Shown here piece after piece: positions 1-64,000 of a DNA stretch of 64,000 bases. The stretch covers positions 31,157-95,156 of the forward strand of contig JAFRVD010000019.1 in assembly GCA_017441825.1 (NCBI GenBank). Reading direction: 5' to 3'. The position numbers were made by a program, and so were the translations under genes. This stretch comes from Lachnospiraceae bacterium (lineage in GTDB: Bacteria > Bacillota > Clostridia > Lachnospirales > Lachnospiraceae). Below the pieces are notes generated by a model. It was not told the origin of the DNA, did no database searches, and saw only the letters and a list, made by a program, of their open reading frames with translations. Numbering within the stretch: the first letter of the stretch is position 1; every line of letters begins with the position of its first letter.

Positions 1-37
1 CAAAGTCATATACGCAAAGAGGAGGAAAGAGAGAAAC

Positions 38-1402
38 ATGGGCAGATATTTTGGTACAGACGGCTTCAGGGGCAAGGCAGGCATCGATCTCACAGCGGAG
101 CATGCGTTTAAGATCGGCCGTTTCTTAGGCTGGTACTACAGAAAGCACCGTGCTGAAAGCGGTGTCCCCAAGGTCGTCATCGGCAAGGACACCCGCCGTT
201 CCTCATACATGTATGAAAACGCTTTGGCAGCAGGCCTCACGTCGTCCGGCGCGGACGCATACCTGCTGCATGTGACCACCACTCCCTGCGTAAGCTACAT
301 CACGCGGACGGAGCAGTTTGACTGCGGGATCATGATCTCCGCAAGCCACAACCCCTACACGGACAACGGCATCAAGCTGATGAACGCGGAAGGTGAAAAG
401 ATGGACGACGATCTCCAGGACGAGCTCGAGGATTACCTCGACGGAAAGCTTCCCGAGATCGAGTTCATGAGCGGCTCGGACATCGGCAAGACCATCGACT
501 TCTACTCCGGCAGGAACCGCTACATCGGATACCTTACGGGCATTCCGTCGCGTTCGTTTGAAAACTTCAAGATCGGCCTGGACTGCGCGAACGGCTCCGC
601 CTGGATGATCGCGAAGGCGGTCTTTGACGCGCTGGGCGCGAAGACATACGCCATCAACGACACGCCGGACGGCCTTAACGTGAACCTGAACTGCGGCTCC
701 ACTCATATTGACGGCCTCCGGGCGTTTGTAAAGGAAAACCGGCTGGACGCGGGCTTCGCCTTTGACGGAGACGCGGACAGATGCCTTGCGGTGGATGAAA
801 ACGGTGAAGAGATCAACGGCGACATCATCATGTACATCGCCGCAAAATACATGAAGAAGAACGGGCTGCTTCCTTCGAACACCGTGGTGACCACGGTCAT
901 GTCGAACTTCGGCCTTTACAAGGCGCTGGACGCGCTCGGGATCGGCTATGAAAAGACGAAGGTTGGCGACCGCTACGTCTATGAAAACATGAAGGAATTC
1001 GACCACATGATCGGCGGCGAACAGTCCGGCCACATCATTTTCCGGAAGTACGAGCACACCGGAGACGGCCTTGTCACAGCAGTCATGCTGACCAGCATCA
1101 TGGTAGCGACCAGCCTGCCGCTGTCTGCGCTCAGACAGGGCATTACGATGTACCCGCAGGTATTAAAGAACGTGGAGGTGGACGACAAGACCGCGACGCT
1201 TGAGGATCCCGCCGTCAAGGAAGCGGTGAAGACTGCGGAAGCGATCCTCGGTGACGAAGGCCGCGTACTTCTTCGTGCATCCGGGACCGAGCCCGTGCTC
1301 CGCGTCATGTCGGAAGCCGGCACGACGGAGATCTGCGAGAAGCATGTGGACGCGATCATCGATTCCATGCGCGCGTCCGGACACCTGGTCCGAGTGAGAT
1401 AA
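38..1402 (+). CDS. glmM: Phosphoglucosamine mutase
   Basis: Interconverts glucosamine-6-phosphate and glucosamine-1-phosphate on the cytoplasmic route to UDP-GlcNAc for peptidoglycan. The 454-residue length is usual for GlmM. The phosphoserine loop SASHNP lies at residues 101-106, with S103 as expected nucleophile; the metal loop DGDADR, the sugar loop GGEQSGH and the C-terminal phosphate-binding RASGTEP are all visible. A strong GGAGG ribosome-binding site lies about 12 bases before the ATG. The next gene follows after 11 bases and encodes a hexapeptide acyltransferase, which fits amino-sugar activation. A phosphomannomutase is the main alternative, but the GGEQSGH loop favours GlmM. Confidence 0.9.
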   Translation: MGRYFGTDGFRGKAGIDLTAEHAFKIGRFLGWYYRKHRAESGVPKVVIGKDTRRSSYMYENALAAGLTSSGADAYLLHVTTTPCVSYITRTEQFDCGIMISASHNPYTDNGIKLMNAEGEKMDDDLQDELEDYLDGKLPEIEFMSGSDIGKTIDFYSGRNRYIGYLTGIPSRSFENFKIGLDCANGSAWMIAKAVFDALGAKTYAINDTPDGLNVNLNCGSTHIDGLRAFVKENRLDAGFAFDGDADRCLAVDENGEEINGDIIMYIAAKYMKKNGLLPSNTVVTTVMSNFGLYKALDALGIGYEKTKVGDRYVYENMKEFDHMIGGEQSGHIIFRKYEHTGDGLVTAVMLTSIMVATSLPLSALRQGITMYPQVLKNVEVDDKTATLEDPAVKEAVKTAEAILGDEGRVLLRASGTEPVLRVMSEAGTTEICEKHVDAIIDSMRASGHLVRVR

Positions 1403-1413
1403 GGAGGAAATCC

Positions 1414-2079
1414 ATGTATAAGACGGCTGATCTTTACGACCTGACACATACATATAAAGCGGCGGCAGAGCTCCTTGGGTCCTGTGAATATCCCTGGGAA
1501 GCGCTTTCCGGCATCAAGAGCCTGATCCTTGCGATCGGTGAGACCCTTCCCGCCGATGAATTCGACCACCCGAAGGAGGACGTCTGGATCGCGAAGGACG
1601 CGAACGTGTTCCCGAGCGCATACATTGCCGGCCCGTGCATCATAGGCCACGGTACGGAAGTCCGCCACTGCGCATTTATCCGCGGCTCCGCGCTTGTGGG
1701 TGAAAACTGTGTTGTGGGAAACTCGACGGAGCTCAAGAACGTGATCCTGTTTGACAACGTCCAGGTCCCGCACTACAACTACGTAGGCGATTCGATCCTC
1801 GGCTACAAGTCCCACATGGGCGCCGGCTCCATCACCTCGAACGTGAAGAGCGACAAAAAGCTGGTGGTCGTCCACAACGGCACCGAAAACATCGAGACCG
1901 GCCTCAAGAAGTTCGGTGCGATGGTCGGAGATTTTGTGGAAGTGGGCTGCGGCAGCGTCCTGAATCCGGGCACCGTGATCGGCCGGAATTCGAACGTGTA
2001 CCCGCTTTCGTCCGTCCGCGGCGTGGTTCCCGAAAACAGCATTTACAAGGGAACGGGAAATATTGCGGAAAAGTACTGA
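1414..2079 (+). CDS. Left-handed beta-helix acyltransferase, GlmU C-terminal-like
   Basis: A 221-residue protein with a roughly 60-residue N-terminal helical segment followed by hexapeptide-repeat sequence from about residue 65 to 205, the pattern of a left-handed beta helix. It resembles the acetyltransferase half of GlmU but has no pyrophosphorylase (nucleotidyltransferase) domain. It follows glmM by 11 bases with a GGAGG site, so co-transcription is likely, and it may acetylate an amino-sugar phosphate. Whether it makes GlcNAc-1-phosphate or serves another sugar is not decidable here. A non-catalytic or sugar-O-acetyltransferase role is the alternative. Confidence 0.7.
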   Translation: MYKTADLYDLTHTYKAAAELLGSCEYPWEALSGIKSLILAIGETLPADEFDHPKEDVWIAKDANVFPSAYIAGPCIIGHGTEVRHCAFIRGSALVGENCVVGNSTELKNVILFDNVQVPHYNYVGDSILGYKSHMGAGSITSNVKSDKKLVVVHNGTENIETGLKKFGAMVGDFVEVGCGSVLNPGTVIGRNSNVYPLSSVRGVVPENSIYKGTGNIAEKY

Positions 2080-2095
2080 TAATGTAAAAAAACAC

Positions 2096-2124
2096 TTGAT
2101 TTTGCTAAAGATCTGTGCTATAAA
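2096..2124 (+). promoter_or_regulatory. SigA-type promoter of the rimP-nusA operon
   Basis: TTGATT (2096-2101), a 17-base spacer and TATAAA (2119-2124) form a near-consensus housekeeping promoter about 100 bases ahead of rimP and directly before a hairpin leader. Confidence 0.7.
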
Positions 2125-2147
2125 TTTTATGTTGTGATTGTTGTTTC

Positions 2148-2177
2148 AAGGAGTGGGCAGAAGGTCCGCTCCTTTTC
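2148..2177 (+). promoter_or_regulatory. Hairpin with T-run in the rimP leader (attenuator candidate)
   Basis: A 9-bp stem (2148-2156 with 2166-2174, one G-T wobble) with a 9-base loop is followed directly by TTTTC. It lies between the operon promoter and rimP, so it would act as a leader terminator or attenuator rather than an operon end. NusA, encoded in this operon, affects intrinsic termination, so feedback is plausible but unproven. Confidence 0.5.
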
Positions 2178-2222
2178 ATTGCGTAAGTGAAGGGCAGTCC
2201 GGCTGCTCCGCGCGGAGAAGAT

Positions 2223-2693
2223 ATGACAAAACACGAAAGCTATGAACGAAAGACGGAAGAGCTGATCCTGCCGTTCCTCAGTGAACATGAATATACCCTG
2301 GTCGACACGGAGTATGTGAAGGAAGCGGGCAATTTCTACTTAAGGCTCTATATCGACAAGGAAGGCGGCTTCACCCTGGACGACTGCGAGCTCGTGAGCC
2401 GTCACCTGTCAGCGCTTCTCGATGAAAACGACTTCATCGACGGAAGTTACATCCTCGAAGTCTCGAGCCCCGGGCTCGGGAGACCTTTAAAGAAGGAGAA
2501 GGACTACGTCCGGAACCTCGGAAAGCTGATCGAAGTCAGGCTGTTCCGGGAAGAAAACGGTATAAAGATGCTCACCGGCACGCTGGACGCATACAATGAT
2601 ACGGAGATCACAGTCACGGAAGACGGCAAAACGTACGTGATCACAAAGAAAAATATCGCCCTGATCCGCGAATACGTGGACTGGGACGCATGA
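2223..2693 (+). CDS. rimP: Ribosome maturation factor RimP
   Basis: Assists late assembly of the 30S subunit in the cytoplasm. The 156-residue protein shows the RimP signature in which a VDTEYVKE-like strand is followed by LRLYIDKEGG, then an EVSSPGLGRPL motif near the middle and a C-terminal Sm-like barrel. The ATG at 2223 is chosen over an in-frame GTG at 2187 because it has a GGAGAAG site just upstream and the extra N-terminal residues are unlike RimP. It is first in the nusA-infB operon and overlaps the extended nusA frame by four bases. Confidence 0.92.
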   Translation: MTKHESYERKTEELILPFLSEHEYTLVDTEYVKEAGNFYLRLYIDKEGGFTLDDCELVSRHLSALLDENDFIDGSYILEVSSPGLGRPLKKEKDYVRNLGKLIEVRLFREENGIKMLTGTLDAYNDTEITVTEDGKTYVITKKNIALIREYVDWDA

Positions 2694-2725
2694 TTGAGGG
2701 ATACGGATCTCTGGGAGGGAGAAAA

Positions 2726-3862
2726 ATGAACAACGAACTGATGGAAGCCATGAATCTGCTTGAAAAGGAAAAAGGAATCAACAGGAACGTCCTTTTTGAA
2801 GCGATCGAGACGGCTCTTTTAAAGGCCTGCGAGAATGATTTCGGCGTTTCCGACAATATCACCGTGAACATTGACAAGGAGACGTGCGAATTCAGCGTCT
2901 TCCAGAACAAGACGGTGGTGGAGACCGTGACCGACAAGGCGCATGAGATCTCCCTTACGGAGGCACTCCTTCAGGATCCTTCCGTACAGCCGGGCGACGT
3001 CCTCGGGATCCGCCTGGAATCCAAGAAGTTCGGCCGTATTGCGGCGCAGAACGCGAAGAGCATCATCCTCCAGAAGATCCGCGAAGAAGACCGGCAGAAC
3101 ATCAGCGATTACTTCAACAGCCGTGCACATGACATCATGACCGGCGTCGTACAGCGCGTGATGAACGGCATCGTGAGCGTGAACCTCGGCAAGGCGGACG
3201 CCATCCTGACCAAGGAAGACATCATCCCCGGGGAGACCTTTGTTCCGACGCAGCACGTTAAGGTCTACGTGGTAGGCATGCGTGACGGGAACGGCAAGGG
3301 TCCGCGCGTACAGATCTCGAGGACCAAGGCGAACATGGTTAGGCGACTCTTTGAACTGGACGTTCCCGAGCTTCGGGACGGCATTGTGGAGATCCGCGCG
3401 ATCAGCCGCGAGGCAGGCTCCCGGACCAAGATGGCGGTCAGCTCGAACGATCCGGGCGTGGATCCGATCGGCGCCTGCATCGGCGTGAACGGAAGCCGCA
3501 TCAACCCCATCGTACAGGAGCTGCACGGTGAGAAGATTGACATCATCCACTGGGACGACAACCCGGCCATCCTGGTCGAAAATGCGCTGAGTCCCGCCAA
3601 GGTCGTGGCCGTTGCCGCCGATGAAGACGACCGGACGGCGCTCGTAGTGGTGCCGGACAACCAGCTTTCGCTCGCGATCGGCATGAAGGGCCAGAACGCC
3701 CGCCTTGCCGCGAAGCTTACAGGCTACAAGATCGACATCAAGTCTGAGACGCAGGCCCGCGACGAAGGCCTGTTCGACGAGATCGACGAATACGAAGAAG
3801 ACTATGAGGACGACTACGGCTACGATGAGGACGAGCCTTATGACGGAGACGGGGAAGCATAA
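2726..3862 (+). CDS. nusA: Transcription termination/antitermination factor NusA
   Basis: Binds RNA polymerase and nascent RNA and modulates pausing, termination and antitermination. At 378 residues it is the short Gram-positive form: an N-terminal polymerase-binding domain (about 1-125), an S1 domain, and two KH domains carrying IGACIGVNGSRI and the LAIGMKGQNARLAAKLTG signature. A very acidic Asp/Glu/Tyr tail ends the protein, and no proteobacterial AR repeats are present. The ATG at 2726 is preferred to one at 2690 because it follows a GGGAGGGAG site and matches the family start. Its 3' end overlaps ylxR by 23 bases. Confidence 0.95.
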   Translation: MNNELMEAMNLLEKEKGINRNVLFEAIETALLKACENDFGVSDNITVNIDKETCEFSVFQNKTVVETVTDKAHEISLTEALLQDPSVQPGDVLGIRLESKKFGRIAAQNAKSIILQKIREEDRQNISDYFNSRAHDIMTGVVQRVMNGIVSVNLGKADAILTKEDIIPGETFVPTQHVKVYVVGMRDGNGKGPRVQISRTKANMVRRLFELDVPELRDGIVEIRAISREAGSRTKMAVSSNDPGVDPIGACIGVNGSRINPIVQELHGEKIDIIHWDDNPAILVENALSPAKVVAVAADEDDRTALVVVPDNQLSLAIGMKGQNARLAAKLTGYKIDIKSETQARDEGLFDEIDEYEEDYEDDYGYDEDEPYDGDGEA

Positions 3863-4115
3863 GCCTGAAAGGATGTGCTTATCCTGCGGTGCAGTAAAGG
3901 ACAAGAGTGAGCTTATAAGGATCATGCGGGACGAAAACGGGTACCGGTTCGATCTTACCATGAAGTCCGGCGGCCGCGGAGCCTACGTCTGCAGGAACGC
4001 ATCCTGTGTGGATAAGCTGTTCAGGAAAAAGCTCCTTTCAAAGTCCTTCCGGAAAAATCTTCCGGAGGAGACGTACAGAAAACTGAGGGAAGAATTCGAT
4101 CACCTGTATGGATAA
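3840..4115 (+). CDS. ylxR: YlxR/RnpM family RNA-binding protein
   Basis: A 91-residue DUF448 protein. The motif PERMCLSC near the N-terminus and the later GRGAYVC segment are typical; related proteins have been reported to bind RNase P RNA. The start is the ATG at 3840 inside the nusA acidic tail, because sequence upstream in this frame is antisense-like and not conserved in character. It overlaps ylxQ by eight bases, in the order seen in many Firmicutes (nusA-ylxR-ylxQ-infB). Confidence 0.9.
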   Translation: MTETGKHKPERMCLSCGAVKDKSELIRIMRDENGYRFDLTMKSGGRGAYVCRNASCVDKLFRKKLLSKSFRKNLPEETYRKLREEFDHLYG

Positions 4116-4425
4116 AGTTTTATCGCTCCTGGGGCTCGCGAAAAAGGCCGGAAAGGCCAAAAGCGGAGGCTTCCAGACGGACAGGGCGGTCAAGGACGGG
4201 ACTGCAAAGCTCGTCATTGTTGCCGAGGACGCCTCGGACCGCACCAAAAAACAGTACCGTGACGCGTGCGCGTACTATAATGTGCCGCTCATGATATACG
4301 GAACAAAAGAAACACTCGGACATGCGATGGGCGAGGAGCTCAGGTCGGGCATGGCGGTCCTGGATGAAGGGCTTGCCCGGGCGATACTCCCCGGCATTCG
4401 GAAAGGAAAGACGGAGAAAGAATAA
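4108..4425 (+). CDS. ylxQ: L7Ae-family ribosomal-like protein YlxQ
   Basis: A 105-residue L7Ae/L30e-fold protein that probably binds kink-turn RNA. The N-terminus [14 protein letters not shown] and the central [15 protein letters not shown] segment are characteristic. The start overlaps the end of ylxR, and the stop is two bases before infB, so translation is probably coupled. Its cellular role is poorly defined even in model organisms. Confidence 0.88.
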
Positions 4426-4427
4426 GT

Positions 4428-7400
4428 ATGGCGAAGATCAGATTACACGAACTTGCAAAAGAACTGAACGTTGAGCCCGCGGAGATCGTTTCGTATTTAG
4501 GGGAAGACCTGAAGCCGATCTCTGTACTGGATGAAGACGTTCAGGAAAAAGTGCGGAAAAAGTTTTCGGCAAAAAAAGCTCCGGCTTCCCGCGAACCCGG
4601 AGAGAAAACCGGAAGTGCTCCCGTAAAGCGCCCGGAAGGACAGGAAGGCCAGCCTGCGCCCAAGAAGAAAAAGCCCATCCTGCTGCTCCGTCCGGAGAAT
4701 TCCGGATTCGGCAAGAAGCAGAATGACCGGCAGGGGCAGCGTACCCCGGGCTCGGGAAGCGGAAACAGAGACCGCGACAGAAGCGAACGGCGCCCTTCAG
4801 GAAACGACGGAAGACGTCCGTCCATGCAGGACGAACGCAGGGTAATAAAGCCCTCTGTCCCGACCACGGCCGAACAGTATAAGGAATACCGCGTGGAAGA
4901 GCAGAGAAAGCCCGTTCCCGCGCCTCATAAGGAGAAAAAGCCTGAAGAAGTAGCGCCTGTTATTCCCGCACCCGCAGAGACGGTGCCTCAGGACACGGCA
5001 GCAGAGGCTCCCGTGACCGTTCCTCCGGTACAGGAAGCCCCGGCAGAGGCTCCTGTCATTGAAGAAAGACCTGTCGCTCCGGCTCCGCAGACGGCAGAGG
5101 AAGCGCCGAAAGCAGAAGAAGCGCCGAAGGCCGCAGCGGCTCCCGAAGAAGCACCGAAGGAGACTTCTGCAGCAGCAGAAAGGCCGCGCGAGCGCACGGA
5201 CCGTCCCCCGAGGACGGAGCGCCGCGAAGACCGTCCGAGGATCGACCGCGACCAGAGGACAGACCGTCCGCGTGAACCCCGTGACGGACAGCGGAGGCCT
5301 GATGACAGAAGAGACGGGCGTCCGTACACACGTGAAGGCCAGCAGGGCGACCGCCCGCGGAATCCGCAGGGAGGCGAAGGCCACAAGTTCTTTGTGGACC
5401 GCAGGAACCAGAATTCCGGCGGCGCCGGTGCCGGCACAGGCTATCGCCAGAGGCCGAACGACCCGAACAGGCGTGAGGGACAGTATCAGGGCCAGAGAAG
5501 GCCTTACGATCCGAACAGGCGTGAGGGTCAGTTCCAGGGCCAGGGCGGCCAGGGACAGAGCCGTTATCCGTCCCGCGACGGGCAGGGAAATTTCCGTCCC
5601 CGTACCGGCGCGCCCGGACAGGGAGCTGCAGGGAACCGTACAAGCCGTCCCGGCGGGACCGGCGGCAGATTCTCCGGCGGCATGCAGGGAGACGGCGTAG
5701 CGCTTTCGAAGGCGGACGTCCGCGGCAAGAAGAACAACACCCGCCAGCAGAACAACCGTCCCGAGGTCAATGACAAGAACGGAAAGCGCGCGGAAAACTT
5801 CAAGAACCTCTCCAAGGGCAATACCAAGAAAAATGCGCCCAAGAAGGAAGAAGAGCAGATCAAGATGATCGTGCTCCCGGAATCGCTTACGTTAAAGGAT
5901 CTCGCGGAAGCCATGAAGCAGAAGCCCGCGGACCTTATCAAGAAGCTGTTCCTTCAGGGCAAGATGTATACAGTGAACTCCGAGATCTCCTATGAAGAGG
6001 CGGAAGAGATCGCGCTCGGCTACAACATCCTCTGTGAAAAGGAGGAGAAGGTGGACGTGATCGAAGAGCTTCTTCGTGAAGAGGACGAGGATGAGGCGCT
6101 CATGGTGAAGCGTCCGCCCGTAGTCTGCGTGATGGGTCACGTTGACCACGGCAAGACGTCCCTCTTAGATGCGATCCGGAGCACCAATGTGACCGCGAAG
6201 GAAGCAGGCGGCATCACGCAGCACATCGGCGCGTACATGGTCGAGATCAACGGCGAGAAGATCACGTTCCTCGATACGCCCGGCCATGAGGCGTTTACCG
6301 CAATGCGTATGCGCGGCGCGCAGGCTACGGATATCGCCATCCTGGTTGTGGCGGCGGACGACGGCGTAATGCCGCAGACCGTGGAAGCCATCAACCATGC
6401 AAAGGCGGCGGGAGTCGAGATCATCGTCGCGATCAACAAGATCGATAAGCCGGGCGCAAATCTCGACCATGTGCGCCAGGAGCTTGCGGAATACGGCCTG
6501 ATCCCGGAATCCTGGGGCGGCAGCACGATCTTCGTGCCGGTATCCGCAAAGACCGGCGAAGGGATCGACGATCTTCTTGAAAACGTCATCCTGCTTTCGG
6601 AAGTGCTCGAACTCAAGGCGAATCCGGATCGTGAAATGCGCGGTATCGTGATCGAAGCCAAGCTGGACCGCGGCCGCGGCCCGGTGGCCACGGTACTGGT
6701 TCAGAAAGGTACTTTAAAGACCGGCCAGATGGTCTCTGCAGGATCCTTCTTCGGACGCGTCCGCGCGATGCTGGACGCAGACGGCAACACGCTGAAATCT
6801 GCGCTGCCGTCCACTCCGGTCGAGATCCTCGGCCTCAATGGCGTGCCGAACGCCGGCGAGATCTGCATCGGCCATAAGAACGAGAAGGAAGCGCGTGAAT
6901 ACGCGGAGACCTTCATCAGCGAGCACAGGAAGGAAATGCTTGCGGAGACCAAGGCGAAGCTTACCATGGACAGCCTGTTCGCGGAGATCAAGGCCGGCAA
7001 CATCAAGGAGCTGCCGATCGTCGTGAAGGCGGACGTACAGGGCTCCGTGGAGGCGGTGCGCCAGTCTCTCGAGAAGCTTTCGAACGAAGAAGTCGCGGTC
7101 AAGGTCATCCACGGCGGCGTAGGCGCGATCAACGAATCCGACGTGACGCTCGCATCCGCATCCAACGCCATCGTCATCGGCTTCAACGTGAAGCCGGACG
7201 CGCAGGCGAAGCAGCTTGCGGAATCGGAATCCGTGGACATGCGGCTGTACCGCGTCATCTACCAGGCCATCGAGGACATGGAAGCGGCCATGAAGGGCAT
7301 GCTGGCGCCGGTGTTCGAGGAGAAGATCCTCGGCCACGCGGAAGTGCGTCAGATCTTCAAGGCGTCGGGCATCGGCACGATCGCCGGAAGCTATGTGCTG

Positions 7401-7613
7401 GACGGCACCTTCGAGCGCGGCTGCCGTGCGCGTCTTACGCGCGACAAGGAGCAGCTGTTTGACGGTCCTCTGGCATCCCTGAAGCGCTTTAAGGACGACG
7501 TGCGCGAAGTCCGTGAAGGATATGAATGCGGTATCGTCCTTGAAAAATTCAACGACATCCAGGAGGGCGACCTGATCGAAGCCTACAAGATGGTGCAGGT
7601 GGAGAGAACGTAA
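4428..7613 (+). CDS. infB: Translation initiation factor IF-2
   Basis: GTPase that places initiator tRNA on the ribosome. At 1061 residues it is long for the family, mainly because of a disordered linker (about residues 50-480) rich first in Pro/Ala/Glu and then in Arg/Asp/Gly/Gln. The linker contains two near-tandem copies of DPNRREGQ-x-QGQ (bases about 5459-5560). The catalytic half is intact: GHVDHGKTS (near residue 569), [12 protein letters not shown] and SAK, followed by domains II to IV. An IF2_N domain begins at residue 1 ([11 protein letters not shown]). It starts two bases after ylxQ and ends ten bases before rbfA. Confidence 0.96.
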
Positions 7614-7622
7614 GGAGTAAGA

Positions 7623-8024
7623 ATGCGAAAAGGAAGCATCAAAAGCACTCAGATCAACATGGAAGTGAAGCGGGAGATCTCTCATATCATTCATGACGAG
7701 CTCAAGGACCCGAGGGTCCACCCCATGACTTCCGTCCTGGACTGCGAGGCCACAACAGACCTCAAGCAGTGCAAGGTCTTTGTCTCCGTGCTTTCCGATG
7801 AGGAAGATATCAAAAGGACCATGGAGGGGCTCAAAAAAGCCGCTCCGTTCATCAGGAAGCGCCTTGCGGAGACCGTGAACCTGCGGAACACGCCGGAGCT
7901 TAAGTTTATCCACGACGACAGGATCAGCTATGGCGTCTATATGTCGCATCTGATCGAAAAGGTAACGGAAGAGGATCAGAAGAAGCATGCGGACGAAGGC
8001 GGAGAAGAACGGGAAGATGACTGA
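7623..8024 (+). CDS. rbfA: 30S ribosome-binding factor RbfA
   Basis: A KH-like 30S assembly factor needed for 16S rRNA 5' end maturation. The 133-residue protein has the typical opening (RIxxE-like helix, then ELKDPRV) and the C-terminal ELKFIHDDR segment. A GGAG site immediately precedes the ATG. The last codons overlap the start of the DHH phosphoesterase by eight bases, indicating translational coupling. Confidence 0.93.
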   Translation: MRKGSIKSTQINMEVKREISHIIHDELKDPRVHPMTSVLDCEATTDLKQCKVFVSVLSDEEDIKRTMEGLKKAAPFIRKRLAETVNLRNTPELKFIHDDRISYGVYMSHLIEKVTEEDQKKHADEGGEEREDD

Positions 8025-8994
8025 TCTCAAAGAATTTTTTACGGATGACGTGAAACGCGTGGGGATCGCGGGGCACAGGAACCCGGACGGGGACTGCGCG
8101 GGAAGCGTTCTCGGGCTGTACGCATATCTCACGGAAAACGTTCCGGGGGTTACGGTGGTGCCGTTCCTGGATTCACCGCTCCCGCAGGAGATCGCGTATC
8201 TTCTGAACGGTGAGCCGACCCGCGCGGACAGCGGAGAGGATGAGGTGTTCGACCTCGTGTTCATTGTGGACTGTGCTACGCCGGACAGGCTCATGGCTGG
8301 CGCCGGGGCGCTTAAGAAAGCGAAAAAGACTGTCGTATTCGACCACCACGGCACGAATCCGGGCTTTGGGGACGAAAACTACATCGACGCGAAAGCTTCC
8401 TCCACCTGCGAGGTGCTCACGCGCTTTATGGAGCCCGAAAGGATCTCCGGGCGCGCGGCTCTCTGCCTTTACAGCGGCATTCTGTTCGATACGGACGTGT
8501 TCCGTTACGACTGCACGGGTCCGGAGACACTCCGGCAGGCGGCCATGCTTCTTGAAAAGGGAGTCCCGTTTGCGGAGATCATCCGGAAGTCCTTTACGGA
8601 GCAGCCGTACAATGCCGCAAAGGTCACGGCGGCCGTGATGGACAAGGCCGTGCTGATCCCGGAAGAGGAGTTTCTTTACGCGGTGGCCGACCTTGATCTC
8701 CTGCACATGTACGGCGCGACGTCCACGGACATCGGGAACGTTGTTTCCGAGCTCAACCACGTACGGGAAACGGAGACCACTCTGTTCATGTACCAGTACG
8801 AGGACGGTACCTGGAAGGGGTCCCTTCGTTCAAAGACCAGGGTGGACGTTTCTAAGATCGCGTACAGCTTCGGCGGCGGCGGACACGTGCGGGCAGCCGG
8901 CTTCTCCTTTGAGAAGGACCCGCTTTCCATGATGGAAAAGGTGAAAACAAAAGTCAGGGAGCAGATGAATGGACGGCATCCTGATCATCAATAA
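8017..8994 (+). CDS. nrnA: DHH-family phosphoesterase, NrnA-like
   Basis: Probable bifunctional oligoribonuclease and pAp phosphatase that clears RNA dinucleotides and 3'-phosphoadenosine 5'-phosphate. The 325-residue protein has GHRNPDGDC, VDCATPD, the DHHGTNPGF catalytic motif and the C-terminal DHHA1 motif GGGGHVRAAGF. The ATG at 8017 has a GGAGAAG site; an ATG at 7987 would lengthen it by ten residues. It overlaps rbfA upstream and truB downstream by 26 bases. This position in the nusA-infB operon is common in Firmicutes. Confidence 0.88.
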   Translation: MTDLKEFFTDDVKRVGIAGHRNPDGDCAGSVLGLYAYLTENVPGVTVVPFLDSPLPQEIAYLLNGEPTRADSGEDEVFDLVFIVDCATPDRLMAGAGALKKAKKTVVFDHHGTNPGFGDENYIDAKASSTCEVLTRFMEPERISGRAALCLYSGILFDTDVFRYDCTGPETLRQAAMLLEKGVPFAEIIRKSFTEQPYNAAKVTAAVMDKAVLIPEEEFLYAVADLDLLHMYGATSTDIGNVVSELNHVRETETTLFMYQYEDGTWKGSLRSKTRVDVSKIAYSFGGGGHVRAAGFSFEKDPLSMMEKVKTKVREQMNGRHPDHQ

Positions 8995-9874
8995 GGAACA
9001 GGGATATACGTCCTTTGACGTGGTGGCGGTCCTTCGGAAGGTCTTCGGGCAGAAGAGGATCGGACACGGCGGGACGCTGGACCCGATGGCGGAGGGAGTG
9101 CTTCCGGTATTTTTAGGAAGCGCGACCGGGCTCATGAATTTCCTGGGCGAAGCGGATAAATGCTATGAAGCGGGGATCCTTCTCGGGAAAGAGACGGACA
9201 CTGAGGATATCTGGGGAAACGTTCTCAGAGAAGCTCCGGTGAACGTCACGGAAGAGGAGGTCCGGGCCGCAGTAAAGTCGTTCGAGGGAGTATATTCACA
9301 GGTACCGCCCATGTACTCCGCAAAAAAGCGGGACGGAAAAAAGCTCTACGAGCTTGCGAGAGAAGGCGTTACCGTGGAGCGGGAGGCCGTACCGGTATCG
9401 ATCCGTTCGATCGGGCTCATTAAAGCGGACCTTCCCGAATTCAGGATCCGGGTCGTCTGTTCCAAGGGAACGTACATCCGGTCGCTTGCAAGGGATATCG
9501 GGAAGAAGCTCGGGACAGGCGCGTGCATGACGTCGCTTCTCAGGGTCTCCCACGGAGGCTTTTCGCTTGACGTTTCGCATACCGTTCCGGAAGTCCGGGA
9601 AGCGAAGGAAAACGGAGCGCTTTCCGATCTTGTAATTCCGCTTGACGAGGTACTTTCAGCTTATCCGAAGCTCTTTATGACTGAACTCACGGACAAGCTC
9701 CTTATGAACGGAAACCGTATACCGGAGGACGTACTGAAGCTTTCCGAAAGCCCTGAAAACGGGGCGTTATACCGCGCGTACCTTTCAGACGGACGTTTTG
9801 CCGCACTCTACAGATACTCGGCTGAAAACGGCTGTTTTCGGGCGGAGAAGATGTTTCTTCCCGGGAACGGCTGA
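8969..9874 (+). CDS. truB: tRNA pseudouridine(55) synthase
   Basis: Makes pseudouridine 55 in the T-loop of tRNAs. The 301-residue protein carries HGGTLDPMAEGVLP with catalytic Asp38, the YSAKK-containing motif PPMYSAKKRDGKKLYE and the later SKGTYIRSLARDIG segment, all family hallmarks. The start lies inside the end of nrnA, and ribF follows after 20 bases. Confidence 0.94.
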   Translation: MDGILIINKEQGYTSFDVVAVLRKVFGQKRIGHGGTLDPMAEGVLPVFLGSATGLMNFLGEADKCYEAGILLGKETDTEDIWGNVLREAPVNVTEEEVRAAVKSFEGVYSQVPPMYSAKKRDGKKLYELAREGVTVEREAVPVSIRSIGLIKADLPEFRIRVVCSKGTYIRSLARDIGKKLGTGACMTSLLRVSHGGFSLDVSHTVPEVREAKENGALSDLVIPLDEVLSAYPKLFMTELTDKLLMNGNRIPEDVLKLSESPENGALYRAYLSDGRFAALYRYSAENGCFRAEKMFLPGNG

Positions 9875-9894
9875 CCATACAGGACACAGATAAC

Positions 9895-10785
9895 ATGATT
9901 TGCTACACTGGAACGGAAGTGCTGCCGGTCCCGCGGGATACGGTCGTCTCCGTCGGTAAATTTGACGGTCTCCATCTGGGACATCAGGCGCTGCTTTCTC
10001 TTATGAAAAAGGAAGCAGAGGCCGAAGGCCTTTCCACGCTTGTTCTCAGGGTCGGGGCTGCACAGGATGATCAGAAGAAGCTTCTTACGGAGCAGGAGAC
10101 CCGTGACCGGCTTTCTGAGTACGGGATCCGGGAGGACGTGAGGCTCGCGCTTACCGGCGCGTTCCGGGAGATGACTCATGAAGAGTTCGCGTACCGGTTC
10201 ATTCCGGAAATGCTGCGCGCTAAAGCGGTAGTGACGGGAACGGATTTCCGTTTCGGGAAAGGCGCATGCGGGGATGCCCGTTATCTTATGAAAGCGGGAG
10301 AGGACTGCGGATACAAGGTCCTTCTTGTGCCTGACTGTACGGACGTCAGTGAAAAGGTGAGCAGCACGCTGATTCGCGACCTCCTTTCCGAAGGAGACGT
10401 TGCGCGTGCAAACCGGTGCCTCGGATATCCGTATACGATCTCGGGCACGGTCGTTCACGGGCGGAAGCTTGCGGGACGTCTCGGTTATCCTACGGCGAAC
10501 ATTGTGCCGCCGGAAGAGAAAGTGCTCCCCAGGTTCGGCGTCTATGAGACGGAATTTTCGTTCTCAGGCAGGACGTACAGGGGACTTGCGAACATCGGCG
10601 TGAAGCCCACGGTGAGCGAAGAAGATAAAGTGCTTCTGGAGGTCCACCTTCTGAACTTTTCCGGGGATCTCTACGGAAGGACTGCTGAAGTACGGTTCCT
10701 CCGGTTTATCCGGCCGGAACGGAAGTTCTCAGGGACTGACGAACTGAAGAGCCGGATGGAGCTGGACATCAAATGCATGAGCTGA
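9895..10785 (+). CDS. ribF: Bifunctional riboflavin kinase/FAD synthetase
   Basis: Converts riboflavin to FMN and FMN to FAD. The 296-residue protein has an N-terminal nucleotidyltransferase domain (GKFDGLHLGH, then GTDFRFGKG and SSTLIRDLL) and a C-terminal flavokinase domain (GYPTANI with the PTAN motif, FGVYET, then GVKPTV and EVHLLNF). Order in the operon after truB is standard. No FMN riboswitch-like leader precedes it, so control is probably through the operon. Confidence 0.94.
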   Translation: MICYTGTEVLPVPRDTVVSVGKFDGLHLGHQALLSLMKKEAEAEGLSTLVLRVGAAQDDQKKLLTEQETRDRLSEYGIREDVRLALTGAFREMTHEEFAYRFIPEMLRAKAVVTGTDFRFGKGACGDARYLMKAGEDCGYKVLLVPDCTDVSEKVSSTLIRDLLSEGDVARANRCLGYPYTISGTVVHGRKLAGRLGYPTANIVPPEEKVLPRFGVYETEFSFSGRTYRGLANIGVKPTVSEEDKVLLEVHLLNFSGDLYGRTAEVRFLRFIRPERKFSGTDELKSRMELDIKCMS

Positions 10786-10814
10786 AAAAAGATTCAGCCT
10801 GACAGGAGGCAGAA

Positions 10815-11048
10815 ATGCTTGAAAAGATCAGAGAGATCCTTGCGGCGCAGCTCGCCCTGGATCCGGAGGATGTAACGGAGAATGCGAACTTCAGGAACGA
10901 CCTTGGGATCGATTCCCTGGACCTTCTCGCTTTAGTCATGGCGCTTGAGGATGAGTATGCCTTCGATATGACCGCGGAGGAGATGGCGGAGCTTCGGACC
11001 GTATCCGACCTCCTGAAGTTTATGAAAGACGAAGGCGTTACGGGATAA
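10815..11048 (+). CDS. acpP: Acyl carrier protein
   Basis: A 77-residue acidic four-helix carrier for fatty-acid or related acyl chains. The phosphopantetheine attachment motif is LGIDSLDLLALV, with Ser34 as attachment residue; the usual DSLDxVEL is slightly altered (LLALV). A GACAGGAGG site precedes the ATG. It sits alone between ribF and the tRNA cluster rather than in a fab operon, so it may be a second carrier with a special client. Confidence 0.88.
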   Translation: MLEKIREILAAQLALDPEDVTENANFRNDLGIDSLDLLALVMALEDEYAFDMTAEEMAELRTVSDLLKFMKDEGVTG

Positions 11049-11082
11049 ACGTCCGAACAGGTACAGAATCCTTGAAAAATGC

Positions 11083-11111
11083 TTGACAATATTCGTTTAT
11101 TTTGTTAGTAT
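11083..11111 (+). promoter_or_regulatory. Promoter of the five-tRNA operon
   Basis: A perfect TTGACA (11083-11088), a 17-base spacer and TAGTAT (11106-11111) lie 25 bases before the first tRNA, consistent with a strong SigA promoter for stable RNA. Confidence 0.75.
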
Positions 11112-11136
11112 AACAGTTGCGTTTGAAAACTGGCGC

Positions 11137-11210
11137 CGGGGTGTGGCTCAGCTTGGTAGAGCACCTGGTTTGGGACCAGGGGGTCGCAGGTTCGAATCCT
11201 GTCACCCCGA
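11137..11210 (+). tRNA. tRNA-Pro(TGG)
   Basis: A 74-base cloverleaf. The acceptor arms (11137-11143 and 11203-11209) are perfectly complementary, the anticodon loop TTTGGGA gives anticodon TGG, and the T-arm contains GGTTCGAATCC. The CCA end is not encoded. Confidence 0.96.
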
Positions 11211-11227
11211 TTTCAAATACGCAGCCT

Positions 11228-11298
11228 GCGGGTGTAGTTCATTGGTAGAATGTCAGCCTTCCAAGCTGAATAGGTGGGTTCGATTCCCATCACCCGCT
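11228..11298 (+). tRNA. tRNA-Gly(TCC)
   Basis: A 71-base cloverleaf with acceptor GCGGGTG pairing with CACCCGC, anticodon loop CTTCCAA (anticodon TCC) and T-loop GGTTCGATTCC. CCA is not encoded. Confidence 0.96.
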
Positions 11299-11319
11299 TC
11301 GCGTAAGCGAAACTTTTAC

Positions 11320-11395
11320 GGTGGGTATGGCGCAGTTGGCCTAGCGCGCCAGATTGTGGCTCTGGAGATCGTGGGTTCGAGTCCCACTACCCACC
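11320..11395 (+). tRNA. tRNA-His(GTG)
   Basis: Acceptor GTGGGTA pairs with TACCCAC. The extra G at 11320 can act as the G-1 identity base opposite discriminator C at 11395. The anticodon loop TTGTGGC gives GTG. CCA is not encoded. Confidence 0.95.
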
Positions 11396-11414
11396 CGCGC
11401 AGGTTTTGAAGCAT

Positions 11415-11486
11415 TGGGTCATCGCCAAGCGGTAAGGCACAGGACTTTGACTCCTGCATTCGTTGGTTCAAATCCAACTGGCCCAG
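11415..11486 (+). tRNA. tRNA-Gln(TTG)
   Basis: A 72-base cloverleaf. The acceptor TGGGTCA pairs with TGGCCCA with one G-T pair, the anticodon loop CTTTGAC gives TTG, and the T-arm TTGGTTCAAATCCAA is regular. CCA is not encoded. Confidence 0.95.
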
Positions 11487-11531
11487 TTTGGGTTTGTACG
11501 TTCCCCGGCTGATTACGGTCTAAACGTATAT

Positions 11532-11604
11532 GGGATACTAGCTCAGTCGGTAGAGCACTTGACTTTTAATCAAGGTGTCGGGGGTTCGAATCCCCCGTAT
11601 CTCA
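11532..11604 (+). tRNA. tRNA-Lys(TTT)
   Basis: A 73-base cloverleaf with acceptor GGGATAC against GTATCTC (one G-T pair), anticodon loop CTTTTAA (anticodon TTT) and T-arm GGGGGTTCGAATCCCCC. It is the last tRNA before the terminator. Confidence 0.96.
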
Positions 11605-11608
11605 TTTA

Positions 11609-11635
11609 CCCCGGTAAACGGGGATTTTTCTTTTT
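11609..11635 (+). terminator. Terminator of the tRNA operon
   Basis: CCCCG (11609-11613), a five-base GTAAA loop and CGGGG (11619-11623) are followed by ATTTTTCTTTTT, a short GC stem with a strong T-tract five bases after tRNA-Lys. Confidence 0.8.
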
Positions 11636-11678
11636 AATCTGCTTTCTTATGTTTCTCCACGGAAAGAAAAGGTATTAT

Positions 11679-13037
11679 ATGAAAAAATATTTTGTCAGGG
11701 ACAGGGCGTTCTATAAACTCCTGTTCGCGCTTCTTCTGCCTGTGGTCGCGCAGAACATGATCACCATAGGCGTGAACATCATGGACAACGTGATGCTCGG
11801 GAAGTACGGCGAGGTCCAGCTTTCCGGATGCTCGCTCGCGAACGATTTCATCAACATCTTCCACATTCTCTGCATGGGCATGGGAAGCGGGGCGGCAGTG
11901 CTCACAGCCCAGTATTACGGGGAGAAGCGGCCGGACAAGAGCCGCCAGACGGTAGCGATCATGTTCAGGATCTGCTTCGTGCTGGTCATCCTGTTCTCCG
12001 CGGCGTCTCTCATCTTTTCAAAGCAGATCCTGCATATCTATACCACGGATGAAGAGGTCATCGAACAAGGCGCGCTGTACCTTCGGCTGAGCGTTCCCAC
12101 ATTCCTCCTCATGGGTATTTCCCAGACGCTTACCATGGTCCTCCGGTCCGTCCGGAAGGCGCATTATCCTCTTTATGCATCGATCGTCGGCTTCGTTTGC
12201 AACGTGTTCTTCAACTGGGTGTTCATTTTCGGCCATTTAGGTGCTCCGGAATTAAAGATCGCAGGCGCGGCTATCGGTACGGTGCTTGCACGTGTGTTTG
12301 AGACGGCCATGGTCGCCGGCTATTTCTTCTTCAAGGACAAGGAGATCAATTTCCGGTTCAAGGATTTCTTCCTGCCGGCGGGCTATCTCCTGAAGCACTA
12401 TATCCATTACAGTATTCCTGTACTGTTTTCCGATCTGCTGCTTGCGCTCGGGAATACGATGGTCTCTATCGTGATCGGGCACGTCAGCACGGAATTCGTG
12501 GCGGCGAACGCCATAATAGCGACAATAGTCCGGCTAAGTACGGTCTTTGCGCAGGGACTTGGGAACGGGGCGGCTACAATAGTCGGAAACGAGCTGGGCG
12601 CCGGAAAGATCGAGGAGGTTCGTCTGGAGGCACGGACCATGGCGATCCTTGCGGTGGGCTTCGGCGTTGTGGCCGGCGGAGTTATCCTGATCCTTTCGCC
12701 GTGGATCATTTCGCTTTATGAGATCACGGAGACTACGCGCGGTATTGCGAAACAGATGATGGTAGCTGTGTCCATCATGGTGGTCTTCCAGGCTCTGCAG
12801 TCGGTGCTCACGAAGGGGATCCTACGCGGCGGCGGAGACACGCAGTTCTGCCTGTTTGCCGATGCCGGCTTCCTCTGGCTCGTTTCTGTGCCTTTGGGGT
12901 ACCTCACCGGTGTGGTGTGGGGTCTTTCTCCGTTTATCATTTACATTTCGTTAAAAATCGACTGGATGCTGAAGGATATCCTCTGCCTGTTCCGCTTAAA
13001 GAGCGGGAAGTGGATGAAAAAGGTCCCGACAGCGTAG
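11679..13037 (+). CDS. MATE family multidrug/metabolite exporter
   Basis: A 452-residue membrane protein of the MATE (NorM/DinF-like) family, with about twelve hydrophobic segments in two similar halves and the conserved early segment LLLPVVAQNMI followed by NIMDNVMLGKYG. Such proteins expel cationic drugs or metabolites using Na+ or H+ gradients. The ATG at 11679 is used because the longer in-frame extension runs through the tRNA-Lys gene and its terminator. The substrate cannot be predicted. Confidence 0.88.
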   Translation: MKKYFVRDRAFYKLLFALLLPVVAQNMITIGVNIMDNVMLGKYGEVQLSGCSLANDFINIFHILCMGMGSGAAVLTAQYYGEKRPDKSRQTVAIMFRICFVLVILFSAASLIFSKQILHIYTTDEEVIEQGALYLRLSVPTFLLMGISQTLTMVLRSVRKAHYPLYASIVGFVCNVFFNWVFIFGHLGAPELKIAGAAIGTVLARVFETAMVAGYFFFKDKEINFRFKDFFLPAGYLLKHYIHYSIPVLFSDLLLALGNTMVSIVIGHVSTEFVAANAIIATIVRLSTVFAQGLGNGAATIVGNELGAGKIEEVRLEARTMAILAVGFGVVAGGVILILSPWIISLYEITETTRGIAKQMMVAVSIMVVFQALQSVLTKGILRGGGDTQFCLFADAGFLWLVSVPLGYLTGVVWGLSPFIIYISLKIDWMLKDILCLFRLKSGKWMKKVPTA

Positions 13038-13044
13038 AAAACAG

Positions 13045-13073
13045 TTGACAAAAGGACGGACGTCCTATAAAAT
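13045..13073 (+). promoter_or_regulatory. Promoter of rpsU
   Basis: TTGACA (13045-13050), a 17-base spacer and TAAAAT (13068-13073), 52 bases before the rpsU start. It indicates that rpsU is transcribed alone, since a terminator follows the gene. Confidence 0.75.
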
Positions 13074-13125
13074 AGTCCTGTTCGTTTGAAGAGCAGAATC
13101 CAACTCCGAAGGAGGTGAAAAATAG

Positions 13126-13302
13126 ATGTCATCCGTGATCGTGAAGGAAAATGAGACGCTCGACAGTGCGCTCCGCCGTTTCAAGAGGAACTGCGCGAAG
13201 GCTGGTATCCAGCAGGAGATCCGCAAGCGTGAGCATTACGAGAAGCCGTCGGTCAGACGTAAGAAAAAGTCTGAGGCTGCCAGAAAGCGTAAGTACAACT
13301 GA
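13126..13302 (+). CDS. rpsU: 30S ribosomal protein S21
   Basis: A 58-residue basic protein of the small subunit. It opens [20 protein letters not shown] and continues with [12 protein letters not shown] and a Lys/Arg-rich tail, the standard S21 pattern. The GGAGGTG ribosome-binding site is strong. It has its own promoter and terminator, forming a single-gene unit between the MATE gene and the accessory locus. Confidence 0.96.
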
Positions 13303-13315
13303 TAATGAGTTTTTG

Positions 13316-13356
13316 ACGAGCCCGCAGGCACATGTGCCTGCGGGCTCGTTTTTTTA
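13316..13356 (+). terminator. Terminator after rpsU
   Basis: A perfect 34-base palindrome (13316-13349) followed by seven T residues, starting 13 bases after the rpsU stop: a very strong intrinsic terminator. Confidence 0.93.
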
Positions 13357-13499
13357 ACAATTCTCCTCCCCGGACCACATTTTTTAAAAGAAAATAGCAG
13401 ATTTTTAACATTCCCGAGGGGCTTAACCCTGTCATAATACCCATAAAAGAAGTCATATAAGCGCAATTTCGGTCATTATGCATAAAAACGGAGGTCAGC

Positions 13500-14378
13500 A
13501 TGGGTACTGAGATCAGAGTTTCAAAGGCAGTGGAGGAAGCGCGGAAGGCCGTTTTTCCGGGCGGTCTTTCCCAGTACAGGACGCCTTATTCGAGAGAGCT
13601 GGAAGGAAAATATTACGACCTTGTTTTTGACGACGGGTCGGAGATGGCCGTTTCCTTTCCTGCAAGGAACAAGATCAGTTTTGATCTTAACGGTGTGAGG
13701 CACACGGAAAACGGATACGTCATGAAAGCCGACGACGGAGCCTACTTCGTCATGACGGAGGTCGCGGGCAGTAAGCCGCGCGAGGGCCTGATGCTTCTCC
13801 TGGATACGGACGAATCGCTTGTCACCGCGGACTTTGTGAAGATGGGCGCCGTAGCGGAGCGTCCGAACCTTGTGACACGCGAAGTAAAATTCGGCGCCAT
13901 CCGGTACGGCGATGAGCCGCTTCCCGAAAAGCGCCACCATTATACGCAGGATCTCGTGGGAAAGAAGATCGACTGGACGTATAATCCGAAGTTCCAGATC
14001 ACTCACGTCTACCTGAAAAACAACTACTACACTGTCGCGCTGAACGATGAGATGAAGGCCCGGCTCAGGGCCGAGCGCGAGGCGAATCCGGAAGCGGAGT
14101 CCCGTCCTCGCATGGACCCATACTATGAAGAAGACTGCATTTACATCAAGCTCCGCGACAACCTCTACATGTTCTCCTTCATTGAGAAGAACGGAGGCGG
14201 AACGCAGGGCATGATGATCATCAACACGGACCGCGTGCACGACGTGGGCAGCTTCTGGGGACCGTCTCCTGACGGCGGCAATGAAGCCTACATGTTCTCA
14301 GCCTACGGCAGGTGGGTGAGAGAGCACATTCCGGAGGACGACACGCTCGAGCGTCTCGCGGAAAAGAAAAAGGGATGA
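13500..14378 (+). CDS. MoaF-like calycin-fold protein (copy 1)
   Basis: A 292-residue cytoplasmic protein without signal peptide or membrane segment. Two calycin-like modules are visible: an N-terminal one opening ELEGKYYDLVFDDGS (residues about 35-125) and a C-terminal one containing GKKIDWTYNP, ITHVYLKNNYYT and YIKLRDNLYMFSFIE (about 155-270). This matches the MoaF N- and C-terminal domain architecture, which I also find reminiscent of phenolic acid decarboxylases. The name MoaF is historical and gives no reaction. It leads the permease genes (32-base gap). Residues VSKAVEEARKAVFPGGLS near the N-terminus recur in the copy at 25.5 kb. Function unknown. Confidence 0.72.
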   Translation: MGTEIRVSKAVEEARKAVFPGGLSQYRTPYSRELEGKYYDLVFDDGSEMAVSFPARNKISFDLNGVRHTENGYVMKADDGAYFVMTEVAGSKPREGLMLLLDTDESLVTADFVKMGAVAERPNLVTREVKFGAIRYGDEPLPEKRHHYTQDLVGKKIDWTYNPKFQITHVYLKNNYYTVALNDEMKARLRAEREANPEAESRPRMDPYYEEDCIYIKLRDNLYMFSFIEKNGGGTQGMMIINTDRVHDVGSFWGPSPDGGNEAYMFSAYGRWVREHIPEDDTLERLAEKKKG

Positions 14379-14410
14379 TTTATTAAGTTCACGTAAGGAA
14401 GGGAGAAGAG

Positions 14411-15373
14411 ATGGCGAAGAAAACCGAAGTGCCGGCAGGGCCCATACAGAGAAAAGGCTTCCGCCGGTTCGTCTACAAAGCCGTTCACTATAAATGGCTG
14501 CTCCTCATGCTGCTGCCGTCCCTGGTCTACATCATCCTGTTTGCCTATCTGCCACTGACAGGACTGGTGCTGGCTTTCAAAAAGTTCAATTACCGCGACG
14601 GCGTCTACTTAAGCCCGTGGAACGGCCTCAACAATTTCAAGTTCCTCATCATTTCAAAGAAGCTGTGGCCGCTCACCCGTAATACGCTTCTCTATAACGT
14701 CGCGTTCATAGTGACCGGGCTCATCTGCCAGGTCGGCCTTGCGATCCTGATCAACGAGATCCGCATCAAGACGTACAAAAAAGTCACGCAGTCGATGATC
14801 ATGCTGCCGTACTTTATTTCGTGGGTCGTCGTTTCCGCGATGTTCACCGCGTTCTTCGGATATGAGCAGGGTATTTTCTCGAACCTGATCCGTTCTCTTG
14901 GCGGCACGCCCTCGAACCTGACGCAGGAAAAGAAAACCTGGCCGTTTATCCTCGTGTTCATGCACATCTGGAAGGGACTCGGCTACGGTACCGTCGTGTA
15001 CCTTGCGGCCATCACCGGCATCGACCAGGAGATCTACGAAGCCGCGGAAGTGGACGGCGCGAACGTCTGGCAGCGTATCCGCTTCATCACGATCCCGTCG
15101 CTCCGGCCGACCATGATGACGATGTTCCTCCTGGCGCTCGGCAACGTCTTCCGCGGAGACTTCGGCATGTTCTACCAGCTGGTCGGATCAAACGCGAAGA
15201 TCCTGGAGATCGCGGACGTCCTCGACCTCTTCATCTACCGGATCCTGATCTCCAACAACGACATCGGCATGTCCAGTGCCGCAGGCCTGTATCAGTCTGT
15301 TCTGTGCTTCGTGACCATCGTCACGGTGAACAAGGTGATCAAGCTCGCGAACCCGGACTACGCGCTGTTCTGA
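14411..15373 (+). CDS. Carbohydrate ABC transporter permease, LplB-like
   Basis: A 320-residue inner-membrane permease with six main hydrophobic segments and the ABC-binding EAA loop (EAAEVDGANVWQRIRFITIP). It belongs to the binding-protein-dependent CUT1-type family seen with YesM/YesN regulators. It is followed after 19 bases by a second permease, and together they would form the membrane channel. No ATPase is encoded nearby, so a shared MsmX-type ATPase is likely. The substrate is probably an oligosaccharide or glycoside (inference). Confidence 0.88.
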   Translation: MAKKTEVPAGPIQRKGFRRFVYKAVHYKWLLLMLLPSLVYIILFAYLPLTGLVLAFKKFNYRDGVYLSPWNGLNNFKFLIISKKLWPLTRNTLLYNVAFIVTGLICQVGLAILINEIRIKTYKKVTQSMIMLPYFISWVVVSAMFTAFFGYEQGIFSNLIRSLGGTPSNLTQEKKTWPFILVFMHIWKGLGYGTVVYLAAITGIDQEIYEAAEVDGANVWQRIRFITIPSLRPTMMTMFLLALGNVFRGDFGMFYQLVGSNAKILEIADVLDLFIYRILISNNDIGMSSAAGLYQSVLCFVTIVTVNKVIKLANPDYALF

Positions 15374-15392
15374 TCAGGGAAAGGAGGGCAGC

Positions 15393-16319
15393 ATGACAGA
15401 GCTTACCACATCGGTAAAGGTCAGGAACAAGATCAGGCATAAGGACGAGATGACCATCAACATCCTTGCGTGTATCGTGGTCGGACTGGTCGCGTTCATC
15501 AGCCTGGTGCCGTTCTACGTGATCATAGTCAGTTCGTTCCGTTCGGAAGCATCCATCATCGCGAAAGGACACAGCCTGATCCCGCAGGACCTTTCCACTA
15601 CCGCGTATGAATACATTTTCCGTACGCCCAAGACCATCATCCGGGCGTACGCGAACACCATATTAGTGACCCTGGTCGGCACGTTCCTCGCAGTCATGAT
15701 GGCGACGATGACCGGCTACGTCCTTCAGCGTCCTGACTTTGACTGGCGGAATAAAATAGCGTTCTTCTTTTTCTTCACGACGCTGTTTAACGGCGGCCTG
15801 GTCCCGACCTACATGATCATGACTCAGATCTTTAAGTTCAAGAACAGCTATCACGCGCTGATCCTGCCGATGGCGTTCTCGGTCTGGAACATGATCATTT
15901 CAAAGACATTCATGCGAAGCATCTCGTATGAGCTCACCGAAGCGGCGAAGATCGACGGGGCGAACGACATACGCATTTTCTTTACGATCATCTTCCCGCT
16001 GGCACGGCCCCTGGTCGCAACCATCGGCCTGTTTACCGCGCTCGGCTACTGGAACGACTGGTACCAGTGCATGCTTTACGAATCCAAGGAGGAAATGTAC
16101 AATCTGCAGTTCTTCCTGAACGAGATCATCAACGGCATCCAGGGCCTGAAGGCCATCGCCTCCATGGGCGGTACCGTGGATATCTCGCTGGACGCGCTGC
16201 CGTCCGAGACCATGAAGATGGCCATGACGGTGGTCGCGATAGGACCGATCATTTTCCTGTATCCCTTCGTGCAGAAGTTCTTCGTGAAGGGACTCACGAT
16301 CGGTTCGGTCAAAGGATGA
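15393..16319 (+). CDS. Carbohydrate ABC transporter permease, LplC/YtcP-like
   Basis: A 308-residue partner permease with about six membrane segments. The EAA loop reads EAAKIDGANDIRIFFTIIFP, and a GGLVPTYM segment and the C-terminal FVKGLTIGSVKG are typical of this LplC/YtcP branch. The GGAGG site and close spacing to the first permease indicate an operon. Confidence 0.88.
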   Translation: MTELTTSVKVRNKIRHKDEMTINILACIVVGLVAFISLVPFYVIIVSSFRSEASIIAKGHSLIPQDLSTTAYEYIFRTPKTIIRAYANTILVTLVGTFLAVMMATMTGYVLQRPDFDWRNKIAFFFFFTTLFNGGLVPTYMIMTQIFKFKNSYHALILPMAFSVWNMIISKTFMRSISYELTEAAKIDGANDIRIFFTIIFPLARPLVATIGLFTALGYWNDWYQCMLYESKEEMYNLQFFLNEIINGIQGLKAIASMGGTVDISLDALPSETMKMAMTVVAIGPIIFLYPFVQKFFVKGLTIGSVKG

Positions 16320-16332
16320 TGCGAACTTGAAG

Positions 16333-16374
16333 GAATGCAAGCATTTATCGTATTCAATCTTTTGGCTTTGAATA
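16333..16374 (+). other. Small hairpins between permease and binding-protein genes
   Basis: AATGC-AA-GCATT (16333-16344) and TATTCAA / TTGAATA (16351-16357 with 16368-16374, ten-base loop) lie in the 103-base gap. No T-tract follows, so they may stabilise or separate the binding-protein mRNA segment rather than terminate. Confidence 0.35.
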
Positions 16375-16422
16375 GTCTTCATAATCTCTCAAGAAGGAGA
16401 AAAAAATAAAAAGGAGGAGAAG

Positions 16423-18045
16423 ATGATGAAGAAAGTATTAGCATTGATCCTTTGCATCGCACTGGCGATCTCTGCGCTTTCCGCATGTACCGCTCCGGCA
16501 GCAACGCCTGCCGATACCGGCACGAAGGAAGCTGAGGCACCCGCAGAGGAAGGCAAAGAGGATGAGGAAGCCCCCGCAGCAGAGGGCGACGAAGAGAATC
16601 CGTGGGCAGGCATCATGGATTACTCCAAGGAAGCGACCATCGTTTATACGGTGTTCGGCAACAAACCGAATGCGATGGACGAGATCCTGGACCTGATCAA
16701 TGAGAAGCTCATGAAGCTCATCAACACGAAGCTCGAGATGAACTTCATCACCCTTGCGGACTGGACCACCAAGTACCCCCTGGCACTTGCTGACGATTCC
16801 ATCGACATGATCTATGCCGCAAGCTGGAACAACTACGCGACCAACGCAGGCAAGGGCGCTTTCCTGGAGCTCACTGAGGACTTCAGAAGTACCTACCTTC
16901 CGGTAACCACCGAGGTCATGTCCCCGGCAGCGTGGAAGCAGGCTTCCATCGACGGCAAGGTTTACGGTGTTCCGAGGAACCAGCACGACAACAACAACTA
17001 CGGTGCTTTCATCTTCAGAAAGGACATCCTGGAGAAGACCGGCTATTCCGACGGCATCCACAACTACGACGAGTTCTTCGACTTTGTTGATAAGGCTGCG
17101 GAAGTCATGGATCCGGAAGACGGCTACGCATTCTACGCATTCCCGTCCATGCCGATGGTGCAGCCCTTCGAAATGCTGAAGGACCACATCATGAACGTGT
17201 ACAACAACCTGGCATGGTGCACGGATGAGGAGATCGAGCCCGACTGCAGCAACCTGAACTACTACTACCTGACCGACAGCTACAAGGAGTACGTGCTCCG
17301 CATGGCTGACTGGGCAAAGAAGGGCGTATGGCCGTCCACCGCGATCGACAGCTCGACCCATACTGAAGACCAGTTCACGAACGGCAGGTCCGCATTCTAT
17401 CAGGCACGTTACACCGAGGCCGGCAACATCATCAAGTCCATCGAAGAGAAAGGCTATGAAGTTGAGTACTGGCCGATCATCGACGACGACACCTACCTTC
17501 GTCTGACCGACTACTCCGGCGATATGACCGCCATCACCAGCATGTCCAAGCAGCCCGAGCGTGCAGCAGTCGTTCTTGATATCCTGAGAAACGATGTCGA
17601 GATCAACATGCTCTGCCAGGGCGGTATCGAAGGCCGTCACTACATCCTCAACGAGGACGGCACCCGTTCCGCAGGTCCGGAAGCCGATGAGTACGGCTGG
17701 TCCGCATGGGCATGGTCTCTTCGTGACATGAACCACTATCCGGTAGAGAAGCTTGAGCCCAGAGTACAGGCTGTCCTGGATGAGCTTGACAAGCACGTCC
17801 TTCCGGAAGAGAGATGGCCGTTCGACGGCTTTGTCACGAACGATGAGGCTTACGACAACATGAGCGCGGAGCTTGCGGTCGTGAAGTCAATCGTCACAGA
17901 GTATCAGTATTCCTTCGACCTTGGCGTATTCGGCGACGACACCGAGGCGAAATATGAGCAGTTCTGCCAGGAGCTGAAGGATGCCGGCATCGACAACCTG
18001 GTTGCTGAATGGCGGAAGCAGGCTGCTGAATATATGGCAAGATGA
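16423..18045 (+). CDS. Extracellular substrate-binding lipoprotein (SBP1)
   Basis: A 540-residue lipoprotein: Lys-Lys N-region, hydrophobic core and lipobox LSAC with Cys22, then an acidic Ala/Glu/Pro linker to about residue 60. The mature domain is a large CUT1-type binding protein of the group found with LplB/LplC permeases. It lies downstream of both permeases with a GGAGGAG site and is followed by a terminator, so it should be abundant. Residues CQGGIEGRHYILNEDGTR are identical in the second binding protein at 21.5 kb. Ligand unknown. Confidence 0.88.
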   Translation: MMKKVLALILCIALAISALSACTAPAATPADTGTKEAEAPAEEGKEDEEAPAAEGDEENPWAGIMDYSKEATIVYTVFGNKPNAMDEILDLINEKLMKLINTKLEMNFITLADWTTKYPLALADDSIDMIYAASWNNYATNAGKGAFLELTEDFRSTYLPVTTEVMSPAAWKQASIDGKVYGVPRNQHDNNNYGAFIFRKDILEKTGYSDGIHNYDEFFDFVDKAAEVMDPEDGYAFYAFPSMPMVQPFEMLKDHIMNVYNNLAWCTDEEIEPDCSNLNYYYLTDSYKEYVLRMADWAKKGVWPSTAIDSSTHTEDQFTNGRSAFYQARYTEAGNIIKSIEEKGYEVEYWPIIDDDTYLRLTDYSGDMTAITSMSKQPERAAVVLDILRNDVEINMLCQGGIEGRHYILNEDGTRSAGPEADEYGWSAWAWSLRDMNHYPVEKLEPRVQAVLDELDKHVLPEERWPFDGFVTNDEAYDNMSAELAVVKSIVTEYQYSFDLGVFGDDTEAKYEQFCQELKDAGIDNLVAEWRKQAAEYMAR

Positions 18046-18057
18046 TCCCTTTTGGGG

Positions 18058-18063
18058 TATAAT
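18058..18063 (+). promoter_or_regulatory. Perfect TATAAT just before the SBP1 terminator
   Basis: TATAAT with only a weak -35 (TGGCAA at 18035-18040, 17-base spacing). If active, transcripts would begin near 18070 and meet the terminator at 18091-18130. Confidence 0.3.
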
Positions 18064-18090
18064 GTCATAGACGTTTAACGGCTTTATACG

Positions 18091-18130
18091 GGGGCTGCCG
18101 TAGAGTTACTGATACGGCAGCCCCTTTATT
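18091..18130 (+). terminator. Terminator after SBP1
   Basis: A perfect 12-bp stem (18091-18102 with 18113-18124), a ten-base loop and TTTATT. It separates structural transporter genes from the regulators, and could also attenuate read-through into the response regulator. Confidence 0.85.
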
Positions 18131-18165
18131 AAGGTTTTACAGGCTGGATACGAGAGGACAGAAGA

Positions 18166-19770
18166 GTGAACACTGAGAAGACGACAAGGCTCCTTATAGT
18201 GGACGATGAGCCGACCACCATCAAAAGGATCTTTTCACGGATCGATTTCGATTCGCTCGGGATCGGGGATATCCGTACGGCAGAAAACGGACAGGAAGCG
18301 CTGTCTGTCTGCAGTGACTGGAGACCGGATATTCTGCTCTCGGACATCATGATGCCCAGGATGACCGGGATCGAGCTTGCGGAAGAGCTTAAGAAAGCTT
18401 ATCCGGACCTCAGGATCATCTTTCTGTCCGGTTATATGGAGAAGGAATTCCTGAAAGGAGCGATCCATCTGCAGGCGCTCAACTACATCGAAAAGCCGCT
18501 CGACATGGACGAGCTTTATGAGACGCTCCGGAACGCCCAGGACCAGCTTCTTGCTTCCGAGGATATCTCGCTCCGCCTGGAAAAGCTCGACGACGAGCAC
18601 CTGACCACCCAGCTCCGGCTACTCGCCTATGAGCTATGTGCGGAAAACTACCGCGAAGAGCTTGTCACGCAGTACTACAGCGAGGTCTTTGCCGGAAAAG
18701 AGGCGATGCCCTGTGTGGCCCTGCAGCTCAAATTCTACGTGCCTGAGCAGAAGGAATTCAATTCGCTGGTGGAGCTCCTGCCGCAGTTCAGAAAGGTAGC
18801 GGCGTCTTTGGGGCTTACAGCATGCGCAGTGGTAAAATACGATTATATCGTCGGCTTCCTGTTCGATGAGACAGGGGAGACCGGAAACGACAAAGTCTAT
18901 TTCGTTTCTGCGTTCCTCAGGGAGCTCCGTAAGGAGCTTGTCCTCTTAAACAAGAAGTATACCGCAGGCGCAGGCCACGTCTGCCCGGACTTTACGGAGC
19001 TTCATGAAAGCTTCCTGGAAGCGGAAGAGGCAAACAGGCTTGCTTTTTTCCATGGTCCCGGGTATCATTCATACTATAGAAAAAATATTAAAAAGTTTGA
19101 CTTTGAGTCGTGTGAAGCCCTGGAAGCCATCCGGAGCTTAAAAAAGAACGGAAGAGACCAGACCGTGTTCAAGCTTCGCGAGTTCAACACCGCTCTCGAA
19201 AGCTGCGAGGGAACGGACCCCGAGGACGTAAAGCGGTTCTATTCAAGCCTTGTCCTCGAGTTAAGCCGCCTGGCGCGGGAAGACGGCATCCGGCTGTTTG
19301 CGGAATATCCGGGAGATCACGACCTTCTTATAGTCGTCATGGAGCAGAACTTCCTGATCGAGCTTTTCGATTTCCTGATGATGGGGATCGAGACTTACTG
19401 CAACGTGCTTTCCAGGGATTATTATCCGAACCAGACGGTCAACTGGATCATCCGCTACATCCATGAGCACTATTCGGACCAGGACCTCGACATGACGATG
19501 CTGAGCAACGCCAGTAATCTGTCCTCGACCTACATAAGCCATCTTTTTAAGAATACGACCGGGAAAACGGTCAGGAACTATATTACGGAATACCGGATGA
19601 AGCAGGCGGTGAGGCTCCTTAAGGACCCCACCAACCAGATCAACGACATCGCTACGGCATGCGGGTACCGGAACGGCAACTATTTTTCCTTCCGGTTCAA
19701 GGAATGCTACGGATGTACGCCCACGGAGTATATAGAGCAAGGTGAAGGAAAAGCTGAAGGAACTATATAA
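18166..19770 (+). CDS. YesN-like response regulator, AraC-type
   Basis: A 534-residue cytoplasmic DNA-binding response regulator. The receiver domain (about 1-120) has acidic residues Asp13/Asp14, phospho-acceptor Asp60 in LLSDIMMPRMTG, and the conserved Lys in YIEKPLD. A long middle region (about 130-420) is followed by an AraC-type double helix-turn-helix at about 425-525 ending in the family signature GYRNGNYFSFRFKECYGCTP. The GTG start follows an AGAGGA site. It overlaps the kinase gene by 29 bases. It is expected to activate the neighbouring transporter and MoaF-like genes. Confidence 0.9.
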   Translation: MNTEKTTRLLIVDDEPTTIKRIFSRIDFDSLGIGDIRTAENGQEALSVCSDWRPDILLSDIMMPRMTGIELAEELKKAYPDLRIIFLSGYMEKEFLKGAIHLQALNYIEKPLDMDELYETLRNAQDQLLASEDISLRLEKLDDEHLTTQLRLLAYELCAENYREELVTQYYSEVFAGKEAMPCVALQLKFYVPEQKEFNSLVELLPQFRKVAASLGLTACAVVKYDYIVGFLFDETGETGNDKVYFVSAFLRELRKELVLLNKKYTAGAGHVCPDFTELHESFLEAEEANRLAFFHGPGYHSYYRKNIKKFDFESCEALEAIRSLKKNGRDQTVFKLREFNTALESCEGTDPEDVKRFYSSLVLELSRLAREDGIRLFAEYPGDHDLLIVVMEQNFLIELFDFLMMGIETYCNVLSRDYYPNQTVNWIIRYIHEHYSDQDLDMTMLSNASNLSSTYISHLFKNTTGKTVRNYITEYRMKQAVRLLKDPTNQINDIATACGYRNGNYFSFRFKECYGCTPTEYIEQGEGKAEGTI

Positions 19771-21541
19771 CAGGACCGCCGGGAAGGCAGTGTACTTGGG
19801 ACTCAGGAGCAAACAGCTCCTGTTCACGCTGCTGTGCTTCCTGGCGCTTGTTTTCTTTGCGTTCATCCTGCTTAGGACCATCTATAATTCTTCCATGAAG
19901 TCGGGCCTTCAGAACCTCGAGTCTTCCCTGAATTCCGCCTGCAGCTCCCTGGAAACGGAGACGGACCAGATCTACAGAAACTCGATCGTCATGCTCAGAA
20001 ATGCGGACCTTAAAACGCTCCTGCAGGACCGGCTATCCGAGGAAGACATCCCCGGGCTTATCTCGACCAAGAACCAGGCCGTATCCTTTGTGCGCGTGCT
20101 GGATGAAAACACGTTCATTTCAGGGACCCGGATCTATCTCCGGGATAACCGGACGTTCCTTTCCGATGAGGATCTTTTCTATTCCATCTCCGAGATCGAA
20201 TATGAAGACTGGGCCTCAGATTTCCTTAAGGGGAGCCGTAAAAGCCTCTGGGTCGTGCTCCCGGGAAACGGTGCGAAGGATGTGCCGGATTCGGCGGACA
20301 GTGTCTTCTATCTGACCCGCGTGGTATCCACGGAGGAGTACGATCAGACGGAAGCCCTGATCCGGATCGATTATTCGACGGAACACGTCGGACAGATACT
20401 GAATTACGCGCTGATCTCAAAAGAGTGCGGCATCGCGCTTTACGAGCCGGAGGGCGGCCTGATCGCTTCATCCGGAGACCTGTTCTGGGATGAGGAAACG
20501 GCCCGCGGGATCTCCGGGGATGCTGTTTCCGGAAAGGTTATGACGGAGAACGGACAGAGCCTTTACTACGTGCGTACGATACCCGACACAGGGTGGAAGC
20601 TCGTGGCATGCGTGCCGGAGAGCAGCTTTAAGGCGCTTAACAAGATCCGCATTTTCCTGCCGGTCCTCCTTGTGGTCGCAGTCAGCTGGGCGGGACTTCT
20701 CCTGATCTCCGCATCTTATTCGGCGAATATCGTCCGGAAGATCCGGAAGATCTCGGACCATGTAGGCGCGATCCAGTCGGAGAACGACGTCCGGCTGCTT
20801 CCCCCGTTCAAATCCAAGGACGAACTCCAGGCCCTTGTTGACAGCTACAACCAGATGGCCGTATCCCTTAAAGAAAACCTGGAACGGGAGTACCTCCTCG
20901 GCATGTCGAAGCGGAGCTCGGACCTGAAGGCCCTTCAGGCGCAGATCAACCCGCATTTCCTGTACAACACGCTCGAGCTCATCGACTACTACGCCTATGA
21001 GAACGATCCGGAAACCGTGGAAAAGATCGTAAAGAGCCTGGCTAGTTTTTATAAGCTCAGCTTAAACAACGGCAACGATCTTTACTCCCTCTGGAAAGAA
21101 ATCCAGCTGATCACGTCTTATATGATGATCCAGAACATCCGGTGGGAGAGCAGCATCGAGCTTGTCACGGAGATCCCGGACGAGCTCATGCAGTGCCAGA
21201 TCCCTCCGTTCACGCTGCAGCCTCTTATAGAGAATTCCGTGCTGCACGGGATCCGCGGCAATGAAAAGCATAGAGGCACGATCATCGTAAGGGCGAGAAA
21301 AGAAGAAGATACGGTGATCATCACGGTGTCCGACGACGGCATCGGCATGGAGCCCGAGCTTGTCGATGAACTGAACCGCGAGATGGACATGATCTCCGAG
21401 GACACCATCAGCGGAGATCACTACGGCATCCAGAACAGCAACCAGCGCCTGAAGATCATCTTCGGTCCCCGTTACGGGATGAGGGTCTTCAGCAGACCGA
21501 ACGAAGGCACGCTCGTGGAGATCGTGATCCCGGCGTCATAA
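19742..21541 (+). CDS. YesM-like sensor histidine kinase
   Basis: A 599-residue membrane kinase. A first membrane helix lies near residues 22-45, an extracellular sensor region of about 255 residues (Cache-like) follows, then a second helix near 302-325, a HAMP segment, and a kinase core with LQAQINPHFLYNTLELIDYY (His near residue 404), the N-box region QPLIENSVLHGI and the G-box DDGIGM. This is the YesM/LytS-type kinase class. The gene overlaps the response regulator and is followed after nine bases by a second binding lipoprotein, which may present ligand to the sensor domain. Confidence 0.9.
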   Translation: MKEKLKELYNRTAGKAVYLGLRSKQLLFTLLCFLALVFFAFILLRTIYNSSMKSGLQNLESSLNSACSSLETETDQIYRNSIVMLRNADLKTLLQDRLSEEDIPGLISTKNQAVSFVRVLDENTFISGTRIYLRDNRTFLSDEDLFYSISEIEYEDWASDFLKGSRKSLWVVLPGNGAKDVPDSADSVFYLTRVVSTEEYDQTEALIRIDYSTEHVGQILNYALISKECGIALYEPEGGLIASSGDLFWDEETARGISGDAVSGKVMTENGQSLYYVRTIPDTGWKLVACVPESSFKALNKIRIFLPVLLVVAVSWAGLLLISASYSANIVRKIRKISDHVGAIQSENDVRLLPPFKSKDELQALVDSYNQMAVSLKENLEREYLLGMSKRSSDLKALQAQINPHFLYNTLELIDYYAYENDPETVEKIVKSLASFYKLSLNNGNDLYSLWKEIQLITSYMMIQNIRWESSIELVTEIPDELMQCQIPPFTLQPLIENSVLHGIRGNEKHRGTIIVRARKEEDTVIITVSDDGIGMEPELVDELNREMDMISEDTISGDHYGIQNSNQRLKIIFGPRYGMRVFSRPNEGTLVEIVIPAS

Positions 21542-21550
21542 GGAGGCACG

Positions 21551-23095
21551 ATGAAGAAATCAGTGGTCTTCCTCATCATTCTGATCTGTTCCTGCCTGCT
21601 CACGGCAGTCTCGTGCAGCAGGGAGACGGAGACTCAGGAGGAGACGGTCAAGGAAGAGAATATCTGGACGGAATGCATGGATCTTTCCGCCCGGAAAAAT
21701 ATCCGCCTGGTGGTGATCGGAAGCATGCCGGATGATTTTGACGAGGTCCTTGCAGAGATCAATCGGAAGCTTCTTGAAAAGATCAATACGACCATCAGCG
21801 TCAAGATCATCTCGCTTTCCGAGTGGAACGTGATCTATCCCCTGATGCTTTCGGGAGGAGAACAGATCGACCTGATCTATACTGCGGAGTGGTGCGATTA
21901 CGCGCAGGAAGCCGGAAAAAACGCTTTTCTCGAGCTCACGGACGATTTTGTGAAGCAGTACATGCCGGTGTCTTACGCGCATACGCCCGAAGTAGTCTGG
22001 GACCAGGCCAGGGTTTCCGGGAAGATCTACGCGCTTCCGAGGACCTATACGGACAACTCAAGCTACGGCGCAGTGCTCATCCGGAAGGATATCCTCGAGA
22101 AGACCGGCATGGATACCGTCGATTCCCTGGATTCTTATGAAGAATTCCTGTATAAAAGTGCGTCTCTCGGCCTTTCCGGCTATCCTTTCGTCGCTTTTCC
22201 GTCTCTCCCCATGGTTTCCATGCTGATGCTTCCGAAGGAGCATATGCTGACGGTCTCGCAGGAGCTTGTCTGGGATACCGACGAAGGCCCGGCTGACCCG
22301 GAAAAGCTCATGTTTCTTTACGATACGGACGAATACCGTGAATACTGTCTCCGCATGGCCGCCTGGGCGGAAGCCGGCGTCTGGCCCTCGAACGCCATCT
22401 CCGGCACCATCCACACCTTCAGGCATCTGGAAGAAGGGAGGAGCTTCTCCGCCGTCGTCCGGATGCATGAGGCCCAGAATTATCTCGATTCTCTTGCGCG
22501 CCGCGGCTATCCCGCAAAGATCTACTGCGTGCTTGACGAAGATGCCTACGTACGCATGAACCATTATTCCGGGGATATGCTTTCGATCTCCATCTTTTCC
22601 GCGGATCCGGCCCGTGCGGCGCTCTGCCTGGACGTATTAAAACACGACAGGGAGATCAATCTTCTTTGCCAGGGCGGGATCGAAGGGAGACACTATATCC
22701 TTAATGAAGACGGCACTCGGGAACGGGGCCCGGAATATACGGATTACGTCTGGTCCGACTGGGCCTGGGCGCTCCGGAACGGGGAGTTCTATCCTCTGGA
22801 AAAGAAGAGTGAGGAAGTCCTCCGTGTCGCGGAAGAGATCGATTCACACCTCCTTCCCGACGATGAATGGCCCTTTACGGGCTTCCGCATGGATGATACG
22901 GCCGTTATTGCAGAGATCAGCGTGATCCGTTCGCTCATTCAGGAATATGAATATTCCTTCAATCTGGGTGTATTCGGGGATGAAACGGACGTGAAGGTAC
23001 GCGAATTCCAGGCAAAGCTCCACGATGCAGGCCTGGATAAGGTCATGGAAGAATGGAAAAAACAGCTTCGCATGTGGCTTTCGGAGACGGACTGA
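21551..23095 (+). CDS. Second substrate-binding lipoprotein (SBP2)
   Basis: A 514-residue lipoprotein with a Lys-Lys N-region and lipobox AVSC (Cys22), then a binding-protein fold clearly paralogous to SBP1: both contain CQGGIEGRHYILNEDGTR and similar C-terminal WPFxGF and NLGVFGDET-type segments. It lacks SBP1's long acidic linker. It starts nine bases after the kinase gene, so it is likely co-translated with the sensor. Either it feeds the same permeases with another ligand or it is a sensory accessory protein. The terminator begins inside its last codons. Confidence 0.86.
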   Translation: MKKSVVFLIILICSCLLTAVSCSRETETQEETVKEENIWTECMDLSARKNIRLVVIGSMPDDFDEVLAEINRKLLEKINTTISVKIISLSEWNVIYPLMLSGGEQIDLIYTAEWCDYAQEAGKNAFLELTDDFVKQYMPVSYAHTPEVVWDQARVSGKIYALPRTYTDNSSYGAVLIRKDILEKTGMDTVDSLDSYEEFLYKSASLGLSGYPFVAFPSLPMVSMLMLPKEHMLTVSQELVWDTDEGPADPEKLMFLYDTDEYREYCLRMAAWAEAGVWPSNAISGTIHTFRHLEEGRSFSAVVRMHEAQNYLDSLARRGYPAKIYCVLDEDAYVRMNHYSGDMLSISIFSADPARAALCLDVLKHDREINLLCQGGIEGRHYILNEDGTRERGPEYTDYVWSDWAWALRNGEFYPLEKKSEEVLRVAEEIDSHLLPDDEWPFTGFRMDDTAVIAEISVIRSLIQEYEYSFNLGVFGDETDVKVREFQAKLHDAGLDKVMEEWKKQLRMWLSETD

Positions 23096-23119
23096 GTCTC
23101 CGGAGGCCACACATTTTTT
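23074..23119 (+). terminator. Terminator overlapping the 3' end of SBP2
   Basis: A 15-bp stem (23074-23088 with 23096-23110, two G-T wobbles) has the stop codon in its seven-base loop and is followed by ACA and six T residues. Confidence 0.85.
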
Positions 23120-23144
23120 CGTTCGGAATGACAGGTTTTCGGGA

Positions 23145-23174
23145 TTGCTCGTTTTTTCAGCTGTATCATATACT
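23145..23174 (+). promoter_or_regulatory. Promoter of the NmrA/MoaF gene set
   Basis: TTGCTC (23145-23150), an 18-base spacer and TATACT (23169-23174). A terminator lies upstream, so the three following genes probably form a separate transcript. An ACTGGT...ACCAGT inverted repeat (23172-23198) starts at the -10 box and could be an operator. Confidence 0.5.
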
Positions 23175-23228
23175 GGTCTTAATAAAGCAGAAACCAGTTT
23201 GCTGTTTTGCGAAAGAGAGGGAAATTTC

Positions 23229-24710
23229 ATGAAAGTTGCTATTATCGGAGCAAGCGGAAGAGTCGGCGGATTAGTCGCGGACGAGCTCGTTTCGCGCGGC
23301 CATGAGGTCACCGGCTTTGTGATCGATCCGGAAAACGTCCGGAACGACCAGATCAAAGTCGTTGAGAAGAACGTCTTCACGCTGACCAAAGAGGATCTTC
23401 AGGATTTTGACGCTGTGGTCACTGCGTTCGGGCAGTTCACGCCCGGCCTCGGCTTCCAGCATCAGACGGCCATGATGACGCTCATCAACGCAATGAAGGA
23501 TCTCCCGGACGTCCGTCTCCTTGTAGTGGGCGGCGCCGCAAGCCTGTTCACTGACGAAGCCAAGGAGCATCGTGCGCTTGAAAGGATCCCGGAGAAGTTC
23601 CACGAAGTGCCGTCGAACATGTTCGAGGCTTTCAAGATGCTCGAGAAGAGCGATCTTAAGTGGACGTATTTCAGCCCCGCGTTCACGTTCGATCCGAAGG
23701 GGACCCGGACCGGCAAATACAAGCTCGGCACGGATTTCATCTTCAACAACGATGAAGGCGAGAGCTACATCAGCTACGCAGACTACGCGCTCGCGATGGC
23801 TGACGAGATCGAAAACGGCAATTTCATCCGCAGAAGATTCACCGCGGTATCCAACAAGAACGACGCGCCGGAAGAGCTCGCGTCCACAAAGAAGGAATTC
23901 CCGGACGTGGAATTCGAAGGCCTGTCCATGTACAGGGCTCCGTCAGTCCTTGAACTGTCCGGAAAGAGCTATTATCTCATCATGGATGACGGTACGGAAG
24001 GATCGCTCATCTTCAATTCCGGCGAGATCGTCACTTGGATCCCGATCGGCGGGACGGCCCGCGCGGACCGCTACGACTGCCTCAAGGTGGACGAGGACAC
24101 GTACCTTGTGAACCTGGAGGTTGCCGACGCCAAGCCGAGGACCGGCGTTTCGCTCGTTCTCGATCTTGAGCAGAGGCTCGTTACGGCTGTCATCGCGCAT
24201 TCCGGCACCAGCCGCAGGTTCCCGAGCCTCGTCACGAACGAGATCGTCTTCGGCGCAATCAAGATGGACGGCAGACCGCTTCCGAAGAAGCGTCACGGCT
24301 TCACGAGCGACCTCGTAGGTTCACGCATCAAATGGCGCTATAACTCCGTGCCGATGGCCGTCACCCACGTCTATTTTGACGCGAACTACATCCGCGTTCC
24401 GCTTCCTCCGAAGACCGACCAGTCCGACAGAGCGAAGGCCATGCGCGAAAATCCGTATGATGAACGGTGCTATTACATCAAGATCAAGAAGAATATCTAC
24501 CTGATCTCCTTCCTGGAGAGCAACATGACGTACCGCGGAAGGACAGGCAACAACATGCTCGTCCTCATGGACATCAGCAGGCTGCATGACGTCGGCCGTT
24601 CGTTCGGACTCGGCGGAACGGGCCTTCCGGAGAACTATATGTTCTCGGCCATCGGTTCCTGGGTGGATGCTGAAGAAGAGGACTTCCGCGAAAGCAAATA
24701 CCGCGTATAA
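23229..24710 (+). CDS. NmrA-like NAD(P)-binding / MoaF-like fusion protein
   Basis: A 493-residue two-part protein. Residues about 1-215 form an NmrA/YwnB-type Rossmann domain with the dinucleotide motif GASGRVGG, LLVVGGAASLF and WTYFSPAFTFDPKG. From about residue 235 a MoaF-like calycin region follows: VLELSGKSYYLIMDDGT for module 1, then GSRIKWRYN, VTHVYFDANYI and YIKIKKNIYLISFLE for module 2. The ATG at 23229 has GAGAGGG upstream; longer in-frame sequence overlaps SBP2 antisense-like codons and is rejected. Separate copies of both halves follow immediately. Probably a cytoplasmic oxidoreductase or isomerase; the reaction is unknown. Confidence 0.75.
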   Translation: MKVAIIGASGRVGGLVADELVSRGHEVTGFVIDPENVRNDQIKVVEKNVFTLTKEDLQDFDAVVTAFGQFTPGLGFQHQTAMMTLINAMKDLPDVRLLVVGGAASLFTDEAKEHRALERIPEKFHEVPSNMFEAFKMLEKSDLKWTYFSPAFTFDPKGTRTGKYKLGTDFIFNNDEGESYISYADYALAMADEIENGNFIRRRFTAVSNKNDAPEELASTKKEFPDVEFEGLSMYRAPSVLELSGKSYYLIMDDGTEGSLIFNSGEIVTWIPIGGTARADRYDCLKVDEDTYLVNLEVADAKPRTGVSLVLDLEQRLVTAVIAHSGTSRRFPSLVTNEIVFGAIKMDGRPLPKKRHGFTSDLVGSRIKWRYNSVPMAVTHVYFDANYIRVPLPPKTDQSDRAKAMRENPYDERCYYIKIKKNIYLISFLESNMTYRGRTGNNMLVLMDISRLHDVGRSFGLGGTGLPENYMFSAIGSWVDAEEEDFRESKYRV

Positions 24711-24721
24711 GAGGTAAGGGT

Positions 24722-25483
24722 ATGAAGATCGGTATTATCGGCGCGACAGGCCGTGAAGGCCGGCTGATCACGGAAGAAGCCGTGCGCCGCGGACACGAGG
24801 TGACCGCCATTGTCCGGAATGCGGAGAAGGCGGCGTCCTTAGGTGTCCCCGTGATCGAAAAGGATATCTTCAGCCTGACTTCAGAGGACCTCAAAGGCTT
24901 TGACGCGGTCGTCTCGGCCTTCGGCGTACCGGCCGGGTCGCCTCTCGCGTTCCAGTATGAGACAGTCGGCTTCACGCTGACGAAGCTTTTTGAGCAGCTC
25001 CCGGACACGAGACTCCTCTTTGTGGGCGGCGCGGCGAGCCTTTATACGGACGAGAAGATGAAAACACGCGTCATCGAATCCGGAGCGATCCCTGAAGCGT
25101 ACAAGGCAGTCCCGTATCATGCCTGGAGATCTTATATGGCACTCCAGACGAGCTCCGTCAACTGGACGTATTTCAGCCCCGCCCTCACGTTCGACCCGAA
25201 CGGGGAACGGACGGGAAGCTATACGCTCGGCGCGAACTACGTCATTAAAAACAAGGCCGGAGAGAGCTACATCAGCTACCAGGACTATGCCATTGCAATG
25301 GTGGACGAGATCGAGCAGGGCCGCTTCATCCGGAAACGGTTTACCGCGGTCTCCGAGCATCCGGGGAAAGAATCGGATGCTCCGGAAAAGTCTGCGGCAG
25401 CTCCGGAAACGCCGGAAGACGAAGGGGCCGCTCCGGAAGCTCCGAAGCCGGGCTTCTTCGCGAGACTGTTCGGAAGGAAATAA
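24722..25483 (+). CDS. NmrA/YwnB-like NAD(P)-binding protein
   Basis: A 253-residue Rossmann-fold protein: GIIGATGREG dinucleotide-binding motif, then VSAFGVPAGSPLAFQYET, LLFVGGAASLYTDE and WTYFSPALTFDPNGERTG. It is closely similar to the N-terminal half of the preceding fusion. A Pro/Ala/Glu-rich tail (about residues 215-245) ends in GFFARLFGRK, a short amphipathic-looking terminus. It lies between the fusion gene (11-base gap) and a free MoaF-like gene (13-base gap), repeating the fusion's domain order as two genes. An NAD(P)H-dependent reductase role is likely but the substrate is unknown. Confidence 0.78.
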   Translation: MKIGIIGATGREGRLITEEAVRRGHEVTAIVRNAEKAASLGVPVIEKDIFSLTSEDLKGFDAVVSAFGVPAGSPLAFQYETVGFTLTKLFEQLPDTRLLFVGGAASLYTDEKMKTRVIESGAIPEAYKAVPYHAWRSYMALQTSSVNWTYFSPALTFDPNGERTGSYTLGANYVIKNKAGESYISYQDYAIAMVDEIEQGRFIRKRFTAVSEHPGKESDAPEKSAAAPETPEDEGAAPEAPKPGFFARLFGRK

Positions 25484-25496
25484 CAGGAGAATCTAT

Positions 25497-26366
25497 ATGA
25501 ACATACAAGTATCAAAGGCGGTAGAGGAAGCCAGAAAAGCGGTTTTCCCCGGCGGGCTTTCCAGGTACCGCGGACCATTTTCGAGGGAACTTGAAGGGCA
25601 GCAGTTTGAACTCGTCATGGACGAGGGTCCTTCCATCACTGTTTCGTTCCCTGCAAGGAACAAGGCGCTCGTCACAGACGGCGGGGCGCCGATGGATGCG
25701 GACACCCAGATCCAGAAGGCGGAGGACGGCGCGTACTTTGTGCTGGCCGACATCCGCGGCTCAAAGCCCAGGACGGCGTACATGATGGTGATCGACCTCT
25801 TTGAAAGCCTCGTGACGGTAGTCAAGGCGCAGCAGGGAACTGTGGAAAGCTTCCCGAACCTTGTAACGAGGAATGTACGCTTCGGAGCGATCCGGGACGG
25901 AGAGGGAAACCTTCCCGAAAAGAGGCCTTCGTTCACAAAGGACCTCGTCGGCAAGAAGATCGACTGGACCTATAACCCGGACTTCTCCATCATCCACGTT
26001 TATCTCGATGAAAATTACTACACGACGGCCAGAAATGAAGAGATGAAGAAAAAGATGGAGGAGGCGCGGAAAAAGGATCCGGGCAGGTTCCCGAAGCGGA
26101 TGGATCCGTATTATGAAAAGGACTGCCTGTATATCAAGCTCCGTGAGAACCTGTATCTGTTCTCGTTCGTCGAGTTCAATTCGGGAAGCGGGACGCAGGG
26201 AATGATGATCATCAATAGGGACCGGCTCACTGACGTCGGCTGCTTCTGGGGAAGCAACCGCGAGAACGTGCAGGAAGGGTATACCTTCAACGCGTACGGC
26301 AAGTGGGTCCGCGAGGAGATCCCGGAGGATCATACGGTTGAGCGCGTAAAGGCGCTACTAAAATAA
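25497..26366 (+). CDS. MoaF-like calycin-fold protein (copy 3)
   Basis: A 289-residue paralog of the protein at 13.5 kb. Both share VSKAVEEARKAVFPGGLS at the start, an ELEG-x2-FELVMDEG first module, and a second module with GKKIDWTYNP, IHVYLDENYYT and YIKLRENLYLFSFVE followed by GTQGMMIINRDR. The start ATG at 25497 follows a CAGGAGA site. No signal peptide is present. It is the last gene of the NmrA/MoaF set, so a protein complex or sequential steps with the NmrA-like proteins is plausible. Confidence 0.72.
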   Translation: MNIQVSKAVEEARKAVFPGGLSRYRGPFSRELEGQQFELVMDEGPSITVSFPARNKALVTDGGAPMDADTQIQKAEDGAYFVLADIRGSKPRTAYMMVIDLFESLVTVVKAQQGTVESFPNLVTRNVRFGAIRDGEGNLPEKRPSFTKDLVGKKIDWTYNPDFSIIHVYLDENYYTTARNEEMKKKMEEARKKDPGRFPKRMDPYYEKDCLYIKLRENLYLFSFVEFNSGSGTQGMMIINRDRLTDVGCFWGSNRENVQEGYTFNAYGKWVREEIPEDHTVERVKALLK

Positions 26367-26368
26367 GC

Positions 26369-26398
26369 TTGACAGGGACCTGTGATTCGGGTTAGATA
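26369..26398 (+). promoter_or_regulatory. Promoter before the PNPOx-like gene
   Basis: A perfect TTGACA (26369-26374), an 18-base spacer and a moderate -10 TAGATA (26393-26398), 30 bases before the ATG. Confidence 0.5.
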
Positions 26399-26427
26399 AA
26401 GATAATACACTACGAAAGGAGACTGAC

Positions 26428-26820
26428 ATGAAGGAGATCACAGAATTTATCAAGGAGGCAAGGACTTTTTATCTTGCGACTGAAGACGGGGACCAGCCGG
26501 AGGTCCGGCCGATCGGCGTACTTCAGGAATATGACGGCGTATTATATACTGCCGTAGGCAAACACAAAAAGGTCTATAAGCAGATCCAGGCGAATCCGAA
26601 GATCTGTATCGTAGCACTGAACAAGGGTGCATGGGTCCGTGTCCGCGCGAAAGCGGTGGATGCGCCGCAGGAGATCGTGGACCGCGTATTTGCGGACAAT
26701 CCGTTCCTGAGCACCATCTACAACGACCAGAGCGGCCTGAAGCTGGGCGTTCTCGCGCTTACGGAAGGCGAAGTGGAATTCTGCAGCATGATGGGTCCGG
26801 ACAGGACGGAACCGCTGTAA
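26428..26820 (+). CDS. Pyridoxamine 5'-phosphate oxidase-like flavoprotein
   Basis: A 130-residue split-barrel protein of the PNPOx-like family. The opening FYLATEDGDQPEVRPIG and the segment KVYKQIQANPKICIVAL are typical of small FMN- or F420-type binding proteins, many of unknown substrate. It is too short and lacks the C-terminal motif of true PdxH. It has its own promoter and is followed by a strong bidirectional terminator, so it is a single-gene unit. Confidence 0.8.
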   Translation: MKEITEFIKEARTFYLATEDGDQPEVRPIGVLQEYDGVLYTAVGKHKKVYKQIQANPKICIVALNKGAWVRVRAKAVDAPQEIVDRVFADNPFLSTIYNDQSGLKLGVLALTEGEVEFCSMMGPDRTEPL

Positions 26821-26834
26821 CTCTTGATTCTTCT

Positions 26835-26874
26835 CACACAGAAAAGACCGCCTTCGGGCGGTCTTTTCTGTGTG
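26835..26874. terminator. Bidirectional terminator between convergent genes
   Basis: A perfect 18-bp stem with a TTCG loop (26835-26852 and 26857-26874). The GC core is flanked by AAAA and TTTT within the stem, so it can terminate both the PNPOx gene and the minus-strand operon. Confidence 0.9.
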
Positions 26875-26984
26875 TGCGAGTGCTTCGTCGCAACGATCGC
26901 TCCGGGAGCAGAAAAATCCTCCCTGCGCGATCCGTTGCCTCCTTGCACCCTGATTATCACATTTTTTCTGAATTGCTTTCTGAT

Positions 26985-27647
26985 TTACAGCTTCCCCGCC
27001 GCCCAGTCGATCGCACGGGCGAGGATCTCCTGGTAAGACGGATGCTGCAGCACCGCACAGTTGTGACCGGGGGTCAGGACGACCAGGCGGCCCTTGCCGA
27101 CCTCTTTTGTGTAGCCCGCGGGCTGCGTGCCGGCTTCGGTATCCGAAGTGGTGGTCATGAAGATGTCCAGATTCTCTTCGCCGTACAGTCTGATCATGTA
27201 GTGTTCGTCGCGGAAGGTGAAGGGCTCGATCCCTGAAATGATAGGATGGTCCTTCACTGCCTTCGCAGTGATGTCGCACTGCTTCGGGTGACGGAGGAAT
27301 TCATTGCCGATGAGCTCGACCATGTCCATGCGCGTCTCCGGATGATAGGTGTTGCCGGAGTGGAGCGCAATGAAGCCGCGGCCCGATTCGATGTACTCCT
27401 TGAAATCGTTCGGCATGACTGCCGTCACCGTATCCTCAAACCACGGAGAGCCGGCGTTTGCCGGGCTGTGCGCGTTGCCCTTCGCGTTGATGATCACGTC
27501 GTAGTCATAGAGCATGGTCTTTGTCAGGATGTCCTTGGCCGCCATCACGATATCGAGCTCGTAGCCAAGCTTTTCAAGGGGCTTTAAGCCTCTCGCGATC
27601 ACCTCGCCCGGATGCCAGATATCGTCGCAGATCACTAATACTTTCAT
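26985..27647 (-). CDS. ThuA-like domain protein
   Basis: A 220-residue class-I-glutamine-amidotransferase-like protein of the ThuA (trehalose utilisation) family. Characteristic segments are VLVICDDIWHPGEV near the start, GRGFIALHSGN in the middle and HPIISGIEPFTFRDEHYMI later, with a final GRLVVLTPGHNC. ThuA proteins occur with disaccharide-oxidising enzymes, but their own chemistry is uncertain. It is the last gene of a four-gene minus-strand operon, 24 bases after a GH5 gene. Confidence 0.8.
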   Translation of the reverse strand: MKVLVICDDIWHPGEVIARGLKPLEKLGYELDIVMAAKDILTKTMLYDYDVIINAKGNAHSPANAGSPWFEDTVTAVMPNDFKEYIESGRGFIALHSGNTYHPETRMDMVELIGNEFLRHPKQCDITAKAVKDHPIISGIEPFTFRDEHYMIRLYGEENLDIFMTTTSDTEAGTQPAGYTKEVGKGRLVVLTPGHNCAVLQHPSYQEILARAIDWAAGKL

Positions 27648-27671
27648 GCTGATGTCCTTTCTTTGGTGTTG

Positions 27672-28895
27672 TTATTTGAAATATTCGTCCAGGAAATAGG
27701 GTACTGCGGAATCCGACTCGTAGCACCAGTATGTCTGGCTGATGCCACGCTCCGCAAGGTATTCCCGCGTCTCCCGGTACTTTTTGATGCTGGTGAAGCT
27801 TTCTCTCGGGAAAGCACCCCATTCGCCCACGAGTACCGGCCAGTCGTATTGATCCGCGAGGGCCAGGTGCTGGTCGAACATCGCGTTGATGCGGTCCTGC
27901 CGGTACGCCGCCTGGTTCGGGGCGTCCGTGATCAAGTCGTACGCATGGCACGCGAAGACCTGATGAGGGTCGCGTTCCCCGTTTACGACGACAGGTGCAA
28001 GCGACGACGCGGTCCCGTTGTTGGTCTGATTGGAGTTGCAGAGGAATATGATGGATTCCTTGTCCGCTTCACGGATCCTTCCCGCCACTTTTTCATAGAA
28101 CGGCTGCAGGATCTTCGTATCGAACTCCCGGCATAAGGGAAGAGCGCGGTTTTCGAGTTCCAGACATTTTTCCGGAGAAAGGTCCACCAGGCAGGAGTGG
28201 TATTCCGGCTGGTTCCAGTAAAGCTCAAAGGCTTCCTCGTAGGTGACCTTCCGTCCCCGGACCTCGGTCTGCCAGTCCGCGAGGGCCTGCAGAAGGGTCC
28301 TTCCGACGTCTCTGCAGGGAGAGCCCTGGATCGGCTCGTTAATGATATCATAGCCGATCACGTTAGGGTCGTCCGCGAACCGTTCCGCGATCCGGTGCCA
28401 CACCGCCGCAAAGTGGTCAATGAGGCCCACTCCGTCGTAAGCAGGCGCGTTCGCCCAGAAGGCATCCTCTGCGGTCTGCACAGCCTCGCTCATGTGATAC
28501 GAATTGTACCATTCGCCCTTGCGGATGTGCGGCTTTCCGTTATCCAGGCAGGCCCAGTACGGCGCGCCGTTCGAATACTTGATGCCGTAAAGGTCCTGGT
28601 GCATGTCGAGGAATACCGGGATCCCGTGCGCTTCATACTCGCGGACGGCAGCCTCGATCCGGTCAAGATAGTGTTCGTCGATCACACCGGCGATGGGCTC
28701 AAGCCCGCTCCAGTTGATGCCGAAGCGCACAAGATCGATCTTCCAGCGGCGCATACGGTCCCAGTCCAGGTCGTTCATCGGAAATATGAACCCGTACTGC
28801 GGCTTTTTGCAGACGATATTGATGCCGTTCAATACCACGGTCTTTCCGTTTCTGTCGACAAAATTCCTGCCGTTTAATGTGATTGCTTTTTTCAT
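27672..28895 (-). CDS. Glycoside hydrolase family 5, cytoplasmic
   Basis: A 407-residue (beta/alpha)8 retaining glycosidase of family GH5, resembling cellulase or endoglycoceramidase-like branches. The acid/base is expected at Glu187 (DIINEPI) and the nucleophile at Glu358 (VLVGEWGAF). It begins directly with the catalytic domain and has no signal peptide or carbohydrate-binding module, so it should act on imported glycosides in the cytoplasm. It lies between an SDR-like protein and a ThuA-like protein in one operon. Substrate unresolved. Confidence 0.85.
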   Translation of the reverse strand: MKKAITLNGRNFVDRNGKTVVLNGINIVCKKPQYGFIFPMNDLDWDRMRRWKIDLVRFGINWSGLEPIAGVIDEHYLDRIEAAVREYEAHGIPVFLDMHQDLYGIKYSNGAPYWACLDNGKPHIRKGEWYNSYHMSEAVQTAEDAFWANAPAYDGVGLIDHFAAVWHRIAERFADDPNVIGYDIINEPIQGSPCRDVGRTLLQALADWQTEVRGRKVTYEEAFELYWNQPEYHSCLVDLSPEKCLELENRALPLCREFDTKILQPFYEKVAGRIREADKESIIFLCNSNQTNNGTASSLAPVVVNGERDPHQVFACHAYDLITDAPNQAAYRQDRINAMFDQHLALADQYDWPVLVGEWGAFPRESFTSIKKYRETREYLAERGISQTYWCYESDSAVPYFLDEYFK

Positions 28896-28927
28896 TCGCT
28901 TACCTCGGTCATAATGAATGAATTGAT

Positions 28928-29503
28928 TTACCAGGGGATCTCCCTCCCGAGGGCATCCCGGATGATCAGGTTCTTTTCATCGTCGCGGTCGTAATCATCG
29001 TCGTCCAGGTAGCGCCCGTTCGTAAAGTAGCGGTAAGCCGCTGCCGCGGCCTTTTCGGGGCACAGGCTTCCGGTCATCGGGTCGAAGAGACGGAAGGTAT
29101 ATCCCTTTGGGTACCATGTGTTCTTTGTGATGGTCAGAATGTTGTGGAGCGCACCTTTTGACATGCTGTAGCCGAAGCCTTTGATCGCTTCCGACCAGTT
29201 CGTGGACGCGTCCTTCGAACTTAAGAAGCAGATCCGTTTGGCGCCGGTCATGCCGTGAAACGCTTTTTCAAGCGCCTGCAGGGGCTTTACGACGTTTTCC
29301 TGATAAGCCCGGTCCAGGACCTCCGGGTCGATGCCCATGCCGACCGCCTTGTCGTCTTCGGGCAGGCGGCATTCCGTGACGTCGATGAAATACTCGAGTC
29401 CGCCGCAAGGCTCCGTTACGACTGAAAAGCCGTTCTTTTCGAACTCCTTCGCCAGTGCCTTTCCGAAATCACTCTCCAAAGAAGAAATGTAAACTGTACT
29501 CAT
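28928..29503 (-). CDS. Degenerate short-chain dehydrogenase-like protein
   Basis: A 191-residue SDR-related protein. The active-site pair is kept as YSMSK, but the usual TGxxxGxG cofactor loop is replaced by SSLESDFGKA and the central NAG region is missing, so the protein is shorter than a classical SDR (about 245). It may bind cofactor poorly or be a partner subunit of the complete SDR encoded 11 bases upstream. A very acidic patch, with repeated Asp, lies near the C-terminus. Confidence 0.6.
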   Translation of the reverse strand: MSTVYISSLESDFGKALAKEFEKNGFSVVTEPCGGLEYFIDVTECRLPEDDKAVGMGIDPEVLDRAYQENVVKPLQALEKAFHGMTGAKRICFLSSKDASTNWSEAIKGFGYSMSKGALHNILTITKNTWYPKGYTFRLFDPMTGSLCPEKAAAAAYRYFTNGRYLDDDDYDRDDEKNLIIRDALGREIPW

Positions 29504-29514
29504 GGCGTGCCTCC

Positions 29515-30252
29515 TCAGAATGATAATTCGTGTCCCAGGTAGTCTACCAGGGTCAGCCTGTCTTCGTCGGGGCGGTCCTCGAGGATCAGTTTCACGGCCA
29601 TTTCCGCAGACTGCTTCGGGTCGAGCCTCGCGCGGGGGTCGAGCGTTCCGTCAGGCATCATCCGTTTCATCCAGCCGGGCTGGAACAGGCGGAAGCGGAA
29701 GCCTAACGGCCGGAGCTCGTTGAACATGAGCCGTACGCCCACGTTGAGCGCGCTCTTGGTCATCGCGTAGCGCATGCTGCCGGTGCGCTTCATGAGACGG
29801 ACGCTTGAAATTTCGCTGGACGTGAAATGGAGGCGCCTGTAGTCGCTCTTGAGGAGAAGAGGCAGAAACACGTCCACGAGGACCGGGGCAGGAGCAGTGT
29901 TCGTGTTGAACGAGAAGCGCATGAGGTCGAAATCGATGGGGACGTCTCCGCCCACCTGGTCGTTCTGCGGGCCGCCCATAAAGGCGGCGTTGCTGACCAG
30001 GAGGTCAAGATATCCGCATTCTTCACGGATGATCTTTTCCACATTGACGATCTCTTCATAGACGCTCACGTTCAGCTGTACGGGCCTGAGCTCCGGGTAT
30101 TCCTCCGCGAGCCTGTCGAGAAGACTGTACTCATCGTTGAATTTGCCCGCGTAAACACGGAAGCCCTCGTCAAGGAGCCGCACGGTCATTTCATAGCCGA
30201 GGCCGCGGTCGGCGCCCGTCACGAGGGCGGTGCGGATGCTGTGTTCAGTCAT
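29515..30252 (-). CDS. Short-chain dehydrogenase/reductase
   Basis: A 245-residue classical SDR: cofactor motif TGADRGLGYE, the NAA motif in LLVSNAAFMGG, Ser in HFTSSEISS and catalytic YAMTK. It probably oxidises or reduces a sugar or alcohol with NAD(P). It is the first gene of the minus-strand operon with SDR-like, GH5 and ThuA genes, with a GGAGG site and a good promoter upstream. The family next to ThuA suggests keto-sugar chemistry, which is inference. Confidence 0.85.
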   Translation of the reverse strand: MTEHSIRTALVTGADRGLGYEMTVRLLDEGFRVYAGKFNDEYSLLDRLAEEYPELRPVQLNVSVYEEIVNVEKIIREECGYLDLLVSNAAFMGGPQNDQVGGDVPIDFDLMRFSFNTNTAPAPVLVDVFLPLLLKSDYRRLHFTSSEISSVRLMKRTGSMRYAMTKSALNVGVRLMFNELRPLGFRFRLFQPGWMKRMMPDGTLDPRARLDPKQSAEMAVKLILEDRPDEDRLTLVDYLGHELSF

Positions 30253-30281
30253 AGGGTTTACCTCCGTTTGATATTAGGTCC

Positions 30282-30310
30282 AGTATAACAACGGGGACAG
30301 GGATAGTCAA
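30282..30310 (-). promoter_or_regulatory. Promoter of the SDR-GH5-ThuA operon
   Basis: On the minus strand: TTGACT (30310-30305), a 17-base spacer and TATACT (30287-30282), close to consensus and 30 bases before the first start codon. Confidence 0.75.
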
Positions 30311-30378
30311 CTCCGGAACAGCCGGATGAGGAACTTCTCCCGGATGAATTAACACTTTCAAAGACCGCAAAACTGTGT

Positions 30379-30401
30379 TATAGTATCATTAACTGTGATA
30401 C
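30379..30401 (+). promoter_or_regulatory. Extended -10 promoter with overlapping palindrome
   Basis: TGT-TATAGT (TATAGT at 30379-30384) is an extended -10 element ahead of the HAD gene. It overlaps the inverted repeat GTATCA-N7-TGATAC (30383-30401), a 19-base operator-like site where a repressor would block transcription. Confidence 0.5.
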
Positions 30402-30444
30402 CATGGGGTAAAGGGGCAATATGCCCTTTAAGAACGGAGGATAT

Positions 30445-31266
30445 ATGTTCAGAGATTATTTCGGAAAAGACGCATCCGGCCTTCTTGATAAAAAGCTGTA
30501 CCTTCTTGACATGGACGGGACCATTTACGAGGATGAGCGCGTTTTTGACGGAACGGTGGACCTCCTGAACTTAATCGAAGCCCGCGGCGGAAGGTACATG
30601 TTTCTCACGAACAATTCCAGCCGGTCCGTCGATGACTACGTCGCGAAGCTCCGGAGACTCGGGATCCCCGGGGACCGGGACAGCTTTTTCACTTCCGTGG
30701 ACGCCACCGAACTCTACCTCCGGGAAAACTACCCCGGTGCGCTCGTTTATGTGCAGGGGACCCGGTCTCTTGTGAAGGGACTTCTCGACAAAGGCCTCCG
30801 GGTGACCGAAGAGGAGGACCCGGAAGCGGATATCGTTTTAGTCGGCTTTGATACAGAGCTCACGTTCGAAAAGCTCACGAGGACCTGCCGGATGCTCCGG
30901 AAAGCGGATCGGCCGTTCATCGCGACCAACCCGGATTTTGTCTGCCCCGTGGCGGGCGGCTTCGTCCCGGACTGCGGGTCGATGTGCATCAGCATCCGCT
31001 ACGCGACCGGCCGGACGCCCAAATTCATCGGAAAGCCCGAACCTACCATGGTGGACATCGTCCGGAAGGACCTCGGCTACAGCGAAGAGGAGACGGTGCT
31101 TATCGGAGACCGCCTGTATACGGATATCGCATCCGGCGTGAATGCACACGTGGATACCATCCTGGTCCTTTCGGGGGAGGCAACTCTCAAAGATCTTGAG
31201 GACTCGGACGTGAAGCCTGCGTATGTGCTCCGGGATGTGAAAGTGCTGTACGAGGGGCTTTTATAA
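30445..31266 (+). CDS. HAD-IIA phosphatase, NagD-like
   Basis: A 273-residue cytoplasmic phosphatase of the HAD-IIA (NagD/p-nitrophenylphosphatase) class. Motif I is LLDMDGTIYEDE, motif II FLTNNSSRS, motif III the conserved Lys in KFIGKPEPTMVD and motif IV LIGDRLYTDIASG, with a C2-type cap between. The ATG at 30445 follows GGAGG; an ATG eight codons earlier lacks such a site. A nucleotide or sugar phosphate substrate is likely. It stands alone behind a possibly regulated promoter. Confidence 0.87.
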   Translation: MFRDYFGKDASGLLDKKLYLLDMDGTIYEDERVFDGTVDLLNLIEARGGRYMFLTNNSSRSVDDYVAKLRRLGIPGDRDSFFTSVDATELYLRENYPGALVYVQGTRSLVKGLLDKGLRVTEEEDPEADIVLVGFDTELTFEKLTRTCRMLRKADRPFIATNPDFVCPVAGGFVPDCGSMCISIRYATGRTPKFIGKPEPTMVDIVRKDLGYSEEETVLIGDRLYTDIASGVNAHVDTILVLSGEATLKDLEDSDVKPAYVLRDVKVLYEGLL

Positions 31267-31313
31267 GGTTATGCTCCCTCACCTTCCCCCAAGGAGGAAG
31301 GATTATGCGGCAG

Positions 31314-31342
31314 TTGAAAATCATAATAGTGTATTATATAAT
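31314..31342 (+). promoter_or_regulatory. Near-consensus promoter abutting the apbE start
   Basis: TTGAAA (31314-31319), a 17-base spacer and perfect TATAAT (31337-31342). The ATG of the next gene is only six bases beyond the -10 box, so transcription would begin at or next to the start codon. Confidence 0.7.
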
Positions 31343-31347
31343 CTGAT

Positions 31348-32385
31348 ATGGCTGAAAAGAGATACAGAACGGTGCTCCTTGCCGTGTCCATCGTTCTCCT
31401 CATGACGTTCGGGGTGTTCTCCGGGTGCAGAAAAGAGGAAAGCGCTGAATTCACGGGCTTTTCCATGGATACGGTCATCTCCGTAAAGCTGTACGGCGGA
31501 AACAGCCCTGATTCTGTGCTTCAGGACGTCAGCGGGATCTTTACGGAAACGGAGCAGGTTCTCTCAAGACATATTGAAAGCTCCCCGGTCTCAGCACTTA
31601 ACCGCGGTGAAACGGTCGCGGGAGAAAAATGGTTTATCACGCTTCTTTCAAAGAACCTTTATCTTTCGGAGGAAACGGACGGCCTGTTTGATCCGACCGT
31701 CGGACCGCTCATTGACCTCTGGAGCATCGGGTCCGGAAACGAGAAGGTGCCTTCGGAAGAAGCTTTGGCGGATGCGCTGAGTCATGTCTCTTACGAACGG
31801 GTCCACGTGTCTTCCGAAAATATTACCATCGAGCCCGGTACGGTGCTGGACCTGGGCGCATCCGGAAAAGGCGCGGTCCTTGACAGGGTCAGGGACTTCC
31901 TTTGCGGGACGGATACAAAGGGTGCCGTAGTGAGTGCGGGCGGGAGCATACTCCTTTACGGGTCAAAAAACGGCTCTCGCGACTTTACGGTAGCCGTCCG
32001 GCTCCCTGACGGCGGGACCTCCGATTACCTCGGGGTCCTGACGCTTCAGGAGACCTGCGTTTCCACGTCCGGAAGCTATGAACGGTATTTCACGGAGGAC
32101 GGGGTCCGGTATCACCATATCCTGTCGCCTGAAAGCGGCTTCCCTGCGGAGACGGGGCTTGTCAGCGTCACTGTGGTCTATCCGGACGGTACAATGAGCG
32201 ACCTTCTGTCTACGGCGGTCTTTCTCCTTGGGGAAGAAGAGGGGCTTAAGCTCCTATACGGTCATCAGGCGGAAGGCGTGCTGGTCACGGAGGACGGAAG
32301 GGTCATCGTGACGGAGGGACTTAAAGATCGGTTCCGGCTCACTGAAGAAGGGTATACGCTGGAGGTCTATGAAGGAATACGTTAA
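31348..32385 (+). CDS. apbE: FAD:protein FMN transferase (lipoprotein)
   Basis: Attaches FMN covalently to Thr of target flavoproteins on the outer face of the membrane. The 345-residue protein has a lipoprotein signal ending FSGC (Cys27), the FSMDT motif, LDLGASGKGAVLD, VVSAGGSILLYG and HHILSPESGFPAE; the last usually reads HxxDPxTGxP, so Ser replaces Asp. No ribosome-binding site precedes the ATG. It is followed by NusG-domain-II and Gx-transporter genes with overlaps, a Clostridia grouping linked to Rnf-like flavoprotein systems. Confidence 0.88.
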   Translation: MAEKRYRTVLLAVSIVLLMTFGVFSGCRKEESAEFTGFSMDTVISVKLYGGNSPDSVLQDVSGIFTETEQVLSRHIESSPVSALNRGETVAGEKWFITLLSKNLYLSEETDGLFDPTVGPLIDLWSIGSGNEKVPSEEALADALSHVSYERVHVSSENITIEPGTVLDLGASGKGAVLDRVRDFLCGTDTKGAVVSAGGSILLYGSKNGSRDFTVAVRLPDGGTSDYLGVLTLQETCVSTSGSYERYFTEDGVRYHHILSPESGFPAETGLVSVTVVYPDGTMSDLLSTAVFLLGEEEGLKLLYGHQAEGVLVTEDGRVIVTEGLKDRFRLTEEGYTLEVYEGIR

Positions 32386-32743
32386 GCGGGGAGACCTTGT
32401 GATCCTCATCGGAGTCCTCGTTCTTTCCGGACTCCTGTATGTGCCGCTCCTGTTCAGCAGGGGCGGGACAGTCGCCGAAGTCCTTTCGGACGGGGAGGTC
32501 GTAGAGAGGATCGACCTGGACAGCGTTAATGAGCCGTATACGATCAAGATCCGGGGTTCCGTGATCCTGGTGGAGCCCGGGAAGATCGGTTACCTCGAAT
32601 CGGACTGCCCGAACGGCGAATGCGTCCGTTTCGGCATGCTTTCCCGCGCCGGAGCTGCCGCGGCCTGCGTCCCCAACCGGACGATGATCCGCATCCTTTC
32701 GGCAAACCGTGAAAAAGACGGCCCTGACGCCGTCACATACTGA
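32369..32743 (+). CDS. NusG domain II-containing membrane protein
   Basis: A 124-residue protein with one N-terminal membrane helix (about residues 8-30) followed by an extracytoplasmic NusG-domain-II-like beta domain. A Cys pair in DCPNGECVRFG and a later Cys-Val-Pro-Asn are typical of this family. It overlaps apbE by 17 bases. Its role is not known; the fixed neighbourhood with apbE suggests electron transfer or flavin maturation. Confidence 0.82.
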   Translation: MKEYVKRGDLVILIGVLVLSGLLYVPLLFSRGGTVAEVLSDGEVVERIDLDSVNEPYTIKIRGSVILVEPGKIGYLESDCPNGECVRFGMLSRAGAAAACVPNRTMIRILSANREKDGPDAVTY

Positions 32744-32753
32744 GGGCGGGCGT

Positions 32754-33308
32754 ATGAAAAACGGCCGTCTGAATGCGCGGAATATCGCATACTACGGGAT
32801 CGCCGGAACACTTGCGATCGTCCTTTCCATGCTGGAAAGCGTTCTTGTTCCGTATATCCCCGGGCTTCCCCCGGGAGCCAAGCCGGGACTTTCGAACGTG
32901 GTCGTCATGCTTCTTGCAGCCACGGGACAGACCGCGGGACTTTTGTTCCCGGTCCTCATGAAATCGATCTTTGTGCTCCTGACACGCGGCATGTCCGCGT
33001 TCCTCATGAGCCTTTCAGGCGGTATCCTGAGCGCCGCTGCCATGATCCTTATGCACCGAGCGAAGCTTAAAAGTATTGGCGAAGCAGGGATCGGCATCGT
33101 GTCCGCCTGCATGCACAACGCCGGCCAGCTTCTGGTATCGTTTTTCTATACCGGGACCGCCGCGCTCATCTGGTACCTGCCGGTGCTTTTACTTTTCGGA
33201 GCGGCCGCCGGGCTTGCAACGGGTATCTTTACGGCAGTGCTCCTGCCGCACGCGAGACGTCTCGCGGTACTTTTCAGGAAAGAAAGCGGATCGTCTTTTA
33301 CGACGTGA
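32754..33308 (+). CDS. Gx transporter family membrane protein
   Basis: A 184-residue integral membrane protein with about five hydrophobic helices, of the family often called heptaprenyl diphosphate synthase component I or Gx transporter. The conserved segment PGLPPGAKPGLSNVVVMLL is visible. The start at 32754 is favoured over an in-frame GTG at 32709 because the latter lies inside the preceding gene. It follows apbE and the NusG-domain-II gene as in many Clostridia. It probably transports a small cofactor or precursor (inference). Confidence 0.78.
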   Translation: MKNGRLNARNIAYYGIAGTLAIVLSMLESVLVPYIPGLPPGAKPGLSNVVVMLLAATGQTAGLLFPVLMKSIFVLLTRGMSAFLMSLSGGILSAAAMILMHRAKLKSIGEAGIGIVSACMHNAGQLLVSFFYTGTAALIWYLPVLLLFGAAAGLATGIFTAVLLPHARRLAVLFRKESGSSFTT

Positions 33309-33361
33309 TCCTTCCTGAACAGTACGAAAAACAGTCTGGCATCATTCGGAGAAGAACTCTT

Positions 33362-34360
33362 ATGGAAAATACGCAAACGATCTTAAATGTGCCGGTCGAG
33401 CACCAGCAGAACGTGTTCGGCCAGTTTGATGCGTTTGTCAAGAAAATCGAACGGACACTCCACGTGGCTGTGATCTCCCGCGGCGATGAACTGAAGATCA
33501 TCGGGGAGCCCGCAAACGTGGAAAAGGCAAGGGCGGTGTATCTGGACCTTGTAGAGCTTTCAAGGCGCGGGAACGTGATCACGGAGCAGAACGTGGATTA
33601 CGCGCTTGCGCTTTCAAAAACCAACGAATCCGCGGAGATACTGAAGCTTGACGAGGACGTGGTCTGCCACACGGCGCAGGGAAAGCCCGTGAAGCCTAAG
33701 ACCATCGGCCAGAAGAAGTACGTCGATGAAATGCGGAGCAAGATGATCGTCTTCGGCGTCGGCCCTGCCGGAACCGGAAAGACGTATCTTGCGATGGCCA
33801 TGGCCATACAGGCGTTCAAGAACGGCGAGGTGGACAGGATCATCCTGACGCGGCCCGCCATCGAAGCGGGAGAGAAGCTCGGGTACCTTCCCGGCGACCT
33901 CCAGAGCAAGATCGACCCGTATCTCCGTCCGCTCTACGACGCGCTTTACCAGATCATGGGTGCGGACAGCTTCCAGCATCATTTTGAAAAGGGTCAGATC
34001 GAGGTCGCGCCGCTCGCATACATGCGCGGACGCACGCTCGACAATGCATACATCATCCTGGACGAGGCGCAGAACACCATGCCGTCCCAGATGAAAATGT
34101 TCCTGACACGTATCGGCTTCAACTCGAAATGCGTGGTGACGGGCGACATGACCCAGAAGGACCTGCCCGCACATCAGCTGTCCGGTTTAGACCACGCGCT
34201 CCGGATCCTGAAAAAGATCCCGGAGATCGGCGTAGTCGAGCTCACCAGCAAGGACGTGGTCCGCCACCCGCTGGTGCAGAAGATCGTTGAAGCGTATGAG
34301 GCATCGGAGACGAAGCCGAAGAGAGAAGGCGTAAGAAATGACCGTGATCATCGAAAATGA
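33362..34360 (+). CDS. phoH: PhoH-like ATPase/RNA helicase-type protein
   Basis: A 332-residue cytoplasmic ATPase. An N-terminal KH-like region (to about residue 100) precedes the PhoH domain with Walker A GPAGTGKTYLA, Walker B YIILDEAQN and VVTGDMTQKDLP. PhoH/YbeZ proteins act with YbeY in rRNA processing, and ybeY overlaps this gene by 23 bases. The ATG at 33362 has GGAGAAG upstream; a GTG at 33305 lies in the previous gene's end and is rejected. Confidence 0.9.
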   Translation: MENTQTILNVPVEHQQNVFGQFDAFVKKIERTLHVAVISRGDELKIIGEPANVEKARAVYLDLVELSRRGNVITEQNVDYALALSKTNESAEILKLDEDVVCHTAQGKPVKPKTIGQKKYVDEMRSKMIVFGVGPAGTGKTYLAMAMAIQAFKNGEVDRIILTRPAIEAGEKLGYLPGDLQSKIDPYLRPLYDALYQIMGADSFQHHFEKGQIEVAPLAYMRGRTLDNAYIILDEAQNTMPSQMKMFLTRIGFNSKCVVTGDMTQKDLPAHQLSGLDHALRILKKIPEIGVVELTSKDVVRHPLVQKIVEAYEASETKPKREGVRNDRDHRK

Positions 34361-34835
34361 GGCGGAATACCGGTTTCCGTTCGATTACGAGGAGACTATC
34401 CGGGCAGTCGTCCGGGAAGCGCTCAAAGAGGAAGGGTGTCCTTTTGACGCGGAGGTCTCCGTAGTCATTACGGACAACGCCGGGATCCGTGAGATCAACC
34501 GGGAATACCGGGGGATCGATTCGGAAACGGACGTTCTTTCCTTCCCTGCGGCAGAATACCCGGCGCCTGCGGATTTTTCGGGCATGGAAGACGATCCGGA
34601 GCTGTTCGACCCGGACACGGGCGAATTTCTCCTGGGAGATATTATGATCTCCGCGGAACGCGCGGAGAAACAGGCCGAAGAGTACGGGCACCCCCTGATA
34701 AGGGAGCTCGCCTTTCTTACGGCGCACAGCATGCTTCATCTTATGGGCTATGATCATATAAACGACGAGGAACGCATCGCCATGGAGGAACGCCAGGAGC
34801 GTGTCCTTCAGAATCTTGGCATCACCAGAGCGTGA
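34338..34835 (+). CDS. ybeY: Endoribonuclease/rRNA maturation factor YbeY
   Basis: Metal-dependent RNase involved in 16S rRNA 3' maturation and ribosome quality control. The 165-residue protein shows the HxxxHxxxxxH zinc motif in HSMLHLMGYDH (His130, His134, His140), plus TDVLSFPAAE and LGDIMISAERA. It overlaps phoH, the usual partner. Confidence 0.94.
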   Translation: MTVIIENEAEYRFPFDYEETIRAVVREALKEEGCPFDAEVSVVITDNAGIREINREYRGIDSETDVLSFPAAEYPAPADFSGMEDDPELFDPDTGEFLLGDIMISAERAEKQAEEYGHPLIRELAFLTAHSMLHLMGYDHINDEERIAMEERQERVLQNLGITRA

Positions 34836-34851
34836 GCGGACGGGAGGTCTT

Positions 34852-36513
34852 ATGACACAGCAAAAAGAGAACAATTTCCTTCTTCACGGAGGGATCCTTG
34901 CGGCGGCATCCGTGATCGTCCGGTTTATCGGACTTATCTACCGGATCCCGATGGTCAACATCATCGGTTCGGAAGGAAACGGGTATTACTCGACGGCTTA
35001 TTCCGTATACAGTATCCTGCTTCTTCTTTCTTCCTACAGCCTGCCGCTTGCTGTATCCAAGATGGTCAGCGCAAGAACGGCCACGGGAAAATGGAAGGAG
35101 ACGATGCGGGTGCTCATAGTAGCGCTTGTTTATGCGTTCGTGTTCGGCACGGCGTTTGCGCTTCTCACGTATTTCCTTGCGGATTTCTTCTGCGGGACGG
35201 TCATGAAGAGCCCGATGGCTGCGCTTCCCTTAAAGTGGATGGCGCCCACGGTCTTCATAGTTGCGTTCTTAGGCGTCCTCCGCGGCTTCTTCCAGGGCAT
35301 GCAGACCACCATTCCGACAGCCATTTCACAGATCCTTGAACAGATCGTGAACGCGGCGGTCTCCGTCGGCATGGCGGCGATCCTCGTGCAGTACGGCGTG
35401 GAGGTCGCGACTGCGCGCAGCGAAGCCTCCTACGGTCCGGCATGGGGCGCGGCCGGCGGTACGATCGGCACCGGCGCGGGCGCACTTATAGCGCTGATTT
35501 TCTGCATCGTGATCTTTATAGGCTTCAGCAAGCATCTTCGGAAATACGTCAAGAGAGATAAGACCGCAAAGAAGATCGAAAGCTATTCAGGGCTCACCAG
35601 GATCCTGTTTTTAACGGCCGTTCCGGTCATCCTGAGCACAGCCTCCTATAACTGCGTCGATATCATCGACAACGCCGTATTCAACAACTACATGAACCGT
35701 GCGGGGTATACCTTCACGGAATACAACTCCATCTGGGGCGATTACAACAGCGCGTACCTTCTGATCGTGCACCTGCCCATCGCGCTGGCATCGGCCATAG
35801 GCGCGGCGCTGGTACCGTCGCTCACTGCGGCGTTCGAGCTCCGCGACAGGGAAGCGGTGCTTTCCAAGATCGCGCTGACTGTCCGCGTGACGCTTCTCAT
35901 TGCCATCCCGTGCGCGTTCGGGCTGATCGCGATCGGCGGCAACCTCGCGAAGCTCCTGTTCGGCGGCATCTCGGAAGAGGCGCAGAAATATCTGGTAGCG
36001 GGCGGCCTTGCAGTCATTTTCTACTCGCTTGCGACTGTTACGAACGCGATCCTCCAGGGGCTCGACCACGTGGAAAAGCCCATGCTGCACGCACTGATCA
36101 GCCTGGTCGTCCACACGCTGTTCCTGCTCCTGTTCCTTTTTGTGTTCAAGCTTGAGATCTTTGCGGTCATTCTGGCATACGTCATCTTCAGCATGGTGAT
36201 GTGCGCTCTCAACCTGATCTCCATCTACAGGCTCACCGGGTATACGCCTGAGCCTGTCCATACCATACTGCTTCCTGCCGGCATCTCTGCGATCCTCGTG
36301 ATGTTCTGCTTCCTCATCTCGTTCATCTTCAGCAGGTTCCTGTCCGGCCGGATCATGCACCTCATGATCGTTGTGGTCTGCCTGATCTTCGGCGCAGCCC
36401 TGTATTTCGCAGGCATCCTGCTGACAGGCTGCCTCACAAAGGAACAGATCCTGGAGCTGCCTTTCGGCGAACGGATCCTCGGATTCTCTGAAAAGCTCCA
36501 CCTGGTCCGGTAA
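34852..36513 (+). CDS. SpoVB/MurJ-like polysaccharide flippase
   Basis: A 553-residue membrane protein with about fourteen hydrophobic segments of the MOP/MVF superfamily (SpoVB, YtgP/MurJ-like). The opening LLHGGILAAASVIVRFIGLIYRIP and following NIIGSEGNGYYSTAYSVY are family hallmarks, shown here only in part by position (residues 8-50). Such proteins move lipid-linked cell wall precursors across the membrane. The ATG at 34852 follows GGGAGG; an earlier in-frame start lies within ybeY. It precedes the flavoprotein pair by six bases. Confidence 0.85.
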   Translation: MTQQKENNFLLHGGILAAASVIVRFIGLIYRIPMVNIIGSEGNGYYSTAYSVYSILLLLSSYSLPLAVSKMVSARTATGKWKETMRVLIVALVYAFVFGTAFALLTYFLADFFCGTVMKSPMAALPLKWMAPTVFIVAFLGVLRGFFQGMQTTIPTAISQILEQIVNAAVSVGMAAILVQYGVEVATARSEASYGPAWGAAGGTIGTGAGALIALIFCIVIFIGFSKHLRKYVKRDKTAKKIESYSGLTRILFLTAVPVILSTASYNCVDIIDNAVFNNYMNRAGYTFTEYNSIWGDYNSAYLLIVHLPIALASAIGAALVPSLTAAFELRDREAVLSKIALTVRVTLLIAIPCAFGLIAIGGNLAKLLFGGISEEAQKYLVAGGLAVIFYSLATVTNAILQGLDHVEKPMLHALISLVVHTLFLLLFLFVFKLEIFAVILAYVIFSMVMCALNLISIYRLTGYTPEPVHTILLPAGISAILVMFCFLISFIFSRFLSGRIMHLMIVVVCLIFGAALYFAGILLTGCLTKEQILELPFGERILGFSEKLHLVR

Positions 36514-36519
36514 GGTTTT

Positions 36520-37737
36520 ATGAAAAAGATCCTGATCGTGGGCGGCGGTGCCTCAGGGCTTGCGGCAGCCATTTCTGCCGCGGAAGCCGGGGCAGCGCCG
36601 GTCCTCATCGAAGCCCGGGAACAGACCGGGAAAAAGCTCCTTAAGACCGGCTCAGGCCGGTGCAACTTCACAAATGCGTATATGGACCCGGACCGCTATT
36701 ACGGCGGCCCCGGGTTTATTCGTTCTTTTCTCGGCCGTTTTTCCACAGAGGACTGCCTCGGATTTTTCGGAGAACTCGGACTTCTCGCCCGTGAACGGGA
36801 CGGGTATTACTATCCGTATTCGAACAGTGCGGCGTCCGTCCTTTCCGTCCTGAATGCGCGTCTCCGCGCCCTTCAGGTACCCGTCCTTATGAACAGCCCG
36901 GTCACACACGCGTCCGTCCTTCCGGACGGCTGCTTTTCCGTGAAGGCGGGAGAACAGACGCTTACGGGAGACTCCCTGATCATTTCTTCAGGCTCTCCTG
37001 CCGGCGCCGATGCCCCTGCCGGCCCCTTCTCCTGGTTTCCGGAGCTGAAAGTCCTCCGCGTAACACCGTACCTTCCCGCCCTCACCATGCTTTACGGCAG
37101 CGAAGGCTGTGAACGCGTCTGGGACGGGGTCCGATGCCGCGGGTCCGTGACTGCCCTCGGCCGTACGGAAACCGGCGAGCTCCAGCTTCTTGCAAAAGGG
37201 ATCTCCGGGATCCCGGTATTTCAGGTGAGCCGGATGGCGGTCCGGGCGCTTCAGGAAAACGAACCCGTGACTGCGGAGCTCGACTTTATGCCGGATTACG
37301 GCAGCGAAGAAGTGCGCCGGCTCCTTACGGAAGCTTCGGATCCTGACCGCGGAACCGGGACGAAAACTCTGGAAGAGCTTCTCCGGGGCTGGCTTCCGAG
37401 GAAGCTGATTCCCGTGATCTTAAGACGCGCGGGACTGTTTTCGGACCGGGAGGTCTCAGGGCTTTCCGGGAAGGAAACCGGAAGCCTTAGAGAGGCACTG
37501 AAGCATTTTACGTACCGTGTGACGGGGAACGGCTCGTTCCGCGAAGCTCAGACGGTATCCGGAGGGGTCGATACGGCGGAGCTTAACGATGACTTTGAGG
37601 CAAGGAAGATCCCCGGCCTTTATTTTACGGGGGAGACGGTGGACATCGACGGCATGTGTGGAGGCTACAACCTGCATTTCGCGTTCGGAAGCGGCATCAT
37701 TGCAGGCAAGGCTGCGGCACGGGAACTGAATGCATGA
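36520..37737 (+). CDS. HI0933/BaiN-like FAD flavoprotein
   Basis: A 405-residue NAD(P)/FAD-dependent oxidoreductase of the HI0933 (YhiN, BaiN-like) family. FAD motif GGGASGLAAAISAA at residues 8-21, KTGSGRCNFTN, and the C-terminal FTGETVDIDGMCGGYNLHFAFGSG are diagnostic, the last seen at about residues 370-393. The reaction of most members is unknown; BaiN acts in bile-acid dehydroxylation. It shares an ATGA overlap with the following FAD protein. Confidence 0.87.
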   Translation: MKKILIVGGGASGLAAAISAAEAGAAPVLIEAREQTGKKLLKTGSGRCNFTNAYMDPDRYYGGPGFIRSFLGRFSTEDCLGFFGELGLLARERDGYYYPYSNSAASVLSVLNARLRALQVPVLMNSPVTHASVLPDGCFSVKAGEQTLTGDSLIISSGSPAGADAPAGPFSWFPELKVLRVTPYLPALTMLYGSEGCERVWDGVRCRGSVTALGRTETGELQLLAKGISGIPVFQVSRMAVRALQENEPVTAELDFMPDYGSEEVRRLLTEASDPDRGTGTKTLEELLRGWLPRKLIPVILRRAGLFSDREVSGLSGKETGSLREALKHFTYRVTGNGSFREAQTVSGGVDTAELNDDFEARKIPGLYFTGETVDIDGMCGGYNLHFAFGSGIIAGKAAARELNA

Positions 37738-39317
37738 TCATAGAAATAAAGCTGCCTGTACAGTATCAAGAAGAACAGCTCATGAACAGGATCTCGCGGG
37801 AAGCGAAGCTTCCGCGCGGGAAGATCCGGGAGTACCGGATCCTCCGGAGGAGCCTGGATGCCCGGAAAAAGCCTGAACTATATTACGTCATGAAGATCGC
37901 TGTGAACGAGGGAACTTCATATGAGCCTAAGGTCTCCCCGCGGTTTTCACGAATGGTCCCCGAAGAGCTGAGAAGACGCGTATATATTGCGGGGGCGGGA
38001 CCCGCCGGGCTCTTTGCAGCGCTTGCGCTTACGGAAGCCGGCGTGCCCGTGACTGTCCTTGAACGAGGGCATGACGTAGACAAAAGGACTGAGGATGCCG
38101 CCCGGTTTTTTGAGACAGGAGAGCTGAACCCGCATTCGAACGTCCAGTTCGGCGAAGGCGGCGCCGGGACCTTTTCCGACGGCAAGCTGAACACGAGGAC
38201 CACGGACCCTGACGGGCTGAACCAGAAGGTCCTCTATGAGTTTTACAAGGCCGGTGCGCCGGAGGAAGTCCTCTATGACGCGAGGCCGCACGTCGGGACG
38301 GACGTCCTTGCCGTGGTCGTGAAAAGCCTGCGGGAAAAGATCATTTCGGGAGGCGGTGAATTCCGGTTCTCATCCTGTGTGGCAGACGTAAGTACGGAAG
38401 ACGGGAAGCTTGCCGGGATCTTCGTGAAAAACACGGACGACCCGGACGCTGCCTATGAGTTTCTTCCGGCAGACGTATTGATCCTCGCCTGCGGACATTC
38501 CGCACGGGACACGTACCGGATGCTTTTTTCTCACGGTATCGTGATGCAGGAGAAGCCCTTTGCGGCAGGCATCCGGATCGAGCATCCTCAGGAAATGATT
38601 ACAAAAGCCCAGTACGGGACTCCGGAAAAAGCCACGGACGCGGCTTCCTATATGCTGACCGCAAAGGCCGGGGACGGAAGAGGCGTATACTCTTTCTGCA
38701 TGTGCCCGGGCGGATACGTTGTGAACGCATCATCGGAACCTATGAGGCTCGCCGTAAACGGCATGAGCTATTCGGGAAGGGATTCCCGGAACGCGAATTC
38801 CGGGATCGTCGTACAGGTCAGTCCTTCGGATTATCCCGGAGAGGGACCGCTTTCCGGCATCCGCTTCCAGGAAGAGATGGAGGAGCGGGCGTACAGGGCC
38901 GCGGGCGGAAGGATCCCGGTCCAGTGCTACGGAGATTTCAGAGACAACAGAATGACGGAGGCCTTCGGCAACGTCCTTCCTGAGATGAAAGGCGCGTACG
39001 CGTTCGGGAATCTCCGCGAGGTCCTGCCGGAAGTGATTTCCCGGGCGATCCTGGACGCGATGCCGGTATTCGGAAAGAAGCTCCGCGGCTTTGACCGGGA
39101 GGACGCCGTGATGTCCGCCGTAGAGAGCAGGACGTCGTCCCCCGTACGGATCGTCCGGGATGAGCGCGGCGAAAGCAGCCTTTCAGGCCTTTATCCTGCG
39201 GGAGAAGGCGCGGGATACGCCGGCGGGATCGTGTCGTCCGCAATAGACGGCATCAGGACCGCCGCTCACGTGATCGACCGGATACTCTCCGGCACAAATG
39301 AAGGGAGGGATTCATGA
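37734..39317 (+). CDS. FAD-dependent dehydrogenase, COG2509-like
   Basis: A 527-residue protein. Residues about 1-80 form a small basic alpha/beta domain, then the FAD motif GAGPAGLFAALAL (about 86-98), NVQFGEGGAGTFSDGKL and a long substrate domain (CGHSARDTY, GVYSFCMCPGG). The C-terminus has YPAGEGAGYAGGIVSSAIDG. Widespread in Firmicutes, with no assigned reaction. The ATG at 37734 overlaps the preceding stop as ATGA, and its own stop overlaps rlmH by four bases. Confidence 0.85.
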   Translation: MIIEIKLPVQYQEEQLMNRISREAKLPRGKIREYRILRRSLDARKKPELYYVMKIAVNEGTSYEPKVSPRFSRMVPEELRRRVYIAGAGPAGLFAALALTEAGVPVTVLERGHDVDKRTEDAARFFETGELNPHSNVQFGEGGAGTFSDGKLNTRTTDPDGLNQKVLYEFYKAGAPEEVLYDARPHVGTDVLAVVVKSLREKIISGGGEFRFSSCVADVSTEDGKLAGIFVKNTDDPDAAYEFLPADVLILACGHSARDTYRMLFSHGIVMQEKPFAAGIRIEHPQEMITKAQYGTPEKATDAASYMLTAKAGDGRGVYSFCMCPGGYVVNASSEPMRLAVNGMSYSGRDSRNANSGIVVQVSPSDYPGEGPLSGIRFQEEMEERAYRAAGGRIPVQCYGDFRDNRMTEAFGNVLPEMKGAYAFGNLREVLPEVISRAILDAMPVFGKKLRGFDREDAVMSAVESRTSSPVRIVRDERGESSLSGLYPAGEGAGYAGGIVSSAIDGIRTAAHVIDRILSGTNEGRDS

Positions 39318-39793
39318 AACTGACCCTTCTGTGCGTCGGAAAGCTCAAGGAAGCTTACTGGAAGGACGCTCTTTCAGAATATGTAAAACGGCTCTCGCGC
39401 TACGGGAAGACGGAGATCGTTGAAGCTGCCGACGAGCGGACAACGGAAAACGCACCCGCGGCAGAGGACCTCAGGGTGATCAATGAGGAAGGACAGAGGC
39501 TCCTCTCAAAGATCCCGAAAGGTTCTTACGTGATCGCGCTTGCGATCGACGGGGAAGCTTTCGACAGCGTCGGGATGGCGGAACGGATCCGGGCGCTCGG
39601 AAATTCGGGAAAGAGCCAACTTGTGTTTATCATCGGCGGGTCGTTAGGGCTTTCTCAGGAAGTACTGTCCAGGGCTGACGAACGCTGGTCGTTTTCCAGG
39701 CTCACGTTCCCGCACCAGATGATGCGGGTGATCCTCGCGGAGCAGCTGTACCGGTCCTTCCGGATCATCAATAACGAGCCGTATCATAAGTGA
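39314..39793 (+). CDS. rlmH: 23S rRNA pseudouridine(1915) N3-methyltransferase
   Basis: SPOUT-class methyltransferase that modifies helix 69 of 23S rRNA in the 70S ribosome. The 159-residue protein ends in the knot signature LTFPHQMMRVILAEQLYR-(A/S)-F-RI with NEPYHK, and contains FIIGGSLGLS for S-adenosylmethionine binding. It overlaps the FAD protein upstream by four bases. Confidence 0.95.
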   Translation: MKLTLLCVGKLKEAYWKDALSEYVKRLSRYGKTEIVEAADERTTENAPAAEDLRVINEEGQRLLSKIPKGSYVIALAIDGEAFDSVGMAERIRALGNSGKSQLVFIIGGSLGLSQEVLSRADERWSFSRLTFPHQMMRVILAEQLYRSFRIINNEPYHK

Positions 39794-39835
39794 CGGCCCG
39801 TATAGCATTAGTGTGTGAAAAATTAAGGAGCAGTC

Positions 39836-40300
39836 ATGCGTTTTGTCATACAGAGGGTCACGGAAAGCAGCGTGACGGTGGATAACGAAGTCCTCGGAAT
39901 GATCGGAAAGGGGCTCATAGTCCTCATCGGCGTATCGCGGGAGGATACGGAGGAGACTGCGGAGAAGATGGTGAAAAAGCTTCTGAACCTCCGGATCTTT
40001 GAGGATGAAAACGGAAAAACGAATCTGTCGCTTTCGGACGTAAAGGGGGCGCTTCTTCTGATCTCCCAGTTTACCCTGTACGCGGACCTTCGGCGGGGGA
40101 ACCGGCCGGGCTTTACGGACGCGGGGGACCCTGAAGATGCGGAGCGCCTGTATGAATACATAGTCGATCTCTGCAGAAAGTCGGTCCCGGACGTCCAAAA
40201 AGGCCGTTTTGGGGCGGATATGAAGGTTTCCCTGATCAACGATGGACCGTTTACGATCCTGCTGGATTCGGCCGTTTTTGATGCGCCAAGACGGGGCTGA
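39836..40300 (+). CDS. dtd: D-aminoacyl-tRNA deacylase
   Basis: Hydrolyses D-amino acids from tRNA as a proofreading step. The 154-residue protein opens [16 protein letters not shown] and carries the catalytic-site motifs SQFTLYAD and NDGPFT, with RRGNRPGF between. An AAGGAG site precedes the ATG. A methyltransferase gene begins one base after its stop. Confidence 0.94.
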
Positions 40301-40301
40301 C

Positions 40302-41084
40302 ATGGACGGTCTCATTGCCTATTACGGAAAATTCAGCGAGGAAAAGCGGCTGAAGTCACAGTACGGAAAGGTCGAATGGCTCACGACTCTTATGAAGATC
40401 CGTGAGGTGATCGGCGGAAGGCAGGGACTCAGGATCCTGGACATCGGTGCCGGGACCGGCGCGTACGCGCTTCCGCTTGCCGAAGAAGGCCATGACGTGA
40501 CCGCAGTTGAGCTCGTGCCTTATCACCTCGGGATCCTCCGCCAGAAAGCGGAGCGGGCCGGCCTATCTTTGACCTTGCGTCAGGGAAACGCGCTGGACCT
40601 TTCAAAGATCCCGGACGGTTCTTTTGACGTCGTCCTCCTGTTCGGGCCGCTTTACCATCTCTTTACGAAAGAGGACAAGGTCAGGGCGCTTACGGAGGCC
40701 GCCCGGAAGCTCGATGAGACCGGAATGCTTTTTGCGGGTTACGTCATGAACGAGTACGCCGTCCTGAAGTACGGTTTCCTGGAGGGGCATATCCGGGAAT
40801 CCTTTGATAAAGGAAAGCTCGGGCCCGGTTTCCGCGTCCTGAATACGGAAGAAGACCTGTTCTCGTTTGACCGGCTCTCGGATATGGATGAATACCGGAA
40901 GGAAGCCGGGCTTACTCTTATAAAGCGGTTCTCCCAGGACGGCCCTACGCACTACTTCCGGCAGACCGTTACGGAAATGGACGAAGAGACTTTTTCCCTT
41001 TATATGGAATATCACCTCGCGACGTGCGAACGCGGGGACCTCATTGGCGCAGGCTGCCATACGGCGGAGATCCTTGCGCGATAG
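40302..41084 (+). CDS. Class I SAM-dependent methyltransferase
   Basis: A 260-residue protein with SAM-binding motif I ILDIGAGTGAYALPLA and a following acidic residue in VTAVELVPYH, then VVLLFGPLYHL as a post-II/IV motif. It is a small-molecule or macromolecule methyltransferase of undefined substrate. The ATG at 40302 lies one base after dtd; the longer in-frame extension is inside dtd and is rejected. Confidence 0.8.
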   Translation: MDGLIAYYGKFSEEKRLKSQYGKVEWLTTLMKIREVIGGRQGLRILDIGAGTGAYALPLAEEGHDVTAVELVPYHLGILRQKAERAGLSLTLRQGNALDLSKIPDGSFDVVLLFGPLYHLFTKEDKVRALTEAARKLDETGMLFAGYVMNEYAVLKYGFLEGHIRESFDKGKLGPGFRVLNTEEDLFSFDRLSDMDEYRKEAGLTLIKRFSQDGPTHYFRQTVTEMDEETFSLYMEYHLATCERGDLIGAGCHTAEILAR

Positions 41085-41110
41085 ACGATCACTTTACGGG
41101 AGGATTATTA

Positions 41111-42232
41111 ATGGGAAGACTGAAACAGAACGTGAGAGGAGTAAACCTCGGCAACTGGCTGGTTCTGGAAAAATGGATGAATCCGGCCATGTTTTCTGAT
41201 ACGGAAGCGCTGGACGAATACCACCTTCCCAGAATGCTTCCGGAAGCCGTCTACCGTGAGCGGATCCGGACGCACAGAAACGAGTATATCACGGAGCGGG
41301 ACTTCACAAGGATCGCCTCCTGGGGCTTCGGCCTTGTCAGGATCCCCGTGCCGTTCTTCATTTTCGGAGACGTCCCGCCATTCATCGGCTGCATCGAAGA
41401 GCTCGATAAAGCGATGAGCTGGGCCGAGGCTTACGGGCTGAAGGTCCTCATTGATCTCCATACGGCGCCGGGCTGCCAGAACGGCTTTGACAACGGCGGC
41501 ATGCAGAACATCCTGACGTTCGGGCAGGATCCGGCAGACGTGGAATTCGTCTATACAGTCCTCGAGCGCCTTTCAGAGCGCTACGGGAAACGGCAGGGAC
41601 TTTTCGGCATAGAGATCCTGAACGAGCCGATGGTCCGCGCCGCTTATGAAATGATGCACATGGCGGAACGGAGGGGCGAGACGAACGATCCGGAGCTTGC
41701 CGCTAAATCCGAGCCGCTCACAATGGAATTCCTGAGGTCCTTCTACGACACCGCCTACGACCGTATGCGCGCGTTCCTTCCGGAGGACAAGGCGGTCGTG
41801 ATACACGACGCGTTTCTTCTGGACGCCTGGAAGGATTTCTGGCAGGACGGGGATCATAAGAACGTGATCCTTGACACCCACCAGTATCTCATGATGATCG
41901 AACGTCCGGGCGAAGGCCCCGCGGGAGAAGAACGGTACCGTGAATTCCTGGAAGATGTCGGCAGCCGTATCGAAGAAATGGAAAAGTATTTCCCGGTAGT
42001 GACCGGCGAGTGGTGTCTCTCAAACGGTGCGGTCACGCGCATGGAGGATCCGGAGGAACGGAAAGCCTTTTACCGGTTCCTTTCAGACCTTGAGATCCGT
42101 GAGTGGAACCGGGGCTCCGGCTATATCTACTGGTCCTATAAGCTTCTGATCGACACGGTGAACGGCGGCGCGAAGTTTACGGACGCGTGGGACCTCGGCA
42201 GATGCCGGGATTTCGGCTGGTTTACAGACTGA
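41111..42232 (+). CDS. GH5 exo-beta-1,3-glucanase-like enzyme, cytoplasmic
   Basis: A 373-residue retaining glycosidase resembling the GH5_9 (exo-1,3-glucanase) branch: GVNLGNWLVLEKWM at the N-terminus, IDLHTAPGCQNGFDNGG, acid/base Glu172 in IEILNEPM and nucleophile Glu300 in VVTGEW. There is no signal peptide, so it should act on imported oligosaccharides. The ATG at 41111 follows GGGAGG. Its close neighbour is an alpha/beta hydrolase 25 bases downstream, and an MFS transporter is convergent. Confidence 0.85.
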   Translation: MGRLKQNVRGVNLGNWLVLEKWMNPAMFSDTEALDEYHLPRMLPEAVYRERIRTHRNEYITERDFTRIASWGFGLVRIPVPFFIFGDVPPFIGCIEELDKAMSWAEAYGLKVLIDLHTAPGCQNGFDNGGMQNILTFGQDPADVEFVYTVLERLSERYGKRQGLFGIEILNEPMVRAAYEMMHMAERRGETNDPELAAKSEPLTMEFLRSFYDTAYDRMRAFLPEDKAVVIHDAFLLDAWKDFWQDGDHKNVILDTHQYLMMIERPGEGPAGEERYREFLEDVGSRIEEMEKYFPVVTGEWCLSNGAVTRMEDPEERKAFYRFLSDLEIREWNRGSGYIYWSYKLLIDTVNGGAKFTDAWDLGRCRDFGWFTD

Positions 42233-42257
42233 TACAGTCAGGAAGGGAGGATATTGT

Positions 42258-43247
42258 ATGAAAGAAAAGAAAACCTGGAAAAAGAACCCGGCGCTGATCA
42301 TCCTGGGTGGTGCTGGCATCCTGTTCACGTCCTTTATCGGATCGATCGCAGCCATCCTTTATATCATGGCGTTCCGCAGGAAGCCGCTGAGCTTTGCAAG
42401 AAAAGTCTTAAACGGCGCGGACAAAGAGCCGACTGAGCAGGAAAAGAAGCACAACGCGCTTAGTGAGGAAACGGTGGAATGGCTTAAGACGCAGCGGACC
42501 TCTGAACTCACCATCCGTTCCATGGACGGCCTGAAGCTATACGGGACGATGATCTGGGCCGGCGGAGACGCAAAGAAGACCGTCATGTGCTTCCACGGGT
42601 TCCATGCGGTGCCCACGGGTGACTTTGCCGGCATCATGCAGGCGTACGTCCGTAACGGCATCAACGTGTTCCTGGCGGAGAACCGTGCGCACGGACGCTC
42701 TGAAGGCGATCTCCTGGGCTTCTCCTGGAAGGACCGGAGGGACATCATCGAATGGGCGGAGCTCCTCGTCAATATCCTGGGAGAGAACTGTGAACTCTAT
42801 CTTCACGGCGTATCCATGGGTGCCGGCGCCGTCATGATGGCGTCCGGTGAAATGGACCTGCCGGACCAGGTCAAGGGCATCATCGAAGACTGCGGCTTTA
42901 CCTCTCTTGTTGGCGAATTCCTGCACGTCTTCCCTGTGACCGCACGGTTCATCCGGAAGCCGGTCATCTTCATCGACACCATAGTGAACCGGATCCTGAA
43001 CGGCTACTGGCTGGAGCAGGCGAATTCCCTGAAGCAGATCGACAAAAACCACCGCCCGTACCTCTGCATCCACGGCGGAAACGACACCTTTGTCCCCACG
43101 GAGTATGTGTACAGGATCTACAACCGGATCGGCGTGGAGAAGGATATCCTGGTAGTGCCCGGCGCGGAGCACGCGAAGAGCTTCACGGTTGACCCGGAAG
43201 GTTACGAAAAGAAGATCGTCGAGTTTGTGAATAAGTACCCTGCGTGA
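42258..43247 (+). CDS. Membrane-anchored alpha/beta hydrolase
   Basis: A 329-residue protein with a basic N-terminus, one membrane helix (about residues 11-36) and an alpha/beta-hydrolase domain. The nucleophile elbow is HGVSMGAG, the acid lies in HGGNDTFVPTEY and the catalytic His in GAEHAKSF. The fold resembles serine aminopeptidase/lysophospholipase-like hydrolases (cinnamoyl-esterase-like). The N-terminus probably stays at the membrane. A possible partner of the neighbouring GH5 enzyme for esterified glycosides, by inference only. Confidence 0.8.
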   Translation: MKEKKTWKKNPALIILGGAGILFTSFIGSIAAILYIMAFRRKPLSFARKVLNGADKEPTEQEKKHNALSEETVEWLKTQRTSELTIRSMDGLKLYGTMIWAGGDAKKTVMCFHGFHAVPTGDFAGIMQAYVRNGINVFLAENRAHGRSEGDLLGFSWKDRRDIIEWAELLVNILGENCELYLHGVSMGAGAVMMASGEMDLPDQVKGIIEDCGFTSLVGEFLHVFPVTARFIRKPVIFIDTIVNRILNGYWLEQANSLKQIDKNHRPYLCIHGGNDTFVPTEYVYRIYNRIGVEKDILVVPGAEHAKSFTVDPEGYEKKIVEFVNKYPA

Positions 43248-43260
43248 CCTTTGGCCGCGC

Positions 43261-43304
43261 AAAAAAACGATCCCGCCCGGACTTCCAGGTTCAGGCGGGA
43301 TCGT
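43261..43304 (-). terminator. Terminator of the MFS gene
   Basis: An 11-bp perfect stem (43267-43277 with 43294-43304) is followed on the minus strand by seven T residues (43267-43261). It may also slow plus-strand read-through from the hydrolase gene. Confidence 0.85.
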
Positions 43305-43312
43305 CTTAGTGT

Positions 43313-44656
43313 TCAGTGTGAAATGCCTACGCCGTGCTTCTGGATCTTCGGCTTCGGGATGTGCAGGACCCTTTCGCCGAACGGGAAGGAGCCTATGTAG
43401 AAGATGAGGCCGAACAGGATGAGCACCGCCGCCAGCCGGTAAAAGATCCGGATCCCCAGCGCGGCGATGATGAACCCGCCCGCGAGGTTCCCGATAATGC
43501 CTGCAAGTGACACCATGGAGCCGTTCAGCGTCTGAGCCGTAGCCTTTAAGTCTGCCGGCGCGAGCGTCGCCACGTAGTTCGAGCCCGCGGCTATATGGAG
43601 GCCTCCGGCCAGGCCCTGCAGCGTGCTGATGGCCAGAATCCCCCAGAAGCCCGTGCAGAGGCTGTAGCCTAAAGCTTCTCCCATGTAGAGCGCGCCTGAC
43701 GCGAACAGGAGATAGTAGAGCGGGACCTTGTTCCGAACACGGTCCATGAGAAGGAGCATCGGCACCTCGATGAACGCCTTGAAGCCCGTGATGTAGCCGA
43801 TGGTCGCGGAATCAACATTGACCTCGGACATGAGATACGGCAGGAATGCGTACACGCAGGCGAGCGGAACCTGGATGACCATCGCGTATACGAGATACGT
43901 CATATAGTAATAGTTTTTAAAGAGCTCACCAAAGTGCATGTCCCGGAAACGGAGGCGCTTTGCCGAACGGGAATTCAGGTCGTCCTCTATGGACATGACT
44001 ACTAAAAGCAGTATAAAGATGGAGACCGCGAACAGGGTAAACGTAAGCCTCGTCCCCTTGTTCGACTGAGTCACTTCGTTGATCTTCGTGATCACGAAGC
44101 CGAGCGTAATGCCCACAATGCCGAAGCTGACAGATCCGGTCGACCGGATGGCGCCGAAGTTCATTCCGTGCTTGTTGCAGGCGCGGACGGTCCAGTTGTC
44201 AATGAGGGAGGACAGCGGCATCCTGAAGAAATTCGAGAACGGGATGACTATAAAGAGCAGGGAGATGCCCAGCACGGAAACGTCCACGAACGGGATCAGG
44301 AAGTACGTGACCGCGGACGCGATGATCAGGATGATGAGGATCTTTTTAATGGAACGTAGCTTGTCGCTGATGGTCCCCCAGAAGGGCGTGCTGAATACGC
44401 CCACAGCGTTGTTCAGCGAATTGATGATGCCGACCCGTACGGAATCCCAGCCGATGGACTGGAGGAAGATCGTGAGATAAGAGCAGAAGCAGAATGAGAA
44501 CCAGAAGGAGATGCTCATCCCGGAAAACTTCATGAACAGCTTCTTGAATTCCTTCGGGGAAAGTTCTCCGCCCGCCTCCCCGTTTTCGGGAGACGCGCCC
44601 CGCGCTTCCTGAAGCGCTTCAGTGTATGCCGCCTGTTTCAGTGATTCTGTTCCCAT
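43313..44656 (-). CDS. MFS transporter, sugar/nucleoside-type
   Basis: A 447-residue membrane transporter with about twelve hydrophobic segments and a hydrophilic N-terminal tail of about 35 residues. Segment FSTPFWGTISDKLRSIKK fits the loop 2-3 motif of the major facilitator superfamily (GxLxDRxGRR-like), and overall it resembles the MFS_1_like/LacY-NHS group. It may import a disaccharide or glycoside for the two intracellular GH5 enzymes; this is inference. It has its own promoter and terminator. Confidence 0.82.
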   Translation of the reverse strand: MGTESLKQAAYTEALQEARGASPENGEAGGELSPKEFKKLFMKFSGMSISFWFSFCFCSYLTIFLQSIGWDSVRVGIINSLNNAVGVFSTPFWGTISDKLRSIKKILIILIIASAVTYFLIPFVDVSVLGISLLFIVIPFSNFFRMPLSSLIDNWTVRACNKHGMNFGAIRSTGSVSFGIVGITLGFVITKINEVTQSNKGTRLTFTLFAVSIFILLLVVMSIEDDLNSRSAKRLRFRDMHFGELFKNYYYMTYLVYAMVIQVPLACVYAFLPYLMSEVNVDSATIGYITGFKAFIEVPMLLLMDRVRNKVPLYYLLFASGALYMGEALGYSLCTGFWGILAISTLQGLAGGLHIAAGSNYVATLAPADLKATAQTLNGSMVSLAGIIGNLAGGFIIAALGIRIFYRLAAVLILFGLIFYIGSFPFGERVLHIPKPKIQKHGVGISH

Positions 44657-44696
44657 GATGACTCCTCCTGCTGTCTTCGGTAGACCGTCAACAACT

Positions 44697-44724
44697 ATAA
44701 TAGAATATCGTCACCCGTTGTCAA
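44697..44724 (-). promoter_or_regulatory. Promoter of the MFS gene
   Basis: On the minus strand: a perfect TTGACA (44724-44719), a 16-base spacer and TATTAT (44702-44697). Confidence 0.7.
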
Positions 44725-44758
44725 TACCTAAAAAAATAGGAAATATGAAGGACGGTGC

Positions 44759-44787
44759 TTGCTTTTCGTAAGAATATGTGGTATTAT
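44759..44787 (+). promoter_or_regulatory. Promoter of rpsB-tsf
   Basis: TTGCTT (44759-44764), a 17-base spacer and TATTAT (44782-44787), leaving a 5' leader of about 110 bases before rpsB. Confidence 0.6.
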
Positions 44788-44795
44788 CATAAGGC

Positions 44796-44890
44796 TGTTG
44801 AAAAAACACGCATCCTGACGGCACGGCCGGTGTCCGGGGAGACCCGGGCTGCCTTACCGGACGAGGGGTGCGGAAGAAAAAACCGAAAAG
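44796..44890 (+). promoter_or_regulatory. Structured GC-rich rpsB leader
   Basis: The leader holds GTCCGG (44832-44837) pairing with CCGGAC (44857-44862) and an inner GGG-AGA-CCC hairpin. Ribosomal protein S2 leaders often mediate autoregulation, which would fit; the fold has not been compared with a known family. Confidence 0.35.
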
Positions 44891-44900
44891 GAGAAAAGTC

Positions 44901-45665
44901 ATGAGTGTTATTTCAATGAAGCAGTTACTTGAAGCAGGTGTCCATTTCGGACATCAGACCAGACGCTGGAACCCCAAGATGGCTCCGTACATCTACACCG
45001 AAAGAAACGGCATCCACATCATCGACCTGCAGAAGTCTGTGGGCATGGTTGACACAGCTTACAGAGCTGTTGCCGACATCGCGGCGCAGGGCGGCACCAT
45101 CCTGTTCGTGGGGACCAAGAAGCAGGCACAGGACGCTGTCAGAGAAGCAGCTGAAAAGTGCGGCATGTACTACGTGAACCAGCGCTGGCTGGGCGGTATG
45201 CTGACCAACTTCAGGACCATCCAGTCCCGTATTACGAGACTGCGCCAGATCGAGCGTCTTGCAGAAGACGGTACCTTTGAAGTGCTTCCCAAGAAAGAAG
45301 TCACCCAGCTTAAGAAGGAGCAGGAAAAGCTCACGAAGAACCTGGGCGGCATCAAGGAAATGAAGAAGATCCCGGACGCGATCTTTGTCATCGACCCGAA
45401 GAAGGAGCGCATCTGCGTTCAGGAAGCGCATTCCTTAGGCATCACCCTGATCGGCATGTGCGACACGAACTGTGATCCGGAAGAACTGGATTACGTGATC
45501 CCCGGCAATGACGACGCCATCCGCGCCGTGAAGCTTATTGTGGACGCAATGGCTGACGCTGTTGTGGAAGCACATCAGGGCGAGACGAAGGAAGTCACGC
45601 CGGCTCCGGCACCCGCAGAAGAGGAAGCGCCGGCAGAGGCTGAGACCGAAGAGACTGAAGAATAA
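44901..45665 (+). CDS. rpsB: 30S ribosomal protein S2
   Basis: A 254-residue small-subunit protein with the signatures [31 protein letters not shown] and [14 protein letters not shown]. The ATG at 44901 has an AAGGAG site; an earlier in-frame GTG lies in the leader. A Pro/Ala/Glu-rich acidic tail extends the C-terminus. It is followed by tsf after 31 bases. Confidence 0.96.
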
Positions 45666-45696
45666 TACCTGTATACAGACTGGAGGATTTGAAAAA

Positions 45697-46635
45697 ATGG
45701 CAATTACCGCTGCAATGGTAAAGGAACTGAGAGAAATGACCGGCGCCGGCATGATGGACTGCAAGCGCGCGCTTACAGAGACTGACGGCAACATGGAAAA
45801 GGCTGTGGACTATCTTCGTGAGAAGGGTCTTGCAGGTATTGAAAAGAAGGCCGGCCGCATCGCGGCTGAAGGCATCGTCCGCACGGCTGTTTCCGAATGC
45901 GGAAAGAAGGCAGTTGTTGTTGAAGTGAACGCGGAGACAGACTTTGTCGCGAAGAACGAAAAGTTCCAGACCTACGTTGAGGAAGTAGCCGCTCAGCTTC
46001 TTGCGAGCGACGTGAACGACGTTGAAACGTTCCTGACCGAGACCTGGACACTGGATCCGTCCATGACCGTCCGTGAAAAGCTCGCTTCCATGATCTCCGT
46101 GATCGGAGAAAACATGAACATCCGCCGCTTCGAGCGCATGTCCGTTGAAAACGGCCTGATCGCTTCCTACATCCACGCCGGAGGCAAGATCGGTGTGCTG
46201 GTCAAGGTCGAATCCGACGTCGTGAACGACGCCATCGCTGAAATGGGCAAGAACGTCTGCATGCAGGCGGCAGCCCTGAAGCCGCAGTTCTGCACGAACA
46301 AGGAAGTTCCGGCAGACTTCATCGAAAAGGAGACCGAGATCCTGAAGGCTCAGATCGAAAACGATCCGAAGGAAGCTTCAAAGCCCGAGAACGTCAAGAT
46401 GGGCATCATCAAGGGCCGTATCAACAAGGAACTCAAGGAGATCTGCCTGCTCGACCAGGTCTACGTCAAGGCAGAAGACGGCAAGCAGAGCGTTGCGCAG
46501 TACATTGCTGAAGAAGCGAAGAAGAACGGCGCTAAGGCAGCTGTGACCGCTTTCGTCCGTTACGAGACCGGTGAAGGCCTTCAGAAGAGGGAAGAGGATT
46601 TTGCCGCGGAAGTCGCGAAGCAGATGGGAAACTGA
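45697..46635 (+). CDS. tsf: Translation elongation factor Ts
   Basis: Nucleotide-exchange factor for EF-Tu. The 312-residue protein shows the N-terminal UBA-like VKELREMTGAGMMDCKRAL and the core motif VVEVNAETDFVAKNEKF. The ATG at 45697 follows TGGAGGAT; the longer frame overlaps rpsB and is rejected. Confidence 0.96.
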   Translation: MAITAAMVKELREMTGAGMMDCKRALTETDGNMEKAVDYLREKGLAGIEKKAGRIAAEGIVRTAVSECGKKAVVVEVNAETDFVAKNEKFQTYVEEVAAQLLASDVNDVETFLTETWTLDPSMTVREKLASMISVIGENMNIRRFERMSVENGLIASYIHAGGKIGVLVKVESDVVNDAIAEMGKNVCMQAAALKPQFCTNKEVPADFIEKETEILKAQIENDPKEASKPENVKMGIIKGRINKELKEICLLDQVYVKAEDGKQSVAQYIAEEAKKNGAKAAVTAFVRYETGEGLQKREEDFAAEVAKQMGN

Positions 46636-46666
46636 TCCCACTAAGGTGAACATAAACGGAAAAGCT

Positions 46667-46700
46667 GATGCACTCGCAGGGTCTGCGAGTGCATCTCCTT
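46667..46700 (+). terminator. Stem-loop after tsf
   Basis: A perfect 13-bp stem (46667-46679 with 46683-46695) and a three-base loop lie 31 bases after the tsf stop. The following T-tract is weak (TCCTTATATTT), so partial read-through into trkA is possible. Confidence 0.65.
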
Positions 46701-46727
46701 ATATTTGAAATAAGCTTGGGAGGATCC

Positions 46728-48098
46728 ATGAGGATCATCATTATCGGCTGCGGAAAAACAGGGCTTGCGCTTGCGGAGAGCCTGAATAAGGAAGGGCATG
46801 ACATCGTCGTTATAGATACGAACGCGACGGTCGTCCGCGACGTCGCGTCGTCTCTGGACGTCATGGGCATAAACGGCAACGGCGTGATCCACGACGTTCA
46901 GATCGAAGCCGGCGTGAAGAGCGCGGATATCCTGATCGCGACCACGGGCTCGGACGAGATCAACATGCTGTGCTGCATGATCGCGAACGAAGAAGGCGAT
47001 CATCTGCACACCATCGCCCGTATCCGCGACCCGGAATACGACATGGACGTGAAGTACATCCGTGAACGCCTGAACATCGGCCACATCATCAATCCGGACA
47101 AAATGACGGCGCAGGAGATCATCCATCTCCTGAACTTCCCCTCCGCGCTGGAGATCGACACCTTTGCGCGCGGTACAGTGGATATGATCAAGATGAAGCT
47201 CCCGGAGAACTCTCCTTTGTGCGGCCATATGCTGAAGGAGCTTCCGAAGATCAGCAGCGCGCCTGCCCTGATCTGTATTATTGAACGCGGAAGCCAGGTC
47301 ATCATCCCGGACGGCGACACGTACCTCCTGAAAAACGACATGATCTCAATTGTTGCGAAGCCTCTGGACGCCGTCCAGTTCTGCCGCGATAACCGGCTTG
47401 AATACGCGCGTGCCCGGTCGGCCATGGTGGTCGGCGGCAGCAGGATCACTTACTATATTGCGCAGATCCTGAAAAGGCGCCGCAGCAAGCTGAACTTAAA
47501 GATCATCGAATTAAGCGAAGACCGCGCGGTCCAGCTTTCCGATGAATTCCCGGAGGCTACGGTCATTCACGGGGACGGCTCGGACCACCGGCTCCTTCTG
47601 GAAGAGGGGATCGAGGCGCAGGACGCCTTCGTTGCCCTTACGAATATCGATGAAGAAAATATGATCATGAGCATGCTGGCGTCCCGTATAGAGGGGCTTC
47701 GGCTGATCACAAAGATCAACAGGATGCAGATGGAGGACTTTTCGGATATTGAGATGCCTCTGGGATCTATAGTCACGCCCAAGAAGATCACGTCCGAAGA
47801 AGTGGTGCGGTACGTCCGGAGCTTTGAGCGATCCATCGGCTCGAATATGGAGAATCTGTTCATGGTCGCCGATGATCGCGCGGAAGCCTGCGAATTCCTC
47901 GTGAAGGACGACGAACGCATCGTGGATATCCCGCTCCAGAATCTGCATGTGAAGAAGAACGTGATCGTTGCGGCCATCGTCCGCAACAACAGCGTGATCA
48001 GCCCGCACGGCTCGGACGTCATGAAGGTCAACGACCGTGTGGTCATCATCACCACGAACAGCGGACTTCACGATCTTCGGGATATTTTGGCGAGGTAA
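46728..48098 (+). CDS. trkA: Potassium uptake regulator TrkA
   Basis: A 456-residue peripheral membrane protein that gates TrkH in response to nucleotides. It contains two tandem RCK units, each with a Rossmann motif (IIIGCGKTGLALAESL near the start; AMVVGGSRITYYIA about half way) and a TrkA_C region. The ATG at 46728 follows GGGAGGAT. trkH starts three bases after its stop. Confidence 0.92.
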   Translation: MRIIIIGCGKTGLALAESLNKEGHDIVVIDTNATVVRDVASSLDVMGINGNGVIHDVQIEAGVKSADILIATTGSDEINMLCCMIANEEGDHLHTIARIRDPEYDMDVKYIRERLNIGHIINPDKMTAQEIIHLLNFPSALEIDTFARGTVDMIKMKLPENSPLCGHMLKELPKISSAPALICIIERGSQVIIPDGDTYLLKNDMISIVAKPLDAVQFCRDNRLEYARARSAMVVGGSRITYYIAQILKRRRSKLNLKIIELSEDRAVQLSDEFPEATVIHGDGSDHRLLLEEGIEAQDAFVALTNIDEENMIMSMLASRIEGLRLITKINRMQMEDFSDIEMPLGSIVTPKKITSEEVVRYVRSFERSIGSNMENLFMVADDRAEACEFLVKDDERIVDIPLQNLHVKKNVIVAAIVRNNSVISPHGSDVMKVNDRVVIITTNSGLHDLRDILAR

Positions 48099-48101
48099 CG
48101 C

Positions 48102-49556
48102 ATGAACCTGAGAATCGTACTCTTTTATCTCGGGAGAGTCCTGGGGGTGGGAGCCATTTCGATGGTCATCCCGCTCATCCTGTCGCTTGCATTCGGCGAC
48201 GGGTCGTGGCCGCATATCCTGACCGCCATCATCATAGCCGGCGTGCCGGCTTTAGCGCTTTCCTCGAGGAAACTTAGGAAGGGGAATCTCTTCGCGCGGG
48301 AAGGCTATGTGATCACGGCGCTCGGGTGGATCCTGCTGTCCATGATCGGGGCGCTGCCATTCTATATGAGCGGTACCATTCCGAGCTATATCGACGCAGT
48401 GTTTGAAGTCGTTTCCGGCTTTACCACTACAGGGTCGACCATCCTGACGGAGGTCGAACACCTCGGACCGAGCCTTTTGTTCTGGCGGAGCTTTACTCAC
48501 TGGCTGGGCGGCATGGGCGTACTGGTCCTGATCCTCGCGATCCTGCCGATGTCCGGAGACAGCTACCATATGAACATCATGAAGGCCGAGTCCGCAGGGC
48601 CCAACGTCAGCAAGCTGGTCCCGAGACTCCGGGACACCGCCATCAGCCTGTACGCCATCTACTTTGTGATGACCATCCTGTGCGCGGCCTCCCTCATGCT
48701 TTCCGGCATGAAGGTGCTGGATGCGTTCTGCATCAGCTTCGCGACTGCCGGAACCGGCGGCTTCTGCATCCTGAACACCGGCATGAACACCTACAGCACG
48801 CTGAGCCAGGCGCTCACCACCATCTGGATGATCCTGTTCGGCGTGAGCTTTACCATCTATTTTCTGATGATCGGGAAGGACTGGAAGAGCATTCTGAAGA
48901 ACGAAGAGCTCAGGACGTATCTCGGAATCATAGTGGTTTCTGCTGTTCTGATCTCCTTCAACGTTTTTCTGAACAGCGACAGCGAACTCGGATATTTTGC
49001 TACGCTGCACCACAGCTTCTTCACTGTGGGCAGTATAATGACCACTACAGGCTTTGCGACCCTGGATTTTGACCTGTGGCCGCAGTTTTCGAAGATGATC
49101 CTGCTGACGCTCATGTTCATCGGCGCGTGCGCGGGGTCCACGGGCGGCGGCATCAAGGTCGCGCGCCTTATTATCCTGTTCAAGCAGGCAAAGAAGGAGA
49201 TTCACCTTCTGTTCCACCCGAAGGCGGTCAGACAGGTGCAGCTGGAAGGAAAGACCGTAGAGCATTCGGTCATCCGTTCCGTAAACAACTACATGATCAT
49301 TTACGTAATGGTCTTTGTTGCGTCTCTCCTCATCGTTTCTCTGGACAAATTCGACTTTGCGACCAATTTCTCCGCAGTTGCGGCTACCATGAACAATATC
49401 GGGCCGGGCTTTTCAGCGGTAGGACCCTACGGCAGCTACGCCGGCTTTACAAAGATCTCCAAAATTGTCCTGACCGCCGATATGCTGGCCGGCAGGCTTG
49501 AGATCCTGCCGATCCTGATGCTCTTCCACAAGAACACCTGGAGCAGGCATTTTTAA
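48102..49556 (+). CDS. trkH: Potassium uptake channel subunit TrkH
   Basis: A 484-residue membrane protein with the four-fold repeated pore architecture of TrkH/KtrB. Selectivity-loop-type segments are visible: SGFTTTGSTIL, ATAGTGGFCI, TVGSIMTTTGFAT and the final TMNNIGPGFSAVGP. It pairs with the upstream TrkA to form a K+ importer. Twelve bases separate it from argS. Confidence 0.93.
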   Translation: MNLRIVLFYLGRVLGVGAISMVIPLILSLAFGDGSWPHILTAIIIAGVPALALSSRKLRKGNLFAREGYVITALGWILLSMIGALPFYMSGTIPSYIDAVFEVVSGFTTTGSTILTEVEHLGPSLLFWRSFTHWLGGMGVLVLILAILPMSGDSYHMNIMKAESAGPNVSKLVPRLRDTAISLYAIYFVMTILCAASLMLSGMKVLDAFCISFATAGTGGFCILNTGMNTYSTLSQALTTIWMILFGVSFTIYFLMIGKDWKSILKNEELRTYLGIIVVSAVLISFNVFLNSDSELGYFATLHHSFFTVGSIMTTTGFATLDFDLWPQFSKMILLTLMFIGACAGSTGGGIKVARLIILFKQAKKEIHLLFHPKAVRQVQLEGKTVEHSVIRSVNNYMIIYVMVFVASLLIVSLDKFDFATNFSAVAATMNNIGPGFSAVGPYGSYAGFTKISKIVLTADMLAGRLEILPILMLFHKNTWSRHF

Positions 49557-49568
49557 CGAGGGCAGTAC

Positions 49569-51326
49569 ATGAATTTCAAGAACGAACTCAATAAGATCGC
49601 GGAGGAGGCCTTTCAGAAGGCAGGCTTCGACCCGAAATACGGGAAGGTGACAGTATCGAACCGGCCGGACCTCTGTGAATATCAGTGCAACGGTGCGCTG
49701 GCCGCCGCAAAGGAATACCATACGGCGCCCATCAAAATTGCGGAAGCTATAGCCCCGTATTTCCTCGAAAACGGTGCTTTTTCAAAGGCTGAAGCCGTGG
49801 CCCCGGGATTTATCAACCTGGACCTTTCCACGGCTTTTCTCGCCGATTTTGCGGCCGGGATGGCCGATTCTCCGAAGTTTGGCATGGAGCTTCCCGCTCC
49901 GCGCCGTATACTTCTGGACTACGGCGGGCCGAACGTCGCGAAGCCCCTTCATATCGGGCATCTCAGAACGGCCATCATCGGTGAATCCGTAAAACGCATC
50001 CTGCGCTATACGGGGAACGAAGTCATTGGCGACATCCATTTAGGCGACTGGGGCCTCCAGTTCGGGCTCATCATTGAAGAACTCAGGGACCGCCGGCCGG
50101 AGCTTCCGTATTTCAACCCGGAATTTACGGGAGAATACCCGAAGACCGCGCCTTTTACGCTGTCCGAGCTTGAGGAGATCTACCCCGCGGCATCCGCGCG
50201 GAGCAAGACGGATGAAGCGTTCATGGCGCGTGCGCACGAGCGGACGTTCCTCCTTCAGAAGGAGGACCCTGCCACAGTGGCACTCTGGAAGCACATCATG
50301 GCGCTGTCCATCCCGGACGAGAAGCGGCTCTATGACTATCTGGACGTGCATTTTGAGCTGTGGAGAGGGGAATCCGATGCGGCTCCTGCAGTTCCTGAAG
50401 TCGTTTCGATCGTGAAGGACAAGGGTCTTGCCAGGGTCTCGGAAGGCGCGCTTATAGTGGACGTCATGGAAGAGAGCGATAAGCGCGAAGTGCCTCCGTG
50501 CATTATCTTAAAGTCGGACGGCGCCGCGCTCTACCAGACCACGGACCTCGGCACCATCATCCTGCGCATGCGGGAATTCGATCCGGACATGATGATCTAC
50601 GTGACCGACAAGCGCCAGGAGCTCCATTTCACGCAGGTGTTCCGCGTCGCGCGGAAGGCGGGCATCGTCCGCCCGGAGACTGAACTTGTCCACATCGGCT
50701 ACGGCACGATGAACGGTAAGGACGGAAAGCCCTTCAAGACGCGCGCAGGCGGCGTCATGCGGCTGGAGTCGCTGATCTCAGAGGTCGAGGAAGCCGTCCG
50801 TGAAAAGATGCGGGAGCGGTACGACGATGAAGAGCTCAACGAAGATACGGTCCGCCTGGTCGCGCTTGCAGCCATCAAGTACGGCGACCTTTCGAACCAG
50901 GCTGCGAAGGACTACAACTTTGACATCGACCGTTTCGCGTCCTTCGAGGGCAACACGGGCCCGTACATTCTCTACACGATCGTCCGGATCCGTTCCATTC
51001 TCAAAAAGGCCGGGAGAGAGGAGATCGTCCCCGGGGACCTTTCCGTTCTTCGGAATGCCGCTCCGGGCTGCAAGGAGCTTCTAAAGGTCCTTGCAGGCTT
51101 TACCGACATGATGGATGAAGCCGCAGGAGACCTTGCGCCTCACAAGATCTGCAGCTATATCTATCAGCTGTCCGACGCGTTCAACAGCTTCTACCACGAG
51201 ACCCCCATCCTCCGGGAAGAGGACGACGCGCTCCGGAACGGATACCTGTCACTCCTTGCCCTTGTGAAGTGTGTGCTGGAGGACTGCATCGACATGCTCG
51301 GTTTCTCCGCACCGGAAAAGATGTAG
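49569..51326 (+). CDS. argS: Arginyl-tRNA synthetase
   Basis: Class I synthetase of 585 residues. It has an N-terminal additional domain (about 1-110), the HIGH signature PLHIGHLRTAIIG, HLGDWGLQFG, the KMSKS-equivalent GKPFKTRAGGV, and a DALR-type anticodon-binding C-terminus. A bidirectional-looking hairpin follows its stop. Confidence 0.96.
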   Translation: MNFKNELNKIAEEAFQKAGFDPKYGKVTVSNRPDLCEYQCNGALAAAKEYHTAPIKIAEAIAPYFLENGAFSKAEAVAPGFINLDLSTAFLADFAAGMADSPKFGMELPAPRRILLDYGGPNVAKPLHIGHLRTAIIGESVKRILRYTGNEVIGDIHLGDWGLQFGLIIEELRDRRPELPYFNPEFTGEYPKTAPFTLSELEEIYPAASARSKTDEAFMARAHERTFLLQKEDPATVALWKHIMALSIPDEKRLYDYLDVHFELWRGESDAAPAVPEVVSIVKDKGLARVSEGALIVDVMEESDKREVPPCIILKSDGAALYQTTDLGTIILRMREFDPDMMIYVTDKRQELHFTQVFRVARKAGIVRPETELVHIGYGTMNGKDGKPFKTRAGGVMRLESLISEVEEAVREKMRERYDDEELNEDTVRLVALAAIKYGDLSNQAAKDYNFDIDRFASFEGNTGPYILYTIVRIRSILKKAGREEIVPGDLSVLRNAAPGCKELLKVLAGFTDMMDEAAGDLAPHKICSYIYQLSDAFNSFYHETPILREEDDALRNGYLSLLALVKCVLEDCIDMLGFSAPEKM

Positions 51327-51356
51327 TATAAATGTAATATAAGTGTAATATAAAAA

Positions 51357-51383
51357 GCCAGGAATAAGAGTATTCCTGGCTTT
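51357..51383. terminator. Hairpin after argS
   Basis: GCCAGGAATA and its complement (51357-51366, 51371-51380) with an AGAG loop. On the plus strand TTTG follows; on the minus strand five T residues follow, so polarity is ambiguous. Confidence 0.7.
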
Positions 51384-51414
51384 GCATATAACTATTCACA
51401 ACAGGAGGTATGCG

Positions 51415-52547
51415 ATGAACTTTACAAAACTGACAGAATTCCTCAATGATTTCCCGAAAAGGGGCCTGCCTGAGGTGGACCTTGCGGTCACGCTGAACGG
51501 TGAAGAGGTCTACCGGAACCTGGTCGGCTTCTCGGATGCGGAAAAGACGAAGCCTGCGTCTCACGACGACCTGTACTGGATCTATTCCACATCGAAGGTG
51601 ATCACCTGCACCGCTGCCATGCGGCTCGTGGAAGAAGAAAGATCAGCCTTGACGACCCGGTTTCGAAGTACCTGCCGGCGTTTCAGGATCTCACGGTACA
51701 GCAGGAGGACGGAAGTGTAAAGCCCGCGGAAAACGTGATGACCATCGAGCATCTGTTCCTGATGGCCGGCGGCCTGGACTACGACATGCAGACGCCCGCG
51801 CTTGTTGCGCTTGCCCACAGGAAGCCCGACGCTTCCACTGCGGAGCTCTGCAATGAGATGGCCAGAAAGCCGCTTCATTTCGAGCCGGGCACGCACTATC
51901 TTTACAGCCTCTGCCACGACGTATTGGGCGCCGTTGTGGAAGTCGTAAGCGGGATGACGCTTGGCGCTTATATGAAAAAGTACATCTTCGACCCGCTCGG
52001 AATGACCGACACCGGCTTCCGGCCGACGGAAGAGCAGAAATCGCGTATTGTGGACCTGTACCGCTTCGAAAGCGGTTCCGGTACGGCCGAAAAGGTGGAC
52101 AACACCATGCGGCTCAGGCTCGTTCCGAATTATGAGAGCGGAGGCGGCGGACTGTTCTCCAAGACAGACGACTATATCAGGCTCGTGACCTGTCTTGCGA
52201 ACGGCGGAAAAACGAAGGACGGCTATCAGCTTTTACGGCCCGAGACTATCGCGATGATGGAAGTGCCGAGGCTCGTCCCGGCCGCCGTCACGGACATGGT
52301 CAATTCCCGCCTTCACGGCTACAGCTGGGGTCTCTGCGGAAGAGTGCATGTGAACCCGGTATACTCCCTGTCGAAATCACCTGTCGGAGAATTCGGCTGG
52401 GACAGCGCAGGCGCGGCCTTCGCGATGGTGGATACGAAGAACCATGTGGGTCTCTATCTGGCCTGCCACGTGCTGAACTGCAACTACGCGTACCACATCC
52501 TGCATCCCATGATGCGGAACCTGGTCTATGAAGGACTGGAGCTGTAA
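51415..52547 (+). pseudogene. Class C beta-lactamase-like serine hydrolase, frameshifted
   Basis: A serine-hydrolase gene split by a frameshift. The first part (from the ATG at 51415, after an AGGAGG site) runs normally to about codon 75 and contains the SxxK nucleophile motif STSK within WIYSTSKVIT. Near base 51640 (GAAGAAGAAAG) the reading frame changes: with one base added, translation continues as KISLDDPVSKYLPAFQDL and then through IEHLFLMAGGLDYD and HYLYSLCHDVLG to the stop at 52547. The intact protein would be about 377 residues. Either a recent pseudogene or a sequencing/assembly error in a purine run. No signal peptide is visible. Confidence 0.8.
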
Positions 52548-52550
52548 AGA

Positions 52551-54167
52551 TCAGTTAAAAACGACGTATTTGAGTTTCTGAACAAATTCCGCATTCGTTT
52601 TAGTCATGGCAAAGAGGTCGAGGATCTGCTCCGTGGATTCCTCGGCCTTCATGCCGCCAGTGACCTTGTGGATCTTGGCTGCGGCTTCCAGCTCGTCCGG
52701 GGTCAGCAGGAGATCGTCACGCCGGGTACTGGAGCGCATGATATCGATGGCGGGGAAGATCCGCCGTTCGGAAAGCTTCCTGTTCAGGACGAGCTCCATG
52801 TTGCCGGTGCCCTTGAATTCCTCGTATACTACGTCGTCCAGACGGCTTCCGGTTTCTACGAGGGCAGTTGCGAGAATTGTGAGCGAGCCGCCTTCACGCA
52901 TGCAGCGCGCAGCGCCGAAGAAGCGCTTGGGCATGTATAGGGATGCCGGGTCCAGGCCGCCGGAAAGCGTCCTGCCGCTCGACGTGATGGTCAGGTTGTA
53001 CGCACGGGTCATCCTCGTGATGCTGTCCAGGAGAATAACCACGTCCTTTTTCATTTCGACGAGCCGCTTAGCACGTTCGATGATCATCTCTGAGACCCGC
53101 TTATGGTGCTCCGGCTGTTCATCGAAGGTCGAGTAGACCACTTCAACGTTGTCCCCGACCACGGTCTCCTTCATATCCGTCACTTCCTCAGGACGTTCGT
53201 CAATGAGCAGCACGATAATGAAAAGATCCGGATGATTCTTCAGAAGCGACTGCGCGATCTGCTTTAAAAGAGTGGTCTTGCCGACCTTTGGCTGCGCGAC
53301 GATCAGTCCGCGCTGGCCTTTGCCGATGGGACAGAGAAGGTCCGTGATGCGCATGGAAACGGCACAGTCCGGGGTCTCCAGATGCAGGCGCTCATGCGGG
53401 AAAATGGGCGTCAGGTTCTCGAACGGGACGATCTTTGCGTGCTCGGAAACAGTCATGCCGTTGATGGTATCGATATAAAGCAGTGCGGAAAATTTTTCCG
53501 TAGGAGACTTGATCCTTTTGCTGCCGCTCACGATATCGCCTGTTTTCAGCCGGAAGCGCTTGATCTGGGAAGGCGCGACGTAGATGTCATCCTCGCCTGT
53601 CATGAAGCCGCTTGAACGGATGAAGCCGAAGCCGTCCGGGATGACCTCGAGGAAGCCTGAGGCTTTTTCACCGCTGTCGAGATCAGACAGGTTTCTGGGC
53701 GGGTCGTTTCGGGAAGCGTCGTTCCTGTAGGCTTCGGTCCTGGAAGAGTCAGTCCTGTAGGTTTCGTTCCGGGAAGAGTCGTTCCTGGAAGGCTCACGGA
53801 CAGGCTGTACGTCCCGGTTTGCCTGCGTGTCCTTTGCGGTCTGCGGGTCCTTTGCAGGCTGCGGCTCACGGGTCTCACGGTAAGCCGGGGCTTCCTGGAC
53901 GGACACAGGCGCAGGCTCTGAGTTCGTACGCGTATAAGTCCTTTTTACGCGGCGGACCGGCGCAGGCTGAGAAGCAGGCTCTTCCGTCCGCGCAGTGCTG
54001 TCCACAGGCTTATCCTGAGCTTTTTCCTGAGCTTTTTCCTGCTCATAAAGCTCGAGGAGCTTATCAATGAGCTCCTGCTTCCTTAGGGCAGTGACCCGCG
54101 GAATGGATTTGGACGCAGCTATAGCCCTGAGCTCTGTCAGGGAAAGGGAATTCAGTTTTTCTCTCAT
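52551..54167 (-). CDS. rho: Transcription termination factor Rho
   Basis: Hexameric RNA helicase for factor-dependent termination. The 538-residue protein has an N-terminal Rho_N helix (LTELRAIAAS), a long inserted disordered segment (about residues 45-175), the cold-shock RNA-binding domain beginning ASGFLEVIPDGFGFIRSS, and the ATPase core with Walker A QPKVGKTTLLK and DERPEEVTDM, VILLDSITRMTRAYN, and the Q/R-loop region SGGLDP. The insert is rich in Arg, Asn, Asp, Ser and Thr with short SRND/SRNE/YRTD-type repeats and is longer than in standard 419-residue Rho. Confidence 0.93.
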   Translation of the reverse strand: MREKLNSLSLTELRAIAASKSIPRVTALRKQELIDKLLELYEQEKAQEKAQDKPVDSTARTEEPASQPAPVRRVKRTYTRTNSEPAPVSVQEAPAYRETREPQPAKDPQTAKDTQANRDVQPVREPSRNDSSRNETYRTDSSRTEAYRNDASRNDPPRNLSDLDSGEKASGFLEVIPDGFGFIRSSGFMTGEDDIYVAPSQIKRFRLKTGDIVSGSKRIKSPTEKFSALLYIDTINGMTVSEHAKIVPFENLTPIFPHERLHLETPDCAVSMRITDLLCPIGKGQRGLIVAQPKVGKTTLLKQIAQSLLKNHPDLFIIVLLIDERPEEVTDMKETVVGDNVEVVYSTFDEQPEHHKRVSEMIIERAKRLVEMKKDVVILLDSITRMTRAYNLTITSSGRTLSGGLDPASLYMPKRFFGAARCMREGGSLTILATALVETGSRLDDVVYEEFKGTGNMELVLNRKLSERRIFPAIDIMRSSTRRDDLLLTPDELEAAAKIHKVTGGMKAEESTEQILDLFAMTKTNAEFVQKLKYVVFN

Positions 54168-54235
54168 AAAACTCCTTTGGAAAAACGGGGAAAATGCAGA
54201 AACGAAAAGAATTTATGAATGTTTGATTCGTGACA

Positions 54236-54264
54236 ACCATAACACACGAAAGCAGAAAAGTCAA
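54236..54264 (-). promoter_or_regulatory. Promoter of rho
   Basis: On the minus strand: TTGACT (54264-54259), a 17-base spacer and TATGGT (54241-54236), a moderate -10. Confidence 0.55.
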
Positions 54265-54309
54265 CTTCAGATTCGTATGCGATTTCACACAGAAGACACA
54301 AAAAAGGGC

Positions 54310-54337
54310 TTGCATTTCAGAGATTATGTGCTATTAT
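54310..54337 (+). promoter_or_regulatory. Promoter of groES-groEL
   Basis: TTGCAT (54310-54315), a 16-base spacer and TATTAT (54332-54337), directly upstream of the CIRCE operator. Confidence 0.7.
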
Positions 54338-54347
54338 AAGAGGGTGG

Positions 54348-54374
54348 TTAGCACTCGAACCTAAAGAGTGCTGA
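54348..54374 (+). promoter_or_regulatory. CIRCE operator (HrcA binding site)
   Basis: TTAGCACTC, nine bases, GAGTGCTGA (54348-54374). This matches the CIRCE inverted repeat with one difference (TGA for TAA). HrcA should repress groESL here. Confidence 0.95.
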
Positions 54375-54421
54375 TGAAGCATCAGACAGGGGATCCTGTT
54401 GATTATAAGAGGAGGTACAAA

Positions 54422-56340
<1,919 letters not shown>

Positions 56341-56370
56341 GCTCTGTTTCAATAAACTTAATCGGAATTT

Positions 56371-56401
56371 GCGGACCGGATCATTTCCGGTCCGCTTTTT
56401 T
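56371..56401 (+). terminator. Terminator after groEL
   Basis: A ten-base stem (56371-56380 with 56386-56395), a five-base loop and six T residues. Confidence 0.92.
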
Positions 56402-56513
56402 GTGATCAGTGGCGGCAAAAAGACTGTTTACACGTGTTTTTACTGTTAAAGTGGGGAGATTCAGGCGGATTTATGCCGGTTAGCGCCGGCTTTTGCAGGA
56501 AAAACTGTATGAC

Positions 56514-56542
56514 TTGAAGTATTTAATAAAATGTGGTATAAT
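56514..56542 (+). promoter_or_regulatory. Promoter of icd
   Basis: TTGAAG (56514-56519), a 17-base spacer and perfect TATAAT (56537-56542), 31 bases before the ATG. Confidence 0.75.
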
Positions 56543-56573
56543 TCCCAAAACGAAGTAACAGGAGCTTTGAGAA

Positions 56574-57782
56574 ATGACTAAAATTCGGATGACAACACCT
56601 CTTGTGGAGATGGACGGGGACGAAATGACCCGGATCATGTGGCAGAAGATCAAGGACGTACTGCTTACGCCGTACATCGATCTCAAGACAGAATATTATG
56701 ACCTCGGACTGGAATACCGTGAGAAGACAAAGGACCAGGTGACCGTGGATTCCGCGCTTGCAGCTAAGAAATACGGAGTCGCTGTCAAATGCGCCACCAT
56801 TACGCCTAACGCTGCACGCGTTCAGGAATATAACCTTACGGAAATGTGGAAAAGTCCCAACGCGACCATCCGTTCCATCATGGACGGTACGGTATTCCGC
56901 GCGCCCATCCTGGTAAAGGGCATTGCGCCGTATGTGCGTACCTGGACTAAGCCCATCACCATCGCCCGCCATGCGTACGGGGATATTTATAAAGCGGTGG
57001 AGATCGTGACAGACCGCCCCGGTACCTGTGAGCTGGTCTTTACGGCGGAGGACGGAGAGGTTAAAAAGGAGCTCGTCCATGAATTCAAGGGACCCGGCAT
57101 CATGCAGGGTATCCACAATACGGACGCATCCATTGAAAGCTTTGCGAGAAGCTGCTTCTCCTATGCGATCGCGACGCAGCAGGATCTCTGGTTCGGCGCA
57201 AAGGACACCATCTCCAAGAAGTATGATCATCATTTCAAGGATATCTTCCAGGACCTCTTTGATAAAGAATACAAGGAGCGCTTTGACGAGCTGGGCATCA
57301 AATACATGTATACGCTGATCGACGATGCCGTCGCGCGCGTCATCCGTTCCGAGGGCGGCTTCATCTGGGCCTGCAAGAACTACGACGGGGACGTTATGAG
57401 CGACATGGTGGCCACCGCGTTCGGTTCGCTGTCCATGATGACGTCAGTTCTCATGTCTCCTGACGGCAGCTTCGAATACGAGGCGGCGCACGGAACCGTG
57501 CAGCGTCACTACTACGAGCACCTGAAGGGCCATGAGACGTTCACGAATCCGATCGCCACCATTTTCGCCTGGACCGGTGCGCTCAAAAAGCGCGGCGAAC
57601 TCGACGGGATCCCGGAACTCAGTTCTTTCGGGGAGAAGCTCGAAAAGGCGACGCTCGGCACGGTAGAGGACGGATATATGACCAAGGATCTTGCGGCCAT
57701 GTCTTCACTGCCGGAGATCCATATCACTAATACGGACCAGTTCCTGGCGGAGGTCAACAAACGCCTGGAACGCATGCTGTAA
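56574..57782 (+). CDS. icd: NADP-dependent isocitrate dehydrogenase, eukaryotic-like type
   Basis: Oxidises isocitrate to 2-oxoglutarate. The 402-residue protein belongs to the homodimeric eukaryotic-like class: [13 protein letters not shown] near the start, KSPNATIR substrate-binding motif, [11 protein letters not shown], and the C-terminal [12 protein letters not shown] with [15 protein letters not shown]. The TVQRHY segment (His/Arg-type) points to NADP rather than NAD. It is followed after 61 bases by an aroD-like gene. Confidence 0.93.
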
Positions 57783-57843
57783 CCTGAATGTTGCGGGAAA
57801 CAGCCTGCGGGCATGTTTCTCCGGAGGAGTGTGACAGAGTCAG

Positions 57844-58596
57844 ATGATTGAGATCAGGGATGTCAGGATCGGCGAAGGAAAGCCGAAGATCTGCGTGACC
57901 ATCGCCGGTGAGACCGAAGAGGCGGTCCGCCTGGAGGCTGTGGCTGCCGCGGAATCCGGCGCAGACATCATTGAGTGGCGTGCCGATGACTTCAAGGACT
58001 GGAAAATCGAAACGTCTGTGCTCCGGATGCTGAAGATCATCCGGATGTGCATCGGGGACAAGCTGTTTTATTTTACGTTCAGGACCGCTGAAGAGGGCGG
58101 GCACACGAACGTGAAGGACAGTGAGTATATCAGCATAGTGAAGCTGGCTATAGACAGCCGGCTGATCGACTTAATTGACATCGAATGCTGCGTCTCCGAG
58201 TACCGTGCGACCGAGCTGATCGCGTACGCGAAAAACGGGCGTACGCCCATTATCGGATCGAATCATTCGTTCAGTAAGATGCTGACGATAGGCGAGCTGG
58301 ATTTCCGGATCCGCTACATGTGGCGGCTCGGGGTGGACGCGGTGAAGATCGGCGTCGTACCGAATTCAAGGCGCGATATGTACCGGCTGCTGAACGCCGC
58401 GTACGACCTGACTGAGGATCTGGACTTCCCCATTGCTGTATACAGCATGGGCGAGCATGGCCGGTTCCTCTTAGGCGCGAGTGAGTTCTACGGATCAGCC
58501 ATTACGTTTGCCACACTGCACCCGGAGAGCGGGGACGGTGTGGACGTGCGGCTTCTGACGTCGGTAATCAATGGAATGCACGCGTTATTGAACTGA
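57844..58596 (+). CDS. aroD: Type I 3-dehydroquinate dehydratase-like protein
   Basis: A 250-residue TIM-barrel homolog of AroD (shikimate pathway). Visible conserved residues are Glu44/Arg46 (DIIEWRAD), Arg80 and Glu84 (FTFRTAEEGG), His141 (GSNHSF) and Schiff-base Lys168 (DAVKIGV). But the conserved substrate-carboxylate Arg (near position 213 in Salmonella AroD) is Leu210 here, and the usual APGQ Gln is lost (SGDG region). So the chemistry may be intact while substrate binding is altered. It follows icd without a clear promoter. Either a divergent AroD or a relative with another substrate. Confidence 0.75.
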   Translation: MIEIRDVRIGEGKPKICVTIAGETEEAVRLEAVAAAESGADIIEWRADDFKDWKIETSVLRMLKIIRMCIGDKLFYFTFRTAEEGGHTNVKDSEYISIVKLAIDSRLIDLIDIECCVSEYRATELIAYAKNGRTPIIGSNHSFSKMLTIGELDFRIRYMWRLGVDAVKIGVVPNSRRDMYRLLNAAYDLTEDLDFPIAVYSMGEHGRFLLGASEFYGSAITFATLHPESGDGVDVRLLTSVINGMHALLN

Positions 58597-58605
58597 ACAG
58601 AGATG

Positions 58606-58641
58606 AAAAAACCCGGGTGCCGTGAGGCACCCGGGTTTTTT
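58606..58641. terminator. Bidirectional terminator between aroD and the PH-domain gene
   Basis: A perfect 15-bp inverted repeat with A6 and T6 ends (58606-58620, 58627-58641) around a six-base loop; suits both convergent genes. Confidence 0.92.
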
Positions 58642-58657
58642 CACGGTAGAGGAGCGT

Positions 58658-59923
58658 TTACTCCTCGTCGTTTGTGTCGTCAGTGTAGTCCGTTGTGAAG
58701 TCGTCCGTTACTTCGTTGAAGATCAGAAAATCGTCCGGGTCTTCATCCTCGGGAAGGTCTTCGGGAAGGTCTTCAGCCGGGGCGTCGTTCAGGGGCGTTT
58801 CCTCGATCGGGACTTCCTCAAAGAGATCCTTAAGCTTGAACTCGTCCTTTACAGATCCATCCTTTTTGGGTGCGTCTTCAAGGACGGTCTTTGCTGCCGA
58901 AGCGATCTCCGCCGCTACTTCTTCGGCATCCTTCTCCACATAGTCTTCGGCGGCTACCAAAGTCTCAGGAGCGTCCTCCGCTGCGGCTTCGACTAAATCC
59001 TCAGCCGATTCAAAAGCTTCCTCAGCCTCAAATGCCACAGGCTCCAAGGTGCGGGCTGCTTCATCAAGAGCCTCACCGGCATCTTCCGTCACGGCTTCCA
59101 CAGCTTCTTCTGCGTCCTCCACAGCAGCTTCCGCAGCCTCAGGAACGTCCTCCGTCACTGATTCAACAGCCTCTTCAACTTCATCGACCGGCTTTTCAAA
59201 GTCAGGCAGGCCGTCGAACACATCCGGGCGCGGCTCTTTTTCCGGCTTCACAAAGATGACATCGTTTCCAAAATCATCCTTTTCAGCCTCGCGGCCGGCT
59301 CTCATGGCGGCTATTTCCGCTTCGTGGCGGGCCCATTCTTCCTTTTCGGCAAGATATTCCGCATTCGATGAGGTGATCAGGTCGGCTTCTTTTTTCATAA
59401 GATACTGGAGCCTTGCGTCATAAGCGTCCATCACGGCGTTCTTGAACTTCTTCGCATGACCGATGTAACGGAACTTCATCGTGCTGGACGTGGTCCCGAC
59501 GGTGATGGTATTGTACCGGAAGATCCGGCCGAGGATCGTTTCATTGATCGTGAAGTTGTCGATTTTTTCAAGATACGTATCCAGCGTATGGACGTAGATG
59601 AAGCCGGTCTTGCCGACGAGCTTTTTGTCAGTTGCAACCAGCTGGATGCACATCAGCCTGATGATCGGGATAATAGCGCCGATAACGGCGAATACAGTCG
59701 CGGCAATGAAAATGATGGATGCGGCATCGGTGACCTGTTTGAACTCGATATTGTTGAATTCGAAATTTTTGGACAGATAGTCCATGCCGTATTCCAGGAT
59801 CGCCCAGAACAGACCGATGATGAGGAGCGTCCGAAGAATGATGGGAACGATCGCCCAATAGGTGACGTGTGCTTCGGCGACAACATGTTCGTTGTCCCTC
59901 AGGTTTCTTTCTACATACCTCAT
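58658..59923 (-). CDS. PH-domain membrane protein with long acidic tail
   Basis: A 421-residue protein. Two membrane segments (about residues 22-47 and 68-94) precede a bacterial PH-like (bPH2/YdbS-type) region with LVATDKKLVGKTGFIYVHTLD and IDNFTINETILGRIFRYNTI in part (about residues 95-165). A coiled, charged linker leads to a roughly 200-residue Glu/Ala/Asp/Val-rich acidic tail with many EEA/EDA repeats. The tail is probably disordered and cytoplasmic. Function unknown; the PH part may bind lipid or organise a membrane complex. A GGGGGAT site precedes the ATG. Confidence 0.7.
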   Translation of the reverse strand: MRYVERNLRDNEHVVAEAHVTYWAIVPIILRTLLIIGLFWAILEYGMDYLSKNFEFNNIEFKQVTDAASIIFIAATVFAVIGAIIPIIRLMCIQLVATDKKLVGKTGFIYVHTLDTYLEKIDNFTINETILGRIFRYNTITVGTTSSTMKFRYIGHAKKFKNAVMDAYDARLQYLMKKEADLITSSNAEYLAEKEEWARHEAEIAAMRAGREAEKDDFGNDVIFVKPEKEPRPDVFDGLPDFEKPVDEVEEAVESVTEDVPEAAEAAVEDAEEAVEAVTEDAGEALDEAARTLEPVAFEAEEAFESAEDLVEAAAEDAPETLVAAEDYVEKDAEEVAAEIASAAKTVLEDAPKKDGSVKDEFKLKDLFEEVPIEETPLNDAPAEDLPEDLPEDEDPDDFLIFNEVTDDFTTDYTDDTNDEE

Positions 59924-60058
59924 AAGATCCCCCTTTTTTGATTGATCCAGGTTCGTCAGCCACAGGAAGAGAAAAGTACATTCAATTCCGGTGTGATTGC
60001 AGATATTGTATCATGAATCAGGCAAAATTCAATCTGTTTCACCCAAAATTGTAATATA

Positions 60059-60076
60059 TTTGTCATATTTGACAAA
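60059..60076. repeat. 7-4-7 inverted repeat beside the recombinase gene
   Basis: TTTGTCA-TATT-TGACAAA in an AT-rich patch, immediately downstream of the recombinase stop codon (60084). No terminator T-run follows on the minus strand. It could be a protein-binding site. Confidence 0.45.
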
Positions 60077-60083
60077 ATGCAGC

Positions 60084-61136
60084 TTAATCCTTACGCAGCC
60101 TCACCTTGTCCCGCGCCTGCCTGCGCTGTTCGTCCTCAAGCGCGGCGTAGTGCTTCCTGGTAGTGTTGACGTCAGAATGCCCGAGCACGCCGGCCACGAG
60201 GTAAATATCGCCGGTCGCACGGTACAGGTTCGTACCGTATGTGCTCCGGAGCTTGTGCGGCGTAATATTCTTGACCTGCGTCACTGTCTGGGTGTACTTT
60301 TTGACCAGGTTTTCCACAGTGCGCACCTGGATGCGCTTCCTTTGCCCTGAAAGGAACAGGGCGTCTTCGTGGCCCGGGAGCGGAGTGAGGAGCTCGCGCT
60401 CATCCATGTACGCGTAGAGGGCTTCCTCGACCTCGTCGCCGAAGTAGACCGTCTCTTCCTTGCCGCCTTTCCGGTGCACCAGCACGCAGGAATTCTTCGA
60501 ATCCACGTCATTGATATTGAGGCCCACGCATTCGGATACACGGATGCCGGTGCCTAAAAGCAGGGTGACGATGGCGAGGTCCCGCACCTTCGTCTTTTCG
60601 TGGAACGCTTGCTGGGTCCTTGTGAGCTTATTGCCGCTTTCCACGTTGTCGAGGAGCTCGGCAACTTCATCGGCGTCCAGGCGAACGATGTTCTTTTCGT
60701 GGAGCTTAGGCATGGGCACGAGCGCCGCCGGGTCGTAATGGATGAGCTCCTTCTGGTAAAAGTATTTGTAGAACGTCCGGAGGGACGCGAGCTTCCGTTT
60801 GATGGCCTGCAGGTCGTTCGTGTGCGCCTTGTGTGATTCGTCTTCGTAGACTTTGACGTAGTCCAGGTATTCTTCGATGTCCATCGGCGTGAGGGACTCG
60901 AGGTCGGACAAAGTGATCTCACGGATAGCGCGGCTCCCGAGCGACGGGTTGTTTTCGGAAAGGAAGTGGAAGAAAACGTTGAGGTCGTACGCGTAGGCGA
61001 TCCTGGTGCGGGAGGACGTCTGGGGCTCGATGCCCCGGAAGAATTCCTTGGTGTACGGCGGGAGCTCCCTGAGGAGTTCGCGGAGCTTCAGCGTATTCCG
61101 GATATCGACCTGTGTATGGTAGCTCTGATCAGCCAT
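60084..61136 (-). CDS. XerS-like tyrosine recombinase
   Basis: A 350-residue tyrosine recombinase. The catalytic set is visible: Arg in GTGIRVSE, Lys in HRKGGKEE, HKLRSTYGT (His...Arg), LGHSDVNTTRKHY with the nucleophilic Tyr. It is longer than XerC/XerD (about 300) and has the extra N-terminal region (LPPYTKEFF) and the mid insert before RDLAIVTLLLGTG that I associate with streptococcal XerS. A single-recombinase dif system is therefore plausible. It begins two bases after the TtcA-like gene. Confidence 0.82.
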   Translation of the reverse strand: MADQSYHTQVDIRNTLKLRELLRELPPYTKEFFRGIEPQTSSRTRIAYAYDLNVFFHFLSENNPSLGSRAIREITLSDLESLTPMDIEEYLDYVKVYEDESHKAHTNDLQAIKRKLASLRTFYKYFYQKELIHYDPAALVPMPKLHEKNIVRLDADEVAELLDNVESGNKLTRTQQAFHEKTKVRDLAIVTLLLGTGIRVSECVGLNINDVDSKNSCVLVHRKGGKEETVYFGDEVEEALYAYMDERELLTPLPGHEDALFLSGQRKRIQVRTVENLVKKYTQTVTQVKNITPHKLRSTYGTNLYRATGDIYLVAGVLGHSDVNTTRKHYAALEDEQRRQARDKVRLRKD

Positions 61137-61138
61137 TG

Positions 61139-61924
61139 TCAGCCCTCCTTAAATAGTGTTTTCCAGTCCGGGATATCCGAGCTTTCCACTGCGTGGAACA
61201 GACGGTCCCTGAGTCCGGGATAGCGGCGGGAAAGCTCGCTTAAGAGTGCGTTCATATCTTCGCGGCGGGTCTCGCGGTCTGCCGGACAGAGGTTTTCAAG
61301 AACGGGTAAGGCCTGTTCCCGGACGACAGCCTTGATCAGGGCTTCGGGAGTCTCAAGGAGCGGGCGGATCAGCGTGATGCCCCGGTCTTCGTAATATGTT
61401 GCGGGTGCGTAGGAATAGAACCGGCCCTCGTACACGAGATTGAGGAGGAGGGTCGAAAGCATATCGTCGCGGTGATGGCCGAGGGCGAGCTTATTCATCC
61501 CTTCGCGCGCTGCGGCGTTTACCAGGGCGCCGCGGCGCATGTTCGCACAGAGCGCACAGGGGTGTTTTTCCCTGCGGGCACCGAAGACGATCTCGTAAAT
61601 ATCCGTTTTTTCAAGGAAAAACGTGACGTCGAGTGATTCGGAAAACGCGCGGACCGCGCTGTAGTCCATGGAAAAGCCCGGGTCTATAGCAATTGCGGCA
61701 AGAGAGTAGGAGACAGAAGAGAAGTCACGGAAGCGAGCCAGTGCATAAAGGAGTGTGAGGGAATCCTTGCCGCCGGACACGCCTACGGCGATCCTGTCGT
61801 TTTCCCTGATCAGGCTGTATTTCTGTACCGTACGACGCAGATATTTTAAGAGCTCCTGGTCCTTCAAAAGATACCGGTCCTTCCTGGATCTGTTAACATG
61901 ACACTGCACAGAATGAGGCTTCAT
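61139..61924 (-). CDS. TtcA-like tRNA thiolation protein
   Basis: A 261-residue PP-loop ATPase related to TtcA. The P-loop SGGKDS is at residues 50-55, the CxxC-type motif CALCANMRRGAL matches the TtcA iron-sulfur region, and the segment KLALGHHRDDMLSTLLLN is a strong family hallmark. It probably inserts sulfur at tRNA position C32. The ATG at 61924 is chosen because the likely promoter lies over the upstream GTG at 61954; no clear ribosome-binding site supports either. Confidence 0.78.
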   Translation of the reverse strand: MKPHSVQCHVNRSRKDRYLLKDQELLKYLRRTVQKYSLIRENDRIAVGVSGGKDSLTLLYALARFRDFSSVSYSLAAIAIDPGFSMDYSAVRAFSESLDVTFFLEKTDIYEIVFGARREKHPCALCANMRRGALVNAAAREGMNKLALGHHRDDMLSTLLLNLVYEGRFYSYAPATYYEDRGITLIRPLLETPEALIKAVVREQALPVLENLCPADRETRREDMNALLSELSRRYPGLRDRLFHAVESSDIPDWKTLFKEG

Positions 61925-61944
61925 ACACGGCGAATTGTCCGTTA

Positions 61945-61974
61945 ATGATACCACAAATTATTCGTTAAACACAA
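61945..61974 (-). promoter_or_regulatory. Promoter of the TtcA-like/recombinase operon
   Basis: On the minus strand: TTGTGT (61974-61969), an 18-base spacer and TATCAT (61950-61945), a moderate SigA-like pair. Confidence 0.4.
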
Positions 61975-62070
61975 ATCCATAAACATATTATCACATACTG
62001 AATTAATTGAAAAGAAGAAAATAAAAGCCGCGGCCTTAACGAACAACTGTACTTTTCGGATATATTCTGC

Positions 62071-62076
62071 TATACT
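62071..62076 (+). promoter_or_regulatory. Extended -10 promoter of the Mrr-like gene
   Basis: TGC-TATACT; the -35 region is weak, but the extended TGn motif and the GGAGG site downstream (ending near 62094) support expression of the following gene. Confidence 0.5.
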
Positions 62077-62103
62077 TAAAAGGAATCGAAGGAGGTTCTT
62101 CTG

Positions 62104-62589
62104 ATGGAGACGTTGAAACAGTTCTTTTTTGATAATTATCTGATCATCATCATTGCAGGCGCGGTCCTGATCATGGCCATCATCGCGCTTATTCTTTACG
62201 TGCGCATGAAGAAGCTGGGACAGTCAAAGCCCACGCCGGACGGGAGGCTGAAGGACGGGGACAGCTTTGAGAATTACTGCGCGGAGCTCCTTGTGGACAA
62301 CGGCTTCACAAACGTGCGCCTGACGCCGCAGAGCCGTGATTTCGGCGTCGATATCGTCGCGGAAAAGGGCAGCGTGAGCTACGCGTTCCAGTGCAAATAC
62401 TACAATCATCCGGTCGGGACCAGGGCGGTCCAGGAGATCTACACAGGCAAGGATTATTACCATCGCATGGTGGGCGTGGTCCTGACGAACGAGAATTTCA
62501 CTTCCAGCGCCGTAAAGCTCGCCGATGAGCTGAACGTCGTCCTGTGGGGTGATGAAGTGCTGGCAAAGCTTGAGAAAATGGAGAGCTGA
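62104..62589 (+). CDS. Membrane-anchored Mrr-like nuclease
   Basis: A 161-residue protein: one N-terminal membrane helix (about residues 12-34), a short basic linker, and a small Mrr_cat-type restriction endonuclease domain. The catalytic set is Asp79/Asp83 (RDFGVDIVAEKG) and Gln96-x-Lys98 (FQCKYY). The nuclease would face the cytoplasm. Such tethered Mrr domains occur in Firmicutes, with no defined target. A HAD gene follows after six bases. Confidence 0.8.
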   Translation: METLKQFFFDNYLIIIIAGAVLIMAIIALILYVRMKKLGQSKPTPDGRLKDGDSFENYCAELLVDNGFTNVRLTPQSRDFGVDIVAEKGSVSYAFQCKYYNHPVGTRAVQEIYTGKDYYHRMVGVVLTNENFTSSAVKLADELNVVLWGDEVLAKLEKMES

Positions 62590-62595
62590 TCCGTA

Positions 62596-63252
62596 ATGAA
62601 TAAACCGCGCATGATCCTGTTCGACTATGGCGGAACACTCCTCAACGAAAGTGATTTCAGCTTCAGAGAAGGCGAAAAAGCCGTTTTTAAGCACGTGACC
62701 AAAAATCCGAAGGGATATTCGCCCGAGGAGGTCAGCGACTTTGAAACGGGCTATTTCAGGTCGCTGAAACCCGTTCGTGAGGAGTTTTTTTATGAGCCGC
62801 ATGAATACCAGATGCTGAAGCTCAAGTATGAGCTCCACGGGATCGAGCTCGACATTTCCTATGAGGAAGCGGAGCAGATCCTGTGGGATCATACGGCGCC
62901 GCTTTCTGAAGCGTCCTATATGCCCGGGATCCGGGAGCTGCTTAAGTTTATACGGGAGAAAGGGATTCGTACCGGGGTCATCAGCAATCTGGGCTGGTCA
63001 GGAAAGGCGCTCGTTAATCGGATCACAAAGATGTTTCCGGAGCATCCGTTTGAATTTATTCTTGCGTCAAGCGAATACGGGCTCAGGAAGCCGGACCGCA
63101 GGTTATACGAAATTGCGCTTGTGAAGGCGGGGCTCGATGCTGCGGATGTGTGGTACATCGGCGACACCTTTGAAAAAGACGTCCTGGGCTCCCACAGCGT
63201 AGGCATGTTCCCGGTGCTGTACACGGGGACGATGGGGACAAAGGCCCTGTGA
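62596..63252 (+). CDS. HAD-family hydrolase, probably frameshifted at the C-terminus
   Basis: A 218-residue HAD-superfamily protein. Motif I is LFDYGGTLLN: nucleophile Asp10 is kept, but the usual second Asp is Gly12. Motif II is GVISNLG, motif III Lys in RKPDRRLY, motif IV YIGDTFEKDVLGS. The protein stops abruptly after VLYTGTMGTKAL. From the overlapping GTG (63249) a second frame codes for ADFEYLSVSHYEEVIRVLEG, which resembles the normal C-terminal strand-helix of this family. A one-base loss near 63245 would explain this. Function: phosphatase-like, substrate unknown. Confidence 0.75.
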   Translation: MNKPRMILFDYGGTLLNESDFSFREGEKAVFKHVTKNPKGYSPEEVSDFETGYFRSLKPVREEFFYEPHEYQMLKLKYELHGIELDISYEEAEQILWDHTAPLSEASYMPGIRELLKFIREKGIRTGVISNLGWSGKALVNRITKMFPEHPFEFILASSEYGLRKPDRRLYEIALVKAGLDAADVWYIGDTFEKDVLGSHSVGMFPVLYTGTMGTKAL

Positions 63253-63338
63253 GGGATTCCGTACAGCCTCAGGCTGATTTTGAGTACCTTTCAGTGAGTC
63301 ATTATGAGGAAGTCATCAGGGTACTTGAAGGTAAGTGA
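63249..63338 (+). CDS. Short reading frame, likely displaced end of the HAD gene
   Basis: A 29-codon frame (GTG start, TGA at 63336-63338) sharing GTGA with the HAD stop. Its residues look like a real helix-strand end of the hydrolase. It may be the displaced C-terminus, or a coupled small gene. Confidence 0.5.
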   Translation: MRDSVQPQADFEYLSVSHYEEVIRVLEGK

Positions 63339-63430
63339 GCCGTTATCCGGAGCTTTTTGAAATTCGCATACTTTTTCAGGAACGGTGACAGATGTCGGAT
63401 GACTGAACGGTAACCTGTAAAATAAAGAAT

Positions 63431-63491
63431 TTTCTGACGCGTTTTCAGAAAGGCCTGAGTGGGAATATACGCTTTTGTGTTCTGAAAACGC
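63431..63491. repeat. Nested inverted repeats, mutually exclusive hairpins
   Basis: GCGTTTTCAGAA (63439-63450) pairs perfectly with TTCTGAAAACGC (63480-63491) over a 29-base loop. TTTCTGA (63431-63437) also pairs with TCAGAAA (63445-63451), so only one can form. Confidence 0.75.
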
Positions 63492-63563
63492 ATGAGAGGA
63501 TCAACGCGGAAACGGGGCGGGATTCTGAGGGAGCTCGGAATAACTGTTGGAAGTTTCAAGTAT

Positions 63564-63615
63564 CTCAGTCATCCCTTCGGGCTGACAGCTTTACCTCAAG
63601 GGGAAGCCTTGTGGT
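63564..63615. repeat. Palindromic intergenic repeat (REP-like)
   Basis: GTCATCCC-TTC-GGGCTGAC (63568-63586) with one mismatch, followed by an imperfect hairpin in the GCTTTACCTCAAGGGGAAGC stretch. Similar short palindromic repeats are common between genes in gut Clostridia; family membership is from pattern memory only. Confidence 0.5.
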
Positions 63616-63675
63616 GCGGAGGCCCGGGAGGCCGGAAGGGGCCTTATCGACATATCCACATCATTTTTGGCGTCT

Positions 63676-63842
63676 TTATTCGTTAAACTTGAGTTTTGCG
63701 AATAAATAGGTCCGGGAAGAATCATGAGACAAAGGATGTCCACACTCCTCTTTCCATGTCAATAAATGAGCACAGAACAAGAGCGCCCTCCATTTAAGAG
63801 AACGGTCTTGTGTGTTTTATTCCGCAAAACTTAAGTTTGACG
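63676..63842. repeat. Inverted repeat pair around a 110-base segment
   Basis: Bases from 63680 (CGTTAAACTTGAGTTTTGCG then AATAA) recur as a near-identical reverse complement at 63817-63842 (CGTCAAACTTAAGTTTTGCG then GAATAA read on the minus strand). Each arm is itself palindromic around AAACTT. Confidence 0.65.
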
Positions 63843-64000
63843 CCAGCCATTCAACGTCAACCTGCTTGCCTGAACTGGTTCCTGTGATCAGAATCGGAAC
63901 TCCGCTTGGCTGAATGTTTCCGAACAGGATTTCTTTCAACTCCGGTTCATCGATTTCAAACAGCTGGCCGTTCAAATTCTGTACGCCGCTGTAACCCTTA
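63817..64000 (-). CDS. 3' end of an unknown gene (partial)
   Basis: An open frame on the minus strand runs in from the window edge and ends with TAA at 63819-63817, giving the last 60 or so residues. They include NGQLFEIDEPELKEILFGN, PSGVPILITGT and a final WLASNLSFAE. The sequence looks coding and is less GC-rich than the rest of the window. I do not recognise a family. The end of the frame overlaps one arm of an inverted repeat, which could be a mobile-element terminus. Confidence 0.6.
   Translation of the reverse strand, partial: KGYSGVQNLNGQLFEIDEPELKEILFGNIQPSGVPILITGTSSGKQVDVEWLASNLSFAE

Follow-up and report, generated by a model that had tools for sequence, protein, structure and literature searches.

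What would three MoaF-like proteins and two NmrA-type domains do around a carbohydrate-type importer and its YesM/YesN regulators? This question is raised by positions 13500..26366 of the window, i.e., the whole 64,000-nucleotide stretch of Lachnospiraceae DNA analysed here. To our knowledge, no reaction has been established for the MoaF family, which has a monoamine context in Klebsiella, and within the part of the open-licence literature that was searched we recognised no publication dealing with what MoaF does. Altogether, our analysis argues for a gene set that probably imports a sugar-linked molecule and rearranges it chemically, and that stays together in uncultured ruminant and termite gut bacteria.

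Gene content and layout

All the components listed in the initial annotation, namely, three MoaF proteins, two NmrA-type NAD(P)H-binding domains, LplB/LplC and YesM/YesN, are present with Pfam support (Table 1). We add that one MoaF and one NmrA form a single protein, that a second binding protein is encoded, and that a PNPOx/NimA-like gene, which repeatedly adjoins MoaF in relatives, follows beyond the 13500..26366 span. Both halves of MoaF (PF10703 and PF17409) score above the Pfam gathering score in all three copies.

Table 1. Features of the MoaF/NmrA/importer locus (window positions)
Feature	Position	Strand	Description
moaF1	13500..14378	+	292 aa, two calycin-type halves; Pfam MoaF 4.8e-10, MoaF_C 1e-10
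lplB-like importer permease	14411..15373	+	BPD_transp_1 (Pfam)
lplC-like importer permease	15393..16319	+	BPD_transp_1 (Pfam); 66% identical in L025
SBP1, solute-binding lipoprotein	16423..18045	+	DUF3502, SBP_bac_8 (Pfam)
YesN-type response regulator	18166..19770	+	Receiver and AraC HTH (Pfam)
YesM-type sensor histidine kinase	19742..21541	+	HAMP, His_kinase, HATPase_c; weak dCache below cut-off
SBP2, second solute-binding lipoprotein	21551..23095	+	DUF3502 (Pfam)
Intrinsic-terminator-like stem, 16 pairs	23073..23111	+	Consensus scan only; between the two proposed units
nmrA-moaF2 fusion	23229..24710	+	493 aa; NmrA-type ~1-225 (NAD_binding_10 2.8e-18), complete MoaF ~226-493 (MoaF 1.9e-13, MoaF_C 2.1e-6)
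nmrA2, stand-alone NmrA-type	24722..25483	+	253 aa; NAD_binding_10 9.9e-16 (Pfam)
moaF3, moaF1 paralogue (60%)	25497..26366	+	289 aa; MoaF 5.1e-7, MoaF_C 9.4e-9
PNPOx/NimA-like small protein	26428..26820	+	130 aa, flavin-binding family (Pfam, PDB)

Terminator-like stems at 23073-23111 and 13315-13350 point to transcription in two units on the same strand, one covering 13500-23095 and the other 23229-26820; both stems come from a consensus-only scan, which gave 23 sites of this kind where shuffled sequence gave 15.9. A motif shared between the upstream regions of 13500 and 23229, or of 13500 and 18166, was sought and dismissed, the best 16-mer agreeing at 11/16 positions in both pairs (shuffle means, 11.1 and 10.9).

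The importer is of the LplB/LplC type, with two BPD_transp_1 permeases and a DUF3502 binding protein in one unit, and a His_kinase-family sensor adjoins a receiver-AraC regulator, as in YesM/YesN (Pfam). These names, as well as LplA, follow Bacillus usage; the permeases, DUF3502 binding proteins, AraC-type regulator and His_kinase sensor are common to the Bacillus-type systems and to this locus, whereas the importer of the window is linked to MoaF, NmrA and PNPOx, and no glycoside hydrolase lies within its cluster. SBP1 and SBP2 are 44% identical, and the five PDB matches of SBP1 are all solute-binding or sugar-transporter proteins, one of them named just Lin1841. No ABC ATPase was matched by Pfam among the scanned cluster proteins, PNPOx included.

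Two sets of neighbours were considered and set aside. The divergent thuA/GH5/SDR genes (26985-30252) were not retained, as thuA and GH5 were unmatched at the other compared loci and sdrA gave weak matches only. The upstream MATE gene (ORF 11463-13037) was rejected as the exporter of the system: it shares only 22% identity with the MATE found in relatives, and an rpsU-like gene (named by eye) as well as a terminator-like stem separate it from the cluster.

Recurrence in related genomes

MoaF is rare, occurring in 9/397 family-level and 9/392 order-level genomes (own genome included), and LplB-type importers are abundant, with at least one match in 14 of the 15 genomes searched and 29 in the own genome. 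The best match to the window LplB lies within ~10 kb of MoaF in 6 of the 13 other MoaF genomes with LplB matches; these six carry 19 to 58 LplB homologues each, the copies near MoaF being 47 to 69% identical to the window protein. Under a simple placement model, in which genomes are assumed to be independent of one another and every neighbourhood has a fixed width, 0.15 such cases were expected (P ~2e-9), and PNPOx, which adjoins MoaF in 6 of 14 other genomes, was expected in 0.21 (P ~2e-8). G154, which has no LplB match, was left out of the LplB test, and G576 stood outside both tests. Conversely, 7/13 genomes have their best LplB away from MoaF, and in 8/14 PNPOx does not adjoin MoaF; the LplB matches of G219 and G382 all fall outside L026, L027 and L033, and in G382 PF10703 matches a frame of 135 aa, which the custom MoaF profile did not recover.

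L031 and L176, from two different families, share an LplB-LplC-SBP-MoaF-PNPOx run. The association survived the search for conservation proposed in the initial annotation; MoaF, NmrA, LplB/LplC and YesM/YesN are linked again in further genera and families, although several genomes have MoaF without importer: in the stretches read, none lies near the MoaF of G075, G154, G219, G265, G321 and G626, and MoaF therefore does not need the importer.

Moreover, the NmrA-MoaF fusion occurs at at least 14 loci in 13 metagenome-assembled genomes (MAGs), whose names are of the ruminant type for 5, of the termite type for 7 and of unknown source for 1, in a scan whose patterns all came from the NmrA half and which covered the best 80 of 409 relatives. 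ORF calling in relatives relied on a simple script, with some wrong starts and some antisense frames, and the gene labels there come from profiles built from a few members. GH63-like glycoside hydrolases are further partners of NmrA and MoaF, adjacent or fused, at the fusion loci and in related records: GH63-like proteins occur at 7/14 fusion loci and a related MATE exporter at 4/14, one such GH63-like partner belongs to L041, NmrA-GH63 fusions are found in relatives (Pfam PF22422) and in the own genome (L146), and L048 carries GH63-NmrA-MoaF as one continuous frame. The profile of the GH63-like partner matches 5oie ("hydrolase") at 1.6e-10, then TTHA0978 and YgjK, over short stretches only; an entry related to 5oie is titled Mycobacterial hydrolase. 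These partners share PF22422 with the glucosylglycerate/mannosylglycerate hydrolases and YgjK, but they are fused to NmrA or stand beside NmrA-MoaF. Among plasmids, 187 records matched the fusion, none over more than 80% of it, and the eight listed match the NmrA part only.

MoaF and NmrA relatives and conserved residues

The MoaF profile matches the solved member 4q51 ("uncharacterized protein") at 6.7e-31, and the other five of its six PDB matches at E<=10 are all phenolic acid or ferulate decarboxylases, with two below 0.01. With hhalign, MoaF against phenolic acid decarboxylase (PAD) gave 92.8% for the C-half, 3.2% for the N-half, 0.5% for the reversed profile and at most 1.5% in 20 column shuffles. 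The suspected likeness of MoaF to PAD is, at the level of sequence profiles, borne out by two methods for the C-terminal half, and did not extend to the N-terminal half. PF05870 (PAD) itself was matched by none of the window's MoaF copies (E up to 0.1) and is without a match in the own genome.

In a 59-row MoaF alignment (moaF1 numbering), His169 and Glu229 are invariant (59/59), Tyr161 is kept in 57/59 rows, and Arg145 and Tyr171 are near-invariant. Profile alignments place Tyr161 on Tyr13 and Glu229 on Glu64 of PAD, whose active-site residues are Tyr11, Tyr13, Arg41, which binds the carboxylate, and Glu64, as given in excerpts of PMC10915792 and PMC10116590. The equivalent of Tyr11 is mostly absent, with Trp159 in 56/59 rows, Phe in 2 and Tyr in 1, and with modest confidence, as the alignment is gapped there, no Arg column is conserved at >=75% in the stretch corresponding to Arg41. 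Compared with PAD (PF05870; 2p8g, PadC 4alb), the C-half of MoaF aligns and keeps the Tyr13 and Glu64 equivalents, whereas MoaF is built of two halves where PAD is a single unit, and has Trp in the place of Tyr11, no conserved equivalent of Arg41 and the additional His169 and Tyr171.

Set against the known MoaF family, the window stands out by its several MoaF copies and by the fusion of one to NmrA. These copies differ at other positions: moaF1 has Gly where Tyr72 is common, with a Tyr one residue further on, and moaF3 lacks the common Tyr72 and His146, so that some copies may be inactive. The MoaF half of the fusion is under purifying selection in one comparison, with a dN/dS of ~0.02 against L038 (one pair, synonymous sites near saturation). 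Recent recombination was discarded as the source of their 96% protein identity, third positions being 0.54 identical against 0.44 to 0.53 in the neighbours. Elsewhere in the family, the MoaFs of G265 and G321 adjoin a MerR regulator and make up a separate long branch of the MoaF tree, and the MoaF protein of L143 is apparently exported, with a C-terminal S-layer-like region (by eye).

The NmrA domain scores above the Pfam cut-off and matches solved NmrA-like proteins over its whole length (4r01, 1.3e-43; also 3h2s and 3ew7, Lmo0794); in contrast to these, it is fused here to MoaF and elsewhere to a GH63-like domain. Two of its PDB relatives bear the structural-genomics name "putative NADH-flavin reductase," on which a reductive role, if any, would rest. 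Plant pinoresinol, isoflavone and phenylcoumaran reductases are NmrA-type, and none of the solved ones is among the eight PDB matches at E<=0.01, which include one weak match to a cinnamoyl-CoA reductase (0.0055).

Proposed function and its alternatives

We tentatively propose, at somewhat less than even confidence, a sensor-controlled catabolic cluster of plant-feeder gut clostridia for glycoconjugate import followed by redox and acid-base conversion. YesM/YesN would switch the cluster on, and the LplB/LplC importer with its two DUF3502 binding proteins would take up a sugar-linked small molecule, possibly a plant-derived glycoconjugate, to be converted by cytoplasmic enzymes. In relatives, the sugar would probably be released by the GH63-like hydrolases fused to or beside NmrA/MoaF proteins; these partners at other loci strengthen the glycoside part of the reading. 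The NmrA domains and PNPOx could provide an NAD(P)H/FMN redox step, and MoaF, as a duplicated PAD-like calycin, an acid-base step (elimination, hydration or isomerisation, as a lyase, hydratase or isomerase) through Tyr161, His169, Tyr171 and Glu229, with the NmrA-MoaF fusion perhaps channelling the intermediate. The PAD kinship is the one observation that points to an aromatic substrate. A more specific version, which we regard as doubtful, is a modular glycoconjugate processing in which either the PAD-like calycin or the GH63-like hydrolase would receive one NAD(P)H-binding domain by swapping, with the result that a channelled, possibly quinone-methide-like, intermediate would go through deglycosylation, reduction and acid-base rearrangement.

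It is unlikely that the sugar chemistry is instead non-hydrolytic, with NmrA using NAD+ to oxidise the imported glycoside into a keto sugar, MoaF eliminating the aglycone and rehydrating, and NmrA or PNPOx reducing the product. Keto-sugar cleavage of glycosides, of the Dgp/Car type or by the gut 3-keto route, employs a Gfo/Idh/MocA dehydrogenase or a DUF1080 lyase/hydrolase, and neither was matched in 10 cluster proteins (Pfam, E up to 0.1) or in PNPOx; the putative NADH-flavin reductases among the NmrA relatives and the predicted GH63-like hydrolase domains accompanying the system in relatives also argue against it. Such a route would nevertheless suit the carbohydrate-type importer and the fusion of NmrA to both MoaF and GH63-like domains, and a four-step oxidation-elimination-hydration-reduction precedent exists for levoglucosan in a Bacillus, according to an excerpt of PMC7676230. 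Nor do we find it probable that this is an ordinary oligosaccharide-uptake locus, in which MoaF, NmrA and PNPOx serve redox housekeeping or plant-phenolic detoxification and not the imported substrate. The abundance of LplB-type importers, MoaF without importers in G154 and G219, and the MATE exporters, which fit detoxification, are consistent with it, but the recurrence of the best LplB and of PNPOx with MoaF above expectation, and the NmrA fusions to a hydrolase-like domain in many records, point the other way.

MoaF has a slim chance of being a non-catalytic, lipocalin-like ligand carrier, or a sensor, that keeps a reactive intermediate for NmrA and PNPOx; the calycin fold includes binding proteins and the copy of L143 is apparently exported, but the conservation of the five residues, two of which match the PAD active site, and the low dN/dS of the one comparison speak for catalysis. 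That the cluster genes are chance neighbours is hardly credible, despite the genomes without importer near MoaF, given that clusters and fusions reappear across several genera and families.

Regulated uptake loci are commonplace; the unusual feature here is that MoaF is tied by recurrent gene order and fusions to an importer, an NAD(P)H-binding partner and a flavin-family protein, and, in relatives, to a glycoside hydrolase-like protein. A family without known reaction thus becomes testable, as its partners point to the experiment. Since 12 of the 13 fusion MAGs have ruminant- or termite-type names, and these habitats are rich in plant glycosides and lignocellulose fragments, the proposed pathway could bear on the handling of plant compounds. 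If true, the modular processing would provide a first reaction for the MoaF family and would account for the use of a plant glycoside class by rumen and termite clostridia.

Gene set in the window

The cluster, whose domain names are Pfam matches, belongs to a draft genome (2.6 Mb, 94 contigs, 82% complete) and is arranged in two units. The first, set between two terminator-like stems, reads moaF1, lplB, lplC, SBP1, yesN, yesM, and SBP2, and the second reads nmrA-moaF2 fusion, nmrA2, moaF3, and a PNPOx-type gene whose product resembles the NimC/NimA family structure 2ig6 (7.2e-24). Sequence identity is 54% between the two NmrA domains and 60% between moaF1 and moaF3, with moaF2 at 40% to moaF1 and 37% to moaF3. 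No glycoside hydrolase is found in the cluster. A divergent set comprises thuA, GH5 (endoglycoceramidase-like by NCBIfam, under cut-off), a gene for a 191-aa protein without a Pfam match, and SDR; the loci of relatives that were compared gave no match to thuA or GH5. Upstream of the window's MATE gene are five tRNA genes, for Pro, Gly, His, Gln, and Lys.

Coordinates of the features discussed
Feature	Stretch	Position
tRNA genes	window	11137-11605
Terminator-like stem, upstream bound of first unit	window	13315-13350
moaF1	window	13500-14378
Terminator-like stem, downstream bound of first unit	window	23073-23111
nmrA-moaF2 fusion	window	23229-24710
nmrA2	window	24722-25483
moaF3	window	25497-26366
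PNPOx-type gene	window	26428-26820
Divergent set	window	26985-30252 (-)
MoaF near GH2-type genes	L036, own genome	9073-10029
Tandem MoaF	L037, own genome	9445-11232
Sister cluster	L146, own genome	4397-11868
GH63-NmrA-MoaF frame	L048	8177-11512
898-aa MoaF-like protein	L143 (G626)	265-2961

Linkage of MoaF with importer and PNPOx genes

MoaF is rare: at family level 9 of 397 genomes have it and at order level 9 of 392, the window's own genome counted. LplB and PNPOx were searched for in 15 MoaF-bearing genomes from these draws, own genome included and G576 left out. LplB homologues were present in 14 of the 15 (G154 gave zero matches) and are thus so common that nearness to MoaF alone proves little. 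The best-scoring LplB lay within ~10 kb of MoaF in 6 of the 13 other genomes with any LplB, namely, G245 (best of 32), G444 (22), G519 (19), G413 (58), G295 (19), and G542 (22), against 0.15 expected under a simple placement model (P ~2e-9), and these six are 47 to 69% identical to the window's LplB. It was not near MoaF in G075, G265, G321, G626, or G619, the last having it on a 7.5-kb contig (L177) adjoining two GH63-like genes, and G219 and G382 had no LplB in the stretches around their MoaF matches. PNPOx homologues, numbering 0 to 4 per genome, adjoin MoaF in 6 of the 14 other genomes (G075, G245, G295, G413, G444, and G542), with 0.21 expected under a simple placement model (P ~2e-8). 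Moreover, the run LplB-LplC-SBP-MoaF-PNPOx recurs in two different families (L031 of G295 and L176 of G542), and the MoaFs of these loci are sisters in the tree. The MoaF-importer association proposed in the initial annotation is therefore conserved in related genomes. MoaF also occurs without such importers (L023, L026-L030, L032, L034, L035, and L182): in G075, the nearest relative and a member of the same genus, PNPOx lies with two MoaFs but the importer is absent there, and the long-branch MoaFs of G265 and G321 (L034 and L035) directly adjoin a MerR-family regulator.

NmrA-MoaF fusion and domain shuffling

The fusion alignment was scanned against named genome contigs with patterns drawn from the NmrA half; 409 relatives resulted, and 78 distinct loci among them were retained. 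The fusion is present in the first 14 (L038-L051, two cut by a contig end), and only the NmrA part matched in the remaining 64. The 14 loci, none from a cultured isolate, belong to 13 MAGs: five with rumen/ruminant-type names (labelled RUG or RGIG, one of them bearing the title goat jejunum), seven with codes in termite-gut-MAG style, and one of unknown source. We take the RUG label to be of rumen/ruminant type. Other bins coded Kf353, Gx485, and Md513 come from termite hosts according to passages of PMC11707648 and PMC12483993, and by analogy the remaining termite-style codes probably denote termite MAGs. Unfused MoaF is also present in 12 of the 14 loci, and a MATE exporter of one subfamily (60 to 69% identity) in 4. 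LplB and/or LplC occur in 8, YesM and/or YesN in 7, GH63-like genes in 7, and PNPOx in 5, several contigs being short, so that absences mean little.

GH63-like domains (PF22422) are a further fusion partner of NmrA, also in the window's own genome: there L146, a sister cluster, carries SBP, LplB, LplC, a carboxylesterase-type frame, and then an NmrA-GH63 fusion. Two GH63-like genes precede NmrA-MoaF in L041, L046, and L051, and L048 (MAG with termite-type code Gx481) has a single continuous 1111-aa GH63-NmrA-MoaF frame, which, coming from one MAG only, may reflect a missing stop codon or misassembly. The GH63-like profile is nearest 5oie (1.6e-10) and kin, TTHA0978, and YgjK, over short stretches only, with weak NCBIfam matches to glucosylglycerate hydrolase and alpha-glucosidase, far under cut-off. 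In L052 and L056 (termite-type MAGs), LplB/LplC and two GH63-like genes come after a stand-alone NmrA and there is no MoaF, which is thus not needed for the NmrA-GH63 partnership.

Kinship and possible role of MoaF

Four columns are invariant in a 59-row MoaF alignment (Gly154, His169, Glu229, and Gly250; moaF1 numbering), and Arg145, His146, Trp159, Tyr161, and Tyr171 are nearly so. Among PDB sequences, the MoaF profile matched 4q51 best (6.7e-31) and after it phenolic acid or ferulate decarboxylases only (2p8g, 0.0054; 4alb, 0.0064; 3nad, 0.076; 8a85, 0.73; 8b30, 1.4). Profile-profile comparison with three phenolic acid decarboxylases (PADs) gave 91.7% probability, with 92.8% for the C-half, 3.2% for the N-half, 0.5% for the reversed C-half, and at most 1.5% for 20 column shuffles. 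The PAD kinship raised by the initial annotation thus holds on both comparisons, for the C-half only. Because the C-half matches PAD and the two halves match each other (95.5%), MoaF seems to be a unit resembling PAD that has been duplicated internally. Tyr161 aligns with PAD Tyr13 and Glu229 with Glu64, whereas Trp159 takes the place of Tyr11 and Arg41 has no conserved counterpart. In passages of PMC10116590, a mechanism calculated for PAD hydration proceeds by a quinone methide, with Glu64 acting as general acid/base, and one PAD binding mode postulated in a passage of PMC10915792 places the phenol group by Tyr11 and Tyr13, with the acid group by Arg41. Simple PAD activity is therefore unlikely, judging from the missing Arg41 counterpart, and we do not file MoaF as a PAD.

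In the tree, moaF1 and moaF3 cluster with copies from G245, G295, and L038 (97/83), and moaF2 with the G245 fusion and both L039 copies (100/99). The former class lacks Tyr at column 72 in four of five rows (in moaF1 this may be an alignment matter, Tyr being present one residue further on), and His146 is also missing in moaF3 and its L038 counterpart; these losses point to a partner or altered role and not to a duplicate of moaF2. The fusion's MoaF half shares 96% protein identity with that of L038 while synonymous sites are nearly saturated, with a rough dN/dS of ~0.02 and higher values for NmrA (0.05), moaF3 (0.09), SBP2 (0.14), and part of YesM (0.15). Of two further MoaF genes in the own genome, one (L037) encodes a tandem MoaF of 595 aa and adjoins a Na+/H+ antiporter-family gene, and the other (L036) lies in a stretch of 10 kb that includes two GH2-type genes, an LplB copy lying ~15 kb off. 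The L143 protein has a pair of MoaF-like repeats as judged by eye, of which one exceeds the Pfam cut-off, a signal-peptide-like stretch near its start, and a C-terminal region resembling S-layer repeats, and is apparently located outside the cell.

Building on the observed parts, linkage, fusions, PAD kinship, and conserved residues, we propose that YesM/YesN would sense a signal and a sugar-linked small molecule would be imported, from which a GH63-like enzyme, in this organism perhaps encoded at L146, would release the sugar. NmrA and PNPOx would carry out an NAD(P)H/FMN redox step and MoaF an acid-base lyase, hydratase, or isomerase step, and removal of a non-sugar product via the MATE exporter of some relatives would fit. 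The one pointer to a possibly aromatic substrate is the PAD kinship. The rival to which we give most weight is chemistry of the oxidation-elimination kind acting on the sugar itself, but the Pfam matches in the cluster include none to the dehydrogenases usual for such a route. Among the open-licence papers listed, we recognised none on MoaF function or this gene set. With an enzyme set not found described there, we rate the cluster as one of uptake-and-catabolism type.
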